The notes under the pieces: model-generated
The model's database searches: none
Told to the model about the DNA's origin: nothing
Seen by the model: only the letters and a program-made list of their open reading frames with translations
Shown here: piece by piece, positions 1 through 64,000 of the stretch
How the letters are laid out: every line of letters begins with the position of its first letter
Position numbering within the stretch: the stretch's first letter is position 1
From: Prauserella flavalba
GTDB lineage: Bacteria > Actinomycetota > Actinomycetes > Mycobacteriales > Pseudonocardiaceae
DNA length: 64,000 nucleotides
Reading direction: 5' to 3'
Assembly (NCBI RefSeq): GCF_003202235.1
Contig: NZ_MASU01000002.1
Location: 124,001-188,000 of the forward strand
Translations under genes and position numbers: made by a program

Positions 1-337
1 CCGGCAGCGACGCGAAGCCGGTCTCCACCACGACGAGCCGTGTGCCGCCCGCCTCCTCGGTGAGCGTGAACTCCACGAGCGTCGAGTTGCCGTCCTCGGG
101 CTCCGCTCCGGGGAACGCGCTGGCCCAGCGGTAGGCGAGGAAGTGGTGCGGCTCTGCCCGTTCGATGCGAATGGGGAAGTCGCCCCACTCCTTGCTTCGG
201 GCGACGAACGTCTCGCCGGTGCGCGGTTCGACGTCCCTGCCCTCGTCGGCGACCCAGAAGAAGCCGGTCAGGTGCGCCCACACGCGCTCGCGCGGGGCGG
301 CGATCAGGACGTCGCGTTCGATGCGGTCCGGGTTCAT
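1..337 (-). CDS. SRPBCC / AHSA1-type ligand-binding protein, C-terminus cut by window edge
   Basis: The visible part begins [20 protein letters not shown] and includes a [17 protein letters not shown] stretch and an ETGFASLP tail, the usual pattern of the activator-of-Hsp90-ATPase-like (AHSA1/SRPBCC) family: small helix-grip proteins that bind hydrophobic ligands. The ATG at 337 is preceded by a strong AGGGAGGA ribosome site, which fixes the start. The gene continues past the left edge, so its length is unknown. Genes of this family are often co-transcribed with an ArsR-type repressor; none is visible here, but two perfect palindromes lie just upstream and could be its operator. Family assignment is fairly sure; the ligand and role are not known. 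Confidence 0.8.
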
Positions 338-356
338 GGGAGTCCTCCCTCGTAGG

Positions 357-408
357 TGCAACCACAGGGTTGCACGACGACCCAGGATAGTGCAACCCGT
401 CGGTTGCA
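357..408. promoter_or_regulatory. Two identical-arm 18-bp palindromes, probable repressor operator
   Basis: Positions 357-374 and 391-408 are both perfect palindromes with the same 7-base arms (TGCAACC / GGTTGCA) around different 4-base centres (ACAG and CGTC). Their starts are 34 bp apart, about three helical turns. They lie between the divergent AHSA1-type gene (start 337) and serS (start 435), so they probably overlap the AHSA1 promoter. Identical arms with different centres indicate selection for protein binding. An ArsR-family repressor is the likeliest binder, because AHSA1-type genes are commonly paired with one; that is inference. Confidence 0.7.
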
Positions 409-434
409 GTTGTGGGCCGACTACCCTCGTCACC

Positions 435-1703
435 GTGATTGACCCCAGGACTCTGCGCGAAGACCCGGACGTGGTGCGCGCCTCGCAGCGCGCCCGCGGC
501 GAAGACGAGGGCACCGTCGACAAGCTGCTCTCCCTCGACGCCGAGCGCAGGTCCTCCATCGCCACCGCCGACCAGCTCCGCGCCGAGCAGAAGCAGCTCG
601 GCAAGCAGATCGGCAAGGCGAAGGGCGACGAGCGCGAGGCCCTGCTCGCCAAGGGCAAGGAGCTGGCCGCGAAGGTCAAGGCCGCCGAGGCCGAGCAGAC
701 GCGCGCGAGCGGCGAGTTCGACGAACTGCACCGGCGCCTGCCCAACCTCGTGCTGCCCGGCGTGCCCGAGGGCGGTGAGGACGACTACGTCGTGCTCAAG
801 CACGTCGGCACGCCGAGGGAGTTCGACTTCACCCCGCGCGACCACCTCGACCTCGGCGAGCGGCTCGGCGCGATCGACACCGAGCGCGGCGCCAAGGTGT
901 CGGGCGCGCGGTTCTACTTCCTCACCGGCCTCGGCGCCCAGCTGCAGCTCGCGCTGCTCAACATGGCCGCCGCGCAGGCCACCGCCAACGGCTTCCAGCT
1001 CATGATCCCGCCCGTGCTCGTGCGGCCGGAGATCATGGCGGGCACCGGTTTCCTCGGCGCGCACTCGTCGGAGGTCTACCGGCTCGAGGAGGACGACCTC
1101 TACCTGGTCGGCACGTCGGAGGTGCCGCTCGCCGGCTACCACTCCGACGAGATCATCGACCTCACCAAGGGCCCGCGCCGCTACGCGGGCTGGTCGACGT
1201 GCTTCCGGCGCGAGGCGGGCTCGTACGGCAAGGACACGCGCGGCATCATCCGCGTGCACCAGTTCGACAAGATCGAGATGTTCGTCTTCTGCCGTCCCGA
1301 GGAGGCCGAGCACGAGCACGAGCGCCTGCTCGCGTGGGAAGAGGAGATGCTCGCCAAGATCGAGGTGCCGTACCGGGTGATCGACACCGCGGCCGGTGAC
1401 CTCGGCACGAGCGCCGCGCGCAAGTACGACTGCGAGGCGTGGGTGCCCACCCAGCAGACCTACCGGGAGCTGACCTCCACGTCGAACTGCACGACGTTCC
1501 AGGCGAGGCGGCTCGGCGTGCGCTACCGCGACGCGAACGGCCGCCCGCAGACCGCTGCCACGCTCAACGGCACGCTCGCCACCACGCGGTGGATGGTGGC
1601 GATCCTGGAGAACCACCAGCTCGAGGACGGTTCGGTGCGGGTGCCCGAGGCGCTGCGGCCGTTCCTAGGCGGCAGGGACGTCCTCGTCCCGCCCGGCGAA
1701 TAG
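435..1703 (+). CDS. serS: Seryl-tRNA synthetase
   Basis: Charges tRNA-Ser with serine in the cytoplasm (class II synthetase). The protein of 422 residues has the usual length. An N-terminal helical arm that grips the tRNA long variable arm (about residues 30-105, Lys/Glu/Ala-rich) is followed by the catalytic core with class II motif 2 ([15 protein letters not shown]) and motif 3 ([18 protein letters not shown]). The start is the GTG giving [12 protein letters not shown], the conserved N-terminus; the frame stays open upstream but that part is not SerRS-like. Its 3' end overlaps the convergent racemase-like gene by 39 bp. A tRNA-Ser(UGA) substrate is encoded at 52331. Confidence 0.97.
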
Positions 1704-2423
1704 CCTGCCGGGGGCGGCGAACCCGGTGACCCTGGCGGCGCGCAGCGCTGCCCACATGGTCACCTGGTTCGCCGTCAGCACCGGGATGCCGAGGTGGCGC
1801 TCCAGCGGCTCGATCAGGTCGTAGGTCGGCACGTTGGTGCAGCTGACGAACAGCGCGTCGGCACCGGTCGGATCCACTCCGGCCACCGCCCGCAGAACGT
1901 CCGAATAGGACATCTTCCAGATGTCGCCGAGCAGGCCGAGCCCGAAGCTCGCGCACGTCGAGTAGCCGAACTCGGCGAGGTAGTCGAGCAGTCGCCCGGT
2001 CACATCGTCCACATAGGGCGTGATCACGGCGACCTTGCGCACGCGCAGTTGCTCCAGTGCCGCGACGAGCGCGCCGGAGGTGGTGACGGCCGAGGGAGCG
2101 CCCGCGTCGAGCATCGCCGCGACGAGCGCGGCCTCACCCGCCGCACCGTCGACGAAGCTGCCCGAGGTGCACGCGTAGGCCACGGCCCTGGGCTCCGGCG
2201 CCAGTACATCCCTGGTCGCCCTGCGGACTCCGTGCGGGTTGCCGAGCGCGGAGGCGAGCTGCACGGTCACCGGCTCCGGCAGGTACGGCAGGCGCGTGGT
2301 GTGCAGGCCGACGTGGTCGGGAAGCCAGCGCCACAGCTCCCGGTCCAGCGCGAAGTCGAACGGGGCCACCAGCCCGATCCCCGTCGGTTCCGGCAGCCGG
2401 GCCACCTCGGATTCCTCGATCAC
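1665..2423 (-). CDS. Asp/Glu racemase-fold enzyme, maleate isomerase / arylmalonate decarboxylase type
   Basis: A 252-residue protein with the two-cysteine layout of the Asp/Glu/hydantoin racemase superfamily: the first catalytic cysteine lies in AYACTSGSF (about residue 84) and the second in [18 protein letters not shown] (about residue 193). The N-terminal [18 protein letters not shown] and the [13 protein letters not shown] segment fit the maleate cis-trans isomerase / arylmalonate decarboxylase branch better than glutamate racemase, which would have a longer N-terminal region. The substrate cannot be told from sequence. Start is a GTG at 2423 without a strong ribosome site. It is convergent with serS and overlaps its end. 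Confidence 0.75.
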
Positions 2424-2582
2424 GGACCCAAGGTAGGTTCCGCGCGCGGGCGCGAAGGCCGCCTGTGGCGAAGCTTCACCGGCGGGAAATGCGATGTAAC
2501 CCGCACGCCGCGAACGGCTTGATTACGCTGACACGCGTTAATCGGGCGGCAACAAAGCCGCGGTCGAACGGGGGAACCGATC

Positions 2583-3578
2583 TTGCGTGCGAAGGCCCTG
2601 GTCCTGCTGGCGGCGGGGGTCCTGCTCAGCTCGTGTGCCACGACGGTCGGCGGGACGGCGCAGCCCCTGGCGAACCCGCCGACGAGCGAGGACAAGGCCG
2701 CGGCAGGGGAGCCGTGCTCGCTGCTGACACCGGAGGAGTCGACCGCGCTGGGCCTGGTGGAGGAGGGCGAGTTCACGCCGGGCGAGCCCGCCCAGCTGAT
2801 GCCGCCGTCGTGCACCTGGGCTCAGGCCGATCCGATGTCCGATCTGGACTCGCTGACGGCCGGCTTCGAGACGGCGATCCCGCTGGTCGACTACATGGAC
2901 GGCGTCGAGCCGGAGCGCACGCTGGAGATCGGCGGGCTGGAGTGGGGCCACTACCCGGACCCGGTCACCGGCGGCTCGGTGTGCCTGCTCGCGACGGAGA
3001 TCTCCGAGACCTCCTTCGTGGTGCTGAGCACCAGCGACTTCAGCGACGAGTCCAAGGCGTGCGTGATGGCCGAGGCCGCCGCGCCGTACGTGTCGGCGCA
3101 CCTGCCGGGCGGCGAGCCCGCACCCGAGCCGACGCCCTCGCGGGAGCCGGAGCCGAGCCCGCTCGCCTCGGTGGACGCGTGCACGCTGCTCAAGCCCGAG
3201 CAGGCCGAGCAGCTCGGTTTCAGCGGGGCGGCCGAGCCGCTGGACGGCTCCGAACAGGACGGCATCCCGCCGGGATGTCAGTGGCAGGACACCGACGGCG
3301 AGCAGGGCGTCAAGGCGCTCGACCTGTACGCGGGCGACCGGCCCGCACAGGAGTGGCCGTACGCCGACCAGCAGGGCGAGTCCATCGAGGCGGGCGGCAG
3401 GACGTGGACCCTTTTCCCCGGTCCCGGCGGCATGGAGGTCAACTGCCAGGCGACGCTCAGCTTCACCGAGACGTCGTCGGTGATGCTCACCAGCGGCAAC
3501 CTCGACGATCCGAAGAAGGCGTGCGACCAGGTGCGGGCGGCGATTCCGCTGGTCACGGGCAACCTCCCGGCGAGCTGA
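2583..3578 (+). CDS. Secreted lipoprotein with two DUF3558-like domains
   Basis: A 331-residue protein starting with a lipoprotein signal (MRAKALVLLAAGVLLSSC, lipobox LSSC with Cys18), so it should be anchored on the outer face of the membrane. Two related halves follow, each starting with PCSLL/ACTLL and containing paired cysteines and a late KAC motif (about residues 45-165 and 195-330), joined by a Pro/Glu-rich linker (PEPTPSREPEPSP). This is the DUF3558 pattern, here duplicated; a single-domain relative lies at 29745. The start is TTG at 2583 after GGGGGA. No biochemical role is known for the family. It ends two bases before the GNAT gene, so the two are probably co-transcribed. Confidence 0.8.
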   Translation: MRAKALVLLAAGVLLSSCATTVGGTAQPLANPPTSEDKAAAGEPCSLLTPEESTALGLVEEGEFTPGEPAQLMPPSCTWAQADPMSDLDSLTAGFETAIPLVDYMDGVEPERTLEIGGLEWGHYPDPVTGGSVCLLATEISETSFVVLSTSDFSDESKACVMAEAAAPYVSAHLPGGEPAPEPTPSREPEPSPLASVDACTLLKPEQAEQLGFSGAAEPLDGSEQDGIPPGCQWQDTDGEQGVKALDLYAGDRPAQEWPYADQQGESIEAGGRTWTLFPGPGGMEVNCQATLSFTETSSVMLTSGNLDDPKKACDQVRAAIPLVTGNLPAS

Positions 3579-3580
3579 CG

Positions 3581-4099
3581 GTGCTGATCCGCCGCGAGAC
3601 CCCCGCCGACGTCGACGCCATCCGGGCCGTGCACGTTGCCGCGTTCGCCCCGACGACCGAAGGGGACGCCGAGCCGGTGGAGGCAGGGCTGGTCGACGCG
3701 CTGCGGGCGTCCACCGAGTGGCTGCCGTCGCTGTCGCTGGTCGCGACCGATGACGGCGAGGTGATCGGGCACGTCGTGTGCACGAGGGCGTGGGTCGCGG
3801 GGCGCCCCGCGCTCGGCCTCGGACCACTCGGCGTGCTGCCAGGGCATCAGGCGAAGGGCGCCGGGTCGGCGTTGATGCACGCCGTGCTCGGTGCGGCCGA
3901 CGCGCTGGGCGAGCCGCTCGTGGCGCTGCTCGGCCACACCGGCTACTACCCGCGCTTCGGCTTCCGCCCTGGCACCGAGCTCGGCGTGCGTGCTCCCGAC
4001 CCGGCGTGGGGCGCGCACTTCCAGGTCCGCCCGCTCGGTGCCTACGACCCCACGCTGCGCGGCGAGTTTCGCTACGCCAAGCCCTTCCGCGACCTATAA
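3581..4099 (+). CDS. GNAT-family N-acetyltransferase (YhbS-like)
   Basis: A 172-residue GNAT protein starting at GTG 3581, two bases after the DUF3558 lipoprotein stop. Acetyl-CoA binding motif A is visible as LGVLPGHQAKGAGSALM (about residues 83-100), and LLGHTGYYPRFGFRPG matches the YhbS/COG3153 subgroup. The acceptor is unknown. It is the last gene before a 53-bp palindrome that separates it from the convergent MFS gene. The frame is open far upstream through the lipoprotein gene, but that part is out-of-frame noise. Confidence 0.85.
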   Translation: MLIRRETPADVDAIRAVHVAAFAPTTEGDAEPVEAGLVDALRASTEWLPSLSLVATDDGEVIGHVVCTRAWVAGRPALGLGPLGVLPGHQAKGAGSALMHAVLGAADALGEPLVALLGHTGYYPRFGFRPGTELGVRAPDPAWGAHFQVRPLGAYDPTLRGEFRYAKPFRDL

Positions 4100-4115
4100 C
4101 CCGACCCGACCGACC

Positions 4116-4168
4116 GCAGTGAAGGCCACCTTGCCTGCGTTCAACGCAGGCAAGGTGGCCTTCACTGC
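4116..4168. repeat. 53-bp perfect palindrome, family A, copy 1 (bidirectional terminator position)
   Basis: Two 25-base arms flank a 3-base TCA centre with no mismatch. The left arm begins GCAGTGAAGGCCACCTTGCC and ends TGCGT. It fills the gap between the convergent GNAT and MFS genes and would form a very stable hairpin in either transcript. Four more copies with the same 53-bp layout lie at 18014, 23195, 46706 and 60457, so it is a dispersed element probably used as a two-way terminator. Confidence 0.9.
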
Positions 4169-4174
4169 ATGTAG

Positions 4175-5728
4175 CTAGGCGGCCACGTGGTCGCTCGCCG
4201 GCTCCGGTTTGGCGGAGGTCGGGGGGACGTGGCGCAGCAGCACGGCCGCGAACAGCGCGACCCCGGCGAGGATGAGGGCGCCGATGATCGACGTGGTGTG
4301 CATGCCCGAGACGAACGCCTGGTGCGCGGTGTCCACCAGCCGCGCGCCCTCTTCGCCGGGCAGCTGCCCCGCGACGGCGACCGCGCCGCCGAGGGTGTCC
4401 TGCGCCGCGTCGGCCACCTCCGGCGGCAGGCCCTGCGGCGCGGTGTCCGCGAACTCCGCGCGGTAGGCCGCCACGCCCACGCTCCCCAGCACGGCGAGCC
4501 CGAGCGCACCGCCGAACTCCGTGCCCGTCTCCGACATCGCCGACGCGCTGCCCGCCCGCTCCGGTGGCGCGCTCGCCACCACGAGATCCGTCGCCAGCGC
4601 GGCCACGGAGCCGACACCCGCCGCGATCAGCCCGGCGCCGAGCACGATCGTCGCGAGCCCCGACTCCACGCCGGTCTGGGTCACCAGCGCGAACCCGCCC
4701 GCGGCCACCAGCAGACCCACGGGGATGATCACGCCTGGCCGGACGAAGCGCACGAGCACGGCGGCGAGCGTCGTGCCGATGATCATGCCGCCGAAGCTCG
4801 GGGCGGTCCACAGCGCGGCCTCCAGCGGCCGCATGCCGAGCACCACCTGGAGGTACTGCGCCGCCACCATGCTGAGCCCCATCACGGAGAAGATCGCGAA
4901 CAGCGCGGTGACGATCGCCGCGCCGAACTCCTTGCGCTGGAACAGGCTCACGTCGATCATCGGGTGCTCGATCCGCCGCTGCCGCAGCACGAACAGCACG
5001 CCGACGAGCAGACCGGCCACAATGGACACCGCGGCGACCCAGTCGGCACCGTGCTCGGCGATGCGCTTGACCCCGTTGATCACCGGCAGCACGGTCGCCA
5101 GCGACAGCACCGCGCTCAGCAGGTCGAACTTCCCCGGCTGGTGGTGCCGGTACTCGGGCAGCAGGATCGGCCCCAGCACGAGCAGCAGCACCATCGCGGG
5201 CACGTTGATGAGGAACACCGAGCCCCACCAGAAATGCTCGAGCAGGAAGCCGCCCAGGATCGGACCGAGCACGCCGCCGCCAGCGAAACCGGCCGTCCAC
5301 AGTGAGATCGCCAGCGTCCGCTGCTTGGCGTCGTGGAACATGTTGCGGATCAGGGACAGAGTGGACGGTGCCAGGGTCGCGCCGCCGACGCCGAGGAGCG
5401 CGCGGGCGGCGATCAACAGCTCCGGGTTGGGCGCGTAGGCCGACAGCACCGACGCCGAGCCGAACGCGAGCGCGCCGATCAGCAGCAGCCTGCGGCGCCC
5501 GATCCGGTCGCCGAGCGAACCCATCGTGATGAGCAGCCCGGCGAGCAGGAAGCCGTAGATGTCGACGATCCACAGCTGTTGCGCACTGGTCGGTTCGAGG
5601 TCGGCCGACAGGAACGGCAGTGCGAAGAACAGCACCGACAGGTCCATCGACACCAGCAGGCTCGGTAGCAGCAGCACCCCGAGGCCGAGCCACTCGCGGG
5701 CACCCGCTTTCGCGGAGATCTCCTTCAT
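4175..5728 (-). CDS. MFS drug-efflux transporter, DHA2 (EmrB/QacA) family, 14 TM
   Basis: A 517-residue integral membrane protein with about 14 hydrophobic segments. MFS motif A appears as GSLGDRIGRRRLLLIGA after TM2 (about residues 75-92), and the N-terminal ARALLGVGGATLAPSTLSLI is typical of DHA2 proton-drug antiporters. It probably exports amphipathic drugs or an endogenous secondary metabolite in exchange for protons. The next gene upstream on the same strand is a SARP-type regulator separated by a strong palindrome, so regulation by it is possible but not shown. Substrate unknown. ATG start at 5728 has only a weak ribosome site. Confidence 0.88.
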   Translation of the reverse strand: MKEISAKAGAREWLGLGVLLLPSLLVSMDLSVLFFALPFLSADLEPTSAQQLWIVDIYGFLLAGLLITMGSLGDRIGRRRLLLIGALAFGSASVLSAYAPNPELLIAARALLGVGGATLAPSTLSLIRNMFHDAKQRTLAISLWTAGFAGGGVLGPILGGFLLEHFWWGSVFLINVPAMVLLLVLGPILLPEYRHHQPGKFDLLSAVLSLATVLPVINGVKRIAEHGADWVAAVSIVAGLLVGVLFVLRQRRIEHPMIDVSLFQRKEFGAAIVTALFAIFSVMGLSMVAAQYLQVVLGMRPLEAALWTAPSFGGMIIGTTLAAVLVRFVRPGVIIPVGLLVAAGGFALVTQTGVESGLATIVLGAGLIAAGVGSVAALATDLVVASAPPERAGSASAMSETGTEFGGALGLAVLGSVGVAAYRAEFADTAPQGLPPEVADAAQDTLGGAVAVAGQLPGEEGARLVDTAHQAFVSGMHTTSIIGALILAGVALFAAVLLRHVPPTSAKPEPASDHVAA

Positions 5729-5777
5729 GCCGCCAGCGTGCGGACCCTCGCTGACCGTTCCCGCACCGAACGCTGAC

Positions 5778-5832
5778 GGTGAGCAAGGGAGCTTTGCTCT
5801 CGTTTTACGGCAGTAAAGCTCCCTTGCTCACC
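5778..5832. repeat. 55-bp palindrome, family B, intergenic copy (likely terminator of the SARP gene)
   Basis: Arms of 18 bases (GGTGAGCAAGGGAGCTTT at 5778-5795, matched at 5815-5832) flank a 19-base centre. It lies 10 bp past the stop of the SARP gene and 50 bp before the MFS start, both on the minus strand, so it is placed to end transcription of the regulator. The inner GAGCAAGGGAGCTTT unit reappears inside pseG (43637-43685), which makes this a repeat family distinct from family A. Confidence 0.85.
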
Positions 5833-5842
5833 CGGACCTGGG

Positions 5843-8800
5843 TCAGGGAGCGGGCGGGGCCAGCCCCGCGAGCCTCAGCGCGTCGTCCTTGGTCAGCGCC
5901 TCGCCCTCGGCGTACGCGGCCGCGTAGGCGGCCTCCCCGAGCACCGCGCTCGCACCCGCCGCCACCCGCGCCACGTCGGGATCGCCCACCATCGCGGTGC
6001 CGCGCACGGCCGCTCCCGCGCCGAGCAGCCTGGCCGCCGCCTCGGCCTCGCCGTCCAGGAGCGCGACCCCCGCGAGCCCCTCGATCGCCAGCGCCGTCAC
6101 CAGCAGGTCGGCGCGGCCGAGACCGGAGAGCGCGGCCTCGCGGTAGCGGTCGCGCGCACCCTCGCCGTCGCCCTTCACCTCGGCGATCCGGCCCAGCGTC
6201 ACGGTCACGTAGGCCCGCACCTCGTCGTAGCCGAACAGGCCGCTCGGGCACTCCGCCAGCGCCTGCTCGCCGAAGTGTTCGGCCTTCACCAGGTCGCCGG
6301 AAAGCCGCGCCACGTCACCGAGCCCGCGCCACGCCGACGCTGTGATCTCGCGCGTGCCGAGCCTGCGGCCCAGCAGCGCCGCGTCGGTGAAGTCCGCCTC
6401 GGCCGACTCCAGCGAGCCCGCCCGCAACCGCGCCTCCGCCCGCAGGCACAGCATCTCGCCGCGGTCCTCCAGCGCGTCGAGCTGACCGGCCAGCTCCAAC
6501 GCCTCGCCGAACAGCCGCACCGCCTCCTCGTGCTCGCCCTGCCACCCGGTGAGCCTGGCGAGCTCGTTGAGCACGAGCGCCTGACCCCAGCGCTCGCCGA
6601 GCGCGCCGAACTGCTCCCGCGCCGTCGCGAAGTCGCGCCGGGCCTGCTCGGCCTGTCCCGAGTAGAGCAGCAGCATGCCCCAGCCGAACCGGTCGAGCGC
6701 CTGGCTCCAGCCGTCGGCGGAGCGGAAGATACTCAGCCGCAGCTTGTGGTCGATGGTGTCCTGGTGCGGGATGCCGTTCGCCGCGCCCCATAGCACCAGC
6801 AGAAACGGATGTCTCGGCGGCTTGCCGATCTGGTCGAAGGTGGCGAAGACCGCCTGCTGGTGTTCGGCAAGGCCCGGAGCACCTGGGTCGTCGAACGCGG
6901 CCGCGAACACGCACAGCGCGTACTCCTCGGCCAGCCCGGCGGGCGACCCCGGTTCGAGCACGCCGAGCAGCTCGCCCGCCAGCGCCGTCGCCTCGGCCCG
7001 CCGCCCCCGCAGCCAGAAGTACGGCAGCAGTTCGGCGAGCAGCCGCAGTGCCGTGGCGGTGTCGGCGCGGGTGGTCCAGCGCACCGCGGCGTGCAGGTCG
7101 TCGTGCTCGTCGTCCAGCCTGCGCAGCCACCCCAGCTGCGCCGCGGTCAGCAGGTGCCTGCCCGCCTCGGCGGCCAAGGCGAGGAAGTAGGTCGCGTGCG
7201 CATGGTGCAGGCGGTCCCGCTCGCCGGCCTCGGCCAGCCGCTCGGCGCCGAACGCGCGCACCGTCTCCAGCATGCGGTAGCGCCCGTCGGCGCCCAGTTC
7301 CACCAGTGACTTCTCGGCGAGGCTGCTCAGCACCTCGGGCACCTCGGCGGGATCCAGGCCGCACACCTGTTCAACGGCCTCGATCGTCGCCGCGCCGGAG
7401 AAGACCGTCAGCCGCCGGGCCAGCGCCCGTTCCTCGTCGTCGAGCAGGTCCCAGCTCCACTCCACCACCGCGCGCAACGTGCGGTGCCGGGGCGCCGCCG
7501 CCCTGCTGCCCCGCGACAGCAGGCGGAACCGGTCGTCCAGCCGCGCCGCGACCTCCTCGACCGGCAGCGACCGCACCCGCGCCGCCGCCAGCTCGATCGC
7601 CAGCGGCAGGCCGTCGAGCGCGCGGCAGATGTGCACCACGGCGCCCGCCCGCTCGGCGTCGACGGCGAAGCCGGGGGAGACCGCCGCCGCCCGCTCGGCG
7701 AACAGCCGCACCGCCGGGTACCCGAGCGCGTCGGCGGCCGCTGCGTCCGGCGGCGGCAACGCCAGCTGCGGCACCGGGCACAGCGTCTCTCCCGTGATGC
7801 CGAGCGCCTCCCTGCTCGTGGCGAGTATCCGCAGGTCCGGGCAGCCCCGGAGCAGCTCACCGGCGAGCCCCGCGGCCGCCTCGACCAGGTGCTCGCAGTT
7901 GTCGAGCACGAGCAGCAGCTCCCGCTCGGCCAGCGCGTTGACCAGCCGCTCGGCGGCCGGGCTGCTGCCACGCAGGCGCGTCGCGATCGCGGCCTGGCGC
8001 AGACCGAGCGCGTCGAGCACGGCCTGCGCGGGGTCGTCACCGTCGTCGAGCGGAGCCAGCTCGACGAAGCAGACCTCGCCCCGGTAGGCGCGGGCCGCCT
8101 CGATCGCGAGCCGCGTCTTGCCGGTTCCGCCGGGGCCGGTGAGGGTGACCAGCCGCGAGTCGCCGAACAGGCCGGTGAGCCGGTCGAGCTCCGCCGTGCG
8201 GCCGACGAAGCTCGTGAACGGCTCTGGCACCCCGATCCGCCTCGGCAGCGGGGGCTGCTCGGCGCGCAACACGGCGAGGTGCGCCTGTGCCAGCTCCGGA
8301 GAGGGGTCGACGCCGAGCTCGTCGGCGAGGTGACGGCGGGCGTCGTCGAACGCGGCGAGCGCCTCCGGCCGCCTGCCCGCGGCGTGCAGCGCGTGCACGA
8401 GCAGCACCCGCAGCCGTTCCCGCAGCGGGTGCTCGGCCACGAGCCCGCGCAGCTCGGTCACCAGCGGCGCGGGATCGCCCAGCGCCAGCTCGGCCTCGAT
8501 CCGATCCTCCACGGCGGTCAGCCGCAGCTCGGCGAGGCGCGCGGCCGGTCCCTCGGCAAGCAGGGGCAGGTCGGCGAACACCGGGCCCCGCCACAACGCG
8601 AGCGCCTCACGCAGCAGCTTCCCGGCGGCGGCGTGCTCGTCGGCGGCGAGCGCGGCGCCGCCCTCGCGCGCCAGCCGCTCGAACCTCGCCGCGTCCACGT
8701 CGTCGGGCTCCACCGCGAGGCGGTAGCCGCCGGGGTGGCGTTCGACCAGGCCGGGCAGCGCCTGCCGCAGGCGGGAGACCTGCGACTGCAGCGCGTTGGC

Positions 8801-8977
8801 GGTGTTCGGGGGCGGCGACTCGCCGTAGATGCCGTCGACCAGCCGCTCCGTGCCGACCACGCGGCCGGGGTCGAGCAGCAGCAGGCCCAGCAGGGCACGG
8901 ACCTTCGGGCCGCCGACCGGGACCGGGACAGCACCGGGACCACGCACGTCGAGCGGACCCAGGATGCCGAAGCGCAT
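5843..8977 (-). CDS. SARP (AfsR/DnrI) transcriptional regulator with NB-ARC and TPR regions
   Basis: A 1044-residue regulator. The N-terminal winged-helix OmpR-like DNA-binding domain (MRFGILGPLDVRGPG, about residues 1-90) is followed by a bacterial transcriptional activation domain (about 95-235). An NB-ARC ATPase comes next, with P-loop VTLTGPGGTGKTRLAIEAAR and Walker B LLLVLDNCEHLVE, and then a long Ala/Leu/Arg-rich helical region with TPR-like character (about 600-1000). This is the AfsR/SARP activator architecture that controls secondary metabolism or efflux. The ATG at 8977 was chosen because MRFGILGPL is the conserved N-terminus; the frame remains open to 9409 but that part belongs to the neighbouring gene in another frame. 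Targets unknown; the MFS pump downstream is a candidate. Confidence 0.93.
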   Translation of the reverse strand: MRFGILGPLDVRGPGAVPVPVGGPKVRALLGLLLLDPGRVVGTERLVDGIYGESPPPNTANALQSQVSRLRQALPGLVERHPGGYRLAVEPDDVDAARFERLAREGGAALAADEHAAAGKLLREALALWRGPVFADLPLLAEGPAARLAELRLTAVEDRIEAELALGDPAPLVTELRGLVAEHPLRERLRVLLVHALHAAGRRPEALAAFDDARRHLADELGVDPSPELAQAHLAVLRAEQPPLPRRIGVPEPFTSFVGRTAELDRLTGLFGDSRLVTLTGPGGTGKTRLAIEAARAYRGEVCFVELAPLDDGDDPAQAVLDALGLRQAAIATRLRGSSPAAERLVNALAERELLLVLDNCEHLVEAAAGLAGELLRGCPDLRILATSREALGITGETLCPVPQLALPPPDAAAADALGYPAVRLFAERAAAVSPGFAVDAERAGAVVHICRALDGLPLAIELAAARVRSLPVEEVAARLDDRFRLLSRGSRAAAPRHRTLRAVVEWSWDLLDDEERALARRLTVFSGAATIEAVEQVCGLDPAEVPEVLSSLAEKSLVELGADGRYRMLETVRAFGAERLAEAGERDRLHHAHATYFLALAAEAGRHLLTAAQLGWLRRLDDEHDDLHAAVRWTTRADTATALRLLAELLPYFWLRGRRAEATALAGELLGVLEPGSPAGLAEEYALCVFAAAFDDPGAPGLAEHQQAVFATFDQIGKPPRHPFLLVLWGAANGIPHQDTIDHKLRLSIFRSADGWSQALDRFGWGMLLLYSGQAEQARRDFATAREQFGALGERWGQALVLNELARLTGWQGEHEEAVRLFGEALELAGQLDALEDRGEMLCLRAEARLRAGSLESAEADFTDAALLGRRLGTREITASAWRGLGDVARLSGDLVKAEHFGEQALAECPSGLFGYDEVRAYVTVTLGRIAEVKGDGEGARDRYREAALSGLGRADLLVTALAIEGLAGVALLDGEAEAAARLLGAGAAVRGTAMVGDPDVARVAAGASAVLGEAAYAAAYAEGEALTKDDALRLAGLAPPAP

Positions 8978-8994
8978 ACGCCGAGTATCCCGCT

Positions 8995-10014
8995 TTACGC
9001 GCCGAGTTCGTCCCGGACGACCTCGATGATCGTGTCCAGCTCGGTGTCGGTGAGCTCGGCGTGCACGGGCAGGGCCAGCGCCTCCTCGGTGACCTGCGAC
9101 GCGACACGGAAGTCGCGAGGGGACACCGAGGGCACCAGCCCCGCGTAGCGGTCGTGGTCGAAGACGAGGCGGGGATGGCAGACGGCGTTGGCGATGCCCC
9201 GCCCGGTGAGCGCCTCGGCCAGCTCGTCGCGCGAGAGCATCGCGTGCGGACCGATCAGCACGGTGTAGCGCTGCCAGACGTGCTCCCTGCCGGGCAGCCG
9301 CTTCGGCACGTCGAGGCCGGGGGTGCCGCGGAGGCCGTCGGTGAGCCGTTCGGCGTTGCGCTGCCGGGCGTCGGTGCGTGTCGTGTGCCGCATCAGTCTG
9401 CCGAGGCACACCGCCGCGGACAGCTCCGACAGCGTCGCGTGCCGTGCCTCGTCCCGCACGCGACCGGCCAGCTCGGCGTCGTCGGTGGTCACCACACCGC
9501 AGTCGGTCGCGGAGAAGCAGGCGAGCCCGGACGAGCCCGCCGGGCTGCCGGTGGCCTGCCCCGCGTCCTCGACCAGGCGTACCCCGGCCTCGGCCGCCAG
9601 CGCCCCGTGCTTGCCGAGGTCGGCGGGCTGGCCGAAGAGGTGCGCGGGCAGCAGCACCCGCGTCCGGCGCGTGATCCGGCAGCCCGCCTCGTCGGGGTCG
9701 AGCGCGAAGTCGTCGCGGGCGATGTCGGCGAAGCCCGCGCGGGCACCGGCCTCGATGATCGCGTCGAGCGTCGCCACGGAGGTCAACGGTGACGTCAGCA
9801 CCTCGTCGCCGGGCCGGAGATCGAGTGCCCCCAGGGTCGCGACCAGCGCCGCGAAGCCGCTCTGCACGGCGACGGCGTGCCGGGTGCCCGTCACAGCGGC
9901 GAAGTCCCGCTCGAACCGCTCCACCATCGGACCCCGGGAAATCCGACCCGATCGGAGTACCTCTGCCACGAACGGCTCGGCCTCACGGAGGTCGATCACG
10001 GAGAGCGGGATCAT
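8995..10014 (-). CDS. DegT/DnrJ/EryC1-fold protein lacking the PLP lysine
   Basis: A 339-residue member of the sugar-aminotransferase fold (DegT/DnrJ/EryC1/StrS), beginning MIPLSVIDLREAEPFVAEVL. Conserved family landmarks are present: SGRISRGPMVERFERDFA, SGFAALVATLGAL (phosphate-binding region) and VEDAGQ (Asp that contacts the PLP ring nitrogen). Where family members have ATK followed by a TTxEGG loop, this protein reads FSATDCGVVTTDD: the Schiff-base lysine is Asp and the loop is shortened. Compare pseC at 40301, which has FFATKNLTTAEGG. It may be a non-catalytic binding protein or use altered chemistry. Divergent from the AMP-ligase 52 bp away, suggesting joint function. Confidence 0.8.
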   Translation of the reverse strand: MIPLSVIDLREAEPFVAEVLRSGRISRGPMVERFERDFAAVTGTRHAVAVQSGFAALVATLGALDLRPGDEVLTSPLTSVATLDAIIEAGARAGFADIARDDFALDPDEAGCRITRRTRVLLPAHLFGQPADLGKHGALAAEAGVRLVEDAGQATGSPAGSSGLACFSATDCGVVTTDDAELAGRVRDEARHATLSELSAAVCLGRLMRHTTRTDARQRNAERLTDGLRGTPGLDVPKRLPGREHVWQRYTVLIGPHAMLSRDELAEALTGRGIANAVCHPRLVFDHDRYAGLVPSVSPRDFRVASQVTEEALALPVHAELTDTELDTIIEVVRDELGA

Positions 10015-10066
10015 GCGGTGCTTCTTCTTTCTCCGGTGCGGGGACGGGTAAGGTGATCGCCCGGCC

Positions 10067-11569
10067 ATGAAAGCAGCAACTCGGTCATGGGCCAACGGAA
10101 GAGTTGCCGTGGCAAACCGGATTCACCCGACCGCGCTCCTCTCCCGCGGCGCGGCGCACGGAGGTGTTGTGACCAGCCTGCTGGGCGCTGGCGCCCGACT
10201 CGTCGATGTCGCCGGCGACCGTTCACTGACCGGTCCCGAGCTCCTCGCCGAGGTGGCTCGTGTCGGCGAGGAGCTCGCCGCGTTGCCGGAGGGAGCGGTG
10301 TTCTCCCGCACGGCGGTCGACCTCGACAGCGTCCTGCGCTACCTCGGCGCGTTCGAGTCGGGGCGGGCCGTCGCACTGCTCGACCCCGTGCTCGACGGCG
10401 CGGCGCTCGGCCGGTACGTCTCCCGCTTCCGCCCCGCCGCGGTGCTCTCGGCTCCCGACGAACCGCCGCCACGCGGCTACACCGCCCGCGACGGGCACTG
10501 GGTGCGCGACGCACGCGACTGCGTCGCGCCGCACCCGGACCTGGCCGTGCTGCTGTCCACCAGCGGCACGACGGGGGAGCCGAAGTTCGTGCGCCTGTCG
10601 AGGTCCGCGCTGCTCGCCAACGCCGAGGCGATCGCGGCCACGCTGGGCATCGAGTGCACCGACGTCGCGCCGACGAGCCTGCCGCTGCACTACAGCTTCG
10701 GCCTCTCTGTGCTGAACTCCCACCTGGTGCGCGGGGCGACGGTGGTGATCGAGCCGTCCGGCGTCTTCCGCAAGCCCTTCTGGAACGCGGTGTCCGAGCA
10801 CCGGGTCACGTCACTGGCCGGCGTGCCCTACCACTACGAGCGCCTGCGGAGCATGGACTTCGACCCGGCGCCGTACCCGAGCCTGCGCACCCTGACCCAG
10901 GCGGGCGGCAAGCTGCGGACCGAGCTGGTGACCCACTTCCACGATGCGATGCGCGCCGTGGACGGCAGGCTCTTCGTGATGTACGGGCAGACCGAGGCGG
11001 GCCCGCGCATGTCGACCGTTCCGCCGGAACTGCTGCCCGAGAAGCTCGGCTCGGCGGGGCAGGCGCTGGAGGGCGGCTCCTTCAGCGTCCGCCGCGACGA
11101 CGGCGAGGAAACCACGCACCCGAAGATCGTCGGCGAGGTCGTCTACCGGGGACCCAACGTGATGATGGGCTACGCGGGCACCGAGGCCGAGCTCGCCCAC
11201 GGCGACGAGAACGGCGGCGTGCTGGCCACGGGCGACCTCGGCTACCTCGACGAGGACCGGTTCCTGTTCATCACCGGCAGGCTCAAACGGATCGGCAAGG
11301 TCTTCGGCAACCGCGTCAACCTCGACGACCTGGAGCAGGCCGTGCGCGGGACGGGCGCCGGGATCGAGGTGGTCGCCGCGGTCGCCGCCGACGACAAGAT
11401 CGTGCTGTTCGCGGAGGGCGCCGCGAGCGGAACGTGCCAGGACGTGTCGAGGGCGCTGGCCGACCTGATGCACCTGCACGCCAGCGGGTTCGACGTCCGC
11501 CCCATCGACCACATGCCGGTGCTGGCGAGCGGCAAGATCGACTACGCGGTGCTGGAGAGCGGCCTCTGA
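10067..11569 (+). CDS. AMP-forming acyl/aryl ligase (ANL superfamily)
   Basis: A 500-residue adenylate-forming enzyme. The ATP/phosphate loop is STSGTTGEPKFV (about residues 165-176), the adenine region MYGQTEAGPRM (about 305-315), the hinge GDLGYLDEDRFLFITGRLKR, and the C-terminal catalytic lysine lies in LASGKIDY near the end. It should activate a carboxylic acid as acyl-AMP and pass it to CoA, a carrier or an amine; no carrier protein gene is adjacent. The ATG at 10067 leaves 52 bp to the divergent lysine-less DegT protein, so both probably share a promoter region. Substrate cannot be read from sequence. Confidence 0.88.
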   Translation: MKAATRSWANGRVAVANRIHPTALLSRGAAHGGVVTSLLGAGARLVDVAGDRSLTGPELLAEVARVGEELAALPEGAVFSRTAVDLDSVLRYLGAFESGRAVALLDPVLDGAALGRYVSRFRPAAVLSAPDEPPPRGYTARDGHWVRDARDCVAPHPDLAVLLSTSGTTGEPKFVRLSRSALLANAEAIAATLGIECTDVAPTSLPLHYSFGLSVLNSHLVRGATVVIEPSGVFRKPFWNAVSEHRVTSLAGVPYHYERLRSMDFDPAPYPSLRTLTQAGGKLRTELVTHFHDAMRAVDGRLFVMYGQTEAGPRMSTVPPELLPEKLGSAGQALEGGSFSVRRDDGEETTHPKIVGEVVYRGPNVMMGYAGTEAELAHGDENGGVLATGDLGYLDEDRFLFITGRLKRIGKVFGNRVNLDDLEQAVRGTGAGIEVVAAVAADDKIVLFAEGAASGTCQDVSRALADLMHLHASGFDVRPIDHMPVLASGKIDYAVLESGL

Positions 11570-11638
11570 CACCCCGGCGAGCCCTGCGGCGCGCACGGGG
11601 TTAGCTTTGCCCGAAGTGTCCAAAGGCTGGGGCTGGGG

Positions 11639-13324
11639 GTGCTCGGGGTGGTCGCCGTCGCTGCAGGTCTCTGGCTCGCGCTCGGGATCTTCGTCGTCGC
11701 GGGCTGGAGCCGCGTCAACACCGACCGGGCGTGGCGGGCGGCCGCGCTCCTGCTCACCCTCGCGTTCGCGCTAGTGCACCAGCTGCTGTTCGCGACGGTC
11801 GCCGAGGACGCCTACCTGACGTTTCGCTACGCCCGCAACGTCGCCGACGGCTACGGCCCCGTGTTCAACCCCGGCGAGCGCGTCGAGGGCTACTCCAACT
11901 TCCTGTGGATGGTGCTGATCGCGCTGCCGAGGGCGATGTTCGGCGTCGACGTCGAACCGGCCGCGCCTGTGCTCGGCATCGCGTGCGCACTCGGCTGCGT
12001 GCTCGCCGCGTACTTCCTGGTCAACCGCATCATGCGCCTCGCGCAGCCCGACGGGCCCGGCCTGCCCGCGCTGGGCGTGGCCGCCGCCGTGGTGACCGCG
12101 GGTGCCAGCTCGCTCGCCGGCTACGGGCCCTCCGGGCTGGAGACACCGCTGTTCCTGCTGCTCACGCTGTGCGTGGTGCACGCACTCGCCGCGGGCCGTC
12201 CCGTGGTCGCCGGGGTGCTCGTCGCACTGACGGTGATGACAAGGCCCGAGGGACTGGTCGTCGCCGTGCTCGCCGGGGTGTGGCTGCTGGTGACCGCCCT
12301 GCGCAGCGGCACGACGAAGTGGGCGCCCGCGGGGTACGCCCTGGGGGCGCTCGTGCTGCTCGTGCCGTGGACCGCGTGGCGCGTCACCTACTACGGGCAC
12401 CTGCTGCCCAACTCGCTCGTCGCGTCCTCCGGCGGTTCGGTCGGCTCGATGCTGCGGCGCGGATGGGACTACCTCGCCGGGTTCGCCCTCGTCTACCAGG
12501 TGTTCCTGCTGCTGACGGCCGCCGCGATCGCGTTCCTGCTCAGCCGCAGGAGCTTCCCGAGGGCGCGCTCGCTGGCGTGGCTGGTGCTGGCGATCGCCGT
12601 GGCGCTCGCGGGCTACGCCGTCGCGGTCGGCGGGGACCGGCTGCCCTCATGGCGCCTGCTCGCACCCGTGCCGCCGCTGCTGACGGTGTTCGCGGCCGCC
12701 GCGTACGGCCTGTTCCTCGTCTCCCGCCCCGCCACCACGCCGTCGCCGCAGCCGAGGACCGAGCGGCTCACCGCGCGGCGCACCGTTCCCGTCGTGGCGC
12801 TCGCCGTGTGCGGGCTCTCGCTCGTGGTCAGCACCACGCATCCGGGGATGGTGCGTGCCATGCACGACTGGCGTGCCTCGATCCGGCAGCTCGCCGAGAC
12901 CGGCACCTGGCTCGGCGAGCGGCTCCCGCCGGGCACCGTGGTCAGCACCTACGCCAACGGCGCGTTGTCCTACCGCGCCGGACCTCGGCTCGTGGTGGTG
13001 GACGTGCTGGGACTGACCGACGAGCACATCGCGCGCCAGGGCGAGCGCATTCAGGCGGCCGGCATCGGCGGGCAGGTCGCCAGCGACTACGACTACGTGG
13101 TGAACGTCCGGATGCCCTCGGTGGCCGTCGACACGGCGGAGGGCTACACCGACCGGCAGCACTGCGGCATCAACCCGGCCTACGCGGGGCTCTACGAGGT
13201 GGCCACCTTCCGTAGGGAGGGCGAGCGGAAATGGATCTCGCTGTACGTCCGGCGCCCGCAGGCCGAGGTACTCGTGCCCCTGCTCGACGCCGACCCGCGC
13301 TACACGTACGTCCGCTGCGGCTAG
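11639..13324 (+). CDS. AftB-like GT-C membrane glycosyltransferase (first of three)
   Basis: A 561-residue polytopic membrane protein with about 10 TM segments. The first periplasmic loop carries an acidic motif (VAEDAYLTFRYARNVADG) followed by FNPGERVEGYSNFLW; later landmarks are SGLETPLF, RPEGLVV, YYGHLLPNSLV and VVVDVLGLTDEHIA. This pattern is shared with AftB, the terminal beta-1,2-arabinofuranosyltransferase that uses decaprenyl-phospho-arabinose, as I recall that family. A function in capping arabinan or another lipid-sugar-dependent transfer outside the membrane is inferred from similarity and location. The GTG at 11639 is the only sensible start close to TM1. Its stop overlaps the convergent HAD gene by 4 bp. 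Confidence 0.75.
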   Translation: MLGVVAVAAGLWLALGIFVVAGWSRVNTDRAWRAAALLLTLAFALVHQLLFATVAEDAYLTFRYARNVADGYGPVFNPGERVEGYSNFLWMVLIALPRAMFGVDVEPAAPVLGIACALGCVLAAYFLVNRIMRLAQPDGPGLPALGVAAAVVTAGASSLAGYGPSGLETPLFLLLTLCVVHALAAGRPVVAGVLVALTVMTRPEGLVVAVLAGVWLLVTALRSGTTKWAPAGYALGALVLLVPWTAWRVTYYGHLLPNSLVASSGGSVGSMLRRGWDYLAGFALVYQVFLLLTAAAIAFLLSRRSFPRARSLAWLVLAIAVALAGYAVAVGGDRLPSWRLLAPVPPLLTVFAAAAYGLFLVSRPATTPSPQPRTERLTARRTVPVVALAVCGLSLVVSTTHPGMVRAMHDWRASIRQLAETGTWLGERLPPGTVVSTYANGALSYRAGPRLVVVDVLGLTDEHIARQGERIQAAGIGGQVASDYDYVVNVRMPSVAVDTAEGYTDRQHCGINPAYAGLYEVATFRREGERKWISLYVRRPQAEVLVPLLDADPRYTYVRCG

Positions 13325-14136
13325 AACCAGCGCTCGAGGACCTGCGCCACGCCGTCCTCAGAGTTCGGCGCGGTGACCTCGTCGGCGGCCTCAAGCACCA
13401 CGGGATGCGCGTTGGCCATCGCGACGCCGTGACCGGCCCAGCGCAGCATCTCGATGTCGTTGGGCATGTCGCCGAACGCGATGGTGCCGTCCGAGTCGGC
13501 CCGCAGCCGCTGCGCGACCTCAGCGAGCCCGGTGGCCTTGGTGATCCCGTGCGCGGCCAGCTCGATCAGCCCGCCGCCGGAGGAGAAGGTGACGTCAACG
13601 GTGCCGTCGAGCACGGACCTGGCGGCCTCGGCCATCGCGTCCGAGGTCATCTTCGAGTGGCTGACCAGCAGTTTCACCGCCGCGTGCCCGAGCACCTCGG
13701 CCCTGGGCACGACCGCGCCCTCGCCGTCGCCCCACGGGTTGCGGTAGTCGGTCTCGATCACGAAGTTCTTCATGTCGCGGTCGACCGCGTGCGTGCCGAC
13801 GCGCTCGGCGGCGAGCCGGCAGCCGGGGATCGCACGGTCGAGTGCGTCGGCGACGTCGCTCAGCAGCACCGGGTCGAGCAGTCCGTGCACGTCGAGCACC
13901 CGGTCGGCGCCGATGTCGTAGAGGATCGCGCCGTTCGCGCACACGGCGTAGCCGGTGAGCCCGGCCTGCTCGGCGACCTGCGGGATCCACCTCGGCGGGC
14001 GCCCCGTGACGAGGACGACCGGCACCCCGTCGCCGACCGCCCTGCCGACCACGTCCACCGTGCGGTCGCTGAGGTGGGTGGCATTCGAGAGCAGGGTGCC
14101 GTCGACGTCGGAAGCGATCAACCGGGGTCTCTCCAC
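13321..14136 (-). CDS. HAD-superfamily Cof-type sugar phosphatase
   Basis: A 271-residue HAD hydrolase of the Cof/IIB type. Motif I is ASDVDGTLL (nucleophile Asp about residue 9), motif II LVTGRPPRW, motif III a conserved Lys in ITKATGLAEV, and motif IV FGDMPNDIEML. Such enzymes remove phosphate from sugar phosphates or related metabolites; the substrate is unknown. The GTG at 14136 gives the conserved VERPRLIASDVDGT start, but GGAGGT abuts it almost directly, so an upstream GTG at 14181 is an alternative. Divergent from the LLM oxidoreductase, and its stop codon overlaps the AftB-like gene. Confidence 0.88.
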   Translation of the reverse strand: MERPRLIASDVDGTLLSNATHLSDRTVDVVGRAVGDGVPVVLVTGRPPRWIPQVAEQAGLTGYAVCANGAILYDIGADRVLDVHGLLDPVLLSDVADALDRAIPGCRLAAERVGTHAVDRDMKNFVIETDYRNPWGDGEGAVVPRAEVLGHAAVKLLVSHSKMTSDAMAEAARSVLDGTVDVTFSSGGGLIELAAHGITKATGLAEVAQRLRADSDGTIAFGDMPNDIEMLRWAGHGVAMANAHPVVLEAADEVTAPNSEDGVAQVLERWF

Positions 14137-14203
14137 ACCTCCAGTTTCCCAGAGGGATGCCCGTGCACCCGCGTGTCGTACCCCACCGCTAGCGTGTGCT
14201 GGC

Positions 14204-15085
14204 GTGCGCGTTGGCATTGTGATTCTTCCCGAGGACCGGTGGTGGGCCGCCGAGCCCAAGTGGCGGGCGGCCGAGGAGTACGGCTTCGACCACGCTTGGA
14301 CCTACGACCATCTCGGCTGGAGAACGCTCGTCGACGGCCCCTGGTTCAGTGCCGTGCCCACGCTCAGCGCCGCCGCGATGGTCACGTCCCGTATCCGGCT
14401 GGGCACGTTCGTCGCGTCGCCGAACTTCCGTCATCCTGTGCCCTTCATGCGTGAGCTGATCACCCTCGACGACCTCTCCGACGGCCGGTTCCTGCTCGGC
14501 ATCGGCGCGGGCGGCATCGGCTACGACACACAGGTCCTTGGCGAGCCGGAGCTGACCGTCCGCCAGCGGGCCGACCGGTTCATCGAGTTCACCGAGGCGC
14601 TCGACGGGCTCCTGCGCACCGACGGCTACGACCACGACGGCGCGTTCTACGCCGCGAAGGGCGCACGCAACCTGCCAGGCCCGGTCCAGCGGCCGCGCCC
14701 GCCGTTCCTCGTCGCCGCGAACGGTCCCCGCATGATGGAGCTCGCCGCCCGGCTGGGTGACGGCTGGGTCACCACCGGCAAGGGCGGCGACACGCTGGAC
14801 GAGTGGTGGCACGGGGTCGGCGAGCTGACCTCGCGGTTCGAGGAGGCGCTCCAACTGCACGGACGCGACGGCGCCCAGGTCGACCGCTACCTGAGCCTCG
14901 ACGCCGCCCCGGTGTTCTCGCTGTCCAGCAAGGAGGCCTTCGCCGACGCGGCGGGCAGGGCGAAGGAACTGGGCTTCACCGACATCGTCGTGCACTGGCC
15001 GCGCAGCGGCACCCCGTACCAGGGCAGGGAGACCGTCCTGGAGGAGGTTGTCGACGAACTGCTCCCCGGGTTGCAGGGGCACTAG
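14204..15085 (+). CDS. Luciferase-like (LLM) flavin/F420-dependent oxidoreductase
   Basis: A 293-residue TIM-barrel protein of the bacterial luciferase / F420-dependent reductase superfamily. Visible features are the N-terminal strand VRVGIVILPE, YDHLGWRTLVDGPWF, the IRLGTFVASPNFRHPVPFMRE-like second region, LSDGRFLLGIGAG, and FLVAANGPRMMELAARLGDGW near residues 165-190, which is characteristic of the family. The cofactor is probably reduced F420, common in actinobacteria; the substrate is unknown. GTG start at 14204. No operon partner: glf begins 205 bp later beyond a nested inverted repeat. Confidence 0.85.
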   Translation: MRVGIVILPEDRWWAAEPKWRAAEEYGFDHAWTYDHLGWRTLVDGPWFSAVPTLSAAAMVTSRIRLGTFVASPNFRHPVPFMRELITLDDLSDGRFLLGIGAGGIGYDTQVLGEPELTVRQRADRFIEFTEALDGLLRTDGYDHDGAFYAAKGARNLPGPVQRPRPPFLVAANGPRMMELAARLGDGWVTTGKGGDTLDEWWHGVGELTSRFEEALQLHGRDGAQVDRYLSLDAAPVFSLSSKEAFADAAGRAKELGFTDIVVHWPRSGTPYQGRETVLEEVVDELLPGLQGH

Positions 15086-15098
15086 CCCGAACGGGTGA

Positions 15099-17066
<1,968 letters not shown>

Positions 17067-17070
<4 letters not shown>

Positions 17071-17999
17071 GTGAGACGACCGAGCGTGCCGAAGTGAGCA
17101 CCGAAGCCCCCGCAGGCAAGAAGGGTCCCATCGGGACAGTCTTCGGCGTGGTCAAGACCGCGCGCCCCCGGCAGTGGGTCAAGAACGTCCTCGTTCTGGC
17201 CGCGCCGTTCACGGCGGGGGAGATCGCCAACCTCAGTGTGCTGTTCGAGGCGCTGATCGCCTTCGTGGCGTTCTCGCTCGTGGCGTCCTCGGTCTACCTC
17301 ATCAACGACGCGGTTGACGTCGAGGCCGACCGCGCCCACCCGACCAAGCGCAATCGGCCGATCGCGGCCGGGATCGTGCCGATCCCGGTGGCTTACGTCT
17401 CCGCCGTCGGGTTCTTCGCGGCGGGCTGCGCGATCAGCCTCATCGCCGACTGGCGGCTGCTCGTCGTGCTGGTGATCTACGAGGCCATCCAGCTCGGCTA
17501 CTGCTTCGGCCTGAAGCACCAGCCGGTGGTGGACCTGGCGATCGTCGGCTCCGGCTTCCTGATGCGACTCATCGCGGGCGGTGTCGCCACCGGCATCGCG
17601 CTGTCGCAGTGGTTCCTGCTGGTCACGGCGTTCGGCTCGCTGTTCATGGTCGCGGGCAAGCGGTACGCCGAGATCATGCTTTTCGAGCGCACGGGAGCGA
17701 AGATCCGCTCGTCGCTGAAGAAGTACTCGGCGAGCTACCTGCGGTTCGTGTGGGCGACGTCCGCGGCGATCCTGATCATGTCGTACTCGCTCTGGGCGTT
17801 CGAGCAGCAGCAGCGCATGGACGGCACGGTGTGGAGCGTCATCTCGATGGTGCCGTTCGTGATCGCCGTGCTGCGCTACGCGGTGGACGTCGACGGCGGC
17901 AACGCGGGGGAGCCGGAGGAGATCGCCCTGCGCGACCGTGTCCTCCAGGTCCTCGGCGCCTCCTGGGTGATCACCCTGGTCTTCTCGTACTACCTCTGA
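17067..17999 (+). CDS. ubiA: Decaprenyl-phosphate phosphoribosyltransferase (UbiA family)
   Basis: A 310-residue polytopic UbiA-superfamily prenyltransferase that should transfer 5-phosphoribose from PRPP to decaprenyl phosphate, the first committed step to decaprenyl-phospho-arabinose. The Asp-rich motif NDAVDVEADRAHPTKRNRP (about residues 86-104) is in the expected cytoplasmic loop; ARPRQWVKNVLVLAAP at residues 32-47 is typical of this subgroup. A soluble N-terminal extension of about 30 residues precedes TM1. ATG at 17067 overlaps the PAP2 stop (ATGA). It ends just before a family A palindrome that separates it from the convergent emb gene. Confidence 0.93.
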
Positions 18000-18012
18000 G
18001 CCCCTGCTGATC

Positions 18013-18067
18013 GGCCCCCAAGGCCACCTTCGGTGCGTTGAGCGCAACAAAGGTGGCCTTGGGGGCC
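18013..18067. repeat. Palindrome family A, copy 2 (imperfect centre)
   Basis: 18-base arms (GGCCCCCAAGGCCACCTT at 18013-18030, matched at 18050-18067) around a 19-base imperfect centre. The 53-bp core is 18014-18066 with a TGA centre. It separates the convergent ubiA and emb genes and lies 5 bp beyond the emb stop. Its outer arm matches copy 5 at 60457 (CCCCCAAGG type) rather than copies 1, 3 and 4 (CAGTGAAGG type). Confidence 0.88.
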
Positions 18068-18071
18068 GTTT

Positions 18072-20897
18072 CTATTGCTCCATGTGGGTGGTGGTGACTC
18101 CACGGATCGGCACCGCGTAGTCCAGGCGGAAGATGCTCACCGGCTCGAAGAGCTTGTCGCCCTCCAGATAGGTCGGCACCGGGGTCTGCCTCGCCAGCTG
18201 CAGCAGCGGCGCGTGCGGCCCGCCCGCACCGGCCGACAGTGACACCCCGGCGAGCCAGCGGATGCTCGGCCCCGATGCGAAGCGGTACCGCACCGGCTCG
18301 GAGAGCCCGTTCGCCACCGACGACGGCACGCGGCACGGCAGCACGAACGCGTCCACCCAGTCCAGGATCACCGGCTCCGACACGGGCACCAGCTCGGCCA
18401 CCGGCACCACCTTCGGCAGCCTCGGAGCACCGACCGCGATCCAGCCCTCGCCGTCGGCCCGGTCGGTCGCGACGATCCGCACCTGCGCTGCGTCGCCGGG
18501 TTCGAGCCGCGCGTCCCGCCAGGCGCCGTCCTTGTCCAGGCCGAGGCCGTGTTCGCGCAGCACGGTGCCGTGCTCGTCGGCGAACTCCACCTTCGCCGAA
18601 ACCTCACCCTGGCCGCCGATCGGCACCACCAGCGGTGGCAGGTCCGCCGCACCGGCGCCCTCCGGCAGCCGGTACCAGTCCGTGGTGACCGTTCCGGCGG
18701 CGCCGCCGCTGCCCCACACCGGCGCCTCGGAGGTTCCGTAGGGCGCCACGGGCGCCACCTCGGCGGGGAAGCCCCCGTTCACGACGAAGCCGTCTGTTGA
18801 CGCGGGCGCCCCGCCGCTCGGCAGCAGGCCGGCCCTCAGGTCGGGTTCCACCCGCAGCCAGTCCTCCACCCCGCAGCCGCCGCCGGACAACGACGCGAGG
18901 TTCGACCGGCCGATCGTGTAGGTGTCCCAGCGCGGCACCATCGCGTACGCCATCGTCGCCACCTCGACCACGACCGTGCCCATCGCCACGACCACCACCA
19001 ACCAGCCCGGCTGGCGCAGCAGGCGCCACGCGCCGAACAGGCCGGCGACGGCGATCACGAGGCCGAGGACCAGTACCGCGTCGGCCGCGTCGATGTTGCG
19101 CAGCCCGGGCTCGACCATCGCCCACTTGACGTTGAGGCTCGACACGTACCACCAGCGCGACGGCGCCGAGAGCGCCAGCACCACCGCACCCGTGAACACG
19201 GCCATGACCAGCGACTTCTCCCACGAACGCCGCAGCGCACCCCGCGTGATGGTGTAGACGGTCACCGCGATCACGAGCGTGCCCAGCCCGGCCAGCGCGC
19301 CGAAGTGGTGCGTCCACTTCGTCGGCGTGAACGCCAGCGCCACCAGGTACAGCGCGCTACCCGCGAGCAGCCGCCGCGAGGGACCCGCGGCGAGGCCGGG
19401 AAGGCGCCGGAAGGCCAGCAGCGCCGCGAGCACGAGCATCGAGGCGAACATCAGCAGCACCGGCATCCTGCGGTTGAGCGCGCCCTCCACCTGCGTGCTG
19501 TCGAACAGCGTCTCGTAGCGCGTGAGCTCGTCGGTGACGCCGTAGCTCGGACCGATCTCCGTGCGCACCTCGGTGGCGTGCAGCACGGCCGAGAGCGACT
19601 GGTCGTAGAACATCAGCAGCAGCGCGCTCGCGCCCGTGCCCAGCAGCACCGCGACGACGAGCCCCCAGTGCCCGCGCACGAGCCGCACGATCGGGGGCAG
19701 GGCCGCCAGGAACGGCATGAACGCCGCCACCCCGGTGGGGGTCACGGCCACGGTCGCGCCCGCGACGACGACGCCCAGCGCGAGCGGCGTGAACGCACGC
19801 GTCGCGATCGCCCGCTCCACCAGCGCGAACACCACCAGTGAGCCGAACACGATCCACGGCTCTGGCCGCACGCCGACGTCGTAGGGCAGGTACCAGACGA
19901 GGAACAGGGCGGCGCTCGCCCAGCGCAGCAGCAGCCGGGGGCCCGCGGTGAACCTGCGCAGCAGCACGCGGTCGATCAGCAGCCACGAGGCGAAGCCGAG
20001 CAGCACCGACGGCAGCCGCAGGAACCATCCGCTCGCGGTGAGCTCGGCCAGCGGCCGGTACAGCTCGTAGAACCAGCCGAACGGGGCCTCCGGCGCGTTG
20101 AACCAGCGGAAGTAGTTGCCGACGTAGCCGGTGTCGGCCTCGGACTTGAGCATCGTGACGATGTAGCCGTCGTCGACGGTCAGCGCGCCGATGACCGCCC
20201 AGACCAGCAGCGTCGCCGCGACGGCTCCGTCCGCGAGCGTCGGCCGCCACCAGCGCTCCGGCAGCACCCGCACCCGCCGCGTTCTCGGCGCCTCCCAGCG
20301 GTGGAGCAGCACGAGCATCGCCACGAGGCTCGCCACCGACAGGACGCCCGCGATGATCTTCAACGCGCTCGGGTCCGTCTGGTACCGGGTGTCCGGAACG
20401 ACCGTCGCGCGCAGGTCGGTGCTCCCACTCAGGTCCGTGAACAGCCCGTTCACGGCAGGCGGCTGCCCGCTCCGACCCACCTCGGTGCCGTCCACCAGGA
20501 CGCGTGTGCCATCCGCGCCGGAGTGCAGCGCCCACTCACAGTCGGCGCTCCTCGCCTGCCGGGCCAGCTCCTCGTCGCCCAGGCTCACCACGACGGAGCC
20601 GCCCTCCGCCCGCACCGTCAGCCCGGCCGGGCTGGGCTGCTCGCCCGCCACGCCCTCCGGCGGCGTCGTGGACAGCACGAGCCCGTCCCCGAGCGCGGCG
20701 GCGTCGGCGCAGGTGAACGTCACGTCGAGCCGCTCGGGCTCGTAGGGGAAGAGCGGCAGCGCCGTGCTCTCGGTCTCCTGCGCCGACGGCCATTCGTAGG
20801 TCGTCACGTCCTGGTTGACCGGTGCCAGCACGAAGAGCACAGCGGTCAGCGCCGAGAGGAGTCCGAGGCCGGCGATCGTCCAGCGGTGAGAGGACAC
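18072..20897 (-). CDS. emb: Arabinofuranosyltransferase EmbA/B/C type (GT53)
   Basis: A 941-residue membrane arabinosyltransferase that adds arabinofuranose from decaprenyl-phospho-arabinose to the cell-wall arabinan. After TM1 comes a periplasmic carbohydrate-binding-like domain (about residues 30-190), then about a dozen TM helices. The catalytic acidic loop VDDGYIVTMLKSEADTGYVG and the FRWFNAPEAPFGWFYELY segment are diagnostic (about residues 245-290). The C-terminal soluble domain (about 640-941) holds GGCGVEDWLRVEPDLRAG and a jelly-roll-like sugar-binding region. Only one emb gene is present, where mycobacteria have three. GTG start at 20897. It is convergent with ubiA and divergent from an AftB-like gene. 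Emb proteins are the ethambutol target. Confidence 0.94.
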   Translation of the reverse strand: MSSHRWTIAGLGLLSALTAVLFVLAPVNQDVTTYEWPSAQETESTALPLFPYEPERLDVTFTCADAAALGDGLVLSTTPPEGVAGEQPSPAGLTVRAEGGSVVVSLGDEELARQARSADCEWALHSGADGTRVLVDGTEVGRSGQPPAVNGLFTDLSGSTDLRATVVPDTRYQTDPSALKIIAGVLSVASLVAMLVLLHRWEAPRTRRVRVLPERWWRPTLADGAVAATLLVWAVIGALTVDDGYIVTMLKSEADTGYVGNYFRWFNAPEAPFGWFYELYRPLAELTASGWFLRLPSVLLGFASWLLIDRVLLRRFTAGPRLLLRWASAALFLVWYLPYDVGVRPEPWIVFGSLVVFALVERAIATRAFTPLALGVVVAGATVAVTPTGVAAFMPFLAALPPIVRLVRGHWGLVVAVLLGTGASALLLMFYDQSLSAVLHATEVRTEIGPSYGVTDELTRYETLFDSTQVEGALNRRMPVLLMFASMLVLAALLAFRRLPGLAAGPSRRLLAGSALYLVALAFTPTKWTHHFGALAGLGTLVIAVTVYTITRGALRRSWEKSLVMAVFTGAVVLALSAPSRWWYVSSLNVKWAMVEPGLRNIDAADAVLVLGLVIAVAGLFGAWRLLRQPGWLVVVVAMGTVVVEVATMAYAMVPRWDTYTIGRSNLASLSGGGCGVEDWLRVEPDLRAGLLPSGGAPASTDGFVVNGGFPAEVAPVAPYGTSEAPVWGSGGAAGTVTTDWYRLPEGAGAADLPPLVVPIGGQGEVSAKVEFADEHGTVLREHGLGLDKDGAWRDARLEPGDAAQVRIVATDRADGEGWIAVGAPRLPKVVPVAELVPVSEPVILDWVDAFVLPCRVPSSVANGLSEPVRYRFASGPSIRWLAGVSLSAGAGGPHAPLLQLARQTPVPTYLEGDKLFEPVSIFRLDYAVPIRGVTTTHMEQ

Positions 20898-21020
20898 CGT
20901 TGAACCCTAGGGAAGACGACCTTGCTCGCGCGCACCCACCTTGGCCGCGGGTCAACCCACTCGCGGCCACGCGTGATCTGGTCGGTAGCTTACGAACACA
21001 TGCCCGACAGGCGGGGAGAG

Positions 21021-23186
21021 ATGACCACGACAGCCGACACGGACAGACAGAGCGAGACCGCAGGCGACGAGACCGAGTCCGCCCCGGAGTCGCCGAGGAC
21101 CGCCGAGCCCGGCAGGCGTTTCCGCACCCTGCTGGCCCGGCGAGATCGTCTTGCCTGGCTGATCGGCGGCCTCTCGCTCGTGCTGGGCGGCGTGTTCGTG
21201 GTCGTGGACATGGCCTACAACCAGGGCAACCTCGTCGCCCCGCTCGACGACGTCTACATCCACCTGCAGTACGGCAAGCAGCTCGGCGAGGGGCACCCGT
21301 TCCAGTACAACACCGGTGACCCGATCAGCACGGGGGCGAGCAGCCTGCTCTACGCGTTCGTGCTGGGCGCCGCCTACGTCGTCGGCTTCAAGGGCGCGCT
21401 CTTCCTCACGTTCGCCGTGCTGTTCGGCGTCCTCTGCATGGCCATCACGGCCGGGCTCGTCTACCACCTCGGCCGCGCGCTCGTGAGCCGAGCCGTCGGC
21501 GTGTGGGCCGGCGTCCTCGTGGCCGTGAGTGGCCCGCTGCTGTGGGGCGCGGCGAGCGGCATGGAGGTCGGGCTGACGTCCCTGCTGGTCACGGGCTCGG
21601 TACTGGCGTTCGTCAAGGAGCGGCCCTCGATCCGGTTCCGGTGGACGCCGCTCATCGCCGCCGCGATGGCGCTGGTCCGGCCGGAAGGCATGATCTTCGC
21701 GATCATGCTCTGCGGCGCGATGCTGTGGACGCTCTGGGGTGCGCGGCGCGAGCGGAAGGTCCCCCTGCCCGCGCTGTGGACCCTGCTGCCGCTTGCCGCC
21801 ACCGCGGCGCAGTACCTCTTCTACCGGCTCGCCACCGGCACGTTCACCGCCAACGGTGTGCAGTCGAAGTCGCACCTCAACGACCGCCCGGTGTTCTACC
21901 TCGGCCAGTTCATCGACCGCACGGTGGCCAACATCCGGGGGGCCGTCGACTACTTCAACGGCATGAACGGCCAGGACTTCGCGTTCCCCGGCATGCTCGT
22001 CGTGTTCCTCGTGGGCCTGGCGTACCTGCTGGTCACGCGCAGGCGGTGGCGCCCGCTGCTGCTCGCGGTCGGCCTCGGCTTCGGCGCCGTCGTGGTGTCG
22101 GTGTCGACGCTGTCCACGGCGCTGATCCACGAGCTGCGCTACTTCCACCCGTTCCTGCCGCTGTACATCCTGTTCACCGTCTGCGGCGTCTACGCACTCA
22201 CGCGCGTGGCGTTCGCGGAGCGCGCACGCCGCATCGGGATGCACGTGCTGCTCGTGGTGGTCCTGCTGTTCTCGCTGGTCGCGCTGCCGACCTGGGGGGT
22301 GCGGCTCGGGCGTGAGGCGGCCACCATCCGCGACACCGACGTCTCGCTGGGCGCCTGGATCGACGGCAACCTGCCGCAGGACGCGATCGTCGCGGTGAAG
22401 GACGTCGGCGCCGTCGCCTACTTCGGCAACCGCAAGGTCATCGACACGATCGGCCTCGCGACCAACGGCCTCGCCGAGGCCAGCAACAACGGCACCGGCT
22501 CGCTCTACGAGGCGCTGCGCAAGCTGCCGCCCGGCGAGCGCCCCGACTACTTCGCCATCTACGAGCCGCAGCCGGGCGCGCCGATGCGACCCCTGGTCGA
22601 CGCGGGCATCCTCGGCCCGGAGCCGCTGCAGACGCTGCCCGTGCGCGCACCCGCCGACCTCACCGGCTTCCGGATCGTGCCGTTCGAGGACCTCAAGGTC
22701 TACGAGGCGCACTGGCAGCTGGCGGGCAGCGGTGAGGCGTGCCCCGTGCCCGGCGATGTGCGCGACTACCTCAACGCGGGTGACCTGGAGAGCGAGGAGG
22801 CGCACGACTACGAGGCGCGGATGGAGCAGCCGAGCCTGCAGCCCAACAGCCTGCTGCGCAGGCAGGACGACGTGATCGACAGCGGCAGGGTGATCGTGGG
22901 CGGCGAGGCGTTCACGGCGCACAACCTCCAGCCGGGCAAGCCGCTGAAGATCACCGGCCGGATTCTGGCGCCGGGCGAGGAGCGGTCGGTGCGGGTGCTC
23001 GTCGACGGCCGCGAGGTCGGCGTCTGGCAGCTCGGGCCGAAGCGCGACAGGTGGACGAACGAGTCGTTCACCGTGCCCGGTGACGCGATCACGGCCTCGA
23101 CGGTCTCGGTGGAGCTCGCACCGGTTCGCCCGATGCTGAGCCCCTACCCCGAGTACACCTCCTTCGGCTACTGGTTCATCCAGTAA
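21021..23186 (+). CDS. AftB-like GT-C membrane glycosyltransferase with C-terminal soluble domain (second of three)
   Basis: A 721-residue protein: an acidic, Ser/Glu-rich cytoplasmic tail of about 45 residues, about 10 TM segments, then a soluble C-terminus of about 190 residues. The first outer loop reads LDDVYIHLQYGKQLGEG, and SGMEVGLT, VRPEGMIF, HELRYFHPFLPL and VIDTIGLATNGLAEA align in order with the AftB-like proteins at 11639 and 44205, but the YYGxLLPN motif is replaced by TGTFTANGVQSK. It could be an arabinosyl- or other lipid-sugar-dependent transferase. ATG 21021 after GGGGAGAG is preferred; ATG 21000 is an alternative. Lies between emb (divergent) and dprE2 (convergent). Confidence 0.7.
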   Translation: MTTTADTDRQSETAGDETESAPESPRTAEPGRRFRTLLARRDRLAWLIGGLSLVLGGVFVVVDMAYNQGNLVAPLDDVYIHLQYGKQLGEGHPFQYNTGDPISTGASSLLYAFVLGAAYVVGFKGALFLTFAVLFGVLCMAITAGLVYHLGRALVSRAVGVWAGVLVAVSGPLLWGAASGMEVGLTSLLVTGSVLAFVKERPSIRFRWTPLIAAAMALVRPEGMIFAIMLCGAMLWTLWGARRERKVPLPALWTLLPLAATAAQYLFYRLATGTFTANGVQSKSHLNDRPVFYLGQFIDRTVANIRGAVDYFNGMNGQDFAFPGMLVVFLVGLAYLLVTRRRWRPLLLAVGLGFGAVVVSVSTLSTALIHELRYFHPFLPLYILFTVCGVYALTRVAFAERARRIGMHVLLVVVLLFSLVALPTWGVRLGREAATIRDTDVSLGAWIDGNLPQDAIVAVKDVGAVAYFGNRKVIDTIGLATNGLAEASNNGTGSLYEALRKLPPGERPDYFAIYEPQPGAPMRPLVDAGILGPEPLQTLPVRAPADLTGFRIVPFEDLKVYEAHWQLAGSGEACPVPGDVRDYLNAGDLESEEAHDYEARMEQPSLQPNSLLRRQDDVIDSGRVIVGGEAFTAHNLQPGKPLKITGRILAPGEERSVRVLVDGREVGVWQLGPKRDRWTNESFTVPGDAITASTVSVELAPVRPMLSPYPEYTSFGYWFIQ

Positions 23187-23194
23187 CCCCCGCT

Positions 23195-23247
23195 GCAGTG
23201 AAGGCCACCTTGCCTGCGTTGAACGCGGGCAAGGTGGCCTTCACTGC
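23195..23247. repeat. Palindrome family A, copy 3
   Basis: 53 bp with 25-base arms that begin GCAGTGAAGGCCACCTTGCC, one mismatch near the centre (GCGTT against CGCGG) and a TGA centre. It sits 9 bp after the AftB-like stop and 24 bp before the dprE2 stop, between convergent genes, as a two-way terminator would. Confidence 0.88.
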
Positions 23248-23271
23248 GGTTGGGCGGAGCTGCTCGGTGGG

Positions 23272-24027
23272 TCAGATGGGCAGCTTGCGGAAGATGGGCC
23301 TCGGCACGTGCCGCAGCGCCGACATCACCCAGCGGAAGGTGCCGGGCGCCCACACGAGGTCCTTCCCCGCCTGGGAGGCGTTCACGGCGATCTCGGCCAC
23401 CTGCTCGGCGGTCTGCTCCAGCGGGGCCTTCCCCATGCCCTCGGTCATCTTCGTGCGCACCTGGCCGGGACGGACCACGGTCACCGTGACGCCGGAGGGC
23501 TTCAGGGCCTCGCCGAGGCCGAGGAAGAAGCCGTCGAAACCGGCCTTCGTGGAGCCGTACAGGAAGTTCGACCGCCGCACGCGCTCACCGGCGACCGACG
23601 ACAGCGCGATCACCTTGCCGTGCGCCTGCTTCTTGAGCTTGTCCGCGAGTGCGACGCCCACCGAGACGGCGGCGGTGTAGTTCACGGTCGCCAGCTCGAC
23701 GGCCTTGGCGTGGTCCTGCCAGACCTCCTCGGCGTCGCCGAGCAGCCCGAAGGCCACCACGGTCACGTCGATGTCGCCGCCCTCGAACGCCTTGTCCAGC
23801 ACCGCGGGGTGCGAGGCCGTGTCCTTGGCGTCGAAGTCCACAGTGGAAACATCGGCGCCCTTGGCCTCGAGCCGCTTGGCGGCGGCGTCGAGCCGCGCGG
23901 AGGGCCGTGCCGCCAGCACGATCCTCAGTGGACGCTTCGCGAGGTACTGCTCGGCGATCGCCAGCGCGATGTCCGAGGTGCCGCCGAGCAGCAGCAGCGA
24001 CTGGGGGTTGCCCACCGCGTCGATCAC
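23272..24027 (-). CDS. dprE2: Decaprenylphosphoryl-2-keto-ribose reductase
   Basis: Second half of the epimerase that converts decaprenylphosphoryl-ribose to decaprenylphosphoryl-arabinose: reduces the 2-keto intermediate with NAD(P)H. The 251-residue short-chain dehydrogenase has the cofactor motif [15 protein letters not shown] (about residues 13-27), the catalytic YGSTK (Tyr and Lys, about 158-162) preceded by [10 protein letters not shown], and the conserved C-terminus [15 protein letters not shown] start at 24027 overlaps the dprE1 stop (GTGA) and has AGGAGG eight bases upstream. The first residues [16 protein letters not shown] match mycobacterial DprE2. Confidence 0.96.
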
Positions 24028-25406
24028 AGTTCCAGCCTCCTGGCCATGTCCGAGATGAATACGCCGTCGGGGTCGACGGAATGGCGGACCTTGCGCCACT
24101 CGTCGAGGCGGGGGTACATGCGGTGGAAGGTCTCCGCGGCGGTGCGCGAGTCCTTCGCGGTGTAAAGCCGCCCGCCCGCGGCCAGCACGTCCTCGTCGAG
24201 CTCCTGGCAGAACCGGCCGAGGCCGTCCTTGGTGGGGAAGTCGACGCTGAGCATCCAGCCGGGCGAGGGCCACGACAGCGGGGCCGGGTTGGCCTCGCCC
24301 ATCCGCTTGATCACGTTGAGGAACGAGTAGTGCCCCGAGTTCGCGATCTTGCGGCACATGCGCTTGAGCTCGTCCTCCCGCCCGAACGGCACGGAGAACT
24401 GGTACTGCAGGAAACCGGCCGAACCGTAGCCGCGGTTCCACTCACTCAACATGTCGAGCGGGTGGTAGAACTGCGTCAGGTTCTGGATCTTGCCGCGGGC
24501 GCCCTTCTTCGGCACCGTCCGGTGCCAGAGCTGGCCGAGCATCGTCGCGGTGACCTTGTTGACGAGCTTGTTGGGGAAGACGTCCGGGATCGTCATCAGC
24601 ACCGGCGCGTCGAACTTGAGCGGGTCGGCCTTCAGCTTCTCCGGCAGCTCGTCGAGCTTGGCCAGCGAGCCGCGAGAGAACGTGGCGCGGCCGAGCCTGC
24701 CGTCCCGCGAGATCAGGTCGGGCACGGCCATCGAGTAGTCGTAGTTGAGGTCGGAGCCGTTGGTGAACAGCTCCAGCGTCTCGTCGAGGTTCGAGGTGCG
24801 GTCGGCGTCGACGACGAAGTACGCGGACTCCGTCTTCTTCATCCGCACCTTGGCCCGCACGATGATGCCGGTGAGGCCGATTCCGCCGACCGTCGCCCAG
24901 AACAGCTCCGACTCCGGGCCCTCGGGCGTGATCGTGCGCACCCTGCCGTCGGCCGTCAGCAGGTCCATCGACAGCACGTGGTTGCCGAAGCTGCCCGCGC
25001 TATGGTGGTTCTTGCCGTGGATGTCGTTGGCGATGGCGCCGCCGATCGTGACCTGGCGCGTGCCCGGCAGCACCGGCACCCACAGCCCGTGGGGGATGGC
25101 CGCGCGCATGAGCGCGTCCAGGCTCACCCCGCCGTCGACGTCCACCGTCGCGCTGTCCGGGTCGATCGAGTGGATGCGGTTCAGCGCCGTCATGTCGACG
25201 ACGAGCCCGCCCGCGTTCTGCGCGGGGTCGCCGTAGGAGCGTCCGAGGCCGCGAGCGATGACGCCGCGCTCACCGGCCTGCGTGACCGCACGCGCGATCG
25301 TCTCGACGTCGGGCGTGCTCAGCACGTTCGCGATCGTCGGGGCTGTGCGGCCCCACCCGGCGAGTGCCCTGCGTTCGGTGTGGGGTTCTGGAGTCGCTGC
25401 GCTCAC
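24024..25406 (-). CDS. dprE1: Decaprenylphosphoryl-ribose 2-oxidase (DprE1), Ser at the benzothiazinone-target cysteine
   Basis: FAD enzyme that oxidises decaprenylphosphoryl-ribose at C2, acting with DprE2 to make the arabinose donor. The 460 residues match the family length. FAD-binding PCMH region: [16 protein letters not shown] (about residues 46-61), [20 protein letters not shown] (the His of DIHGKNHH is the flavin-contacting residue) and SFGNHV. The C-terminal substrate domain reads [16 protein letters not shown] where mycobacteria have a cysteine before VDFP, the residue alkylated by benzothiazinones; here it is serine. DMARRLEL ends the protein as in mycobacteria. GTG start at 25406; the frame is open upstream but unrelated. 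Operon with dprE2. Confidence 0.96.
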
Positions 25407-25476
25407 CCGGCCCAGGGTAGCGATGCCCGTGTGCGAGACTCGGACCGGACAGATTCCCGGCCGATGAGGTAGTGCA

Positions 25477-25923
25477 GTGGTGGCGACCGACTCCCAGGCC
25501 AGTGAGGCGGCGAGCAGGCCCGCTTCTCCCGGTCTGCTGGCACAACTCGTTCGATTCGCGCTCATCGGTGGTTTCTGCGCGCTGGTCGACTCCGGCATCT
25601 ACTGGTTGCTGCTCCAGGCTGGCACGTGGGTGCATCTGGCGAAAGCGATCAGTTTCATCGCCGGCACCACGACGGCATATTTCCTTAACCGCCGCTTTAC
25701 TTTCACCGCGGCACAAAAGGGCGGAGCCGGGCAGATCGGCGGCTTCATGCTGCTCTACACGGTGACGTTCTTCGTCAACGTCGGCACCAACGCGCTGGCA
25801 CTGGAACTGCTGCCCGAGTTCCAGTGGCGCGTCGCGCTCGCGTGGATCATCGCGCAGGGCACGGCGACCACGATCAATTTCGTGATGCTGAAGTGGGTCG
25901 TGTTCCGCGAACCCCGTGCGTGA
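25477..25923 (+). CDS. GtrA-family membrane protein (Rv3789-like)
   Basis: A 148-residue four-TM protein of the GtrA family ([20 protein letters not shown] near residue 25, [20 protein letters not shown] in the middle). In Mycobacterium the equivalent gene next to dprE1 has been proposed to help move or recruit decaprenyl-phospho-arabinose for arabinan synthesis; the same role is inferred from the neighbouring dprE1, here divergent with 70 bp between. Two adjacent GTG codons (25477, 25480) follow GAGG; either could start translation. Confidence 0.88.
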
Positions 25924-26008
25924 CGGCCTTGTGCGTTGTCCCCAGGGATGGCCTGTACCTTAGCTGGCAGCCCCCCGTGAAATGTTTTCCTTGGAGGACT
26001 GAGGTCTG

Positions 26009-27949
26009 ATGCCCGGTAAAGCCGCTCCGGCAACCGCACAACAGCCGGCCACGAACGGCAAAGCCCCGGCGAGCGAGGAGCAGGCGCTGTTCTCCGAGCA
26101 CACCCCGCAGGGCAGGCTGCTCGCCCAGCGCGGCCTCTTCGCGGGCCCTTCCGACGTGGTGAGCAAGGACCTCTACTCCGACATCACGGAGGGCGTCGCC
26201 TCCCGCAAGCGCGAGAGCGTCACGCTCGAGCCGTCGGCCCGGGTCTCCGGCAACACCTACTTCGGACGTTTCCCCGCGAGCTACTGGCAGCGCTGGACCA
26301 ACGTCCCCGCCGTCACCGTCGAGGCCACCGTCACCGGCTCCGGCCACCTGGCCGTGCGGGCCTCCGACGTCGAGGGTGAGCCCCGCACCATCAGCGCCAC
26401 GTCGGTGGAGAACGCCAAGCAGCCCCGGACGGTCACGCTCGAGGCCAAGCTGGACAAGTTCTACGACGGCGGCGCGCTGTGGCTCGACCTGGAGACCGAG
26501 GCCGGTGAGCGGCTGACCGTCTCCGACGTCCGCTGGACCGTCGAGCCGCCGGCGAAGGTGCGCCCGACCGCGGTGACCATCTGCACCATGAACCGCGCCG
26601 ACGACTGCCTCCATAACCTTCAGGCGCTCGCCGACTCGCTGCCCGCGCTCGACACGCTCGACGCCATCTACGTCGCCGACCAGGGCACCGACACCGTCGA
26701 CTCCCGCGACGGCTTCGCCGAGGTCGCCGAGCGGCTCGGCGCCAAGCTGCACTACATCAAGCAGCCGAACCTCGGCGGTGCCGGCGGCTTCACGCGCGGG
26801 CTCTACGAGGTCGCCGGTCACACCGAGACCGAGCACGCCAACGTGCTGTTCATGGACGACGACGTGCTGCTCGAACCAGACCTGGTGATCCGGTTGACGG
26901 CGTTCTCCAACCGCGCCGCGAACCCCATGATCGTCGGCGGGCAGATGCTGAACCTGCTGCACCCGAACCAACTGCACGTCGGCGCCGAGTACGCGCGGCT
27001 CAACACGCTCGAGCCCGGCCAGCCCGTCGCGCACAGCCTCACCACCGCCGACCTGCTCGGTGTCGACGAGGAGTCCGGCAAGCCGAACCGGCAGGAGCGC
27101 CGCCTCGACGCCGGCTACAACGGCTGGTGGTCGTGCCTCATCCCGTACGAGGTCGTCAAGGAGATCGGCTACCCGATGCCGTTCTTCTTCCAGTGGGACG
27201 ACGCGGAGTACAGCTACCGGGCGCGCGCACACGGGTTCCCGACCGTCACGCTGCCCGGCGCAGGCGTGTGGCACGCGGACTTCCACTGGAAGGACTGGGA
27301 CGAGTGGCACCGCTACTTCAACCTGCGTAACTCGATCATCACGGCGGCCCTGCACAGCCCGTTCGACCTCAACGTGCTCTCCCGCGTGCTGATGGCCCAG
27401 CTCGTGCGGTATCTGCTCGGGATGCAGTACGGGCTCTCGGCGACCCTGATCAAGGCGGTCGAGGATTTCCTCGAGGGGCCGGACATCCTGCACGACGGCG
27501 GCGTCGCCGCGATGAAGGAGATCAGGGAGATCCGGGCGCAGTACCCGGAGACCAAGCGGTACCCGGCCACCGACGTGCCTGGCATCGCCTCCAACGACAT
27601 CGGCATCATCAACACCGCGCCGAGGCCCAGCATGCAGCGTCTGGTGCTGCTCAAGCGCATCCTCAACCGCGTGCTCGGCAAGCACCGGTTCGCGCTCGGC
27701 GCCATTCCGAGCGACGAGGCCCACTGGTGGCACGTGTCGCTGTTCGAGACGGCCGTGGTCACCGACGCCTCACAGGAGGGCGTGCGGGTGCGGCGTTACG
27801 ACCGCGACCGCATGTTCGACCTGGCCAAGCGCGGCGTGCGCACCATCCAGCGGCTCCGCAAGGAGGGCCGCGCGGTGCAGGCGCAGTACAAGCGCGCGCT
27901 GCCAGAGCTGACCAGCCGCGACAACTGGACGCGGCTCTACCGGCTGTGA
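26009..27949 (+). CDS. glfT2: Galactofuranosyltransferase GlfT2 (galactan polymerase)
   Basis: Polymerises the cell-wall galactan from UDP-Galf at the inner membrane face, alternating beta-1,5 and beta-1,6 links. The 646-residue protein has an N-terminal beta-rich domain (about 65-185), then a GT-A (GT2) domain with VTICTMNRADDCLHNLQALA, the metal-binding LFMDDDVLLEPD (DDD near residue 290), the catalytic WDDAEYSYRARAHG (about residue 395) and HADFHWKDWDEWHRYFNLRN, which is very characteristic of this enzyme. C-terminal helices follow. ATG at 26009 follows GGAGGA/GAGG. Flanked by the GtrA-like gene upstream and a terminator hairpin downstream. Confidence 0.96.
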   Translation: MPGKAAPATAQQPATNGKAPASEEQALFSEHTPQGRLLAQRGLFAGPSDVVSKDLYSDITEGVASRKRESVTLEPSARVSGNTYFGRFPASYWQRWTNVPAVTVEATVTGSGHLAVRASDVEGEPRTISATSVENAKQPRTVTLEAKLDKFYDGGALWLDLETEAGERLTVSDVRWTVEPPAKVRPTAVTICTMNRADDCLHNLQALADSLPALDTLDAIYVADQGTDTVDSRDGFAEVAERLGAKLHYIKQPNLGGAGGFTRGLYEVAGHTETEHANVLFMDDDVLLEPDLVIRLTAFSNRAANPMIVGGQMLNLLHPNQLHVGAEYARLNTLEPGQPVAHSLTTADLLGVDEESGKPNRQERRLDAGYNGWWSCLIPYEVVKEIGYPMPFFFQWDDAEYSYRARAHGFPTVTLPGAGVWHADFHWKDWDEWHRYFNLRNSIITAALHSPFDLNVLSRVLMAQLVRYLLGMQYGLSATLIKAVEDFLEGPDILHDGGVAAMKEIREIRAQYPETKRYPATDVPGIASNDIGIINTAPRPSMQRLVLLKRILNRVLGKHRFALGAIPSDEAHWWHVSLFETAVVTDASQEGVRVRRYDRDRMFDLAKRGVRTIQRLRKEGRAVQAQYKRALPELTSRDNWTRLYRL

Positions 27950-27953
27950 TCGT

Positions 27954-27989
27954 CGGGGTGGTGAGTGCCGGGGGGCACTCACCACCCCG
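27954..27989. terminator. Bidirectional terminator hairpin after glfT2
   Basis: A perfect 16-base stem (CGGGGTGGTGAGTGCC at 27954-27969, matched at 27974-27989) closes a GGGG loop. It fills the gap between the convergent glfT2 and the 80-residue gene on the minus strand. It has no T-run but is very stable, as usual for actinobacterial terminators. Confidence 0.8.
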
Positions 27990-27998
27990 GCCTGCTTG

Positions 27999-28241
27999 TC
28001 AGTGCAGGCCGAACACCTTCCCCTTGCGCTGCAGGTCGTCGATGTAGGCGACCGCGACGTGTGCGAAGTTCACCTGCAGGTTCACGTCCTCTTTGGTGCG
28101 GATGGTCTGGACCGAGCCGTGGTCGAGGTACAGGTAGAGCTGCTTCGTGAGCTCGGCGACGTCGTCGGGATGCACGGTGAACAGCAGCGGTTCCCCGCCG
28201 CTGACCAGGTGCAGGACGAGCGTGGGTTTCTCATCGGCCAT
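27999..28241 (-). CDS. Small protein of unknown function (80 aa)
   Basis: Not recognised. MADEKPTLVLHLVSGGEPLLF begins a compact protein of 80 residues with alternating beta-strand and helix character, no signal peptide or TM segment, acidic overall, ending RKGKVFGLH. The ATG at 28241 was chosen because upstream codons have no protein-like pattern. It is divergent from the espG-like gene 119 bp away, and the two may be co-regulated; a role linked to the secretion cassette is possible but unproven. Confidence 0.65.
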   Translation of the reverse strand: MADEKPTLVLHLVSGGEPLLFTVHPDDVAELTKQLYLYLDHGSVQTIRTKEDVNLQVNFAHVAVAYIDDLQRKGKVFGLH

Positions 28242-28360
28242 GAAGTCCACAACAGCAGTCCGTGATCGCCCCGGCAAGATTGGTTCGCTGACAGCGGAGC
28301 CTTCGCGGCTGCTGATAACGTGCGTTCGCAGAAATCGAGGCAATCGGGGGGAACCGGAAA

Positions 28361-29143
28361 ATGGCGCATTCGTTCTCGCTGTCACTGGTGGCGGTCGACA
28401 TGCTGCTCGAGCACCTCAAGCTGGGCAAGGCGCCGTTCCCGTTCCAGATCCCCCACATGGGCACCACCCACACGCAGCGAGCCCAGGTCAGGGAGGCGGT
28501 GTTCCGTGACCTGGAGAGCCGTGACCTGTTCAGCCGCGGTCGCGTCGACGCCGACGCCCAGCTCGCGCTGGAGACGTTCGTGAAGGCTCCGCTGGCGGTC
28601 GCGGCGGCGGCGCAGCTGAAGAAGGACGACAAGCTGTTCGCGAGGGCGGCGTCGGACGGCCAGTTCGCGGTGGTCGTGAGGCAGGACGGCAACCTGCTGG
28701 TGTTCGATGAGGTCAGGCCCACGAACTTCGTCTCGGCGATCGTCGACCTCCTGCCCCTGACGCCCGCGGCCGCGGGCCAGTCGGTGACGGTCGCGAAACC
28801 CGCACCGCGCCGGAAGCCCAGGCACGGAGCGCCCGACGAGGGTGGCTACGACCCGTTCGCGGGCGTGGCCCCGCCGCGTTCGCACTCGGCGTCGCAGGAA
28901 CGCGCGGTGGCGAGGCTGTTCGAGAAGCCGAAGGAGGGGATCGGCCAGTTCGCGGCTTTCGTGCGCGGCAGGGACGGCAAGGAGGTCAGCCTCGGCCCGA
29001 TCGCGTGGTTCGACACCGAGGACGGCCGGTACTTCTGCACGCAGCGCGCGGCCGAGGACGGCCAGCAATGGCTGACCTACGCGCCGGGCGACAACGCCCG
29101 CATCGCGCAGCAACTGTATGCCCAGCTAGAGGGCTATCTGTAG
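28361..29143 (+). CDS. ESX-associated chaperone, EspG family
   Basis: A 260-residue EspG-like protein. In mycobacteria EspG proteins bind PE-PPE heterodimers in the cytoplasm and deliver them to type VII secretion systems. MAHSFSLSLVAVDMLLEHLKL resembles the family N-terminus; a KPAPRRKPRHGAPDEGG linker divides two domains (about 1-145 and 185-260), and the second carries RYFCTQRAAEDGQQWLTYAP. ATG at 28361 with GGGGGG about 10 bases upstream. It leads a four-gene module (EspG, small helical protein, DUF3558 lipoprotein, PPE-like protein), which supports the assignment. No EccC or other secretion machinery is in the window. Confidence 0.8.
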   Translation: MAHSFSLSLVAVDMLLEHLKLGKAPFPFQIPHMGTTHTQRAQVREAVFRDLESRDLFSRGRVDADAQLALETFVKAPLAVAAAAQLKKDDKLFARAASDGQFAVVVRQDGNLLVFDEVRPTNFVSAIVDLLPLTPAAAGQSVTVAKPAPRRKPRHGAPDEGGYDPFAGVAPPRSHSASQERAVARLFEKPKEGIGQFAAFVRGRDGKEVSLGPIAWFDTEDGRYFCTQRAAEDGQQWLTYAPGDNARIAQQLYAQLEGYL

Positions 29144-29276
29144 CCGAAGTGGAACCAGACGTGGCCCCGGCCGCGTCATACCGCGGTCGTGGAGAGGATT
29201 CTGTGAACGCCCGTCGCGGTGAGTACCCGGCTTGTAAACTGCCGTCGGACGACACAGGCGAGGATGTGGGGTAACG

Positions 29277-29741
29277 ATGCCGATCGCATGGGATTCGGGG
29301 GAGGCGCCGGACACCAGCGCGTGGGGCGCTGCCATCGGCAAAGCGGTGTCTGCGGTCGACTCGCGCGCCATCGAGTCGACAAAGGCCGAGACGGAGAAGT
29401 TGCTCAGCGCAGCCAGGTCCGGCGGCTTCCGGATCAGCGAGGAAGGCGTCAAGCCGCTTCGCGACAGCCTGACGCAGATGCGGGACCGGCTCGATGAGCT
29501 GACGCAGAGAACCACTCAGTACCTGGGACAGGCGCCGAAGCTCGGCAGTCACGAGTACGGCGAAACCGTTGCGGCGCACGACCAGAAGGGTGGCGCCAAC
29601 GAACTCGGCTCGGCTGCCGTGGTACTTGACCAACTGCGAGAGGTCCTTCGGGACGCCGATGAGGCACTCGCGCGCGCTGCCGGTATCTACAAGGAGAACG
29701 AGAGCGCGACGACCGGCAGCCTCGGGCCGGTGCAGGCCTGA
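29277..29741 (+). CDS. Small helical protein, putative PE-like type VII substrate partner
   Basis: A 154-residue, mostly helical protein with no signal peptide, TM or cysteine. It starts MPIAWDSGEAPDTSAWGAAI; the middle predicts two long helices (about 25-75 and 100-142) with a helix-breaking KLGSHEYGE between. Near the C-terminus the sequence IYKENE fits the YxxxD/E export signal that follows a helical hairpin in type VII substrates. It lies between espG and the PPE-like gene, the position of a PE partner. Start ATG at 29277 after GGGG. The PE assignment is inference from size, helicity, signal and context. Confidence 0.6.
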   Translation: MPIAWDSGEAPDTSAWGAAIGKAVSAVDSRAIESTKAETEKLLSAARSGGFRISEEGVKPLRDSLTQMRDRLDELTQRTTQYLGQAPKLGSHEYGETVAAHDQKGGANELGSAAVVLDQLREVLRDADEALARAAGIYKENESATTGSLGPVQA

Positions 29742-29744
29742 GCG

Positions 29745-30320
29745 ATGGGAAACTCAGTGATCCGCCCGTTCGCCTTGCTCGCGTCCGGAGCTGCCCTGCT
29801 TTTGCTGACCGCATGTTCGAGCGACGAGCCTGGCTCGGCTGAGCCCATGAGCGAGACGCCCACGAGTCAGCCGCAGAGCTCGAGTTCGCCGTCCACGTCG
29901 AGGCAGAGTGATGACGGCGCGTCGGCGTCTTCGCTCGACCCCTGCACGCTGTTGACCAAGGACGACATCTCGTCGTTCGCCACCTTCGAGGATGCTAAAG
30001 AGACCGAGATGGGTGGCGCTCGCGGCTGCGACTTCTATCCCGTGCGAACCGATGCGAGCGATCTTCCCTCGATAGGCGTGGCTGTCCGCGAAAGCCAGTC
30101 CGTGGACAGCGTTAATGACGAGGGCTTGGGAATCAACACTGGTGACCTGAACGGTCGGGACCTCGCGCAGGTGCCGACTCATGGCGGCTGCATCATCGCG
30201 ATGGCTGTCGGCGACAGCTCGCGGGTCGATGTAACGGTGACTGGTCTTGACACGCAAGAGTCGTGCGATCTCGCAAGCCAGGTGGCCGAGATCGTCGAAC
30301 CGAAACTGCCTGAGGGGTGA
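29745..30320 (+). CDS. DUF3558-type secreted lipoprotein
   Basis: A 191-residue protein with a lipoprotein signal (ALLASGAALLLLTACSS, lipobox LTAC), a Ser/Thr/Gln-rich spacer (about residues 27-62) and one DUF3558-like domain starting LDPCTLLTKDDISSF and ending ESCDLASQVAEIVEPKLP. Two conserved Cys pairs are visible. It is a single-domain relative of the lipoprotein at 2583. It starts three bases after the small helical protein and its stop is 5 bp before the PPE-like ATG, so the cassette is one transcript. Lower GC and rarer codons than its neighbours hint at a different history for this module. Function unknown. Confidence 0.8.
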   Translation: MGNSVIRPFALLASGAALLLLTACSSDEPGSAEPMSETPTSQPQSSSSPSTSRQSDDGASASSLDPCTLLTKDDISSFATFEDAKETEMGGARGCDFYPVRTDASDLPSIGVAVRESQSVDSVNDEGLGINTGDLNGRDLAQVPTHGGCIIAMAVGDSSRVDVTVTGLDTQESCDLASQVAEIVEPKLPEG

Positions 30321-30325
30321 GCACC

Positions 30326-31789
30326 ATGACCAGTGCGCGCACGCTCACAGACGAGGAGATCTACCAGTTATCCCCGTCGCAGCGGGAGGAGTACTTCCGC
30401 CAGCGCGCCGAGGCTGGCGTCGACGACGGTGGCATCACCGGTTGGATCAACCGAATGGTGGCCCAGGGTAGGGCCGGTATGGAGGCACAGGAGGCCGGAA
30501 ACCAGCGAGTCCGGGACCTGTCCTCCGGTGACGTGCGATATGTCGAGGGGTTGCAGCCGTCGCCAGCTGACTACCAGGGCCACGACCACAGCTCCATGTC
30601 GGGTTACCTGGCGAACAACCTGGATCCCCAGGAAGTTGTGAACATTTCCGACGCGTATCACGAACTGCACACCGCGTTCAATGAGTTCGCGACTCAGCTG
30701 AAAGAGGCAGTCGGCAAGTCACAACATGAGTGGGAGGGCGCGGCCGCAGACCAGGCGTACGGGTATTTCCAGAGCCTCAGTACCTGGGCCGACGGTAACT
30801 CCCAGAACGCTCAGCTCGCCTCCGAGGTCATGTACCAGCAGTCCGAGGCGGCGACCACTGCCAAGAACAGCATGCCCGAAGAGGTTCCCTTCAACTGGGA
30901 AACCGAGATGCAGCGCTGGGGCAGCAACCCGTTCAACATCGTCTCCAACATGAACGAGACGTTCGAGACCTACCAGCGCAGCCAGGAGGCCCATTCCGAG
31001 GCCGCGCGGGTGATGACCCAGTACGACAACGACCTCTACACCGCAGCCTCGAAGCAGCCCGTGTTCGCCGAGCCGCCGAAGTTCGGCACCGGCACCGGCG
31101 AGGGCACCGGCCTCAAGCCTCCCGGTACCGGCATCAGCATGCCCGGTAACGGCGGCACCGAGGCGTCCGGTTACAGCGGCGGCTCGATTCCCGGCGGCAG
31201 CACCGTGCCGGGCGGCAGCGGTGGCGGCAGCTACGGCGGTGGTGGCGGCTCCGTGCCCGGCGGCGGCTACTCCTCGACGCCGGCGCCGTTGCCCGGCAGC
31301 TACACCGGTAGCACCCCGGGTACCACTCCGTCCGGCTACCGGCCGCCAACCACGAACCGGCCCCGGATTCCCACCGGGAACAACAACAGCAACTTCAACA
31401 ACATGGGCCCCATGCCGATCGGTCCGATGGGCGGCGGCAGCGGTTACGGCGCGGGCGGGTCCGACTACGCCAGCAAGCTGGGCCGCGGCGGGGCCGGTGG
31501 CTTCGGCCCCGGCGGCAGCGCGGGTGCCGGTGGGGCTCCGGGCGCCGGAGCCGCGTCCGGTGCCGCCAAGCCCGGCATGGGTCCGATGGGCGGCGGTGCC
31601 GCCGCGCCCGGCGCCGCAGCGGCGGCGGGCCGGGGTGGCATGGGTGCCGCGGGCATGGGCGCCGGAGCCGGCCGTGGCCAGGGCAGCGAGGACGCCGAGC
31701 ACCAGCGGCCCACCTACCTCGTCGAGGGCGACCCTGACGAGGTGTTCGGCACCGACCAGCGCACGGCACCGCCCGTCATCGGCGAATAA
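30326..31789 (+). CDS. PPE/WXG100-like protein with long Gly-Pro-rich tail
   Basis: A 487-residue protein. The N-terminal half (to about residue 240) is helical; SQHEWEGAAADQAYGYFQSL near residue 135 has the W-x-G turn and spacing expected of the WXG100/PPE helical hairpin. The rest is a low-complexity region rich in Gly, Pro and Ser (GGSIPGG, GGGSYGGGGG, PGAGAASGAAKPGMGPM), ending in an acidic tail, VEGDPDEVFGTDQRTAPPVIGE. No signal peptide, so export would be by a type VII system. The ATG at 30326 has GAGGGG eight bases upstream and is preferred over a GTG at 30317 that overlaps the previous stop. Partner of the EspG-like protein by context. Confidence 0.72.
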   Translation: MTSARTLTDEEIYQLSPSQREEYFRQRAEAGVDDGGITGWINRMVAQGRAGMEAQEAGNQRVRDLSSGDVRYVEGLQPSPADYQGHDHSSMSGYLANNLDPQEVVNISDAYHELHTAFNEFATQLKEAVGKSQHEWEGAAADQAYGYFQSLSTWADGNSQNAQLASEVMYQQSEAATTAKNSMPEEVPFNWETEMQRWGSNPFNIVSNMNETFETYQRSQEAHSEAARVMTQYDNDLYTAASKQPVFAEPPKFGTGTGEGTGLKPPGTGISMPGNGGTEASGYSGGSIPGGSTVPGGSGGGSYGGGGGSVPGGGYSSTPAPLPGSYTGSTPGTTPSGYRPPTTNRPRIPTGNNNSNFNNMGPMPIGPMGGGSGYGAGGSDYASKLGRGGAGGFGPGGSAGAGGAPGAGAASGAAKPGMGPMGGGAAAPGAAAAAGRGGMGAAGMGAGAGRGQGSEDAEHQRPTYLVEGDPDEVFGTDQRTAPPVIGE

Positions 31790-31801
31790 GGCACAGCGAA
31801 C

Positions 31802-31829
31802 GGCCCCGGGCACGAAGCTCGGGGCCTTT
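31802..31829. terminator. Bidirectional terminator between PPE-like gene and glfT1
   Basis: A 10-base stem (GGCCCCGGGC at 31802-31811, paired with 31817-31826, one G-T wobble) with an ACGAA loop is followed by TTT. It lies 13 bp after the PPE-like stop and 12 bp before the convergent glfT1 stop. Confidence 0.75.
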
Positions 31830-31841
31830 CCACGTCAGTCG

Positions 31842-32738
31842 TCAGTAGCGGAAGAAGCGTTCCCTGCGGCCCTGGCGGACCAGTCGCAGCCACTGCGCGA
31901 ACGCCTTCGGGTCCCGCTTCACCCCCACGAAGTACAGGCCGAAGCGCAGGACCTCCAGCGCACCGATCTTGCGCATTCCCGGCTGCGACAGCAGGTAGCC
32001 CCTGTTGCGGTAGGTGTAGTACCGCTTGACGTCGTTCTCCGGGTCCTGCGCGTGGAACCGGCCGCCCAGCATCGGCTTGAACTCGTCGGAGCCGTTGGGA
32101 TGCAGGTAAGCCGTGCGCAGCGACGTGCCGAACGGCAGGCCCGAGCGCACGAGCCTGCGGTGCAGCTCCACCTCGTCGCCGCGGAAGAACAGCCGCAGGT
32201 CGGGCACGCCCGTGACCTCCAGCGTCGATGCGCGGAACAGCGCACCGTTCATGAGCGAGGCGATGCCCGGAAGGAAGTCGGTGCCCAGCTCGGCCGACGA
32301 GCGCTTCCACGTGAGCCCCCTGCGGAGGGGGAACGCGAGCCGCTCGGGGGCGTCGATGTTGACCACCATCGGCGAGACCTCGGCGAGGTCGCGCTGCCGG
32401 GCCTCGTCGAGCAGCACCTGCAGCACGTGTTCGTCTGCGGGCCTGCCGTCGTCGTCGGCCAGCCACACCCACTCCGCGCCCAGCGCGAGCGCGTGCAGCA
32501 TCCCCAGCGCGAAGCCGCCAGCGCCGCCCAGGTTGCGGTGTGACGGCAGGTAGGTGGCGGGCAGCGAGTACGCCTCCACCACGTCGCGTGCGGGCTTGTC
32601 GGGGCCGTTGTCGACCACGATCAGGTGGTCGACGGGCCGTGTCTGCGCCTCGATCACCTTCAGCGACTCGGCCAGCAGCTCCCGCCGGTGGCGGGTGACC
32701 ACCACGGCGACGACGGCGCCCTCCGGCAACGGCTCCAT
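31842..32738 (-). CDS. glfT1: Galactofuranosyltransferase GlfT1 (galactan-initiating)
   Basis: Adds the first galactofuranose residues to the decaprenyl-PP-GlcNAc-Rha linker. A 298-residue GT2-family GT-A protein: VVAVVVTRHRRELLAESL, LIVVDNGPD, the RNLGGAGGFALGM region, the metal-binding WLADDDGRPAD (about residue 95) and a catalytic-region FFRGDEVELHRRL (about residue 205). Shorter than GlfT2 and without its extra domains, as expected. The order wzm-wzt-glfT1 resembles mycobacteria, where glfT1 lies between the two transporter genes. The ATG at 32738 has AGGTGG five bases upstream; a GTG at 32747 is an alternative. It starts 11 bp after the wzt stop. Confidence 0.92.
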   Translation of the reverse strand: MEPLPEGAVVAVVVTRHRRELLAESLKVIEAQTRPVDHLIVVDNGPDKPARDVVEAYSLPATYLPSHRNLGGAGGFALGMLHALALGAEWVWLADDDGRPADEHVLQVLLDEARQRDLAEVSPMVVNIDAPERLAFPLRRGLTWKRSSAELGTDFLPGIASLMNGALFRASTLEVTGVPDLRLFFRGDEVELHRRLVRSGLPFGTSLRTAYLHPNGSDEFKPMLGGRFHAQDPENDVKRYYTYRNRGYLLSQPGMRKIGALEVLRFGLYFVGVKRDPKAFAQWLRLVRQGRRERFFRY

Positions 32739-32748
32739 GGCTGCCACC

Positions 32749-33567
32749 TCAGTCGCCGCTCAGCGCCGGTGCGTCTTCGAGCCGGTCCAGCGTCTCCTGG
32801 CTGACGTTGTGGAAGGGATCCCTGCCCTTGTACGCCGTGAGCACCTCGCGCAGCCCGCCCTGCATCTTCATCCGGCCCTCGTCCATCCAGATGGCCGAGG
32901 TGCACAGCTCCAGCAGCAGATCGTCCTGGTGGGACGCGAACACCAGCAGACCCGAGCGCTTCACCAGGTCGACGAGCCGGTCGCGCGCCTTGTTGAGGAA
33001 CGCGGCGTCGACGGCGCCGATGCCTTCGTCCAGCAGCAGGATCTCCGGGTCGATCGACGTCACCACGCCCAGCGCCAGCCGCACCCGCATACCGGTCGAG
33101 TAGGTGCGAAGCGGCATCGAGAGGTAGTCGCCGAGCTCGGTGAAGTCGGCGATGTCGTCGACGCGCTTCTCCATCTGCTTGCGCGTCATGCCCAGGTACA
33201 GGCCACGGATCATGATGTTCTCGTAGCCCGAGATCTCCTGGTCCATGCCGACGCCGAGGTCGAAGACCGGCGCCACGCGGCCGTTGACGCGGGCGGAGCC
33301 GCGCGTGGGCTCGTAGATGCCGGAGAGCAGCCGCAGCAGGGTCGACTTGCCCGCACCGTTGTGGCCGACGAGGCCGATGCGGTCGCCGCTCTTGACCGAC
33401 AGCGTGATGTCGTGCAGCGCCTCGATGATGGGCACCTTGCTGTCGGTGCCGATCTTGCCGCCCACCTTGCCCAGCACGCGCTTCTTCAGCGAGCGGGTCT
33501 TCGCGTCGAAGATCGGGAAGTCGACCGACGCGTTCCAGACGTCAATGCTGATCATCTTTGTCGTCAC
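32749..33567 (-). CDS. wzt: Galactan ABC exporter, ATPase subunit (Wzt type)
   Basis: ATPase of the ABC exporter that flips the lipid-linked galactan across the membrane. Of 272 residues, matching the short mycobacterial type without a C-terminal sugar-binding domain. Walker A is GLVGHNGAGKSTLLRLLSG (about residues 63-81), signature YSTGMRVRLALG, Walker B ILLLDEGIGAVD, H-loop SHQDD. The N-terminal helical segment TRSLKKRVLGKVGGKIG is typical of polysaccharide exporters. GTG at 33567 overlaps the wzm stop by 4 bp (GTGA); an internal ATG at 33555 is an alternative. Works with wzm and next to glfT1. Confidence 0.94.
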   Translation of the reverse strand: MTTKMISIDVWNASVDFPIFDAKTRSLKKRVLGKVGGKIGTDSKVPIIEALHDITLSVKSGDRIGLVGHNGAGKSTLLRLLSGIYEPTRGSARVNGRVAPVFDLGVGMDQEISGYENIMIRGLYLGMTRKQMEKRVDDIADFTELGDYLSMPLRTYSTGMRVRLALGVVTSIDPEILLLDEGIGAVDAAFLNKARDRLVDLVKRSGLLVFASHQDDLLLELCTSAIWMDEGRMKMQGGLREVLTAYKGRDPFHNVSQETLDRLEDAPALSGD

Positions 33568-34454
33568 ACCCAATACGAGACGCGAGCACGGTAGTTGCGC
33601 ATCACCAGCAGCGCCAGGGCCCAGCCGACGATCGTGAAGGCGCCGACCACCGCCCAGTGGTGCCAGCTCTGCTCGTTGCCGATCAGCGGCGCACGCACGA
33701 GCTGGATGAAGTGGTACAGCGGGTTCAGCTCGGCGACGAGGTCCCGCCAGCCGGCGCTCTCGCCGAACTTGTCCTTGAGGATGTCGGTGGACCACACGAT
33801 CGGCGTCATGAAGAACAGCAGGTTGATGAGGCTGGTCACGACCTGCGGGATGTCGCGGAACCGTGTGGACGCGATGCCGAACAGCAGTACCACCCAGCCC
33901 GCGTTGATCGCCACGAGCACGAAAGCCGGGATCGCGAGCAGCACGCTCCAGTTCAGACCGGGCTGTGGCACGCCGCCCTCGGTGATCGAGTAGCCGGGCG
34001 TGGTCACCGAACCCCAGAAGATCGCGATCACGAGGAAGTAGATGATCAGGTTGTGGGCGAGCATGATGCTCTGCCGCCACACCGTGCGCAGCACGTACAC
34101 CGAGAGCGGAGCGGGCAGGTGCTTGATCAGCCCCTCGTTCGCGATGAACGTGTCCGTGCCCTCCGTCAGGCACCCCAGAATGAAGTTCCAGACGATGAAG
34201 CCCGTGGTGATGTAGGGCAGGAACGTGGCGATCTCGGCGCCGAACAGCTGCGAGTACAGCAGGCCGAGACCGAGCGCGGTGATGCCCATGCTGAGCGTGA
34301 TCCACAGTGGCCCGAGCACAGAGCGGCGGTACCGCTGCTTGATGTCCTGCCAGGCGAGGTGGCCCCACAGCTCACGCTGCCGGGCGCCGTCCCTGAGATC
34401 GGCGAACGCACGGCGGAAAGTCCGACTGTCCGAAGCGGGTGGTGCCGATGTCAT
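33564..34454 (-). CDS. wzm: Galactan ABC exporter, permease subunit (Wzm type)
   Basis: A 296-residue ABC-2 type permease with six TM segments forming the channel for lipid-linked galactan. LWGHLAWQDIKQRYRRSVLG at the N-terminal cytoplasmic helix is the family signature; SVYVLRTVWRQSIMLAHN and FFMTPIVWSTDILKD are conserved later landmarks. ATG at 34454 after GGAAA is preferred; a GTG at 34496 would add 14 unlikely residues. First gene of wzm-wzt-glfT1, linked to wzt by a GTGA overlap. Upstream on the same strand, 91 bp away, is the TylF-type methyltransferase. Confidence 0.93.
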   Translation of the reverse strand: MTSAPPASDSRTFRRAFADLRDGARQRELWGHLAWQDIKQRYRRSVLGPLWITLSMGITALGLGLLYSQLFGAEIATFLPYITTGFIVWNFILGCLTEGTDTFIANEGLIKHLPAPLSVYVLRTVWRQSIMLAHNLIIYFLVIAIFWGSVTTPGYSITEGGVPQPGLNWSVLLAIPAFVLVAINAGWVVLLFGIASTRFRDIPQVVTSLINLLFFMTPIVWSTDILKDKFGESAGWRDLVAELNPLYHFIQLVRAPLIGNEQSWHHWAVVGAFTIVGWALALLVMRNYRARVSYWV

Positions 34455-34545
34455 CGTGGGCGTTTCCGTGGGGTCAACGGTGCTTGTGGCGTGCACGAGA
34501 TACGAGGGTACTGGCGCCGGATGAAGGCGATCGCGCGCGTCCGCC

Positions 34546-35334
34546 TCAACCCGTGAGGCGTACCACGACCTGGCAGTCTTCGTAGGAGTACGCCTCGTAC
34601 GCGAACTGAACGCCTGTGCGCTCGGTGTACTCGCGCCACGCCCGGTACTCGTGGTCCTGCCAGCCGGGGTAGTTGAAGAACTCGTCGAACGCGATCACGG
34701 AACCCGCCCGCAGCCGGGGGCCGACGAGGTCGAGCACGGTTTTCGCTGAACTGTAGAGGTCGCTGTCGACGTGCACGAAGTCGATCGGCCGCCCGTGCCG
34801 CTCCAGGAAGGCAGGCAGCGTGTCGGCGAAGAGGCCGACCACGAGCTGCGCGCCCGGTACGTCCGGTAGGTCCGTCCTCGCGAACGCGCCCTCGGGCATC
34901 CCGGCCAGCCACGGCTCCGGCAGGCCCTCGAAAGAGTCGAAGCCGTACACCTCGCCGCCGTCGCGGGCCTCCGCGATGAGGCGGAGGGTGTTGCCGGAGG
35001 CGACGCCGAACTCCAGCGCCAGGCCGCCCTGCGGCGCCAGCGAGACCGCGTACCGGAGCGTCTCCCACGGTTTGCGGAAGTGCCGGGCGCCGAGCAGGTG
35101 CTCGCGGGCGAAGCGGTGGCTCTCGGCTGCGGCCTCGCGATCGCCCGCGTAGACGATGTCGCGCCTGCTGCGGATCTCGAACTCGACCACGCGGTCGAGC
35201 AGGCGCGCGGTGTCCCGCCGCAGCTCGGCGACCTGTTGTTCGAGCCGCTCAAGCTTGCGCAGCTGTGGGGCCTGCGCTGCCTCGACGGCGCGCACGAGTT
35301 TCGCGCGCAGTTCGTGCCGGACCTTTCGCCGCAT
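34546..35334 (-). CDS. SAM-dependent methyltransferase, TylF/macrocin-O-methyltransferase-like, with N-terminal coiled coil
   Basis: A 262-residue protein. The N-terminal 60 residues (RKLERLEQQVAELRRDTARL) predict a coiled coil; the remainder is a class I methyltransferase of TylF type with SAM motif LALEFGVASGNTLRLIAEA (about residues 125-143), GFDSFEGLPEPWL, and the metal/catalytic region IDFVHVDSDLYSSAKTVLD (about 200-218). TylF-family enzymes methylate sugar hydroxyls. Divergent from the sialyltransferase-like gene by 97 bp, so a role in methylating the glycan made by this cluster is plausible. ATG at 35334 was chosen for its basic start MRRKVRHELRAK; an ATG at 35403 exists upstream. Confidence 0.78.
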   Translation of the reverse strand: MRRKVRHELRAKLVRAVEAAQAPQLRKLERLEQQVAELRRDTARLLDRVVEFEIRSRRDIVYAGDREAAAESHRFAREHLLGARHFRKPWETLRYAVSLAPQGGLALEFGVASGNTLRLIAEARDGGEVYGFDSFEGLPEPWLAGMPEGAFARTDLPDVPGAQLVVGLFADTLPAFLERHGRPIDFVHVDSDLYSSAKTVLDLVGPRLRAGSVIAFDEFFNYPGWQDHEYRAWREYTERTGVQFAYEAYSYEDCQVVVRLTG

Positions 35335-35431
35335 CACCGGATGATAGGCGCCCGACTGCGCCGTTCGGAGCACTCGGTAGCTGTGTGTGTACGCGTTGCG
35401 CACTGCCGGTGTGCTGATAGCTTGCGTTCAC

Positions 35432-36091
35432 ATGGAAAGGGACGTCCGGGCGCCCAGTTTGCTGCGGAGCCTGCTCGAGGCGTACGCCGACCGACCCGAT
35501 CCACGTTCGGTCGCCGTCGTGGGCAATCAGCCGCTCGCCCCGGACGAGCAGCGGGCCAAGGCCATCGACTCGTGCGACCTCGTCTTCCGCGTCAACGGCT
35601 TCGTGTGTGACGAGCGGGGCGGCCGCCCTGCGGTCGGCAGCCGGACCCACGTCGTGGTGTTCAACCGCGCGCTGCGGGCCACGAAATGGGTCTTCGACGA
35701 CTACCCCTCGCGGCTGTATCTGCTGGTGGAGCCGGGCAGGCTGCACTGGGAGCCCGAGGACATCCCGCAGTGGTGGCCCGCCGACCTGGGTTTCGTGCCC
35801 GTGTCGAACCGTGAGGTGACGTTGCCGCTGTCGGAGGCGCTCGACCTGCCGACACAGGCGGAGGGCACGTGGGCCACCACCGGCACGATGGCGGCGTGGA
35901 TCGCGCGGACCACTTTTCCCGACGCCGAACTGGTGCTCACGGGCTTCTCGTTCATCGACGATCCGAACCAGACGGCCTGGGAGCACGCGGCGGGAGATTC
36001 GTGCATCGTGGGACCGGAGCACCAGATCGCCGCCGAGGGCAGGCTGCTGGAGTCCTGGACCAGTACGGGCAACACCAAGTTCCTCCGCTGA
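35432..36091 (+). CDS. Sialyltransferase-like protein (GT29 family pattern)
   Basis: A 219-residue soluble protein. PRSVAVVGNQPLAPDEQRAK followed by IDSCDLVFRVNGF (about residues 25-55) reproduces the sialyl-motif L pattern of GT29 enzymes (VVGN then ID then RxN). TWATTGTMAAWIARTTFPD then LVLTGFSF (about 148-175) corresponds to motif S (TG near a helix, then GF), and an HA plus GPEHQ near the C-terminus supply late histidines. GT29 enzymes transfer sialic acids from CMP donors; a full CMP-nonulosonic-acid pathway follows immediately, which fits well. Start ATG 35432 has no good ribosome site; a GTG/ATG upstream is possible. Function inferred, not proven. Confidence 0.7.
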   Translation: MERDVRAPSLLRSLLEAYADRPDPRSVAVVGNQPLAPDEQRAKAIDSCDLVFRVNGFVCDERGGRPAVGSRTHVVVFNRALRATKWVFDDYPSRLYLLVEPGRLHWEPEDIPQWWPADLGFVPVSNREVTLPLSEALDLPTQAEGTWATTGTMAAWIARTTFPDAELVLTGFSFIDDPNQTAWEHAAGDSCIVGPEHQIAAEGRLLESWTSTGNTKFLR

Positions 36092-36120
36092 CCACCGAGA
36101 ACCTCGAAGGAAAACGTGCA

Positions 36121-36555
36121 GTGAACCCGTTGAGAGTGCTTCGTGAGGGCGCCGCCGCGAGGCTCGCCAGGCTCGTCGACTTCCGCATCGACGACCGCAT
36201 GCGCGGGCACGTCGAGCGCATCGAGCGGCACGCGGGCAGGCTCGCCGAGCAGGAGCGGCGCGTCGCCGACCTGGCGGCGGAGCTCGACCGGGTCCGCGGT
36301 GACCTGCGCTGGACGGCCGGCGAGGTGGAGCGCCTGATCCCGCACGTCGCCGCGCAGGAGGCCCGGCTGGAGGACCTGCGCGCCAAGATCGCGCTGACCC
36401 CGCCCGCCGACAAGCCGGAGCTCGCCGAGGCGCGTTCGCTCGTCGAGGAGGTGCAGCGCCAGCACGCCCAGGTGCGCGTGCGGCTCACCGGGATCGCGCG
36501 GTACGAGGACCGGCTGCGCAAGCTGGAGGACCGCGCGGGCGCCAGTGGCGACTGA
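36121..36555 (+). CDS. Coiled-coil protein of unknown function
   Basis: A 144-residue, highly charged, almost entirely helical protein (HVERIERHAGRLAEQERRV, AAELDRVRGDLRWTAGEVER), with long heptad-like coiled coil from about residue 20 to 140 and a short break at LTPPADKPEL. No signal peptide, TM segment or recognised domain. The GTG at 36121 follows GAAGGAAAA and is 29 bp after the GT29-like gene; its 3' end overlaps pseH by 11 bp, so it belongs to the nonulosonic-acid operon. It resembles the N-terminal coiled coil of the methyltransferase at 34546; both may interact in a glycan-assembly complex, which is speculation. Confidence 0.7.
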   Translation: MNPLRVLREGAAARLARLVDFRIDDRMRGHVERIERHAGRLAEQERRVADLAAELDRVRGDLRWTAGEVERLIPHVAAQEARLEDLRAKIALTPPADKPELAEARSLVEEVQRQHAQVRVRLTGIARYEDRLRKLEDRAGASGD

Positions 36556-37024
36556 GGCGCCGCTGACCGTCCGCGAGGCGGGCGTTGGTGACGCCGAGCT
36601 GCTGCTGAGCTGGCGCAACGACCCGGAGACGCGGCGCTGGTCGCGGACCACCGATGTCGTCGCTCTCGCCGACCACGTGCGCTGGCTCGAGAACGTGCTG
36701 GCCTCGGCCGACCGGCTGCTGTTCGTCGCCGAGAAGGACGGGCCGGTGGGCACGGTGCGGTTCGATCTCGTGTCCGACGCCCCCGAGGGCACGTGGGAGG
36801 TCAGCATCACCGTCGCCCCCGAGTCCCGCGGCAAGGGCCTCGCCGGGGCGATACTGGCGGCGGGCGAGCGTGAGCTGCGCAGGCGGGAACCCGCGCGGTG
36901 CGTGCTCGCGAGCGTCCACGAGGACAACGCGGCGTCCGTGGCCCTGTTCCGCAAGGCCGGCTACACCGGCACCGAGGCGGCCGGGCCGTTCCGGGTGCTC
37001 ACCAAACCACTGGAGAATGCCTAG
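36545..37024 (+). CDS. pseH: GNAT acetyltransferase, PseH type
   Basis: A 159-residue GNAT of the RimJ/PseH type. LTVREAGVGDAELLLSWRND opens the fold; WEVSITVAPESRGKGLAGAIL (about residues 85-105) is the acetyl-CoA loop, and HEDNAASVALFRKAGYTGT closes it. In pseudaminic acid synthesis PseH acetylates the 4-amino group of the PseC product. It lies directly before the PseI-type gene (2 bp gap), and the other Pse enzymes are in the same cluster, which makes the assignment strong. GTG start at 36545 overlaps the coiled-coil gene. Confidence 0.85.
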   Translation: MATEAPLTVREAGVGDAELLLSWRNDPETRRWSRTTDVVALADHVRWLENVLASADRLLFVAEKDGPVGTVRFDLVSDAPEGTWEVSITVAPESRGKGLAGAILAAGERELRRREPARCVLASVHEDNAASVALFRKAGYTGTEAAGPFRVLTKPLENA

Positions 37025-37026
37025 CC

Positions 37027-38073
37027 ATGTCCGTCCGCATCGGTAAGCACGACATCGGGCCCGAGCACGCGCCGTTCGTGATCGCGGAGGTGTCGGGCAA
37101 CCACAACGGCGACCTCGGCCGCGCGCTCGCGATCGTCGACGCGGTGGCCGAGTCCGGGGCGCAGGCCGTGAAGCTGCAGACCTACCGGCCCGACACGATC
37201 ACGATCGACGTGGACGGTCCCGCGTTCCGGCTCAGCGACGGCCACGAGCTGTGGGGCGGGCAGAACCTCTACCGGCTCTACGAGCAGGCCCACACACCGT
37301 GGGAGTGGCACGAGCCGCTGTTCCGCCGTGCCCGCGAGCACGGCCTGGAGGTGTTCTCCAGCCCGTTCGACCCGACAGCCGTGGAGCTGCTGGAGTCCCT
37401 CGACGCGCCCGCGTACAAGATCGCGTCGTCGGAGATCGTCGACCTGCCGCTCGTCGAGCTGTGCGCGCGGACCGGCAAGCCGCTGGTGATCTCCACCGGC
37501 ATGGCCACGGTCGCCGAGATCGACGCCGCGGTGCGCACCGCGCGCGACGCGGGCAACGACCAGCTGATCGTGCTCGGCTGCACGGCCAGCTACCCGGCCG
37601 CGCCCGAGGAGAGCAACCTGCGTGGCCTGCCGGTGCTGGCCCAGGTGACGGGCGCGCTGGTGGGGCTGTCCGACCACACACCGGGCCTCGGTGCCCCGGT
37701 CGCCGCCGTGGCGCTCGGTGCGTGCGCGATCGAGAAGCACGTCACCCTTTCCCGCGGAGACGGCGGCGTCGACTCGGCGTTCTCGCTCGAACCCGCCGAG
37801 CTCGCCGCGCTGGTCACCGAGACACGGCGGGCGTGGCAGGCGCTGGGTGAGCCGGTGCTCGGGCCGAAGGAGAGCGAGCGGGAGGGCCTTCGCCTGCGGC
37901 GTTCACTCTACGTCGTCGAGGACGTGCGGGCAGGCGAGCCGGTGACCGAGCGGAACGTGCGCTCGATCCGTCCCGCAGGCGGCCTGCCACCCGCCGAGAT
38001 CACGAAGGTGCTCGGTCGGACGTTCCGCGTCGACGCCCCGAAGGGCACCCCCCTGAGCTGGGATCTGGTTTGA
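37027..38073 (+). CDS. pseI: Nonulosonic acid (pseudaminate) synthase, NeuB/PseI type
   Basis: Condenses a 6-deoxy-diacetamido hexose with phosphoenolpyruvate to give the nine-carbon acid. The 348-residue protein has the NeuB TIM barrel (IAEVSGNHNGDLGRALAIVD about residues 18-37, AVKLQTYRPDTI, FSSPFDPTAVELLE, YKIASSE, STGMATVAEI, GLSDHTPG, AIEKHVTLSR) and a C-terminal SAF/antifreeze-like domain (LRRSLYVVEDVRAGEPVTER, about 285-348). The motifs do not alone separate Neu, Leg and Pse synthases; PseB, PseC, PseH and PseG genes nearby point to pseudaminic acid. ATG at 37027, 2 bp after pseH. Confidence 0.92.
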   Translation: MSVRIGKHDIGPEHAPFVIAEVSGNHNGDLGRALAIVDAVAESGAQAVKLQTYRPDTITIDVDGPAFRLSDGHELWGGQNLYRLYEQAHTPWEWHEPLFRRAREHGLEVFSSPFDPTAVELLESLDAPAYKIASSEIVDLPLVELCARTGKPLVISTGMATVAEIDAAVRTARDAGNDQLIVLGCTASYPAAPEESNLRGLPVLAQVTGALVGLSDHTPGLGAPVAAVALGACAIEKHVTLSRGDGGVDSAFSLEPAELAALVTETRRAWQALGEPVLGPKESEREGLRLRRSLYVVEDVRAGEPVTERNVRSIRPAGGLPPAEITKVLGRTFRVDAPKGTPLSWDLV

Positions 38074-38154
38074 GGGTCGTTCGACTCTGGGGCCCGGCGC
38101 CGAGGCCGTGCGACGCTGCGACTCAGCCTGGGGGTCTGAGGCTGGAGGTCGCGG

Positions 38155-40332
38155 ATGGCCGGCGCCGCGCAGGCTGGACCACTCGAACGCCTCGGCCGCG
38201 GCTGCGCGCGGCACCCGTGGCCGGTGTTGCTGGTCTGGCTGGCCGTGCTCGCGGGGGCCACTGTCGGCAAGGTCATGGTCGGCGACGCCTACAGCGATGA
38301 CTACACGTTGTCGGACACGGAGTCGGGACAGGGCAGCGAGGTGCTCGTCCAGCACGGTGTCACCCACAGCGCGAACTCCGCCCGCATCGTGTTCGAGTCC
38401 GGCTCGCTGACCGCGCACCGCGACGCCGTCGAGCAGGCCATCGGCGACGTCCGCGAGGTCGACCACGTGCTCGCCGCGTCCGACCCGTTCGCGCAGGGCG
38501 CGACGTCGCGAAACGGCCAGGTCGCGTTCTCGACCGTCCAGTTCGACGCCGACCCCGGCACCATCGGTACCGGGCTCGTCGACGACATGGACACGGCGAC
38601 CGATCCCGTGCGTTCCGCCGGGGTCTCGGTCGACTACGGCGGCAGCCTCGGGCAGGCCGCCGAGCCGGAGACCGGCGACCGCAGGTCAGAGGCGATCGGC
38701 ATCGGCGTCGCAGTCGTCGTGCTGCTGCTCGCCTTCGGCAGCGTGTTCGCCGCGGGGCTGCCGATCGTGACGTCGGTGGCGGGCGTGCTCACCGGCGTCG
38801 GCCTGCTCGGGCTGCTCGCGAGCCAGGTCCAGTTCGCCACCACGGCGCCCACGCTCGCGATCATGATCGGGCTCGGCGTGGGCATCGACTACGCGCTGTT
38901 CCTCGCCACCCGTCACCGGCAGCTCCTCATGGATGGCGTGGACCCGGTGACGGCGGCGGGGCGCACCGTGTCGGGTAGCGGGCGTTCGGTGCTGATCGCG
39001 GGCACGACCGTGGTGATCGCGCTGCTGGGCCTGTTCGCGGTCGGAGTGGGTTTCATCGGCAAGCTCGGGCTGGCGGCCGCGATCACCGTGCTCACCGCGG
39101 CGGCGACCGCGGTCACGCTCGTGCCAGCTCTGCTGGGGCTTGCCGGGCGACGGATCGACAGGCTGCACGTCCGCCGCCCCGTCGCCGAGGCGAGCGAGCG
39201 GGGATCCGCCGATGCCTGGCAACGCTACGCGGGCGGGCTGCTCCGGCACCCGTGGCTCGCGCTGTGCGGTGGGGTCGTGGTGGCCGGAGTGCTGGCGATT
39301 CCCGCATTCTCCATGCAGCTCGGCCACATCGACCAGGGCGCCGACGCGGAGGGCAGCACGACCCGGCTGGCCTACGACGCCATCGCGAGAGGCTTCGGCC
39401 CGGGTGCGAACGGGCAGTTCACGGTGGTAGTACAGGGCGCCGACGGCAACGTCGCCCAGCGGCTGCAACAGGCGCTGTCGAACACCCGAGGGGTCGCCGC
39501 GGCGACAACGCCGACCCAGAGCAAGGATGGGACGCTGATCGTCTCCACCGTCACGCCGACATCAGCCCCGCAGGACAGTGCGACCGATGACCTGCTGCAC
39601 CGGCTCAGGGACCAGACGCTCCCCGGTGTAATCGGCGGAACGAACGCGCACAGCTACGTCACCGGCGCCACCGCGGGTCAGCTCGACTTCCGCGACATCG
39701 CCGCCGCGCGCCTACCGACGATCATCGGCGTGGTGGTGGGAGCCGCGTTCCTCTTGCTGCTGCTGACGTTCCGCAGCCCGGTGCTCGCGCTCAAGGCCGC
39801 GGTACTCAATCTGCTGTCGATCGCGGCCGCGTACGGCGTGATCGTCGCCGTGTTCCAGTGGGGCTGGGGCGGTTCGTTCTTCGGCGTCGCCGAACCGGTG
39901 CCGATCGAATCCTATGTCCCGATGATCATGTTCGCGATCGTCTTCGGGCTGTCCATGGACTACGAGGTGTTCTTGCTCTCCCGCGTGCACGAGGCGTGGC
40001 GGCGCAGCGGCGACAGCCACGCGAGCGTGGTCACGGGCCTCGCCGTCACGGCTCGGGTGATCAGCTCGGCCGCGTTGATCATGATGTCGGTGTTCTTCGC
40101 GTTCCTTCTCTCCGACAGCGTCGTGATCAAGATGCTGGCGCTGGGTCTCGGGGTGAGCGTGCTCATCGACGCGACCCTCATCCGGCTCGTGATCGTGCCG
40201 GCCGCGATGTTCCTGCTCGGCGACCGGTGCTGGTGGCTGCCCGCCCGGCTCGACCGTGTGCTGCCGCATCTGGAACCCGAGCCGGAATCGAAGGAACGGC
40301 CTAGCCCCCGAAGAACGACCGCACCGACGTGA
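38155..40332 (+). CDS. MMPL/RND-family lipid transporter
   Basis: A 725-residue MMPL-type transporter with two repeats. Each half has one TM, an outer domain, and about five clustered TM segments. IGLGVGIDYALFLATRHR (about residues 240-257) and IVFGLSMDYEVFLLSRVHE (about 595-613) are the paired Asp-Tyr motifs that carry the proton path. MMPL proteins export lipids or glycolipids. It stands in the nonulosonic-acid cluster, between pseI and pseC, so it might move a lipid-linked product, but that is inference. ATG at 38155 follows GGAGGT. Its 3' end overlaps the convergent pseC by 32 bp. Confidence 0.88.
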   Translation: MAGAAQAGPLERLGRGCARHPWPVLLVWLAVLAGATVGKVMVGDAYSDDYTLSDTESGQGSEVLVQHGVTHSANSARIVFESGSLTAHRDAVEQAIGDVREVDHVLAASDPFAQGATSRNGQVAFSTVQFDADPGTIGTGLVDDMDTATDPVRSAGVSVDYGGSLGQAAEPETGDRRSEAIGIGVAVVVLLLAFGSVFAAGLPIVTSVAGVLTGVGLLGLLASQVQFATTAPTLAIMIGLGVGIDYALFLATRHRQLLMDGVDPVTAAGRTVSGSGRSVLIAGTTVVIALLGLFAVGVGFIGKLGLAAAITVLTAAATAVTLVPALLGLAGRRIDRLHVRRPVAEASERGSADAWQRYAGGLLRHPWLALCGGVVVAGVLAIPAFSMQLGHIDQGADAEGSTTRLAYDAIARGFGPGANGQFTVVVQGADGNVAQRLQQALSNTRGVAAATTPTQSKDGTLIVSTVTPTSAPQDSATDDLLHRLRDQTLPGVIGGTNAHSYVTGATAGQLDFRDIAAARLPTIIGVVVGAAFLLLLLTFRSPVLALKAAVLNLLSIAAAYGVIVAVFQWGWGGSFFGVAEPVPIESYVPMIMFAIVFGLSMDYEVFLLSRVHEAWRRSGDSHASVVTGLAVTARVISSAALIMMSVFFAFLLSDSVVIKMLALGLGVSVLIDATLIRLVIVPAAMFLLGDRCWWLPARLDRVLPHLEPEPESKERPSPRRTTAPT

Positions 40333-41440
40333 TCACGCGGTCCACATCGGACTCGGTGAGGTCCGGGAACAGCGGAAGGGACAGCTGTTCGGAGTAGAAC
40401 CGTTCGGCGTTCGGGCACAGCCCGCGCCGGTAGCCGAGGTCCTCGAACACGGGGTGCCAGTACACGGGGATGTAGTTCACCTGCACGCCGATGCCGTGCC
40501 CGCGCAGGTGGTCGAACAGTGCCCGGCGCCGCCCGCCGAGCACGCGCAGCGGGTACAGGTGCCACATCGGGTCCGCGCCCTCGCGGGTCACCGGGGTGCG
40601 CACGCCGTCGAGGTCGGCGAATGCCTTGTCGTAGCGCGTGTGGATCGCCGCGCGGCGCCGCTTGAACTCCGCGAGCCGCCGTAGCTGGCTGCTGCCCAGC
40701 GCGCACAGCACGTCCGGCAGCCGGTAGTTGAGCCCGAAGGCGTGCACCTCCTGGTGCCAGCCGCCCTCGTCGGGGTACCGCTGGGCGGCGCGGTCGCGAA
40801 CGAGGCCGTGGTTGCGGAACGCCCTCGCCCGCTCCAGCAGTTGTTCCGACGCGCTCACCACGGCACCGCCCTCGGCCGTGGTGAGGTTCTTGGTGGCGAA
40901 GAAGGAGAACGTGGTGAGATCGGCGAGCGAGCCGATCGGCCTGCCCCGCCACGAGCCGCCGATCGAGTGCGCGGCGTCCTCCAGCAGCAGGGCACCCGCG
41001 GAGTCGGCGACCGTGCGCAGCTCGTCCAGCTCCGCGGGGTGACCCGCGTAGTCGACGGCGGCGATCACCTTCGTGCGGCTCGTCACGGCGGCGCTGGCCG
41101 CGTGCGGATCGAGGTTGCCGGTGTCGGGCTCGACGTCGGCGAACACCACCTTCGCGCCGTGCAGCGCCGCGGCCGACGCCGTCGCGACGAACGTCATGGG
41201 GCTGGTCACCACCTCGTCACCGGGGCCGACGCCCGCGGCCGCGTAGGCCACATGCAGCGCCGCCGTGCCCGAGGTGACCGCCACCGCCGGGGTTCCGCCC
41301 GTGTGCTCAGCGAGGTCGGCCTCGAACCGCTGCACCGCCGGTCCCGTGGTCAGCCAGTCGCCGCGCAGCACCTCGGCGACGGCCGCGAGGTCGTCGCCGC
41401 CGACCGACTGCCGCCCGTAGGGCAGGAACGGCTCACTCAT
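40301..41440 (-). CDS. pseC: UDP-4-keto-sugar aminotransferase, PseC type
   Basis: A 379-residue DegT-family PLP aminotransferase. It should aminate the 4-keto sugar made by PseB using glutamate. Fold landmarks: LPYGRQSVGGDDLAAVAEVL, GDWLTTGPAVQRFEADLAEH, VTSGTAALHVAYAAAG (PLP phosphate), DYAGHPAELDEL, LEDAAHSIGG (PLP ring Asp), and FFATKNLTTAEGG with the Schiff-base lysine near residue 187; C-terminal YIPVYWHPVFEDLGY is typical of PseC. ATG at 41440 overlaps the pseB stop by 8 bp, indicating an operon. Its intact lysine contrasts with the lysine-less relative at 8995. Confidence 0.93.
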   Translation of the reverse strand: MSEPFLPYGRQSVGGDDLAAVAEVLRGDWLTTGPAVQRFEADLAEHTGGTPAVAVTSGTAALHVAYAAAGVGPGDEVVTSPMTFVATASAAALHGAKVVFADVEPDTGNLDPHAASAAVTSRTKVIAAVDYAGHPAELDELRTVADSAGALLLEDAAHSIGGSWRGRPIGSLADLTTFSFFATKNLTTAEGGAVVSASEQLLERARAFRNHGLVRDRAAQRYPDEGGWHQEVHAFGLNYRLPDVLCALGSSQLRRLAEFKRRRAAIHTRYDKAFADLDGVRTPVTREGADPMWHLYPLRVLGGRRRALFDHLRGHGIGVQVNYIPVYWHPVFEDLGYRRGLCPNAERFYSEQLSLPLFPDLTESDVDRVITSVRSFFGG

Positions 41441-42416
41441 GTTCGGCGATCAGCTCTTGCAGCTGGCCGGTGTCGAGCCAGAGGTCGTTGGTGTCGGAGC
41501 GGTAGGCGAAGCCGTCCGGCACCGGCACGCCGCTCTCCGGCGGCTCGTAGCCCCAGCCCGCGATGTGCGGCTGGACCACGTAACGGTCCTCCAGCAGCAG
41601 CGTCCGCCGCGAGTCGTCCGGCGCGATCATCTCCTCGTGCAGCTTCTCGCCGGGCCGGATGCCGACCTCGTGCATGTCGCTGCCCGGCGCGATCGCCTGC
41701 GCGAGGTCGACGAGCCGCATGCTGGGGATCCTCGGCACGTACAGCTCGCCGCCGTGCATCTGGTCGAACGAGTCCACCACGAAACGCACCGCCTGTGGCA
41801 GCGTGATCCAGAAGCGGGTCATCTCCTTGTGCGTGATCGGCAGCGACTCGCCCCGCTCGGCGAGCGAGCGGAAGAACGGGATGACGCTGCCCCGCGAACC
41901 CATCACGTTGCCGTAGCGGACCACGGCGAAGCGGGTGGGGTGCGTGGCCGCGTAGTGGTTGGCGCTGATGAACATCCGGTCGGCGCACAGCTTGGTGGCG
42001 CCGTAGAGGTTGATCGGGCTCGACGCCTTGTCGGTGGAGAGCGCCACGACCTTGCGCACGCCGGTGTCGATGGCGGCCTCGATGACGTTCTGCGAGCCCA
42101 TCACGTTGGTCTGGACGAACTCGAAGGGGTTGTACTCGCCGGTGTCCACCTGCTTGAGCGCGGCGGCGTGGACCACGTAGTCGACGCCGTGCATGGCGCG
42201 TTCGAGCCTGCGCCGGTCGCGGACGTCGCCGATGAACCAGCGCAGCCGGGGGTCGTCGCCGAACTGCCTGCGCACCTCGTACTGCTTGAGCTCGTCGCGG
42301 GAGAGCACGACCAGCCTGCGCGGGTTGAGCTCGGCGAGCGCGTGGGTGATGAAGGCCTTTCCGAACGAGCCCGTACCTCCGGTGAGCAGGATGCTCGCAC
42401 CGTCGAGCTCGGCCAT
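41433..42416 (-). CDS. pseB: UDP-GlcNAc 4,6-dehydratase (inverting), PseB type
   Basis: First step of pseudaminic acid synthesis: converts UDP-GlcNAc to the 5-inverted 4-keto-6-deoxy sugar. The 327-residue short-chain dehydrogenase has the NADP motif LLTGGTGSFGKAF (about residues 10-22), RDELKQYE, the HAAALKQV segment, and an active site with STDKASSPINLYGATK, the TDKA plus YGATK pattern of inverting dehydratases. RPGEKLHEEMI near the C-terminus is also typical. ATG at 42416 follows GGAGGT six bases upstream. Divergent from pseF by 41 bp, so one short region probably drives both halves of the pathway. Confidence 0.94.
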   Translation of the reverse strand: MAELDGASILLTGGTGSFGKAFITHALAELNPRRLVVLSRDELKQYEVRRQFGDDPRLRWFIGDVRDRRRLERAMHGVDYVVHAAALKQVDTGEYNPFEFVQTNVMGSQNVIEAAIDTGVRKVVALSTDKASSPINLYGATKLCADRMFISANHYAATHPTRFAVVRYGNVMGSRGSVIPFFRSLAERGESLPITHKEMTRFWITLPQAVRFVVDSFDQMHGGELYVPRIPSMRLVDLAQAIAPGSDMHEVGIRPGEKLHEEMIAPDDSRRTLLLEDRYVVQPHIAGWGYEPPESGVPVPDGFAYRSDTNDLWLDTGQLQELIAEHE

Positions 42417-42457
42417 GGGGTTACCTCCGCGTTGCAGGCGTATGGACTCCGGCCATC

Positions 42458-43201
42458 ATGTCACCCATGCGGGAACCGCCGGTCGTGAACGTCGTCATCC
42501 AGGCGAGGGCGTCGTCGACGCGGTTGCCTGGCAAGGTGCTGCGCTCGCTGGGCGGTCGCAGCGTGCTCGGCTGGGTGGTGCGGGCGGCGTCGGCGACGCC
42601 GGGAGTCGACACGGTGGTGGTGGCGACCTCGGAAGCGCCCGGTGACGACGCGGTGGCCGAGGAGGCCGCGCGGTGTGGTGCCGAGGTGGTGCGGGGGCCG
42701 CTGGACGACGTGCTCGCCCGCTTCCTGCTCGCGTGCGAGCGGTACCCGGCGGACGCGGTGGTGCGGCTCACCGCGGACTGCCCGCTGCACGACCCCTCGC
42801 TGATCGCGCAGCTCGTGGCGTTGTGGCGGGCGCAGCCGGAGCTCGACTACGTGAGCAACGTCCTGGTGCGCACGCTGCCGCGCGGGTTCGACGCCGAGCT
42901 GGTGCGGGTGCCGGTGCTCGCCGAGCAGGCGGAGGAACAGGAGGGGTCGCATCGCGAGCACGTCACGTCCGGTGTGCACGGGCGACCGGAGCGTTATGCG
43001 TGCGCCGGTATCGTCGTGTCGCCGCCCGCCGGTGACCTGCGGGTCACGCTCGACACCGAGCAGGACTGGACGGTGCTGGAGGGCGTGGTCGCCGAGCTGG
43101 GGGACCGCGTTCCGGCGTGGCGGGAGGTCGTGGACGTGCTGCGGCGGCGTCCGGACCTGGTGGCGGTGAACGCGGACGTGGAGCAGAAGGCGGTGCGGTG
43201 A
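42458..43201 (+). CDS. pseF: CMP-nonulosonate cytidylyltransferase, PseF/SpsF type
   Basis: A 247-residue nucleotidyltransferase of the CMP-NeuAc/CMP-Kdo synthetase fold, activating the nonulosonic acid with CTP. The CTP-binding motif is IQARASSTRLPGKVL (about residues 14-28), followed by VVVATSEAPGDDAVAEEA, VVRGPLDDVLARF and VVRLTADCPLHDP (metal-binding Asp). This is the SpsF/PseF subgroup. ATG at 42458 or 42467 could start translation; neither has a clear ribosome site. Its stop overlaps the pseG GTG (GTGA). Confidence 0.87.
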   Translation: MSPMREPPVVNVVIQARASSTRLPGKVLRSLGGRSVLGWVVRAASATPGVDTVVVATSEAPGDDAVAEEAARCGAEVVRGPLDDVLARFLLACERYPADAVVRLTADCPLHDPSLIAQLVALWRAQPELDYVSNVLVRTLPRGFDAELVRVPVLAEQAEEQEGSHREHVTSGVHGRPERYACAGIVVSPPAGDLRVTLDTEQDWTVLEGVVAELGDRVPAWREVVDVLRRRPDLVAVNADVEQKAVR

Positions 43202-44208
43202 GGATCCTGCTGCGAGCGGACTCGTCGCGACAGATCGGGGCCGGGCACATCTCGCGCATGGTCGCGCTCGCCGAGCAGGCGACGCGGCGCGGCTGGACGG
43301 TCGCCTTCGCCGGGCGCACGGACAACGCCGACTTCCTCGCGGCGCGCTTCGCCGAGCTGGGCGTTCCGGTGCTCGGGCCAGGGACACGCGCGGACGGCTA
43401 CGACGCGGTGGTGGTGGACCACTACGGCATCGCCGAGGTGCGTTCCGAGGTGAACTCCGCCGGTGCGCGGCTGGTGTCCTTCGAGGACGGCGTGTTCGGC
43501 AGGCGCGCGGCGGACGTGGTGGTGGACTGCGGGCTGGTGCCGCAGCCGCGCCCCGACGACGGTTCGGGCCTGGTGCTCACCGGCGTCGCCTACGCCCCGC
43601 TCCGGCAGGTTGTGCTCGAAGCGCGGGACAAACGGAGAGCAAGGGAGCTTTACTCCCGCGAAACGGGAGTAAAGCTCCCACGCTCCCACGACGGGGGCGA
43701 CGCGAAAGCTCCACACGTGCTGGTGGTGCTCGGTGGGGGTGGGGTGTGGCAGGAGACCGTCGCCGCGTTGCTGGAGGCCCTGCGCGCCACGGGCACGCCG
43801 TGCACGGTCGAGGCGCTCGTGCGCGGCGAGCCCGCCCTGCCCGAGCCAGGGCCGGGCCAGCGCTTCGTCGTCTCGCCACCCGGCCCGGGCCTGCACGGCA
43901 AGCTCGTCGACACCGATCTGGTGGTCAGCGCCTCCGGCGTGACCCTCTTCGAACTCTGCTGCATCGGCGTGCCGACCGCGCTCGTCCAGCTCGTCGACAA
44001 TCAGGCCGCCGGCTACCGCGCCGCTGTCGACGGGGGCCTCGCCGCGGGCCTCGGCACGGCCGCCGCGCTCGATGACGCCACCGCGACCCTCACCGCGCTG
44101 CTCACCGAGCCCGCCGCTCGCGAGCGGCTCGCCACCACGGCCTCGGCCACCGTCGACGGCCACGGCGCCGCCCGCGTGCTCGACGCGCTCGAAGGGGCCG
44201 GCGGATGA
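43198..44208 (+). CDS. pseG: UDP-sugar hydrolase, PseG type, with an in-frame palindromic insert
   Basis: Removes UDP from the diacetamido sugar nucleotide before PseI acts. The 336-residue GT-B-fold protein has the catalytic loop IGAGHISRMVALAEQ (His near residue 17), VVVDHYGI, VSFEDGVFGRRAADVVVDC and the C-terminal donor-binding VVSASGVTLFELCCIG and LVDNQ. Between the two domains, residues about 147-163 (RARELYSRETGVKLPRS) are encoded by a palindromic repeat inserted without breaking the frame; beyond it the VLVVLGGGG strand resumes. GTG at 43198 overlaps pseF; the stop overlaps the next gene (ATGA). Confidence 0.88.
   Translation: MRILLRADSSRQIGAGHISRMVALAEQATRRGWTVAFAGRTDNADFLAARFAELGVPVLGPGTRADGYDAVVVDHYGIAEVRSEVNSAGARLVSFEDGVFGRRAADVVVDCGLVPQPRPDDGSGLVLTGVAYAPLRQVVLEARDKRRARELYSRETGVKLPRSHDGGDAKAPHVLVVLGGGGVWQETVAALLEALRATGTPCTVEALVRGEPALPEPGPGQRFVVSPPGPGLHGKLVDTDLVVSASGVTLFELCCIGVPTALVQLVDNQAAGYRAAVDGGLAAGLGTAAALDDATATLTALLTEPAARERLATTASATVDGHGAARVLDALEGAGG
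43637..43685. repeat. Palindrome family B, copy inside the pseG coding sequence
   Basis: A 49-bp palindrome centred at 43661. Inner arms of 16 bases are perfect (GGGAGCTTTACTCCCG at 43643-43658, matched at 43664-43679) with a 5-base CGAAA loop; outer GAGC/GCTC blocks at 43637-43640 and 43682-43685 extend it with two mismatches. The left unit GAGCAAGGGAGCTTT is the same as in the intergenic copy at 5781. All codons in it are open in the pseG frame. Confidence 0.9.
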
Positions 44209-45710
44209 GCAAGGGCGCCAGGTCGGGCCTGCTGCTGGGGCTCGCCGTCCTGTTCGCGTTCGGCACCTGGCTGGCGTGGTCGTTCGTGATCGACGACGCC
44301 TTCATCACCTTCCGCTACAGCAGGCACCTCGCCGAGGGGTTCGGGCCCGTCTGGAACGTCGGCGGCGACGCCGTCGAAGGGTTCACCAACTTCGCCTGGA
44401 TGCTCTGGCACGGGCTGTTCGCCTCGTTCGGCGCCGAGAACCTGGTGACCGTCGCGAAGGTGACGTCTGTCGTGCTCGGCGGCGCGACGCTCGTGCTGCT
44501 CGTGCGCGCCACCGACGGCGTGGGAGCCGTCGTCGCCGGGCTGGCGTTCGTGCTGTTCCTGCCCACCTACTTCCACCTCAACAGCGGGCTGGAGACCGTG
44601 GCCTTCGCCGGGGTGCTGCTCCGGCTGGTGATCGTCGCGCTGCACGTGATCGACGAGGAGCGGGTCTTCGACTGGGAGCCGCCGCTGCTGCTCCTGCTGC
44701 TCGCGATGCTGCGGCCGGAGGGCCTCCTCGCCGGACTGCCCGCGCTCGCCGTGTGGTTCTGGTACTCGCGCCGGATCCCCACTGCCCGCTGGGGCCTCGG
44801 CGCGCTGCTGGTCGTCGGCGCCGGGTACTTCCTGTGGCGCTGGATCTACTACGGGCAGCTGCTGCCGAACACGTTCTACGTCAAGTTCGGCGACCTCGCC
44901 GCGAGCTCCGAGTGGGCAGGGCGCACGGCGCTCGCGCTCGCCCCGCTGCTGGTGCTGACGCTCGCCCTGCTCGTCGTGAAGGGGCTGTGGTTCAAGGGCG
45001 CCCTGCTGAGCCTCACGGTCGTGGCCACGTACGCGCCGTACGCGGTGTCCGGCCTGACGATGGACTACCTGCACCGCTTCGCCTACCACGCCTTTCCAGT
45101 GCTCTGCCTCGGCGCGGGCATCGCGGTCGCCGCGATCGGTCACCGCCTGGCGAGCGCGGCCGTGGGTGCCGTCGCGGTCGGCTGGGTCGCCGTCACCGGT
45201 GCGATCGCCCAGGGGCTGCCGACGATCGCGAACTACGGGGTGGACCTCCAGCGGGCGCACGTCGCGATCGGACAGGGCCTCGCCGAGGCCGGGCTGCCCG
45301 AGGAGGCACGCACTCTGGCCGTCAGCGACGCCGGTGCGATCCCGTACTACAGCGACTGGCGGTCAATCGACTACATCGGACTCAACGACGAGGCGATCGC
45401 CCACGGCGCCGACCCCACCACCGTAGTGGGCAAGGCAAGGCCGACGGTCGTGATCGTGACGTCGTACCGGCCGGAGATTCCGGGCGAGATGTACGGCCTG
45501 GACGTGCGGGCGGCGACCGCCGGTTACCAGCTGGTGGCGCGGATCCAGATGCGCGAGGACTACTGGCAGAACGTCTTCGTCCTGCCGCAGTGGGCGCCCC
45601 AGGTGAGCACCGCCGTCACCGCGAGCACCGACGCGGCACGGCTGACGTACGACCAGGGGCGCTACGAGCTGACCGTCGACCGCTGGCTCGACCGCGTCAG
45701 CGGCCGCTAG
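44205..45710 (+). CDS. AftB-like GT-C membrane glycosyltransferase (third of three)
   Basis: A 501-residue polytopic membrane protein, about 10 TM segments. The acidic first outer loop is FVIDDAFITFRYSRHLAEG, followed by VEGFTNFAWML; later NSGLETVAF, LRPEGLLAG, IYYGQLLPNTFYVKFGD, and IDYIGLNDEAIAH give the same ordered pattern as the protein at 11639. It overlaps pseG by 4 bp (ATGA), so it is co-expressed with the nonulosonic-acid genes and could transfer a lipid-linked sugar of that glycan. An IS982-type element begins immediately after its TAG stop; the insertion preserved the stop codon. Confidence 0.75.
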   Translation: MSKGARSGLLLGLAVLFAFGTWLAWSFVIDDAFITFRYSRHLAEGFGPVWNVGGDAVEGFTNFAWMLWHGLFASFGAENLVTVAKVTSVVLGGATLVLLVRATDGVGAVVAGLAFVLFLPTYFHLNSGLETVAFAGVLLRLVIVALHVIDEERVFDWEPPLLLLLLAMLRPEGLLAGLPALAVWFWYSRRIPTARWGLGALLVVGAGYFLWRWIYYGQLLPNTFYVKFGDLAASSEWAGRTALALAPLLVLTLALLVVKGLWFKGALLSLTVVATYAPYAVSGLTMDYLHRFAYHAFPVLCLGAGIAVAAIGHRLASAAVGAVAVGWVAVTGAIAQGLPTIANYGVDLQRAHVAIGQGLAEAGLPEEARTLAVSDAGAIPYYSDWRSIDYIGLNDEAIAHGADPTTVVGKARPTVVIVTSYRPEIPGEMYGLDVRAATAGYQLVARIQMREDYWQNVFVLPQWAPQVSTAVTASTDAARLTYDQGRYELTVDRWLDRVSGR

Positions 45711-45750
45711 ACGAGTAAGTCCTAAGTCTGGGTGGTGTTCGGAGACGGGC

Positions 45751-45797
45751 GAAGGGTGTTCAAGATCAGTTTGTGAGGACCGACTTGAACACCCTTC
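45751..45797 (+). promoter_or_regulatory. Hairpin that encloses the transposase start codon
   Basis: Perfect 14-base arms (GAAGGGTGTTCAAG at 45751-45764 and its complement at 45784-45797) with a 19-base loop that contains the GTG at 45773. In a transcript entering from the flanking gene the ribosome-binding region would be locked in this stem; a transcript starting inside it would lose the left arm. Similar start-codon hairpins limit transposase translation from read-through in other insertion sequences. Confidence 0.65.
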
Positions 45798-46666
45798 TGA
45801 CCGCACTGTACGTCAAGATCGATGACCATCTGGGCAGGCCATCACGCATGGGGCGGCCGCCTCGTCTCACCGACGCCGAGCTGGTCACGCTTGCGGTGGC
45901 CCAGGCCCTTCTGGGCGTGCGGTCGGAGGCCCGCTGGCTGCGGTTCGTCCCCGCGCACCTGCCCGGAGCGTTCCGGTATCTCCCCGGACAGTCCGGCTAC
46001 AACAAGCGGCTGCGCGCCGCTTCCCCGCTGCTCAAACGCGTGATCCGAATGCTCGCACTCGACACCGACCTGTGGGCCGACACCACGTGGGTGGTCGACT
46101 CCACCCCGGTCGAATGCGCCCGCTCCCGGCCCACGGTCAAGCGATCGGCACTGGCCGGATGGGCTGGTTATGGCTACTGCGCCAGCCATTCCCGCTTCTT
46201 CTGGGGACTGCGCCTGCACCTGATCTGCACCCCGGCAGGCCTGCCGATCACGTGGGCCCTGGCCGACCCGAAGATCGACGAACGGCAGGTCTTGATGGCC
46301 GTGCTCGACCACGACCCCGAGGTGCTGGCCGATCGACCCGGCCTGCTGATCATCGCCGACAAGGGCTACGCGTCCCGCGAGCTGGATCGCTACCTGGCCG
46401 ACCGTGGGATACGGCTGTGGCGTCCCTCGTATCGCAACCGCGCCCCGCATCCAGCGCAGCACCTGCTCAAACCGGTCCGGCAACTGATCGAGTCGGTCAA
46501 CGACACCCTCAAGGGCCAACTTGACCTCGAGCTACACGGCGGCCGCACCATCGACGGTGTGACCGCCCGCATCGCACAGCGACTGCTCGCCATGACCGCC
46601 GCCATCTGGCACAACCGCGCCACCGGCCAGCCCGTCACCCGATCCCTCATCGCGTTCGACCACTGA
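45773..46666 (+). CDS. IS982-family transposase
   Basis: A 297-residue DDE transposase. Catalytic positions appear in WVVDSTPVECARSR (first Asp, about residue 108), LLIIADKGYASRELD (second Asp, about 195) and LIESVNDTLKGQLDLELHGG (Glu region, about 240-255). AELVTLAVAQALLGVRSEARWLR and GYNKRLR in the N-terminal part are typical of the IS982 family. The gene is uninterrupted. The GTG start lies in the loop of a start-codon hairpin; no ribosome site is evident, as expected for a poorly translated transposase. Confidence 0.92.
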   Translation: MRTDLNTLLTALYVKIDDHLGRPSRMGRPPRLTDAELVTLAVAQALLGVRSEARWLRFVPAHLPGAFRYLPGQSGYNKRLRAASPLLKRVIRMLALDTDLWADTTWVVDSTPVECARSRPTVKRSALAGWAGYGYCASHSRFFWGLRLHLICTPAGLPITWALADPKIDERQVLMAVLDHDPEVLADRPGLLIIADKGYASRELDRYLADRGIRLWRPSYRNRAPHPAQHLLKPVRQLIESVNDTLKGQLDLELHGGRTIDGVTARIAQRLLAMTAAIWHNRATGQPVTRSLIAFDH

Positions 46667-46705
46667 GCAGATAGGAATTACTCGTCTAGAGGTACTGCCC
46701 GAACC

Positions 46706-46779
46706 GCAGTGAAGGCCACCTTGCCTGCGCCCAACGCAGTGAAGGTGGCCTTCACTGCAGTTGGGCACTGCAGTTGGGC
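46706..46779. repeat. Palindrome family A, copy 4, followed by a 13-bp tandem duplication
   Basis: 46706-46758 is a 53-bp family A element: perfect 17-base outer arms (GCAGTGAAGGCCACCTT and complement) with a degenerate 19-base centre. ACTGCAGTTGGGC then occurs twice in tandem (46754-46766, 46767-46779), the first overlapping the palindrome end, as left by replication slippage. The element lies 10 bp before the bpa stop and would end bpa transcription and, before the IS arrived, that of the AftB-like gene. Confidence 0.85.
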
Positions 46780-46789
46780 GGGCCAGTCG

Positions 46790-47368
46790 TCAGAGGTACT
46801 GGCCGGGGTTGCCGATCGAAGGGCCCTGCTCGCCGCCACCCGTGCCGGGGGGCAGGCCGCGGCGCATGTGCTCCAGCTGCACCCGCGCGGCCATCTGCTG
46901 GGCGAACAACGCCGTCTGGATGCCGTGGAAGAGCCCCTCCAGCCAGCCGACGAGCTGGGCCTGCGCGATCCGCAGCTCCGCGTCCGACGGCGTGGTGTCG
47001 TCGGTGAACGGCGAGACCAGCCGCTCGAGCTCGTTCTGCAGCTCCGGCGCGAGCGCCTGCTCCAGCTCCTTGATCGACGTCTGGTGGATCTCGCGCAGCC
47101 GGTTGCGGGAGGCGTCGTCGAGCGGTGCCGCGCGCACCTCCTCCAGCAGCTGCTTGATCATGGTGCCGATCCGCATGACCTTGGCCGGTTCCTCGACCAT
47201 ATCGCCGACCGACTCGTTCTTGTTGTCTCCCTCAGCGCCGGGACCGATCCGCGCCGCACCCACCGGAGCGCCGTCAGGGCCAACGACCACCACGTGGTGT
47301 GATGGTTCGCCTTCTTGGCTACCGGCTGTGTGTGAATTCGGGAAGTTCGGCTCCGTCATATGCTCCAT
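46790..47368 (-). CDS. bpa: Bacterial proteasome activator Bpa/PafE
   Basis: ATP-independent ring activator that docks on the 20S proteasome. The 192-residue protein has a disordered start, then a four-helix-bundle region (VMRIGTMIKQLLEEVRAAPL through TALFAQQMAARVQLEHMRRG, about residues 63-165) and ends in GQYL, the C-terminal gate-opening motif. This matches Rv3780, also located near the galactan export genes in mycobacteria. ATG at 47368 or, three codons later, 47359; neither has an ideal ribosome site. Divergent from the cysteine-desulfurase-like gene. Confidence 0.93.
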   Translation of the reverse strand: MEHMTEPNFPNSHTAGSQEGEPSHHVVVVGPDGAPVGAARIGPGAEGDNKNESVGDMVEEPAKVMRIGTMIKQLLEEVRAAPLDDASRNRLREIHQTSIKELEQALAPELQNELERLVSPFTDDTTPSDAELRIAQAQLVGWLEGLFHGIQTALFAQQMAARVQLEHMRRGLPPGTGGGEQGPSIGNPGQYL

Positions 47369-47502
47369 CCTGGCTCATTTCGGAAGTGCTTCACAGCGCT
47401 TCGGCACACCCCACATCCGAGCGTAGCCGGAACGGTCGCTGACCGTGTTCACCAGGGCAACCCCGAACGCGCAGCGAAACTACGGCTCCGTACGGTGTGC
47501 TC

Positions 47503-48702
47503 ATGGCGTTTGACGTCGCTCGGATACGTGGGTTGTTTCCCGCACTGGGTGACGGCTGGATCCACTTCGACGGCTCCACCGGAATGCTCGTTCCGGAACA
47601 GGTCGCCTCGGCGGTGTCGACGGCGATGCGGGCTCCGGTCTCCGGGCCCGGCGGAGCGTTTCCGGCCTCCCAGCGCGCGGAGAGCATCGTCGCTGCCGCG
47701 CGCCGTGCGGTCGCCGATCTCGTCGGCGGCGACCCCGACGGCGTCGTGCTCGGCCCGAGCGCGTCGGTGTTGCTGGGCCGCCTCGTCGACGCGCTGTCCG
47801 AACGCTGGACGCTCGGCGACGAGGTCGTGGTGTCGCGGTTGGACGAGCCGGCGAACATCGCGCCGTGGCTGCGTTCCGCCAAGCGGATCGGCGCCGCGGT
47901 TCGCTGGGGCGAGATCGACATCGAGACGTGCGAGCTGCCGGCGTGGCAGTACGAGAACCTGGTCAACGCGCGGACCAAGGCCGTGTCGCTGACGTGCGCG
48001 TCGGGTTCCGTCGGCACGCGGCCTGACGTGCCGACGGTCGTGGAGATCGCCAAGCGCGTCGGCGCGCTGGTGGTCGTCGACGCCACCTACGCGGCGCCGT
48101 TCCTGCCGCTCGACGTCAACTCGCTCGGCGCCGACGTGGTGGTGCTGTCGGCGCAGACCTGGGGCGGCCCCGCCGTCGGCGCGCTCGTGTTCCGTGACCC
48201 GGAGCTACTGGAGCGCCTGCCGTCGGTGTCGCTCGACCCGAATGCCCGCCGCGCGGCGCGACTGGAGCTCGGCCCCCACGCCTATCCGCTGCTCGCGGGT
48301 CTCATCGCCTCGATCGACTACCTCGCCGGGCTCGACGACGCGGCCTCGGGCTCCCGCCGCGAGCGTCTGCTGACCTCGCTCGGCTCGGCCAAGTCCTACC
48401 ACGCCGGGCTGCTCGCCCAACTGTCCACCGAGCTGCGCTCGCTGCGGCACGTGATGGTGATCGGGGACGCCATGCGGCGCATCCCGGCGCTCGCGTTCGC
48501 CGTCGCCGAGCGCAAGGCCGCCGAGGTCGCGGAGTACCTGGCGTCGCAGGGGCTGTGCGCGTTCGCCGACGAAGGCACGAGCGGAGTGTTCGCGGCACTG
48601 GGTGTGGGCGAGGTCGGCGGAGCGGTCCGCATCGCCCTCGCCCACTACTCCAACGTCTTCGAGATCAACCAGCTCGTGCGCGTGCTCGAGGAACTCGCCT
48701 AG
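47503..48702 (+). CDS. Class V aminotransferase / cysteine-desulfurase-like protein without the PLP lysine
   Basis: A 399-residue protein of the fold-type I aminotransferase class V family, similar throughout to the mycobacterial Rv3778c type (MAFDVARIRGLFPALGDGWI, DEPANIAPWLRSAKRIGA, LVVVDATYAAPFLPLDV). At the position of the cofactor lysine, where desulfurases have SAHK or SGHK before a GP loop, it reads VVLSAQTWGGPAVGALVF: Gln and Thr replace His and Lys. From memory the mycobacterial relative also lacks the lysine, so this is likely a family trait; the protein may not be a PLP enzyme. ATG at 47503. Overlaps the convergent oxidoreductase by 4 bp. Confidence 0.82.
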   Translation: MAFDVARIRGLFPALGDGWIHFDGSTGMLVPEQVASAVSTAMRAPVSGPGGAFPASQRAESIVAAARRAVADLVGGDPDGVVLGPSASVLLGRLVDALSERWTLGDEVVVSRLDEPANIAPWLRSAKRIGAAVRWGEIDIETCELPAWQYENLVNARTKAVSLTCASGSVGTRPDVPTVVEIAKRVGALVVVDATYAAPFLPLDVNSLGADVVVLSAQTWGGPAVGALVFRDPELLERLPSVSLDPNARRAARLELGPHAYPLLAGLIASIDYLAGLDDAASGSRRERLLTSLGSAKSYHAGLLAQLSTELRSLRHVMVIGDAMRRIPALAFAVAERKAAEVAEYLASQGLCAFADEGTSGVFAALGVGEVGGAVRIALAHYSNVFEINQLVRVLEELA

Positions 48703-49676
48703 GACTTCGCGGTCAGCACGACCTTGCCGAAGACGCCGCCCTCTTCGAGCGTGCGATGCGCGTCCGCGGCCTCGGCCATCGGGATGACCTGGTCGATCAC
48801 GGGCCGCACGGAACCGTTCTCGATCAGCGGCCACAGGCGCTCGCGCACGTCGGCGACGATCCGGCCCTTGTCCTCGACCGGGCGGGCGCGCAGCGTGGTC
48901 ACCGCGACGCTGCCGCGCTTGGCGCCGAGCTTGCCGAGGTTCAGCTCGCCCTTCACACCGCCCTGGAAGCCGATCACGACGAGCCTGCCGTTCGTGGCGA
49001 GCGCGTCGACGTTGCGGCCGAGGTACTTGGCGCCCATGTTGTCGAGGATGACGTCGGCGCCGCCGGTCTCCTTCTTGAGCTCCTCGACGAAGTCCTGCTC
49101 GCGGTAGTTGATCGTGAGGTCGGCGCCGAGCTGACGGCACCGCTCCAGCCGCTCCGCCGAGCCCGCCGTGACGGCGACCGTCGCGCCGAGCGCCTTCCCG
49201 ACCTGGATCGCGTGGGTGCCGATGCCGCCCGCGCCGCCGTGGCAGAGGAACACGTCGCCCTCACCGAGGCCCGCGTGCATCACGACGTTCGACCACACCG
49301 TGCAGGCGACCTCGGGCAGCCCCGCCGCCGAGATCAGCTCCACCTCACCGGGCACCGGCAACAGCTGCACCGCGGGCACGACGACCTTCTCGGCGTAGCC
49401 GCCACCCGCGAGCAGCGCGCACACCTCGTCGCCGACCTGCCAGCCCTCGACGCCCTCGCCGAGCTCGGCGATCGTGCCGGAGCATTCGAGGCCGAGAACG
49501 TCGCTCGCGCCGGGCGGCGGCGGGTAGTGGCCCTGCCGCTGCAACAGGTCCGCCCTGTTCACCGCGCTCGCGGCCACGTCGATCAGCACCTCACCGGCGC
49601 CGGGGGACGGGTCGGGCACTTCGGTCCACTGGAGGCTCTCCGGACCACCTGGCTCGCTGATCGTGATCGCGTGCAT
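48699..49676 (-). CDS. NAD(P)H quinone oxidoreductase, MDR family (PIG3 type)
   Basis: A 325-residue zinc-free medium-chain reductase. The GroES-like N-terminal domain has SAVNRADLLQRQGHYPPPPG, the PIG3/quinone oxidoreductase signature (about residues 38-57). The Rossmann domain carries FLCHGGAGGIGTHAIQVGKA (about 143-162) and NYREQDFVEE; the zinc-binding cysteines of alcohol dehydrogenases are absent. It reduces quinones or related carbonyls with NADPH. Same order as in mycobacteria (Rv3777 next to Rv3778c). ATG at 49676; divergent from the aminopeptidase with 109 bp between. Confidence 0.9.
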   Translation of the reverse strand: MHAITISEPGGPESLQWTEVPDPSPGAGEVLIDVAASAVNRADLLQRQGHYPPPPGASDVLGLECSGTIAELGEGVEGWQVGDEVCALLAGGGYAEKVVVPAVQLLPVPGEVELISAAGLPEVACTVWSNVVMHAGLGEGDVFLCHGGAGGIGTHAIQVGKALGATVAVTAGSAERLERCRQLGADLTINYREQDFVEELKKETGGADVILDNMGAKYLGRNVDALATNGRLVVIGFQGGVKGELNLGKLGAKRGSVAVTTLRARPVEDKGRIVADVRERLWPLIENGSVRPVIDQVIPMAEAADAHRTLEEGGVFGKVVLTAKS

Positions 49677-49785
49677 ACGGGGACCCTACGTCACCGCGCA
49701 ACCCGGCCTTTCCTACGAATGGCGCTTGACCTTACGAGTAGGACACACAAAAGTGACGCTCCTCAGTCACGAAGGGGACGTGTCT

Positions 49786-51309
49786 ATGTCATCCAGCAGA
49801 GGGAAGCTCAGACCTGCCATCGTGCTCGCGGCCTGTGCCGGTCTGGTACTCACCGGCTCCGCCACCGCGGTCGCCGCACCGAACGCGGGCGACCAGCTCG
49901 CCGACAGGCTCGCGAACAAGGTCGACGTCGGCAACATCAACCGGCACCTCATCGCGCTCCAGCGGATCTCCGACGCCAACGGTGGCAACCGTGCGGCGAG
50001 CAACCCGGGCTACGACGCCTCCGCGGAGTACGTCGCGGGCAAGCTCGAAGCCGCCGGCTACACCGTGACCCGCCAGGAGTTCCCGTTCACGTACACGGAG
50101 ACGCTGGCGGAGAGCCTGGTGGTGGGCGGCACGGACGTGCCGATCATCATCATGAGCTACAGCCCGTCCACGCCGGAGGGCGGTATCACCGGCCCGCTCG
50201 CGGTGATCGAGTCCGACGACTCCCCCGGCTGTGAGGCCGCCGACTACGGCGATGTCACCGGCCAGATCGTGCTCGTGGAGCGCGGTTTCTGCCCGTTCGC
50301 GCAGAAGCAGGCCGCCGCCGCGGACGCGGGAGCGATCGGCGCGATCGTCTACAACAACGAGCCCGGCCCGCTCAACGGCACTCTCGGCGACCCGAGCGCG
50401 GGACGCATCCCGACCGGCGGCATCAGCCAGGAGGACGCGCAGCCGCTGCTGTCGCAGAACGGGGCCGAGACCACGCTGGAGCTGCGTGCCTTCGAGGAGG
50501 AGCGCACGAGCTACAACGTCATCGCCGAGACCAAGACCGGCCGCAAGGACAACGTCGTGATGGCGGGCGCTCACCTCGACAGCGTCACCGAGGGCCCCGG
50601 CATCAACGACAACGGCACCGGCTCGGCCGCGCTGCTGGAGACCGCGCTGCAGCTCGGCGGCAAGCCCAAGGTCAACAACGCGGTGCGGTTCGCGTGGTGG
50701 AGCGCCGAGGAGTTCGGGCTCGTCGGCTCGACCCACTACGTCAACTCCCTGTCGTTCGAGCAGCAGCTCGACATCGCGCTGTACCTGAACTTCGACATGG
50801 TCGGCTCGCCGAACGCGGGCTACTTCGCCTACGACGGCGACGACTCCGACGGCGAGGGCGCGGGCGCCGGCCCGTACGGCTCGGCGCAGATCGAGCAGTC
50901 GTTCATCGACGCGCTCGCCGCCAGGGGCATCGAGCCGGAGGGCACCGACTTCGACGGCCGCTCCGACTACGGCGAGTTCATCGCGGTCGGCATCCCGGCG
51001 GGTGGCCTGTTCACCGGCGCCGAGGGTGTGAAGACCGAGGAGCAGGCCGCGAAGTGGGGCGGTGAGGCCGGAGCCGCCTACGACCCGTGCTACCACCAGG
51101 CCTGCGACAACCTGGGCAACGTCGACCGCCTGGCGCTCGACCGCAACGCCGACGCGATCGCCCGCGTCGCCGCGAAGTACGCGATCAGCACCGAGGAGGT
51201 CAACGGGGTGACGCCGAAGGGCGCGAAGAACGAGGAGAAGCTCGCCGACCAGCGCTCGGCGCAGCGGACCCTCGCGGTCGAGGCGCACACGCACGACGAG
51301 GCCGCGTAG
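49786..51309 (+). CDS. Secreted M28-family zinc aminopeptidase with PA domain
   Basis: A 507-residue secreted peptidase. Signal peptide: KLRPAIVLAACAGLVLTGSATAVAAP with cleavage near residue 29. A PA domain (about 130-240, VLVERGFCPFAQKQAAAADAG and GAIVYNNEPGPLNGT) is inserted in the M28 catalytic domain. Zinc ligands and catalytic residues are visible in order: GAHLDSV (His, Asp), GINDNGTGSAALLE (Asp), WWSAEEFGLVGS (Glu-Glu) and YHQACDN (His), with a disulfide pair around the last. It probably releases amino acids from extracellular peptides. ATG at 49786 follows AAGGGGA. A terminator hairpin follows at 51322. Confidence 0.93.
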   Translation: MSSSRGKLRPAIVLAACAGLVLTGSATAVAAPNAGDQLADRLANKVDVGNINRHLIALQRISDANGGNRAASNPGYDASAEYVAGKLEAAGYTVTRQEFPFTYTETLAESLVVGGTDVPIIIMSYSPSTPEGGITGPLAVIESDDSPGCEAADYGDVTGQIVLVERGFCPFAQKQAAAADAGAIGAIVYNNEPGPLNGTLGDPSAGRIPTGGISQEDAQPLLSQNGAETTLELRAFEEERTSYNVIAETKTGRKDNVVMAGAHLDSVTEGPGINDNGTGSAALLETALQLGGKPKVNNAVRFAWWSAEEFGLVGSTHYVNSLSFEQQLDIALYLNFDMVGSPNAGYFAYDGDDSDGEGAGAGPYGSAQIEQSFIDALAARGIEPEGTDFDGRSDYGEFIAVGIPAGGLFTGAEGVKTEEQAAKWGGEAGAAYDPCYHQACDNLGNVDRLALDRNADAIARVAAKYAISTEEVNGVTPKGAKNEEKLADQRSAQRTLAVEAHTHDEAA

Positions 51310-51321
51310 CGACGGAACACC

Positions 51322-51352
51322 ACAAGGGCCCCTCGTATGCGGGGGCCCTTGT
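51322..51352 (+). terminator. Terminator of the aminopeptidase gene
   Basis: An 11-base perfect stem (ACAAGGGCCCC at 51322-51332, matched at 51342-51352) with a 9-base loop, 12 bp after the stop codon. Very GC-rich stem and no extended T-run. Confidence 0.85.
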
Positions 51353-51833
51353 CACGGGCACAAAAATGCCTGGGTGCGGTTGGTTCTGCTGCCACCGCAC
51401 CCAGGTCTACCGAGGTTGTCCAGTTGTCTTGCGGTCGACCGCGACGCGGGCCGGCGTGGAACACTGTGGTGCGGTCACAGAAACCGTACCGAGGCAGCGT
51501 TCGAGAACGCCGTCATGCGCGAGAAGACGCTTGAACACCCGGGCTGCTCACAATCGCGGCTGGGCCGGTTCGAGCCGCCCCATCCGTGGGGTCACAGCGG
51601 GCGGACAACCGCAGGAAATCATTTGTCACAGCACCACCTGGCCCTTTCCCGGCGGGGCCGTCCAGCTGGCACTCCGGTGCGGAGTCCCGTCTGCCGGTCC
51701 GACTCCTCCGTACCCCTCAGGATCCCCCTTCGGTGCCGAGGTCACAACCGCTGGGAGCCCCCACCATCCGGTGATCCCACCGTCAGGCCACGCGGTGGGA
51801 GTGTTGTCGGGGCCAGGACCTACTCTCCGTAGC
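51353..51833. other. 481-bp region without a convincing gene; one hairpin and one operator-like repeat
   Basis: Reading frames here lack protein-like composition and the local base composition differs from flanking genes. Two structures stand out. A 12-base perfect inverted repeat (CCTGGGTGCGGT at 51369-51380, matched at 51394-51405, 13-base loop) follows the aminopeptidase terminator. An 8-base inverted repeat (TCCCACCG at 51775-51782 with CGGTGGGA at 51793-51800) ends 33 bp before the marR start and is a candidate MarR operator. The rest holds nothing I can identify. Confidence 0.5.
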
Positions 51834-52310
51834 ATGACCCAGGTTCCCGGCGAGGTGCGCTGGCTTTCGGATACGGAGATGGCCGCGTGGCGGTCCTACA
51901 TCGTGTCGACGCTGCGGCTGCGGCAGTGCCTCCACCGCGAGCTCGTCGAGAGCCACGACGTCTCGCTGATCGACTACGAGGTGCTCGTGTGCCTGTCGCA
52001 GGCGCCGGATAACCGCATGCGCATGACGGAGCTGGCCACCATGCTCGGGTCGACGAAGAGCAGGCTGTCCCACCAGGTCGGCCGCATGGAGGTCGCGGGC
52101 TACGTCCGCAGGGGCAAGGACCCCGACGACCGGCGCGGAGTCATGGCCGAGCTGACGAAGGCGGGCGAGGAACTGCTGGAGGGTGCCGCGCCGACCCACG
52201 TGCGGGGCGTCCGGGCGCACCTGATCGATCTGATGAGCACCGAGGAGCAGGTGACGATGGGCAAGGTCTTCAACCGCGTCCTCACACACCTCGCCGAGCA
52301 GGAGGACTGA
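51834..52310 (+). CDS. MarR-family transcriptional regulator
   Basis: A 158-residue winged-helix regulator. RSYIVSTLRLRQCLHRELVE is the dimerisation helix; the HTH follows (MRMTELATMLGSTKSRLSHQVGRME, about residues 63-87) with the wing RRGKDPDDRRGVMAELTKAG (DRRG motif, about 93-112). MarR proteins usually repress a neighbouring gene and respond to phenolic or oxidant ligands; no obvious target is adjacent apart from itself (see the inverted repeat upstream). ATG at 51834 has no strong ribosome site and may be leaderless. A tRNA gene follows 20 bp later. Confidence 0.92.
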   Translation: MTQVPGEVRWLSDTEMAAWRSYIVSTLRLRQCLHRELVESHDVSLIDYEVLVCLSQAPDNRMRMTELATMLGSTKSRLSHQVGRMEVAGYVRRGKDPDDRRGVMAELTKAGEELLEGAAPTHVRGVRAHLIDLMSTEEQVTMGKVFNRVLTHLAEQED

Positions 52311-52330
52311 CGCGTTAGGCTGAGCGACGG

Positions 52331-52415
52331 GGAAGCGTGGCAGAGCGGCCGAATGCACTCGCCTTGAAAGCGAGCGACCCGCAAGGGTCCGGGGGTTCAA
52401 ATCCCTCCGCTTCCG
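52331..52415 (+). tRNA. tRNA-Ser, anticodon UGA
   Basis: An 85-base class II tRNA. Acceptor stem GGAAGCG (52331-52337) pairs with CGCTTCC (52408-52414) with discriminator G; the anticodon stem CTCGC/GCGAG encloses loop CTTGAAA with anticodon TGA at 52365-52367; a long variable arm (GACCCGCAAGGGTC) and the T-loop GGTTCAAATCC follow. CCA is not encoded. The anticodon reads UCA and related Ser codons. It lies just downstream of marR on the same strand. Confidence 0.97.
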
Positions 52416-52558
52416 CGACAGGAGACCAGGGCATACGCCTTGGTCTCTTTTCTTTTCCGGCCGTTCTCCGGTCGATCAGGAATCGAGAAGCTCCCGCCCC
52501 CGTATCCGACTAACGTCGCAAGTACCGCAAACCGGTCTACCACAGGGGAGTGACACCG

Positions 52559-52999
52559 TTGAGCAGCACGTCCAAGGGCTTCTCCGAGCGGGAGCGCGCG
52601 GCCATGAAGGCTCGCGCCGCCGAGCTGAAGAAGGAGGCCGGCCGAGGCAGGGGGAACAAGGCGGCCGCCGACGAAGCCGCCCTGCTGGCCAAGATCGGCG
52701 AGATGTCCGAGCCCGACAGGGCGGTGGCCGAACGCATCCACGCGATCGTCACCGCCAACGCCCCGGAGCTGTCGCCGAAGCTCTGGTACGGGCAGCCCGC
52801 CTACGCGAGAAAGGGGAAGGTCGTGTGCTTCTTCCGCAGCGGCCAGGTCGACAAGGAGCGCTACTCGACCTTCGGCTTCAACCCCGAGGCCAAGCTCGAC
52901 GACGACAGCGGTCTCTGGGCGACCTCGTTCGCCGTCGCCGAGCTGAGTGACGAGGCCGAGGAGACCATCGCCGCGCTGGTCAAGAAGGCGGTGAGCTGA
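52559..52999 (+). CDS. DUF1801 (YdhG-like) small cytoplasmic protein
   Basis: A 146-residue protein of the DUF1801 family. It has a basic N-terminal helix (RERAAMKARAAELKKEAGR), then IGEMSEPDRAVAERIHAIVT and the diagnostic SPKLWYGQPAYARKGKVVCF (about residues 76-95), ending with ALVKKAVS. The family resembles iron-chaperone-like and YdhG/YjdI proteins but its function is unknown. TTG at 52559 is preferred over GTG 52550 because GGGGAG lies eight bases before it and abuts the GTG. Confidence 0.8.
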   Translation: MSSTSKGFSERERAAMKARAAELKKEAGRGRGNKAAADEAALLAKIGEMSEPDRAVAERIHAIVTANAPELSPKLWYGQPAYARKGKVVCFFRSGQVDKERYSTFGFNPEAKLDDDSGLWATSFAVAELSDEAEETIAALVKKAVS

Positions 53000-53084
53000 C
53001 CCCTCTTCGTTTACCGGCTGGGGCGGGCACACCACGCTGTGTCCGCCACCACAGCGAGCGAATCACCGAACCCGCGAGGTCGCG

Positions 53085-53555
53085 ATGGCTGAGACGTCAA
53101 CGCGGCCGTGCCCGAGGCGGTGCACATCGCGCGCGGCGGCAACCGCGGGTGCCTCAACCGGGCGTGCCGGTAGGCGCGGGTCGTACCGTCGACAACGACC
53201 CCGTGGTGCTCGCGCACGGGCGCGCTGCTGGGGGAGAACGACTTCGTTCACCTGATCTCCGCGGACATCCAGGTGGGCACCCTGCACCACGTCGCCGGCG
53301 ACCGCGGTTCCGCGATCATGCGCGAGTACATCGATGCGTTGCCCTGGGGCAGTTACGTCGTCTTCTCGCACTTCTTCGACCCCGAGGTGCCGGAGCTGAC
53401 GGCCGTCGCCAAGCGGATCGAGAACATCCTCGTGAACGGGCCGATGGGGGCGGGTGAGTTCCGTGTGCGACGAGTGGTGGCCCGGCGGGCCCGTGCTGAA
53501 CGCGCTGAGCGCCGCCGCGCGGTGCATCGTCGGCGCCGTGGGTCGCAAGCCGTAG
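53085..53555 (+). pseudogene. Decayed SAM-dependent methyltransferase (Methyltransf_19 / DUF574 type)
   Basis: Pieces of one gene appear in order but in three frames: an ATG start region, an EAVHIARGG...NRGCLNRACR segment, VDNDPVVLAHGRA (the SAM-ribose region, frame 1 at about 53188), GTLHHVAGDRGSAIMREYID then LPWGSYVVFSHF (frame 2 from 53273), and a C-terminal VGAVGRKP followed by TAG at 53553 in the third frame. The segment that normally holds the glycine-rich SAM motif is deleted. These are hallmarks of the actinobacterial Methyltransf_19 family. The remnant ends exactly where the convergent ImmA stop begins. Confidence 0.75.
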
Positions 53556-54152
53556 CTAGCAGACGTTCGCCGGAACCGGTTCCCGCCATTTCGCCTTGGT
53601 GCACCGTGCGATCCGCCTCGCCGCCGTGGTGTTGAGCCGCCAGCGCGCCATGCTCCGGCTGATCCGGAAGTACCGCGCCACCGAGGTGTCGGTCCAGCCC
53701 CGGAAGGCCGCCGTCCTCGCCGCGTCGCACGGCAGCAGCAGTTCGCCGGAGAGCTCGGCCGCCTCCAGCTCGAGGTCCGATGAGGACGACCGGCACTGCT
53801 CGCCGTCGGTGAGCAGCACGCCGAAGTCGTGCTCCAGCAACACGTGTGCCATCTCGTGGGCGATCGTCGAGCGGCGGCGGTTGGTCTCGTGCACGTGGTT
53901 CTCGATGATCACGGCGCCCCTGCCGACGGACACCAGCGCTCCGGAGAACGACGCCGCGGCCGGGCCGGTGAAGTGCCGTACGGCGTCGCGGGGCAGGGAC
54001 GGGTGGCTCAGGTCGTGTACCTCGATCCCGTACAGGTCGGCGAGTGCGTACGGATCGAGCGGGGCGAAGACGCCGATGCCCATCTCCTCGCGGACGTCGA
54101 GCGCCAGTCGCTTCGCTTCTGCCTTGAAACCGCGCCGTAGGGCCACGCTCAT
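53556..54152 (-). CDS. ImmA/IrrE-family metallopeptidase
   Basis: A 198-residue putative zinc protease. The HExxH motif lies in IAHEMAHVLLEHDFG (about residues 97-111), with a downstream Glu in ELEAAELSGELLLPCDAA (about 129-146). Such proteins cleave a partner XRE repressor in response to a signal (ImmA/ImmR in Bacillus ICEBs1). Its gene overlaps the upstream XRE gene by 4 bp (ATGA), consistent with that pair. ATG at 54152. The C-terminal KAKWREPVPANVC has no known role. Target cleavage is inferred from family and context. Confidence 0.85.
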   Translation of the reverse strand: MSVALRRGFKAEAKRLALDVREEMGIGVFAPLDPYALADLYGIEVHDLSHPSLPRDAVRHFTGPAAASFSGALVSVGRGAVIIENHVHETNRRRSTIAHEMAHVLLEHDFGVLLTDGEQCRSSSSDLELEAAELSGELLLPCDAARTAAFRGWTDTSVARYFRISRSMARWRLNTTAARRIARCTKAKWREPVPANVC

Positions 54153-54520
54153 CTCTCCTGACGGTCCACTTTGATCCTTCGCATGGTCGCGCCGACGATC
54201 TCCAGCAGGTAGTCCTTGTCGGCCTGCGACAGGTCGTCCCTCGCCCGCAGCAGCAGGGCGAGCTGGGTCTCGAGTGCGGGTTCCTCCTGTGCGCGTTCCT
54301 TTCCGTCGGGCCAGACCATGAACACCTCGGCAGGCGAGCCGAGCCACTGGACGAGCGCGATGAACCCGTCGAGGTCCGGGCGGTGTCCGTTGCCCATTCG
54401 GCTGAGCAGCGAGGGGCTGACCCCGGCCTCGTCGGCGAGCTGGCGCCACGACATCCCGCGTGAGCCCCGCTGCGCGTCCAGCGCGTCGTAGAGCCGACGC
54501 GCGTCCATCCGGCCTTCCAT
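54149..54520 (-). CDS. XRE-family helix-turn-helix regulator
   Basis: A 123-residue protein. The HTH is MSWRQLADEAGVSPSLLSRMGNG (about residues 22-44), followed by a short GFIALVQWLGSPAEVFMVWP segment and a C-terminal helical part with LSQADKDYLLEIVGATMRRIK. It overlaps the ImmA gene and is divergent from a DUF2188 gene, as expected for a repressor controlling its own promoter and possibly the divergent one. ATG at 54520 is preceded by GGAGGG seven bases upstream; longer starts exist but lack a ribosome site. Confidence 0.88.
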   Translation of the reverse strand: MEGRMDARRLYDALDAQRGSRGMSWRQLADEAGVSPSLLSRMGNGHRPDLDGFIALVQWLGSPAEVFMVWPDGKERAQEEPALETQLALLLRARDDLSQADKDYLLEIVGATMRRIKVDRQER

Positions 54521-54587
54521 ATCGCCGCCCTCCGTGAGTCGTATTTTCACTATCACAGGGGTGTGTCAATTCTGCCATTCGTCGCGG

Positions 54588-54617
54588 TACTGCTACGTTG
54601 TTCCAGTATAGCAACGT
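54588..54617. promoter_or_regulatory. Candidate XRE operator
   Basis: Between the divergent XRE and DUF2188 genes, TACTG (54588) mirrors CAGTA (54604) and ACGTTG (54595) mirrors CAACGT (54612), overlapping inverted repeats of 21 and 23 bp. TATAGC at 54607 could be a -10 element for the DUF2188 gene. Short arms make this tentative. Confidence 0.35.
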
Positions 54618-54634
54618 CGGTGAAGGGAGCGACG

Positions 54635-54859
54635 ATGACGAGGAAGCTGTTCCAGGTGCGGTTCCGGTTCTCCCCGGACTCGCTGACCTGGCTCGTGATC
54701 CACGACGAACTGGTGCTCTCCCGGTACTGCCGCAAACGTGACGCCGTCGCCGAGGCCGCGCGCGTGGCCCGGGCGAACCCGCCCAGCGTGCTGGTGGTCG
54801 AACGGATGGACGGAACCGTCGAGCGCGAGCGAAGATATGGGGGTACGCCCCGGAGCTGA
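54635..54859 (+). CDS. Small DUF2188-like protein
   Basis: A 74-residue protein with the DUF2188 pattern: TWLVIHDELVLSRYCRKRDAVAEAARVAR then PSVLVVERMDGTVERERRYG (strand, helix with conserved KxDA, strands). Function unknown; homologues are often near toxin/antitoxin or stress loci. ATG at 54635 has AGGGAG ribosome site. It is divergent from the XRE-ImmA pair and may be its regulated target. Confidence 0.7.
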   Translation: MTRKLFQVRFRFSPDSLTWLVIHDELVLSRYCRKRDAVAEAARVARANPPSVLVVERMDGTVERERRYGGTPRS

Positions 54860-54946
54860 CGCCGTGTGTAGCGCTGCGGCACGGCTGGGCGAAAGACAAC
54901 GTGGAGACCGCGTTTTCCGACCCACCCTTCGTGAACGGAGGGCCCC

Positions 54947-55540
54947 ATGAGCAGCGTGAGCCCGCCGCCGTCCCGGACGCACCGCGTACCGGTGGCCGTG
55001 GCCGGTGCGGTGGCGCTGCTGGTCGCCGTCGGCGTCGCGCTGCTGGCCGCCAGGACGGAGCCGAGGCCGGAAATGGCCCCGGGGCGCCCCGGCGTGCCCC
55101 CGCTCGCCACTCCCGCCGCGGCTCCCACCTCGGCCGGGTCCTCGGCGCTGGGACCCGCATCGGCCGTGGTCGGTCCCCGGTCGGGCACGTCGGGAGCGGA
55201 CGCGCTGCCGCCCGAGATCATGGGCCAGTCGGCAGGGGATGGCGGGCTCACCGTGCGGGGGTGCGCTGGAGACGTCACCACCGTCGAGGCGATGGTGGCC
55301 GACGGCAGCGGGGTGCGGTCGGTGACGCTCAGCTGGAGCATGCCGGGCGGGCCGCACGGTACGACGCCGATGGCGAAGGGACCCGGCGTGTCGTGGTCGG
55401 CCCGGCTCGGCCCGTTCCCGCAGCGGGGCGAGGTGGTGTGGCAGGTCGTCGCCACCGACGTGCAGGGCAACACCGTCACGGGCGTTCCGGCGCGGCTCAT
55501 CGTCGAGGGGTGTGCGTCACCCGCGACGACCCTCAGTTGA
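54947..55540 (+). CDS. Membrane-anchored protein with extracellular Ig-like domain
   Basis: A 197-residue protein: short cytoplasmic start (MSSVSPPPSRTHRV), one TM helix (PVAVAGAVALLVAVGVALLA, about residues 15-34), a Pro/Ala/Ser-rich linker (about 36-95) and a C-terminal beta-sandwich-like domain (about 98-197) with two cysteines (VRGCAGDV and VEGCASP) and the VRSVTLSWSMPGG strand. No enzymatic motif. Not recognised as a named family. ATG at 54947 after GGAGGG. It is followed 37 bp later by the LpqI-like gene and probably shares its transcript. Confidence 0.75.
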   Translation: MSSVSPPPSRTHRVPVAVAGAVALLVAVGVALLAARTEPRPEMAPGRPGVPPLATPAAAPTSAGSSALGPASAVVGPRSGTSGADALPPEIMGQSAGDGGLTVRGCAGDVTTVEAMVADGSGVRSVTLSWSMPGGPHGTTPMAKGPGVSWSARLGPFPQRGEVVWQVVATDVQGNTVTGVPARLIVEGCASPATTLS

Positions 55541-55577
55541 GTGGCCGCCGGGCCGCACAACGTACCGTGGGGCAACG

Positions 55578-56735
55578 ATGAAGCGTTTGCTCCTGACGAC
55601 CGTGTTCGTGTCCCTGCTCGCCGGGTGTGGTTCGCCCGGCGGCTCCGGCAACTCCCCGAGCCCGGGCTCGGCGGCGTCGCGGCCCCCGTCGTCCGCGTCC
55701 TCGCAGGCCGCGCCCACGACGTCCCCGGCCGCCCCCGCAGGCACCGGCTGTGAACCGGTGATCGCCGGGATGTCGCCGAGGGAGCGCGTGGCCCAGCTCG
55801 TGGTGGTCGGCGTGGAGCCGAGCGACCCCGCCGCCGCGGTGGCGCTCGTGCGCGACGAGCAGGTGGGTGGCATCTTCATCGGGGGCAACGCGACCGATCT
55901 GCTCACGGACAACGCGCTCGCGCGGGTCCAGGAGGCGGCGAAGGTGCCGGTCTCGGTGGCCGTCGACGACGAGGGCGGCCGCGTGCAGCGGCTCGACCAG
56001 CTCGAAGGCGACCTGCCGAGCGCGCGGGAGATGGCGCGGACCATGACGCCGGAGCAGGTGCGCGCGCTCGCCGAGGAGCGCGGAAAGGCCATGCTGGCGA
56101 GGGGTGTGACCGTCGACTACGGGCCCGACGCCGACCTCACCGACGAGGACGCGAACGCCGCGATCGGCGACCGCTCCTTCAGCGCAGACCCCGCGGTGGC
56201 CCGCGAGTACGCGCTGGCCTTCGCCGCCGGGCTCACCGACGCCGGCGTGCGGCCCGTGCTCAAGCACTTCCCCGGCCACGGGCGGGCGAGCGGCGACTCC
56301 CACACCGGCCTGGTGCGCACCCCGCCGCTCGCCGACCTGCGGGAGCACGACCTCCTGCCGTACGAGGACATCGCCCAGTACGGCGACATCAGTGTGATGG
56401 TGGGCCACCTCGACGTGCCCGGCCTGACCGAGGGACAGCCCGCGTCGCTCTCGCCTGCCGCCTACCAGCTCCTGCGCACCGACTACGCCTTCCAGGGCGT
56501 GACGGTGACCGACGACCTCGGCGCCATGAAGGCGATCTCCGACCGCTACAGCGTGCCCGAGGCCGTGCTGCGCGCCCTGCAGGCCGGTGCCGACCAGGCG
56601 CTGTGGTCCTCAGGAGGGGACGTCGCACCCGTGCTCGACCGGCTGGAGCAGGCGGTCGCCGACGGCGAGCTGCCCGGCGAGCGCGTCGAGGACGCGCTCG
56701 AGCGGGTGCTGCGCTCGAAGAACGCCTGCGGGTAG
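55578..56735 (+). CDS. Lipoprotein beta-N-acetylhexosaminidase, GH3 family (LpqI/NagZ-like)
   Basis: A 385-residue lipoprotein (MKRLLLTTVFVSLLAGC, lipobox LAGC) with a Ser/Pro-rich spacer and a GH3 catalytic domain from about residue 60. Landmarks: MSPRERVAQLVVVGVEPSD, VDDEGGRVQRLDQLEG, KHFPGHGRASGDSHTGLV (catalytic Asp/His dyad, about 228-245) and VTDDLGAMKAI (nucleophile Asp, about 318). It matches the mycobacterial LpqI type that releases N-acetylglucosamine from muropeptides during wall recycling. ATG at 55578. Stop abuts the convergent ssgA-like stop. Confidence 0.9.
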   Translation: MKRLLLTTVFVSLLAGCGSPGGSGNSPSPGSAASRPPSSASSQAAPTTSPAAPAGTGCEPVIAGMSPRERVAQLVVVGVEPSDPAAAVALVRDEQVGGIFIGGNATDLLTDNALARVQEAAKVPVSVAVDDEGGRVQRLDQLEGDLPSAREMARTMTPEQVRALAEERGKAMLARGVTVDYGPDADLTDEDANAAIGDRSFSADPAVAREYALAFAAGLTDAGVRPVLKHFPGHGRASGDSHTGLVRTPPLADLREHDLLPYEDIAQYGDISVMVGHLDVPGLTEGQPASLSPAAYQLLRTDYAFQGVTVTDDLGAMKAISDRYSVPEAVLRALQAGADQALWSSGGDVAPVLDRLEQAVADGELPGERVEDALERVLRSKNACG

Positions 56736-57140
56736 CTACGCCGCCGTGAGGTGGGCGATGAGGGCGTCGAGGTCGAGGTGGCCGCTCTCGGTGCCCGGCG
56801 GCACGATCTCCACGGTTGCCTCGGTGAAGCGCCGCACGTCCTCGATGTCGATCTCCACCACCGCGTAGCCGTCGGGTGACTCCAGTTCCAGCACGAGGTA
56901 GTCCTCGTGCGTGGCGAGGTCGGGGCGGACACGCACGTCGCCGATGCCCGTTGGCTCGGTGATGCCGTCGAGGAGCAGATCGCGCGCGAACTCCCATTCG
57001 ACCCACTCGCCCGGCTCGATGCGGAACGCGAGCGCGACCGTGAACGGCTCGTCCGCCGCGTAGGAGAGGCGGGACAGCAGCGGCGTGCCGCAGCCGTTGA
57101 GGTACACGAACTGGCTTTGGTGTACGGCGTCCTGGTGCAC
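56736..57140 (-). CDS. SsgA/SsgB-family sporulation and cell-division protein
   Basis: A 134-residue SsgA-like protein. The family pattern is visible in VYLNGCGTPLLSRLSYAADE, PFTVALAFRIEPGEWVEWEFARDLL and the GDVRVRPDLATHE segment. SsgB-like proteins position FtsZ before sporulation division in Streptomyces; this family is a marker of morphologically complex actinobacteria. Start GTG at 57140 is placed by GGAGGG six bases upstream; the frame is open much further but unrelated. The exact member (SsgB or another) cannot be told. Confidence 0.88.
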   Translation of the reverse strand: MHQDAVHQSQFVYLNGCGTPLLSRLSYAADEPFTVALAFRIEPGEWVEWEFARDLLLDGITEPTGIGDVRVRPDLATHEDYLVLELESPDGYAVVEIDIEDVRRFTEATVEIVPPGTESGHLDLDALIAHLTAA

Positions 57141-57493
57141 GGCACACCCTCCCGTCTGTCCGTGCCGCCCGCTTGCTGTGGGCGGCCCTTCCGCAAGGAG
57201 AGACGTCCACCTGGCTGTGTTGTGATGCGCCGATCGGGGGAATTCCTTTCGAGACAACTGCGAGTAGAGCAACGCCCGCGCCGCGCGCTTCGTAGCTAGT
57301 CCGGCCGGGTGGTCGCACGTGTGCGAATTGCCTGTTGGGCGGGCCGAACGTGGCTTGTTGGCAGGCTGTTCACTCGATCGAGTCGAGTTGTCGGAGTACC
57401 CGGGGTGGCCTAGTGACACCACTCGTGCGGCGGGGTAAACCAGCGATCGGGCCTTGGTCGGCCACTGGGGGACGATGTTGATGGAGGGACCTG
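57141..57493. other. 353-bp divergent promoter region between ssgA-like and the membrane-protein gene
   Basis: No gene seen. It holds promoters for both flanking divergent genes. A 12-bp perfect palindrome ACTCGATCGAGT is at 57372-57383 and is immediately followed by another CGAGT, so it may be a regulator site. No other repeat or structure is evident. Confidence 0.4.
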
Positions 57494-58165
57494 ATGGCGC
57501 CCAAGGTTCTGCGCCAGACTCCGCATGACGCGGACCTGCTCGACCGCACGGGGATCATTGGCGCCAGCGTGCCCGGCGCGTACTCCGGCGACGGTCCCGA
57601 CGACGGCGTGCCTGTCCGCCGCGTCAACCGGTCCGGCATCGCGAGCATGGCCGCGGCCGTGTTGATGGCGGTCGTCGCGTTCGGTGCCGTCGTCGACGGG
57701 CGGCCGGGGCAGGGCGCGGGCACGCCCATGGCGGGCGAGGCCGCGGGCGGGGGGCCGATCGTGGTCGTCGAGACGCCTCGGCCCACGGAGGTCGAGGGCA
57801 AGGCCAGTCCCGATCCCGGTGCCATTCCCGCGCCGGAGACCGTCGACCCGCCCGCGCCGGTCGCCGTGGTGGAGGAGGAACCTCAGCCGGAGCCGGAGCC
57901 CGTCCCCGAGCCGGAGCCCGAGCCGGTGATCGCGGCCGAGGCACAGGTGCCCGAGCTCGGCCTCCCGGAGGCGCGCATGGACCTGCCGGCGGGAATGGGG
58001 CCGTCGTCGCGGTTCACCGATCGGATGCGCGAGTTCATCGACCCGATGTTCGAGCACTACCTCGAGCAGCGCCGGGAAGCCATGTCGGCCCAGCGGGACC
58101 GGGACGACGACTCCGACGACTCCGACTCGCGTTACCGCGGTGATTTCGGCTACCACGACTGGTGA
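57494..58165 (+). CDS. Single-pass membrane protein with Pro-Glu repeats
   Basis: A 223-residue protein, family not recognised. An N-terminal cytoplasmic part (about 1-48), one TM helix (IASMAAAVLMAVVAFGAVVDG, about 49-68), a rigid Pro/Glu spacer (PEPEPVPEPEPEP, about 135-148) and an acidic helical tail (SSRFTDRMREFIDPMFEHYL) ending in a DDDSDDSDS stretch and RYRGDFGYHDW. The layout suggests a wall-spanning protein. ATG at 57494 after GGAGGG is well supported. Function unknown. Confidence 0.75.
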   Translation: MAPKVLRQTPHDADLLDRTGIIGASVPGAYSGDGPDDGVPVRRVNRSGIASMAAAVLMAVVAFGAVVDGRPGQGAGTPMAGEAAGGGPIVVVETPRPTEVEGKASPDPGAIPAPETVDPPAPVAVVEEEPQPEPEPVPEPEPEPVIAAEAQVPELGLPEARMDLPAGMGPSSRFTDRMREFIDPMFEHYLEQRREAMSAQRDRDDDSDDSDSRYRGDFGYHDW

Positions 58166-58166
58166 T

Positions 58167-58183
58167 CCGTCCGGTTAGGACGG
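58167..58183. terminator. Small hairpin between convergent genes
   Basis: CCGTCC at 58167-58172 pairs with GGACGG at 58178-58183 around a 5-base loop, directly after the membrane-protein stop and overlapping the stop codon of the convergent winged-helix gene. Short stem, so terminator function is uncertain. Confidence 0.35.
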
Positions 58184-59272
58184 TAAGAAACGCACCTCGC
58201 CGCCGGGCACCTCGGCGAACGTCAACAACCGTCGGCCCTCAGCGGCCAGTGAGGCCGTGTCCCGCTTGGACAGCGGGCGAAACGGCTGGATCTCCAGCGC
58301 CGCGGTCTTCTTGTCCCGCTTGATCTTCCAGGCGCCGCGCACGAACCCGTCGACGAGGAACGCGCCCGGCACGATGCCGTTGCGGGTGGCGATGCGCCTG
58401 CGGTCCTCCTGGCTGATCACCCTGCTGCGATCGGCGTGGGAGAGCAGCAGGTTGTCGTACTCGGGCACGAACCGCACCGGTGCGCGCGTGTCTTCCGCGG
58501 GGCGCGGGGCGTCGGGAAGGTCGAACAGCTCGACGCCGTCCTCGGTGCGGAACGTCCGCAGCCGGGGCCGCAGCCGCTCCACCACCTCGCCCAGCCTCGT
58601 CAGCCCGCACCACGTCTGCACGTCGCGCACGCTCGCGGGCCCGAACGCGCCGAGATAGCGCAGGATCAGCCGCTCGGCGTCGGGCCCGCGGGTCGTTCGC
58701 GTGCCGAGCCAGTCGGTGGCGAGCGCGTACGTCGGTTGCCCGCTGCGGCCCCACACGGCCCTCGGCGGTACCTGCACGAGCGGGAGCAGGTTGCGGGCCG
58801 CGAAGACCAGCGCGGTCGGCTCGCGATCGGGCCAGCGCGCGGCGAGTTCCGTGCCCAACTCGGCGCTGCTCAGTGGCTTCCCGGCCAGCAACGCGCTCGC
58901 CGTGGCGGCGAGTTCGCCGAGATCGAGTCCGTTCAGCCGCGCGGTGTGCTGCTGGTTGCCCTTCAGGTCGCTGTCCATGACCGGCTGGGTGAACGCGCGC
59001 AACGGCAACGCGTCGGCGGCGCTCACCTGGTGCACGGTGCCGCGGAGGTTGACCATCCGCACGACGTCCCGGCTGAGCAGGAGCTGCGACAGCTGGCCCG
59101 GGGAGGAGCCGCGCAGCCGGGTCCAGAGGCCGTAGTAGGGCGGAAACGGTGCCTGCGCCTGCATGCCCACGAGGTGCTCGATCAGCTCGATCGCCTGCCG
59201 CTCGCCCCGTTCCAGCAGCGACTGACGGGCCAGCAGGGCGCGGTTGAGGGCGCGCGTGCCGAGGGTGGTCAT
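58175..59272 (-). CDS. Winged-helix DNA-binding domain protein (HTH_42 / COG3214-like)
   Basis: A 365-residue protein of the winged-helix family related to YcaQ-type proteins. MTTLGTRALNRALLARQSLL then HLVGMQAQAPFPPYYGLWTR (about residues 30-50), DVVRMVNLRGTVHQVSAADA and the C-terminal FLVDGFVRGAWKI are conserved landmarks. YcaQ/AlkX relatives are DNA glycosylases that open interstrand crosslinks and contain a QxQ or QxD active site; MQAQAPFPP here fits the QxQ form, so DNA repair is plausible. ATG at 59272. Divergent from fabH-like gene. Confidence 0.8.
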   Translation of the reverse strand: MTTLGTRALNRALLARQSLLERGERQAIELIEHLVGMQAQAPFPPYYGLWTRLRGSSPGQLSQLLLSRDVVRMVNLRGTVHQVSAADALPLRAFTQPVMDSDLKGNQQHTARLNGLDLGELAATASALLAGKPLSSAELGTELAARWPDREPTALVFAARNLLPLVQVPPRAVWGRSGQPTYALATDWLGTRTTRGPDAERLILRYLGAFGPASVRDVQTWCGLTRLGEVVERLRPRLRTFRTEDGVELFDLPDAPRPAEDTRAPVRFVPEYDNLLLSHADRSRVISQEDRRRIATRNGIVPGAFLVDGFVRGAWKIKRDKKTAALEIQPFRPLSKRDTASLAAEGRRLLTFAEVPGGEVRFLPS

Positions 59273-59445
59273 GGCGTCTTTTCTAGTGGTTGTTCCGGTC
59301 GGGTCCCGGCCTGATTTGCGCCGAGGTCTACACTCGTTGAGACATAGGTCACAACGGAAGCCTCTACCGATTAGTAGGCCATACAAGTGTTCGGGGGCGG
59401 TTTCGCGTCTCCCCGTTTCCCGACGCAGGCCCCTGGAGGATGCAA

Positions 59446-60453
59446 GTGCCCACGCACGATGCGCGTGGTGTGGCGGTGCTCGCCGGTCTCGGCGGCTGGC
59501 TCCCGCCGCGCATAGTGGACAACGACGAACTGAGCCGGCACCTCGACACGTCCGACGAGTGGATCCGGACCAGGACCGGCATCGGGCAACGGCACGTCGT
59601 CGACCCCGGTATGTCCACAGTGGACATGGCTGTGGAGGCGGGACGGCGCGCCCTGCACTCGGCGGGCTCACGGGACGTCGACGCGCTCGTGCTCGCCACG
59701 GCGACGCCCGACCAGATCTGTCCCGCCAGTGCTCCGCAGGTGGCGAGCAGGCTCGGGCTCGGCAACATCGCCGCCTTCGACGTCAACGCGGTGTGCAGCG
59801 GGTTCGTGTACGCGCTGGCCACGGCCGCCGGACTGATCTCGGCGGGTGCCGCGTGCAGTGTGCTGATGGTCGGCGCCGACGCGTTCACCACGCTGCTGAA
59901 CCCGAAGGACCGCGGCACCGTGCCGATCTTCGGCGACGGCGCGGGAGCGGTGGTGCTGCGTGCGGGCGAGCCGGACGAGCTCGGTGCGATGGGGCCGTTC
60001 GACCTGCACAGCGACGGCGACCTGGCCGAGCTGTTGATCGTGCCCGCGGGCGGGGCGAAGCAGAAGACGTCCGACAACCCGGAGGACCACTACTTCAGCA
60101 TGCAGGGGCCCGCGGTGTTCCGGCACGCGACCGCGCGCATGGCGGAGTCGTCGCGCACGGTGATGGAGCGGGCGGGCTGGACGGTCAGCGACGTCGACCG
60201 GTTCATCGGTCACCAGGCCAACATCCGGATCCTGCACGCCACGGCCAAGCAGCTCGGCCTGCCCGCCGACAGCCTCGTGGTCAACATCGAGCGCACCGGC
60301 AACACGAGTGCCGCGTCGATCCCGCTCGCGATGGTGGACGCGGTCAACGACGGCACTCTCCAGGCGGGCGACCGCGTGCTCGTGAGCGCCTTCGGCGCCG
60401 GCCTCACGTGGGGCGCCACCGCCCTGCGCTGGCCCGACATCACCCCCGGCTGA
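59446..60453 (+). CDS. fabH: Beta-ketoacyl-ACP synthase III (FabH-like)
   Basis: A 335-residue thiolase-fold enzyme that condenses acyl-CoA with malonyl-ACP to start fatty acid chains, or a relative that makes specialised acyl units. Catalytic triad: Cys in VNAVCSGFVYALAT (about residue 118), His in FIGHQANIRIL (about 259) and Asn in RTGNTSAASIPLA (about 289). DTSDEWIRTRTGI and GDGAGAVVL are conserved. GTG at 59446 has GGAGG six bases upstream and is preferred over the ATG at 59440, which abuts it. No other fab genes are adjacent. Confidence 0.9.
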   Translation: MPTHDARGVAVLAGLGGWLPPRIVDNDELSRHLDTSDEWIRTRTGIGQRHVVDPGMSTVDMAVEAGRRALHSAGSRDVDALVLATATPDQICPASAPQVASRLGLGNIAAFDVNAVCSGFVYALATAAGLISAGAACSVLMVGADAFTTLLNPKDRGTVPIFGDGAGAVVLRAGEPDELGAMGPFDLHSDGDLAELLIVPAGGAKQKTSDNPEDHYFSMQGPAVFRHATARMAESSRTVMERAGWTVSDVDRFIGHQANIRILHATAKQLGLPADSLVVNIERTGNTSAASIPLAMVDAVNDGTLQAGDRVLVSAFGAGLTWGATALRWPDITPG

Positions 60454-60456
60454 ACA

Positions 60457-60509
60457 GCCCCCAAGGCCACCTTTGTTGCGTTCAACGCAACAAAGGTGGC
60501 CTTGGGGGC
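60457..60509. repeat. Palindrome family A, copy 5 (perfect), supplies the cyclase stop codon
   Basis: 53 bp: perfect 25-base arms (left arm begins GCCCCCAAGGCCACCTTTGT) and a TCA centre at 60482-60484. It starts 3 bp after the fabH stop. On the minus strand the centre is TGA, the stop codon of the adenylate cyclase, whose last eight residues PPRPPLLR are encoded in the right arm. Confidence 0.92.
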
Positions 60510-61990
60510 GGGTGTGGCTCCCAGGTTTCGGTGGGGGTGGGGCGGCCACGGAGGTGGATGGTTCCGTGGTGCTGCCAGAGGCCCCGCTCCGAAGCGACAC
60601 ATGCCTTCACGACGGCCTCGCTCGCCAGAATCCGGCCCTCGGCCTGCTTCGCGTGTTCGGTGAGCCGCGCCGCTTCGTTCACCGCGTCGCCGATCACCGT
60701 GTACTCGAAGCGGCTCGCCGTGCCCAGCTGGCCCGCGAACGCGGGGCCCTTGGCGACGCCGATGCCGAGGTCGAGCTCCCCGGAGGACACGGCGTCGCGG
60801 ATGGCCCGCGCCGCGCGCAGCGCTGACGTCGCCGGGTCGGCGTGCCGCGTCGGGGCGCCGAAGATGCACAGCGCCGCGTCGCCCTGGAACTTGTTCACCA
60901 GTCCGCCGTGGGTGCCCACCGCGTCGACGACGCTCGCGAACAGGCCGTTGAGCTTGCGCACCACCTCGTCCGGCGGTAGCTCCGCCGCCAGCGCCGTGGA
61001 GTCCACCACGTCCACGAACAGCGCCGTCACGTCCCGCACGTCGCCGGAGAGGGAGGCGCCGTACTCGAGCGCGTGCCGCACCACGTCGTCGCCGACGTGC
61101 CTGCCGAAGAGGTCCCGCAGCCGTTCCTGCTCGGCGAGGCCCTTCGCGAGGTCGTTCACCGACGTCTGGAGCATCCCGATCTCGCTGGAGTCGTCGATGC
61201 CGACCCGCACGTCGCGGCGCCCCTTGGCGATCTGGTCGAGCGCGAGGCGCAGCCGGTGCAGCGGCGCGGCCACCGCGCGCGCCAGCAGTGCCGTCGCGAG
61301 CGCGCCGAGCACGAGCCCCGTCACCGACAGCGCCAGTAGGCTGGGCGCGGGGTCGCTCGGGCCGAGATCGGGCGGCAGCACCACCAGCAGCACGCCCACC
61401 ATCGGCACACCGCTGGCCAGAGCCCACGTGATGACGAGCCGGCGCAGCACCGTCATCGGCAGCGTGCCGCGCGGCGGCGCGGTGGCCAGCGCCATCGTCA
61501 TCACCGGCCGCGCGACCCACTCCGTGGCCAGGTAGGTGAGGCCCACCGTCGCGAACCCGCCGAGCAGGATCGCCATCGCCACGCCCAGCGCGTCGAGCCA
61601 CGTGCCGAACACCGCCGTGAGCGTGCCGATGACCACGACGCCGCCGAGCCACAGCGTGCCGCTGACCGTCGCGAGGTCCACGGGAAGGCGCAGCGCGCGG
61701 CGCGCCTCCTCCCGCGTCGGTTCGCGCCCCAGCACGAACCACACGGCGGTACGGCGTTGCAGGAACACCGCCCACGCCGTGCCCACCAGCACGGACAGCA
61801 GCACGTACCCGCCAGCGCACACGGCGATGATCCAGCCGTGCCCTGCGACGGTCTCGGGGACGCCCTGCAGCATGAGCAGCAGAAAGACGATTCCGGCGCC
61901 GCAGAAGCTCGACATGAAGCCGAGCGCGGCGAAGCCCAGGCTCGTGCGCACGACGGTGTGGAACCGCGTCGGCAGGCGAGTCGTGCGCAC
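60482..61990 (-). CDS. Membrane adenylate cyclase with HAMP domain (class III)
   Basis: A 502-residue class III nucleotide cyclase. Six TM helices in the N-terminal half (about residues 15-235), a HAMP linker (RAVAAPLHRLRLALDQIAKG, about 237-290), then the cyclase domain: metal Asp in TALFVDVVDSTALA, second Asp in KFQGDAALCIFGAP, and the transition-state Asn/Arg in YTVIGDAVNEAARL. This matches the mycobacterial Rv1318c-Rv1320c/Rv3645 type that makes cAMP. ATP preference is likely but not provable here. The C-terminus and stop come from a family A palindrome. Confidence 0.92.
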   Translation of the reverse strand: MRTTRLPTRFHTVVRTSLGFAALGFMSSFCGAGIVFLLLMLQGVPETVAGHGWIIAVCAGGYVLLSVLVGTAWAVFLQRRTAVWFVLGREPTREEARRALRLPVDLATVSGTLWLGGVVVIGTLTAVFGTWLDALGVAMAILLGGFATVGLTYLATEWVARPVMTMALATAPPRGTLPMTVLRRLVITWALASGVPMVGVLLVVLPPDLGPSDPAPSLLALSVTGLVLGALATALLARAVAAPLHRLRLALDQIAKGRRDVRVGIDDSSEIGMLQTSVNDLAKGLAEQERLRDLFGRHVGDDVVRHALEYGASLSGDVRDVTALFVDVVDSTALAAELPPDEVVRKLNGLFASVVDAVGTHGGLVNKFQGDAALCIFGAPTRHADPATSALRAARAIRDAVSSGELDLGIGVAKGPAFAGQLGTASRFEYTVIGDAVNEAARLTEHAKQAEGRILASEAVVKACVASERGLWQHHGTIHLRGRPTPTETWEPHPPPRPPLLR

Positions 61991-62018
61991 GCGGTGATCG
62001 TATTGCCTGGCGCGCGCC

Positions 62019-62990
62019 TCAGGAGGCTCGTTTGCGTGCCGGTGCGCCTGAGGCGTCGGCGAGCGCCTTCTCCAGCTGGGCGCGCGTCATCTTCGACCGG
62101 CCCTTGATGCCCGCCTCGCGGGCCATCTTGTCGAGGTCGGCCTTGCTCAGCTCCGACAGGTCCGGTTGCTTGGCCTTGCCCTTCTTGGCCGACCTGGTGG
62201 CCGACCCGCCCTTCTTGCGGCTCTCCACACTGCGCGAGAGGGCCTCGAACAGGTCCACGACCTTCGTGGCCTCGGGCGGCGCCTCCTCCGGCGTCACCGT
62301 GCGGCCTGCGCGCTTGTCCTCGATGAGCTTCTTGACGCGCTGCGTGTAGGTGTCGTGGTAGTCGTCGGGCTTCCAGTCCTCGGCCATCGACTCGATCAGG
62401 CTCACCGCCATGTCGACCTCCTTGGGCTTCACGTCGCCCGGCGCGGGGAGCTTGCTGATCTCCTTCTTCGGCTCGCGGATGTCCTCGGGGAAGAGCAGCG
62501 TGTTCAGTACGAGCACGCCGTCGCCCGATCGCACCGCCGCGATGTACTCCTTGCCCCGCATGACGAACCGCGCGAGCCCGGCCCGGTTGGTCTTGCCCAT
62601 CGCCTCGATCAGCAGGCTGTACGCGCGGCCGAACTCCTCCTTCGCGGGCGCGAGCCAGTAGGTCTTCTGGAAGTAGATGGGATCGATCTCGTCGAGGTCC
62701 ACGAACGCGTCGATGTCGATCGTGCGGGAGCGACCCGGCGCGATCTGGTCCAGCTCGTCGGGCTCCACCAGCACGTACTCGTCCCCGCCGAGGTCGTAGC
62801 CCTTGACGATGTCCTCGTACGGCACCTCCTCGCCGGTGCGCTCGTTCACGCGCCGGTACCTGATCCGGTCGGAGGTGCCGCGCTGGAACTGCCGGAAGTG
62901 GATCGTGTGGTCCTCGGTGGCGCTGTACAGCTCGACGGGCACCGTCACCAGCCCGAAGTTCAGCGCTCCGCTCCAGATCGCGCGTGCCAT
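62019..62990 (-). CDS. ku: DNA end-binding protein Ku
   Basis: Homodimeric ring that binds double-strand ends and recruits LigD in non-homologous end joining. The 323-residue protein begins MARAIWSGALNFGLVTVPVELY, which is diagnostic, and keeps the beta-barrel core to about residue 250 (VDLDEIDPIYFQKTYWLAPA, RFVMRGKEYIAAV). A Lys/Arg-rich linker (SRKKGGSATRSAKKGKAK) and a SAP-like C-terminus (LSKADLDKMAREAGIKGRSK, about 285-323) follow, an extension seen in some actinobacterial Ku proteins. ATG at 62990 after AGGAGG. LigD polymerase gene ends 8 bp upstream on the same strand. Confidence 0.96.
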   Translation of the reverse strand: MARAIWSGALNFGLVTVPVELYSATEDHTIHFRQFQRGTSDRIRYRRVNERTGEEVPYEDIVKGYDLGGDEYVLVEPDELDQIAPGRSRTIDIDAFVDLDEIDPIYFQKTYWLAPAKEEFGRAYSLLIEAMGKTNRAGLARFVMRGKEYIAAVRSGDGVLVLNTLLFPEDIREPKKEISKLPAPGDVKPKEVDMAVSLIESMAEDWKPDDYHDTYTQRVKKLIEDKRAGRTVTPEEAPPEATKVVDLFEALSRSVESRKKGGSATRSAKKGKAKQPDLSELSKADLDKMAREAGIKGRSKMTRAQLEKALADASGAPARKRAS

Positions 62991-62998
62991 GCCGCCTC

Positions 62999-63871
62999 CT
63001 AGCTCAGCTTCTCCAGCGCGTTCGCCGCCGACGCCGCGTGGGCGTGGATGTTCTGCCAGGGGTCGGCCTTGCGCGCCAGTCGTTGCCGGATCCGGGTGAG
63101 GTCGTAGCCGTCCGGCCGCGCCCTGCCCAGCTCTGTCCAGTCCAGCGGGGTCGCCACGTGCGCGCCGGGCCGCGCACGCAGCGAGTACGGCGCGATGAAC
63201 GTCTGCCCGTAGGCGTTGCGGTTGGTGTCGAGGAAGATCCGCCCGCCCCGCTTGTCCTTGCGCTGCGCCGTGGTGAGCCGGTTGGGGTCGTCTGCCGCCA
63301 GCCGGTCGGCGGCGAGCCGGGCCAGCTCCCGCACGGTGTCGAAGTCGGTGGTGGCGTCCAGCGGCACGGCGACGTGGAAGCCGCGGCCTCCGGTGGCCTG
63401 CACGAACGACGTGAGCCCGACGCCCTTGAACAGGTCGCGAGCCCTGCGGGCGACCCCGCGCAGCTCGGCGGCCTTGGTGCCCTCCGGCGGGTCGAGGTCC
63501 AGCACGAGCAGATCGGGACAGTCCAGCTTGTCCACAGTGGACAACCAGACGTGGAACTCGATCGTCGCCTGGTTGGCAAGGTACTCCAGCGTGTCCGCGT
63601 CGTCGCACACGACGTGGTGCACGTACTCGCCCTGCTTGCCGCGCTGCGGCACCGCCTCGACCCGTACCCAGCCGGGAAAGTGCTCGGAGGCCTCCTTCTG
63701 GAACCAACCCTCGCGCTCAATGCCGTCCGGGTAGCGGCGCAGGGTCAGCGGGCGGCCCTTCAGGTGCGGCACCATCACCTCGGCCACGCGCCGATAGTGC
63801 TCGACGACGTCGCCCTTGGTGATGTCGTCGGCGGGGTAGAACACCTTGCCTGCCTTGGACACGTCGGTCAT
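62999..63871 (-). CDS. NHEJ polymerase (LigD POL domain as a separate protein)
   Basis: A 290-residue primase-polymerase that fills ends during NHEJ. MTDVSKAGKVFYPADDITKGD leads into the POL fold; the catalytic Asp pair is in LLVLDLDPPEG (about residues 124-134), with TGGRGFHVAVPL (about 153-164) and a late IFLDTNRNAYGQTFIAPYS region. In many bacteria this domain is fused to the ligase; here it is free-standing. ATG at 63871 overlaps the ligase stop by 4 bp (ATGA), and ku follows 8 bp after its stop, so all three form one NHEJ operon. Confidence 0.94.
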   Translation of the reverse strand: MTDVSKAGKVFYPADDITKGDVVEHYRRVAEVMVPHLKGRPLTLRRYPDGIEREGWFQKEASEHFPGWVRVEAVPQRGKQGEYVHHVVCDDADTLEYLANQATIEFHVWLSTVDKLDCPDLLVLDLDPPEGTKAAELRGVARRARDLFKGVGLTSFVQATGGRGFHVAVPLDATTDFDTVRELARLAADRLAADDPNRLTTAQRKDKRGGRIFLDTNRNAYGQTFIAPYSLRARPGAHVATPLDWTELGRARPDGYDLTRIRQRLARKADPWQNIHAHAASAANALEKLS

Positions 63872-64000
63872 GCCGTCTCCCGGATCACGTCGGTCGCCGG
63901 TTTGTCGTTGCGCAGCCCCGTGAACCGAGGGTGCCGCAGCCTGCCGTCGCCGGTCCACTCGGTGAACTTCACCTGCACCACGAGCTCCGGCTCCAGCCAG
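63868..64000 (-). CDS. ATP-dependent DNA ligase (LigD LIG domain), C-terminal end only
   Basis: The window holds the last 44 codons, which read WLEPELVVQVKFTEWTGDGR and later HPRFTGLRNDKPATDVIRE, the C-terminal OB-fold of LigD-type ATP-dependent ligases (the VKFTEWT strand carries the conserved basic and aromatic residues). The catalytic part lies beyond the right edge. Its stop overlaps the start of the polymerase gene (ATGA). Being separate from the polymerase gene, it is a split-LigD arrangement. Confidence 0.88.
   Translation of the reverse strand, partial: WLEPELVVQVKFTEWTGDGRLRHPRFTGLRNDKPATDVIRETA

Follow-up and report, generated by a model that had tools for sequence, protein, structure and literature searches.

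A GT29-like protein beside a pseudaminic-acid-type pathway in an actinobacterial galactan export locus

Within the window, by which we mean the whole stretch of 64,000 nucleotides analysed, from a soil actinomycete related to Prauserella, a six-step set of pseudaminic-acid-type pathway genes lies in a galactan export locus together with genes for a small GT29-like protein and a coiled-coil partner. The explanation we favour, and hold to be reasonably probable, is that a cytosolic nonulosonic-acid transferase and the coiled-coil protein decorate or cap lipid-linked galactan before Wzm-Wzt exports it. All genes named in an initial annotation of this DNA were found where it had placed them, and every one except the coiled-coil frame passed a simple filter on GC content by codon position. 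The features are as follows.

31842-32747, minus strand: GlfT1-type galactofuranosyltransferase (Pfam GT2), with a homologue in 65 of 80 named loci
32749-33567, minus strand: Wzt, galactan exporter ATPase of 272 aa (PF00005), start approximate
33564-34451, minus strand: Wzm, membrane component of the galactan export system (PF01061); the ORF extends to 34496
34546-35403, minus strand: TylF-like methyltransferase (PF13578, PF05711), a lineage extra
35432-36091, plus strand: putative nonulosonic-acid transferase with GT29-like fold and motifs, 219 aa, lacking a membrane helix
36121-36555, plus strand: coiled-coil partner, 144 aa, helix 3-92 followed by helix 99-143 (AF2)
36545-37024, plus strand: PseH-like GNAT acetyltransferase (PF13302; TIGR03585 below cut-off)
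37027-38073, plus strand: PseI, pseudaminic acid synthase (TIGR03586 over cut-off; 8h2c)
38155-40332, plus strand: MMPL transporter (PF03176), a lineage extra
40301-41440, minus strand: PseC aminotransferase (TIGR03588)
41433-42416, minus strand: PseB, inverting UDP-GlcNAc 4,6-dehydratase (TIGR03589 over cut-off; 2gn4)
42458-43201, plus strand: CMP-sugar synthetase in the PseF role, CTP_transf_3 type (PF02348; 6oew)
43198-44208, plus strand: PseG-like UDP-sugar hydrolase with a GxGH motif (TIGR03590; 3hbm)
44205-45710, plus strand: hydrophobic membrane protein of GT-C look, a variable extra with a homologue in 10 of 80 loci
45773-46666, plus strand: DDE transposase of an insertion sequence (PF01609)
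46790-47368, minus strand: Bpa (PF10759), on the distal side of the insertion interval

All six steps for which the initial annotation had named a gene (PseB, PseC, PseH, PseI, PseF and PseG types) are borne out, the PseH role being filled by a PseH-like GNAT and the PseF role by an SpsF-type protein. Comparison with the NCBIfam models speaks in favour of this set: PseB (TIGR03589, 483.9 bits, cut-off 407.75) and PseI (TIGR03586, 450.2 bits, cut-off 340.25) score above their cut-offs, PseC narrowly misses its own (TIGR03588, 417.0 bits, cut-off 423.5), and PseH (TIGR03585, 44.6 bits, cut-off 93.1), PseG (TIGR03590, 85.1 bits, cut-off 153.55) and the PseF equivalog (25.7 bits, cut-off 205.7) fall below theirs. 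The roles of PseC, PseH, PseF and PseG were assigned from context, best matches and the GxGH stretch. A comparison with PDB sequences, which covered PseB, PseI, PseG and PseF among the Pse proteins, gave as top matches 2gn4, ‘UDP-GlcNAc C6 dehydratase’ and presumably FlaA1 of Helicobacter, for PseB (E 2e-108), 8h2c, ‘Pseudaminic acid synthase’, for PseI (E 1.3e-73), and 6oew, ‘Cytidylyltransferase’, for the CTP_transf_3 protein in the PseF role (E 7e-30), which we take to be SpsF-like. The sole match of PseG was 3hbm/3hbn, ‘UDP-sugar hydrolase’ (E 5e-6), with the GxGH stretch aligned. PseI likely starts at 37027, its ORF at 36898. Pseudaminic rather than legionaminic acid is likewise favoured, as the LegB model gives the PseB protein 59.0 bits against 483.9, the LegC model gives the PseC protein 195.5 against 417.0, and the hydrolase is of PseG rather than NeuC type. 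The pathway product in the window would be pseudaminic acid (Pse) or a close Pse isomer, with Pse itself the presumed sugar.

The protein at 35432-36091 had been guessed to belong to GT29, a guess that structure comparison favours. We call it ‘GT29-like’ because its PF00777 score of 22.2 bits (E 1e-4) falls 0.8 bit under the curated cut-off of 23. Its AF2 model (pLDDT 89.7) supports a predicted GT29 fold: Foldseek ranks 1-30 are all mammalian GT29 sialyltransferases at probability 1.00 (ST6GALNAC2, ST3Gal1, ST8SIA3 and ST6GAL1), with TM by query of 0.30-0.64 and identities of 16-27% over aligned columns, and ranks 31-50 have E values of at least 0.085 and probabilities of 0.03-0.51. In searches against PDB sequences, all three matches of the single sequence were GT29 proteins, though weak (E 0.07-0.5), as were six of the seven matches of a profile (E 0.018-0.53), the other being a dockerin (E 0.24). 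PF00777 matched none of 14 control genomes at E 0.001, and two at E up to 1, below the cut-off. Across an alignment of 51 rows (the window and 50 of the 80 loci), V30-G31-N32, D46, R53, T149-T150-G151-T152, H185 and H197-x4-E202 are invariant or almost so. Sialylmotifs L, S and VS are kept in these rows, S having been assigned by eye; HMMER aligned the L motif to ST6GAL1 and ST8SIA3, and the VS motif to ST8SIA3 at only -1.5 bits. The single invariant H185 may represent motif III (HYY), and HYY is seen in a distant actinomycete homologue, the fusion protein L155 (PF00777, 44.5 bits). The sialylmotif names follow common usage and PMC5811610. The highest 19-residue hydropathy mean is 0.86, so the GT29-like protein is likely cytosolic.

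A homologue of the coiled-coil protein lies directly 3′ of the GT29 gene in 79 of the 80 named loci by plain count (73 of 80 under a rule that leaves out overlapping genes) and is absent in L116. The AF2 model (pLDDT 91.7, pTM 0.49) predicts a rod consisting of a helix of 90 residues plus one of 45. The coil rows taken in were the window and 39 of 76 usable ones. The idea that the coil carries an amphipathic N-terminal membrane anchor found no support: the hydrophobic moment there is not raised (median 0.53, versus 0.55 in the rest).

The setting had been described as a galactan locus, and that description fits Wzm, Wzt, GlfT1, GlfT2 and Bpa; in the Wzt of about 272 aa, Pfam finds the ABC domain only and no carbohydrate-binding domain, in contrast to systems where the cap acts as a signal for export, and this counts against the explanation we favour. 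Whatever the sugar cassette, Wzm lies within about 4.3 kb of GT29 in 58 of 62 Pseudonocardiaceae loci. In 39 of these 58 the two genes are divergent, with aligned ends less than 300 bp apart, and in the remaining loci a Neu or Kdn cassette often sits between them. Two further genes that had been counted as cluster members are not conserved: the MMPL transporter, which we rejected as product exporter, recurs in one of the 80 named relatives (Prauserella cavernicola, L068), and the TylF-like methyltransferase, rejected as a core part, in two. The GT-C-like membrane protein, which may be AftB-like, has no match in Pfam or PDB sequences and was rejected as a core part, with homologues in the 10 loci given above. 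The stretch before bpa was measurable in 43 loci, of which a crude test assigned 10 a membrane protein, another 10 a gap below 1 kb and the remaining 23 neither; the test is too strict, because it missed the known GT-C homologue in L067.

The named relatives, all fairly close, come from a scan with two peptide patterns that found 94 encoding places, of which 80 were kept. Their sugar cassettes are Pse-type in 45, Neu5Ac-type (NeuB/NeuC) in 13, Kdn-type in 10 and absent from the stretch in 12. On a quick GT29 tree restricted to computed labels, which exist for 69 of 81 rows (46 Pse, the window among them, 13 Neu and 10 Kdn-type), the cassette switches at least seven times. An earlier and equally quick tree, with hand labels for L077, L110 and L118 (Pse) and L137 (Kdn, with a query), gave eight changes for four labels, or seven with the two Kdn labels merged, against a shuffled mean of 21.6; L116 and L118 sit on long branches. 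Among the 12 loci lacking a cassette, L077 and L110 have a PseI match within the stretch itself. A genome-wide search covering the other 10, plus L115 and L137, found NeuB in 10 of 12 genomes, the two without being L141 and L146. Because GT29 is kept while the sugar genes differ among relatives, the pattern suggests that the enzyme decorates a wall polymer. Nonulosonic acid is a donor class for it that is well supported, as far as comparison goes.

Family-wide, a GT29-like gene is present in 70 of 297 genomes and absent in 227. A NeuB-family synthase accompanies it in 67 of the 70, in 63 of them within 5.5 kb, and occurs in 16 of the 227 others (Fisher p 5.6e-47, in a test that ignores kinship); PseI-profile matches below 60 bits were left out of this count, which took the genomes from 86 to 83 (G029, G157 and G287 removed). 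The 16 synthases without GT29 count against the explanation we favour. All three GT29 genomes lacking a NeuB-family gene belong to one genus, and N32, H185 and H-x4-E are lost in both that were read; among the named relatives, Saccharomonospora halophila and S. iraqiensis have no NeuB genome-wide, and their GT29 has lost the same residues. As independent evidence, strong NeuB matches occur in six of six other genomes of the class with a PF00777 match, versus 88 of 295 overall. Comparative genomics lends the Pse and GT29 assignments the further support of linkage, cassette exchange and co-decay. Bearing only indirectly on the initial annotation's remark that mycobacteria carry no such genes at this place, PF03102 matches one of 19 listed genomes of another family (f2) of the same order.

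In the mechanism that we propose, PseB, PseC, the GNAT, PseG, PseI and PseF would convert UDP-GlcNAc to CMP-pseudaminic acid or to a near isomer of Pse. The soluble GT29-fold transferase would then take the nonulosonic acid from CMP, working in the cytosol with the coil partner, and add it to a lipid-linked glycan of the wall, most probably the galactan of the neighbouring GlfT1 and GlfT2, which Wzm-Wzt would subsequently export. Galactan assembly takes place at the cytosolic face, according to the available part of PMC10951656. We infer that the protein is active, that galactan is its acceptor and that the sugar caps rather than branches it. This part of the initial reading is weakened: decoration of a wall polymer stands as a suggestion, and the place of the sugar on arabinogalactan itself is presumptive. 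GlfT1 is kept in all 18 GT29-negative genomes examined (hand-picked, 17 from family rows without a match, plus G025), so galactan does not need GT29.

The transferase could instead act on another surface polymer or a glycolipid, with a teichulosonic-acid-like polymer, a lipid or a glycoprotein as examples, with the adjacency to wzm reflecting an insertion hot spot; we give this a minority chance. The GT29-coil pair occurs without a Wzm above 100 bits in five Microbacteriaceae loci, in three Nocardioidaceae loci (whose stretches reach less than 2 kb on one side) and in five of nine Geodermatophilaceae loci, the coil being missing in one locus (L116); galactan may thus not be the acceptor everywhere. 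However, a weak Wzm/Wzt-like pair (20-39% identity) adjoins the cluster in three of the five Microbacteriaceae loci, and export by an ABC transporter may therefore recur. The GlfT1-to-Bpa gap is 1.8-2.0 kb in nine of the 18 GT29-negative relatives and 8.8-15.7 kb in three, the latter being consistent with a hot spot; the distant GT29-like proteins that lie near Kdn-type genes in other actinomycetes also fit another acceptor. The proximity of wzm in 58 of 62 Pseudonocardiaceae loci with any cassette argues against it, as does the lack of a conserved alternative exporter among the 80 loci (MMPL in one).

As a special case of galactan decoration, the GT29-like protein and coil may form a chain-length terminator, in which the cap would end galactan growth and the coil would serve as a ruler; we think this rather unlikely. 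The predicted rod of 90- and 45-residue helices, paired with GT29 in 79 of 80 loci, would suit such a role, and in Klebsiella O4 and O12, ABC-exported chains are ended by a Kdo-adding enzyme with a coiled-coil ruler (PMC11231755, in the part available). In those systems, however, the coil sits inside the terminator protein rather than in a separate gene, and the Klebsiella-type Wzt has a carbohydrate-binding module that was not seen on Wzt here. For mycobacteria, control of galactan size by GlfT2 with Wzm-Wzt has been proposed (PMC10951656, in the part available). GT29 is, moreover, missing in most relatives (227 of 297). Finally, it is very improbable that the protein is inactive or unrelated and that a soluble secondary metabolite is what the cluster produces: the PF00777 score just under the cut-off and a motif III (HYY) reduced to one H would allow this, but the confident fold matches are GT29 enzymes only, H197 and E202 are invariant, and among the rows read, loss of the motifs is confined to genomes that have also lost the sugar genes.

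Returning to decoration of galactan before export, we put forward tentatively a broader version, in which one GT29-fold enzyme caps lipid-linked galactan with Pse, Neu5Ac or Kdn, the donor cassette is exchanged horizontally, a coil ruler fixes the place or time of the cap, and the actinobacterial GT29-like class consists of nonulosonic-acid wall transferases. Arabinogalactan is commonly regarded as an invariable core of the wall. If an exchangeable acidic-sugar module lies in its export locus, surface charge and recognition would be altered in antibiotic-producing genera, namely Amycolatopsis, Saccharomonospora, Prauserella, Actinophytocola and Actinokineospora. The GT29 family, to which the human sialyltransferases belong, would gain small soluble bacterial members with a clear sugar context. 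As one enzyme type accompanies cassettes for Pse, Neu and Kdn, both the origin of GT29 and its donor specificity become testable; if the capping reading is true, actinobacterial GT29-like proteins would form a prokaryotic reservoir that bears on how animal sialyltransferases arose.

The PseBCHGIF pathway of Campylobacter and Helicobacter has six steps with one gene each. Genes for the same six steps are found here, but the PseF role falls to another type of cytidylyltransferase and the set lies in an arabinogalactan locus. Teichulosonic acids are Kdn or Pse polymers in actinomycete walls; the known ones form wall polymers of their own, for the most part in organisms that lack arabinogalactan. 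WbbB contains a transferase of family GT99. Like the window, WbbB and ORF7 of K. pneumoniae O4 combine a CMP-ulosonate transferase, a coil and an ABC exporter (PMC11231755, in the part available), whereas the O4 transferase belongs to GT137 rather than being GT29-like, the coil in the window is a separate gene, and no carbohydrate-binding module is seen on the window's Wzt. GT29 proteins have been described from Alpha-, Gamma- and Epsilonproteobacteria, with one archaeal sequence (PMC5811610, 2018, in the part available); the word actinobacteria is absent from its main text. Those proteobacterial proteins likewise lack a membrane anchor and disulphide cysteines, and the available part of PMC5811610 mentions neither cassette exchange nor a coil partner for them. 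With the sialyltransferases of CAZy GT29 (ST6GALNAC2, ST3Gal1, ST8SIA3, ST6GAL1), the window protein shares the predicted fold, the L motif, the S-motif TTG, the VS-motif H-x4-E and perhaps, as a single H, motif III; it differs from them in its size of about 220 aa, in having no membrane anchor, and, together with its relatives, in its linkage to Pse, Neu or Kdn genes.

The P. flavalba locus (source genome, 8.09 Mb) holds the genes that the initial annotation had named: glfT1, wzt and wzm lie on the minus strand on one side and bpa on the other, and between wzm and bpa are six Pse-type genes, a gene for a GT29-like protein and a short coiled-coil gene. Features discussed here by their position in the window are as follows.

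28361-29143: EspG-family (ESX) gene within the arabinogalactan locus, also near glfT2 in many relatives
35432-36091, plus strand: GT29-like protein, 219 amino acids
36121-36555, plus strand: coiled-coil protein, 144 amino acids
45773-46666: insertion-sequence transposase adjoining bpa, at the distal end of the cassette

The genes for the GT29-like protein, the coiled-coil protein, PseH and PseI form a compact plus-strand run, spaced in that order by a 29-base gap, an 11-base overlap and a 2-base gap with the starts chosen in this analysis. PseB and PseC overlap on the minus strand, and PseF and PseG on the plus strand. PseB and PseI score above their NCBIfam cut-offs, PseC falls narrowly under, and PseH, PseF and PseG are recognised yet under cut-off; the best PDB matches of PseB, PseI and PseG are consistent with their assigned roles. 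The Pse-type pathway proposed earlier is supported, and Pse is favoured over Leg as the predicted sugar because PseB outscores LegB and PseC outscores LegC. The closest named relative at this locus is Prauserella endophytica (GT29-like protein 95%, remaining locus proteins 89-99%).

The GT29-like protein is a borderline match to PF00777 (22.2 bits, cut-off 23), and the matched part is the L motif. A PDB sequence search with a profile of 23 relatives gave seven matches (E 0.018-0.53), six to ST6GAL1, ST8SIA3 or ST6GALNAC2 and one to a dockerin; taken alone, these would be weak support for GT29 identity. The structure comparison favours the GT29-like assignment of the initial annotation: with an AlphaFold model (51 rows; pLDDT 89.7, pTM 0.89), Foldseek ranks 1-30 are all GT29 enzymes at probability 1.00 (TM by query 0.30-0.64), and E is at least 0.085 at ranks 31-50. 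H185, H197 and E202 are invariant in the alignment, and HMMER places H197 and E202 on the VS stretch of ST8SIA3, a piece scoring only -1.5 bits. A membrane helix is unlikely, since the top 19-residue hydropathy mean is only 0.86.

Among named genomes we found 94 related places and kept 80 for locus counts (62 in Pseudonocardiaceae, 9 in Geodermatophilaceae, 5 in Microbacteriaceae, 3 in Nocardioidaceae MAGs and 1 unranked). In 79 of the 80, the gene immediately downstream of the GT29-like gene encodes a coiled-coil homologue. These homologues are 121-196 amino acids long (76 usable rows). In the window's protein, the seven residues that are invariant all lie within the last 30. Its model consists of two helices, of 90 and 45 residues (pLDDT 91.7), whose relative placement is unreliable because pTM is 0.49.

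The neighbouring sugar genes vary. Within up to 10 kb on each side of the GT29-like gene, PseB and PseC are encoded at 45 loci and NeuB and NeuC at 13; another 10 encode a homologue of a NeuB without the SAF region, and the remaining 12 carry no such set. We called the second kind Neu5Ac-type because one such locus (L063) encodes a true NeuC (TIGR03568, 362.7 bits, cut-off 235.9) and a NeuB whose nearest model is N-acetylneuraminate synthase (354.8 bits, below the cut-off of 399.65). The third kind we infer to be Kdn-type, because in two loci (L052, L128) the CMP-sugar synthetase is fused to a KdsC/Kdn-9-phosphatase-like domain (77.9 bits, cut-off 180). The GT29-like protein of Amycolatopsis arida, 81% identical to the window's, falls among Pse-linked proteins in the tree and is accompanied by a NeuB-NeuC-NeuA cassette, beside which a pseF homologue (74%; L105:14169) persists, apparently left over from a Pse cassette that was replaced. 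The tree of GT29-like proteins requires at least seven cassette changes. As judged from gene content, the GT29-like and coiled-coil proteins are the constant unit and the sugar is exchangeable.

The genomic site in Pseudonocardiaceae, again on positional evidence, is the galactan exporter. There, wzm lies within about 4.3 kb of the GT29-like gene in 58 of 62 loci; in 39 the two are divergent with aligned ends less than 300 bp apart, and 33 of these carry Pse cassettes. Neu and Kdn-type cassettes are mostly between wzm and the GT29-like gene. The link to wzm is looser elsewhere (Geodermatophilaceae 4/9, Microbacteriaceae 0/5, Nocardioidaceae 0/3). GlfT1 and Bpa are 14.0 kb apart in the window, against 1.8-2.0 kb in 9 of 18 relatives lacking the GT29-like gene, a length that would roughly accommodate wzt and wzm; the cassette therefore resembles an insertion at a variable position. 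Three others of these 18 genomes (G003, G010, G016) have 8.8-15.7 kb in this interval.

The GT29-like protein is also tied to a sugar synthase. It is encoded in 70 of 297 genomes of the family, and a PseI-profile match above 60 bits, the filter applied, is present in 83. Both occur in 67 genomes, at most 5.5 kb apart in 63 and on separate contigs in the other four (Fisher p 5.6e-47, overstated owing to kinship among the genomes). The three exceptions (G172, G195 and G215; completeness 91, 83 and 82) belong to one genus. In the two whose loci were read (L055, L056), N32 of VVGN, H185 and H-x4-E are gone; in G195 the GT29 match is broken into two pieces. Whole-genome searches of 12 genomes found NeuB in 10 and no NeuB-family match in Saccharomonospora halophila or S. 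iraqiensis, whose GT29-like proteins have the same motif losses. These two proteins also have a longer variable insert ahead of the S motif. This decay of catalytic motifs along with the loss of NeuB argues that the GT29-like protein would be useless without the sugar.

More widely, PF00777 matches at E 0.001 in 7 of 296 genomes of the class, and all seven have a strong NeuB-family gene, against 89 of 296 overall (p 6e-4, window's genome excluded); in four of the six others the two genes share a contig within 19 kb. One of these six, an actinomycete (L155:7034-9484), encodes an 817-residue protein whose GT29 domain (44.5 bits), with HYY and a VS-like stretch visible by eye, is fused to a GT-B-type/glycosyltransferase group 1 domain. 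Its gene neighbours encode a Kdn-type NeuB and a CMP-sugar synthetase, and the fusion resembles a two-domain polymerase that would make a nonulosonic-acid polymer. Distant GT29-like domains also stand at the C-terminus of longer proteins in L161 and L162 (genus g53), with Kdn-type NeuB and CMP-sugar synthetase genes in the same stretch, and in L163, where the synthetase alone is in the stretch and NeuB is 18 kb from the GT29-like gene. The close GT29-coil type is rare outside the family, since the A1 profile matched 2 of 396 phylum genomes, the window's own and that with the L155 fusion.

The earlier interpretation of this locus therefore holds, and finds a better anchor in a constant GT29-plus-coil unit with an exchangeable sugar at the galactan-exporter site of Pseudonocardiaceae; the GT29 activity and the galactan acceptor are predictions. 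Open-licence literature gave no match for nonulosonic acid in Amycolatopsis; among the matches listed, titles and abstract openings described no such system for arabinogalactan with Pse, sialic or nonulosonic acid, for teichulosonic acid with GT29, or for Pse with the genus names. Parts of the system have precedents: a bacterial GT29 was already reported from Proteobacteria in 2018 (PMC5811610), assembly of mycobacterial galactan takes place on the cytosolic side, with Wzm-Wzt as its exporter (PMC10951656), and terminators combining a coiled coil with Kdo are known from Klebsiella (PMC11231755).
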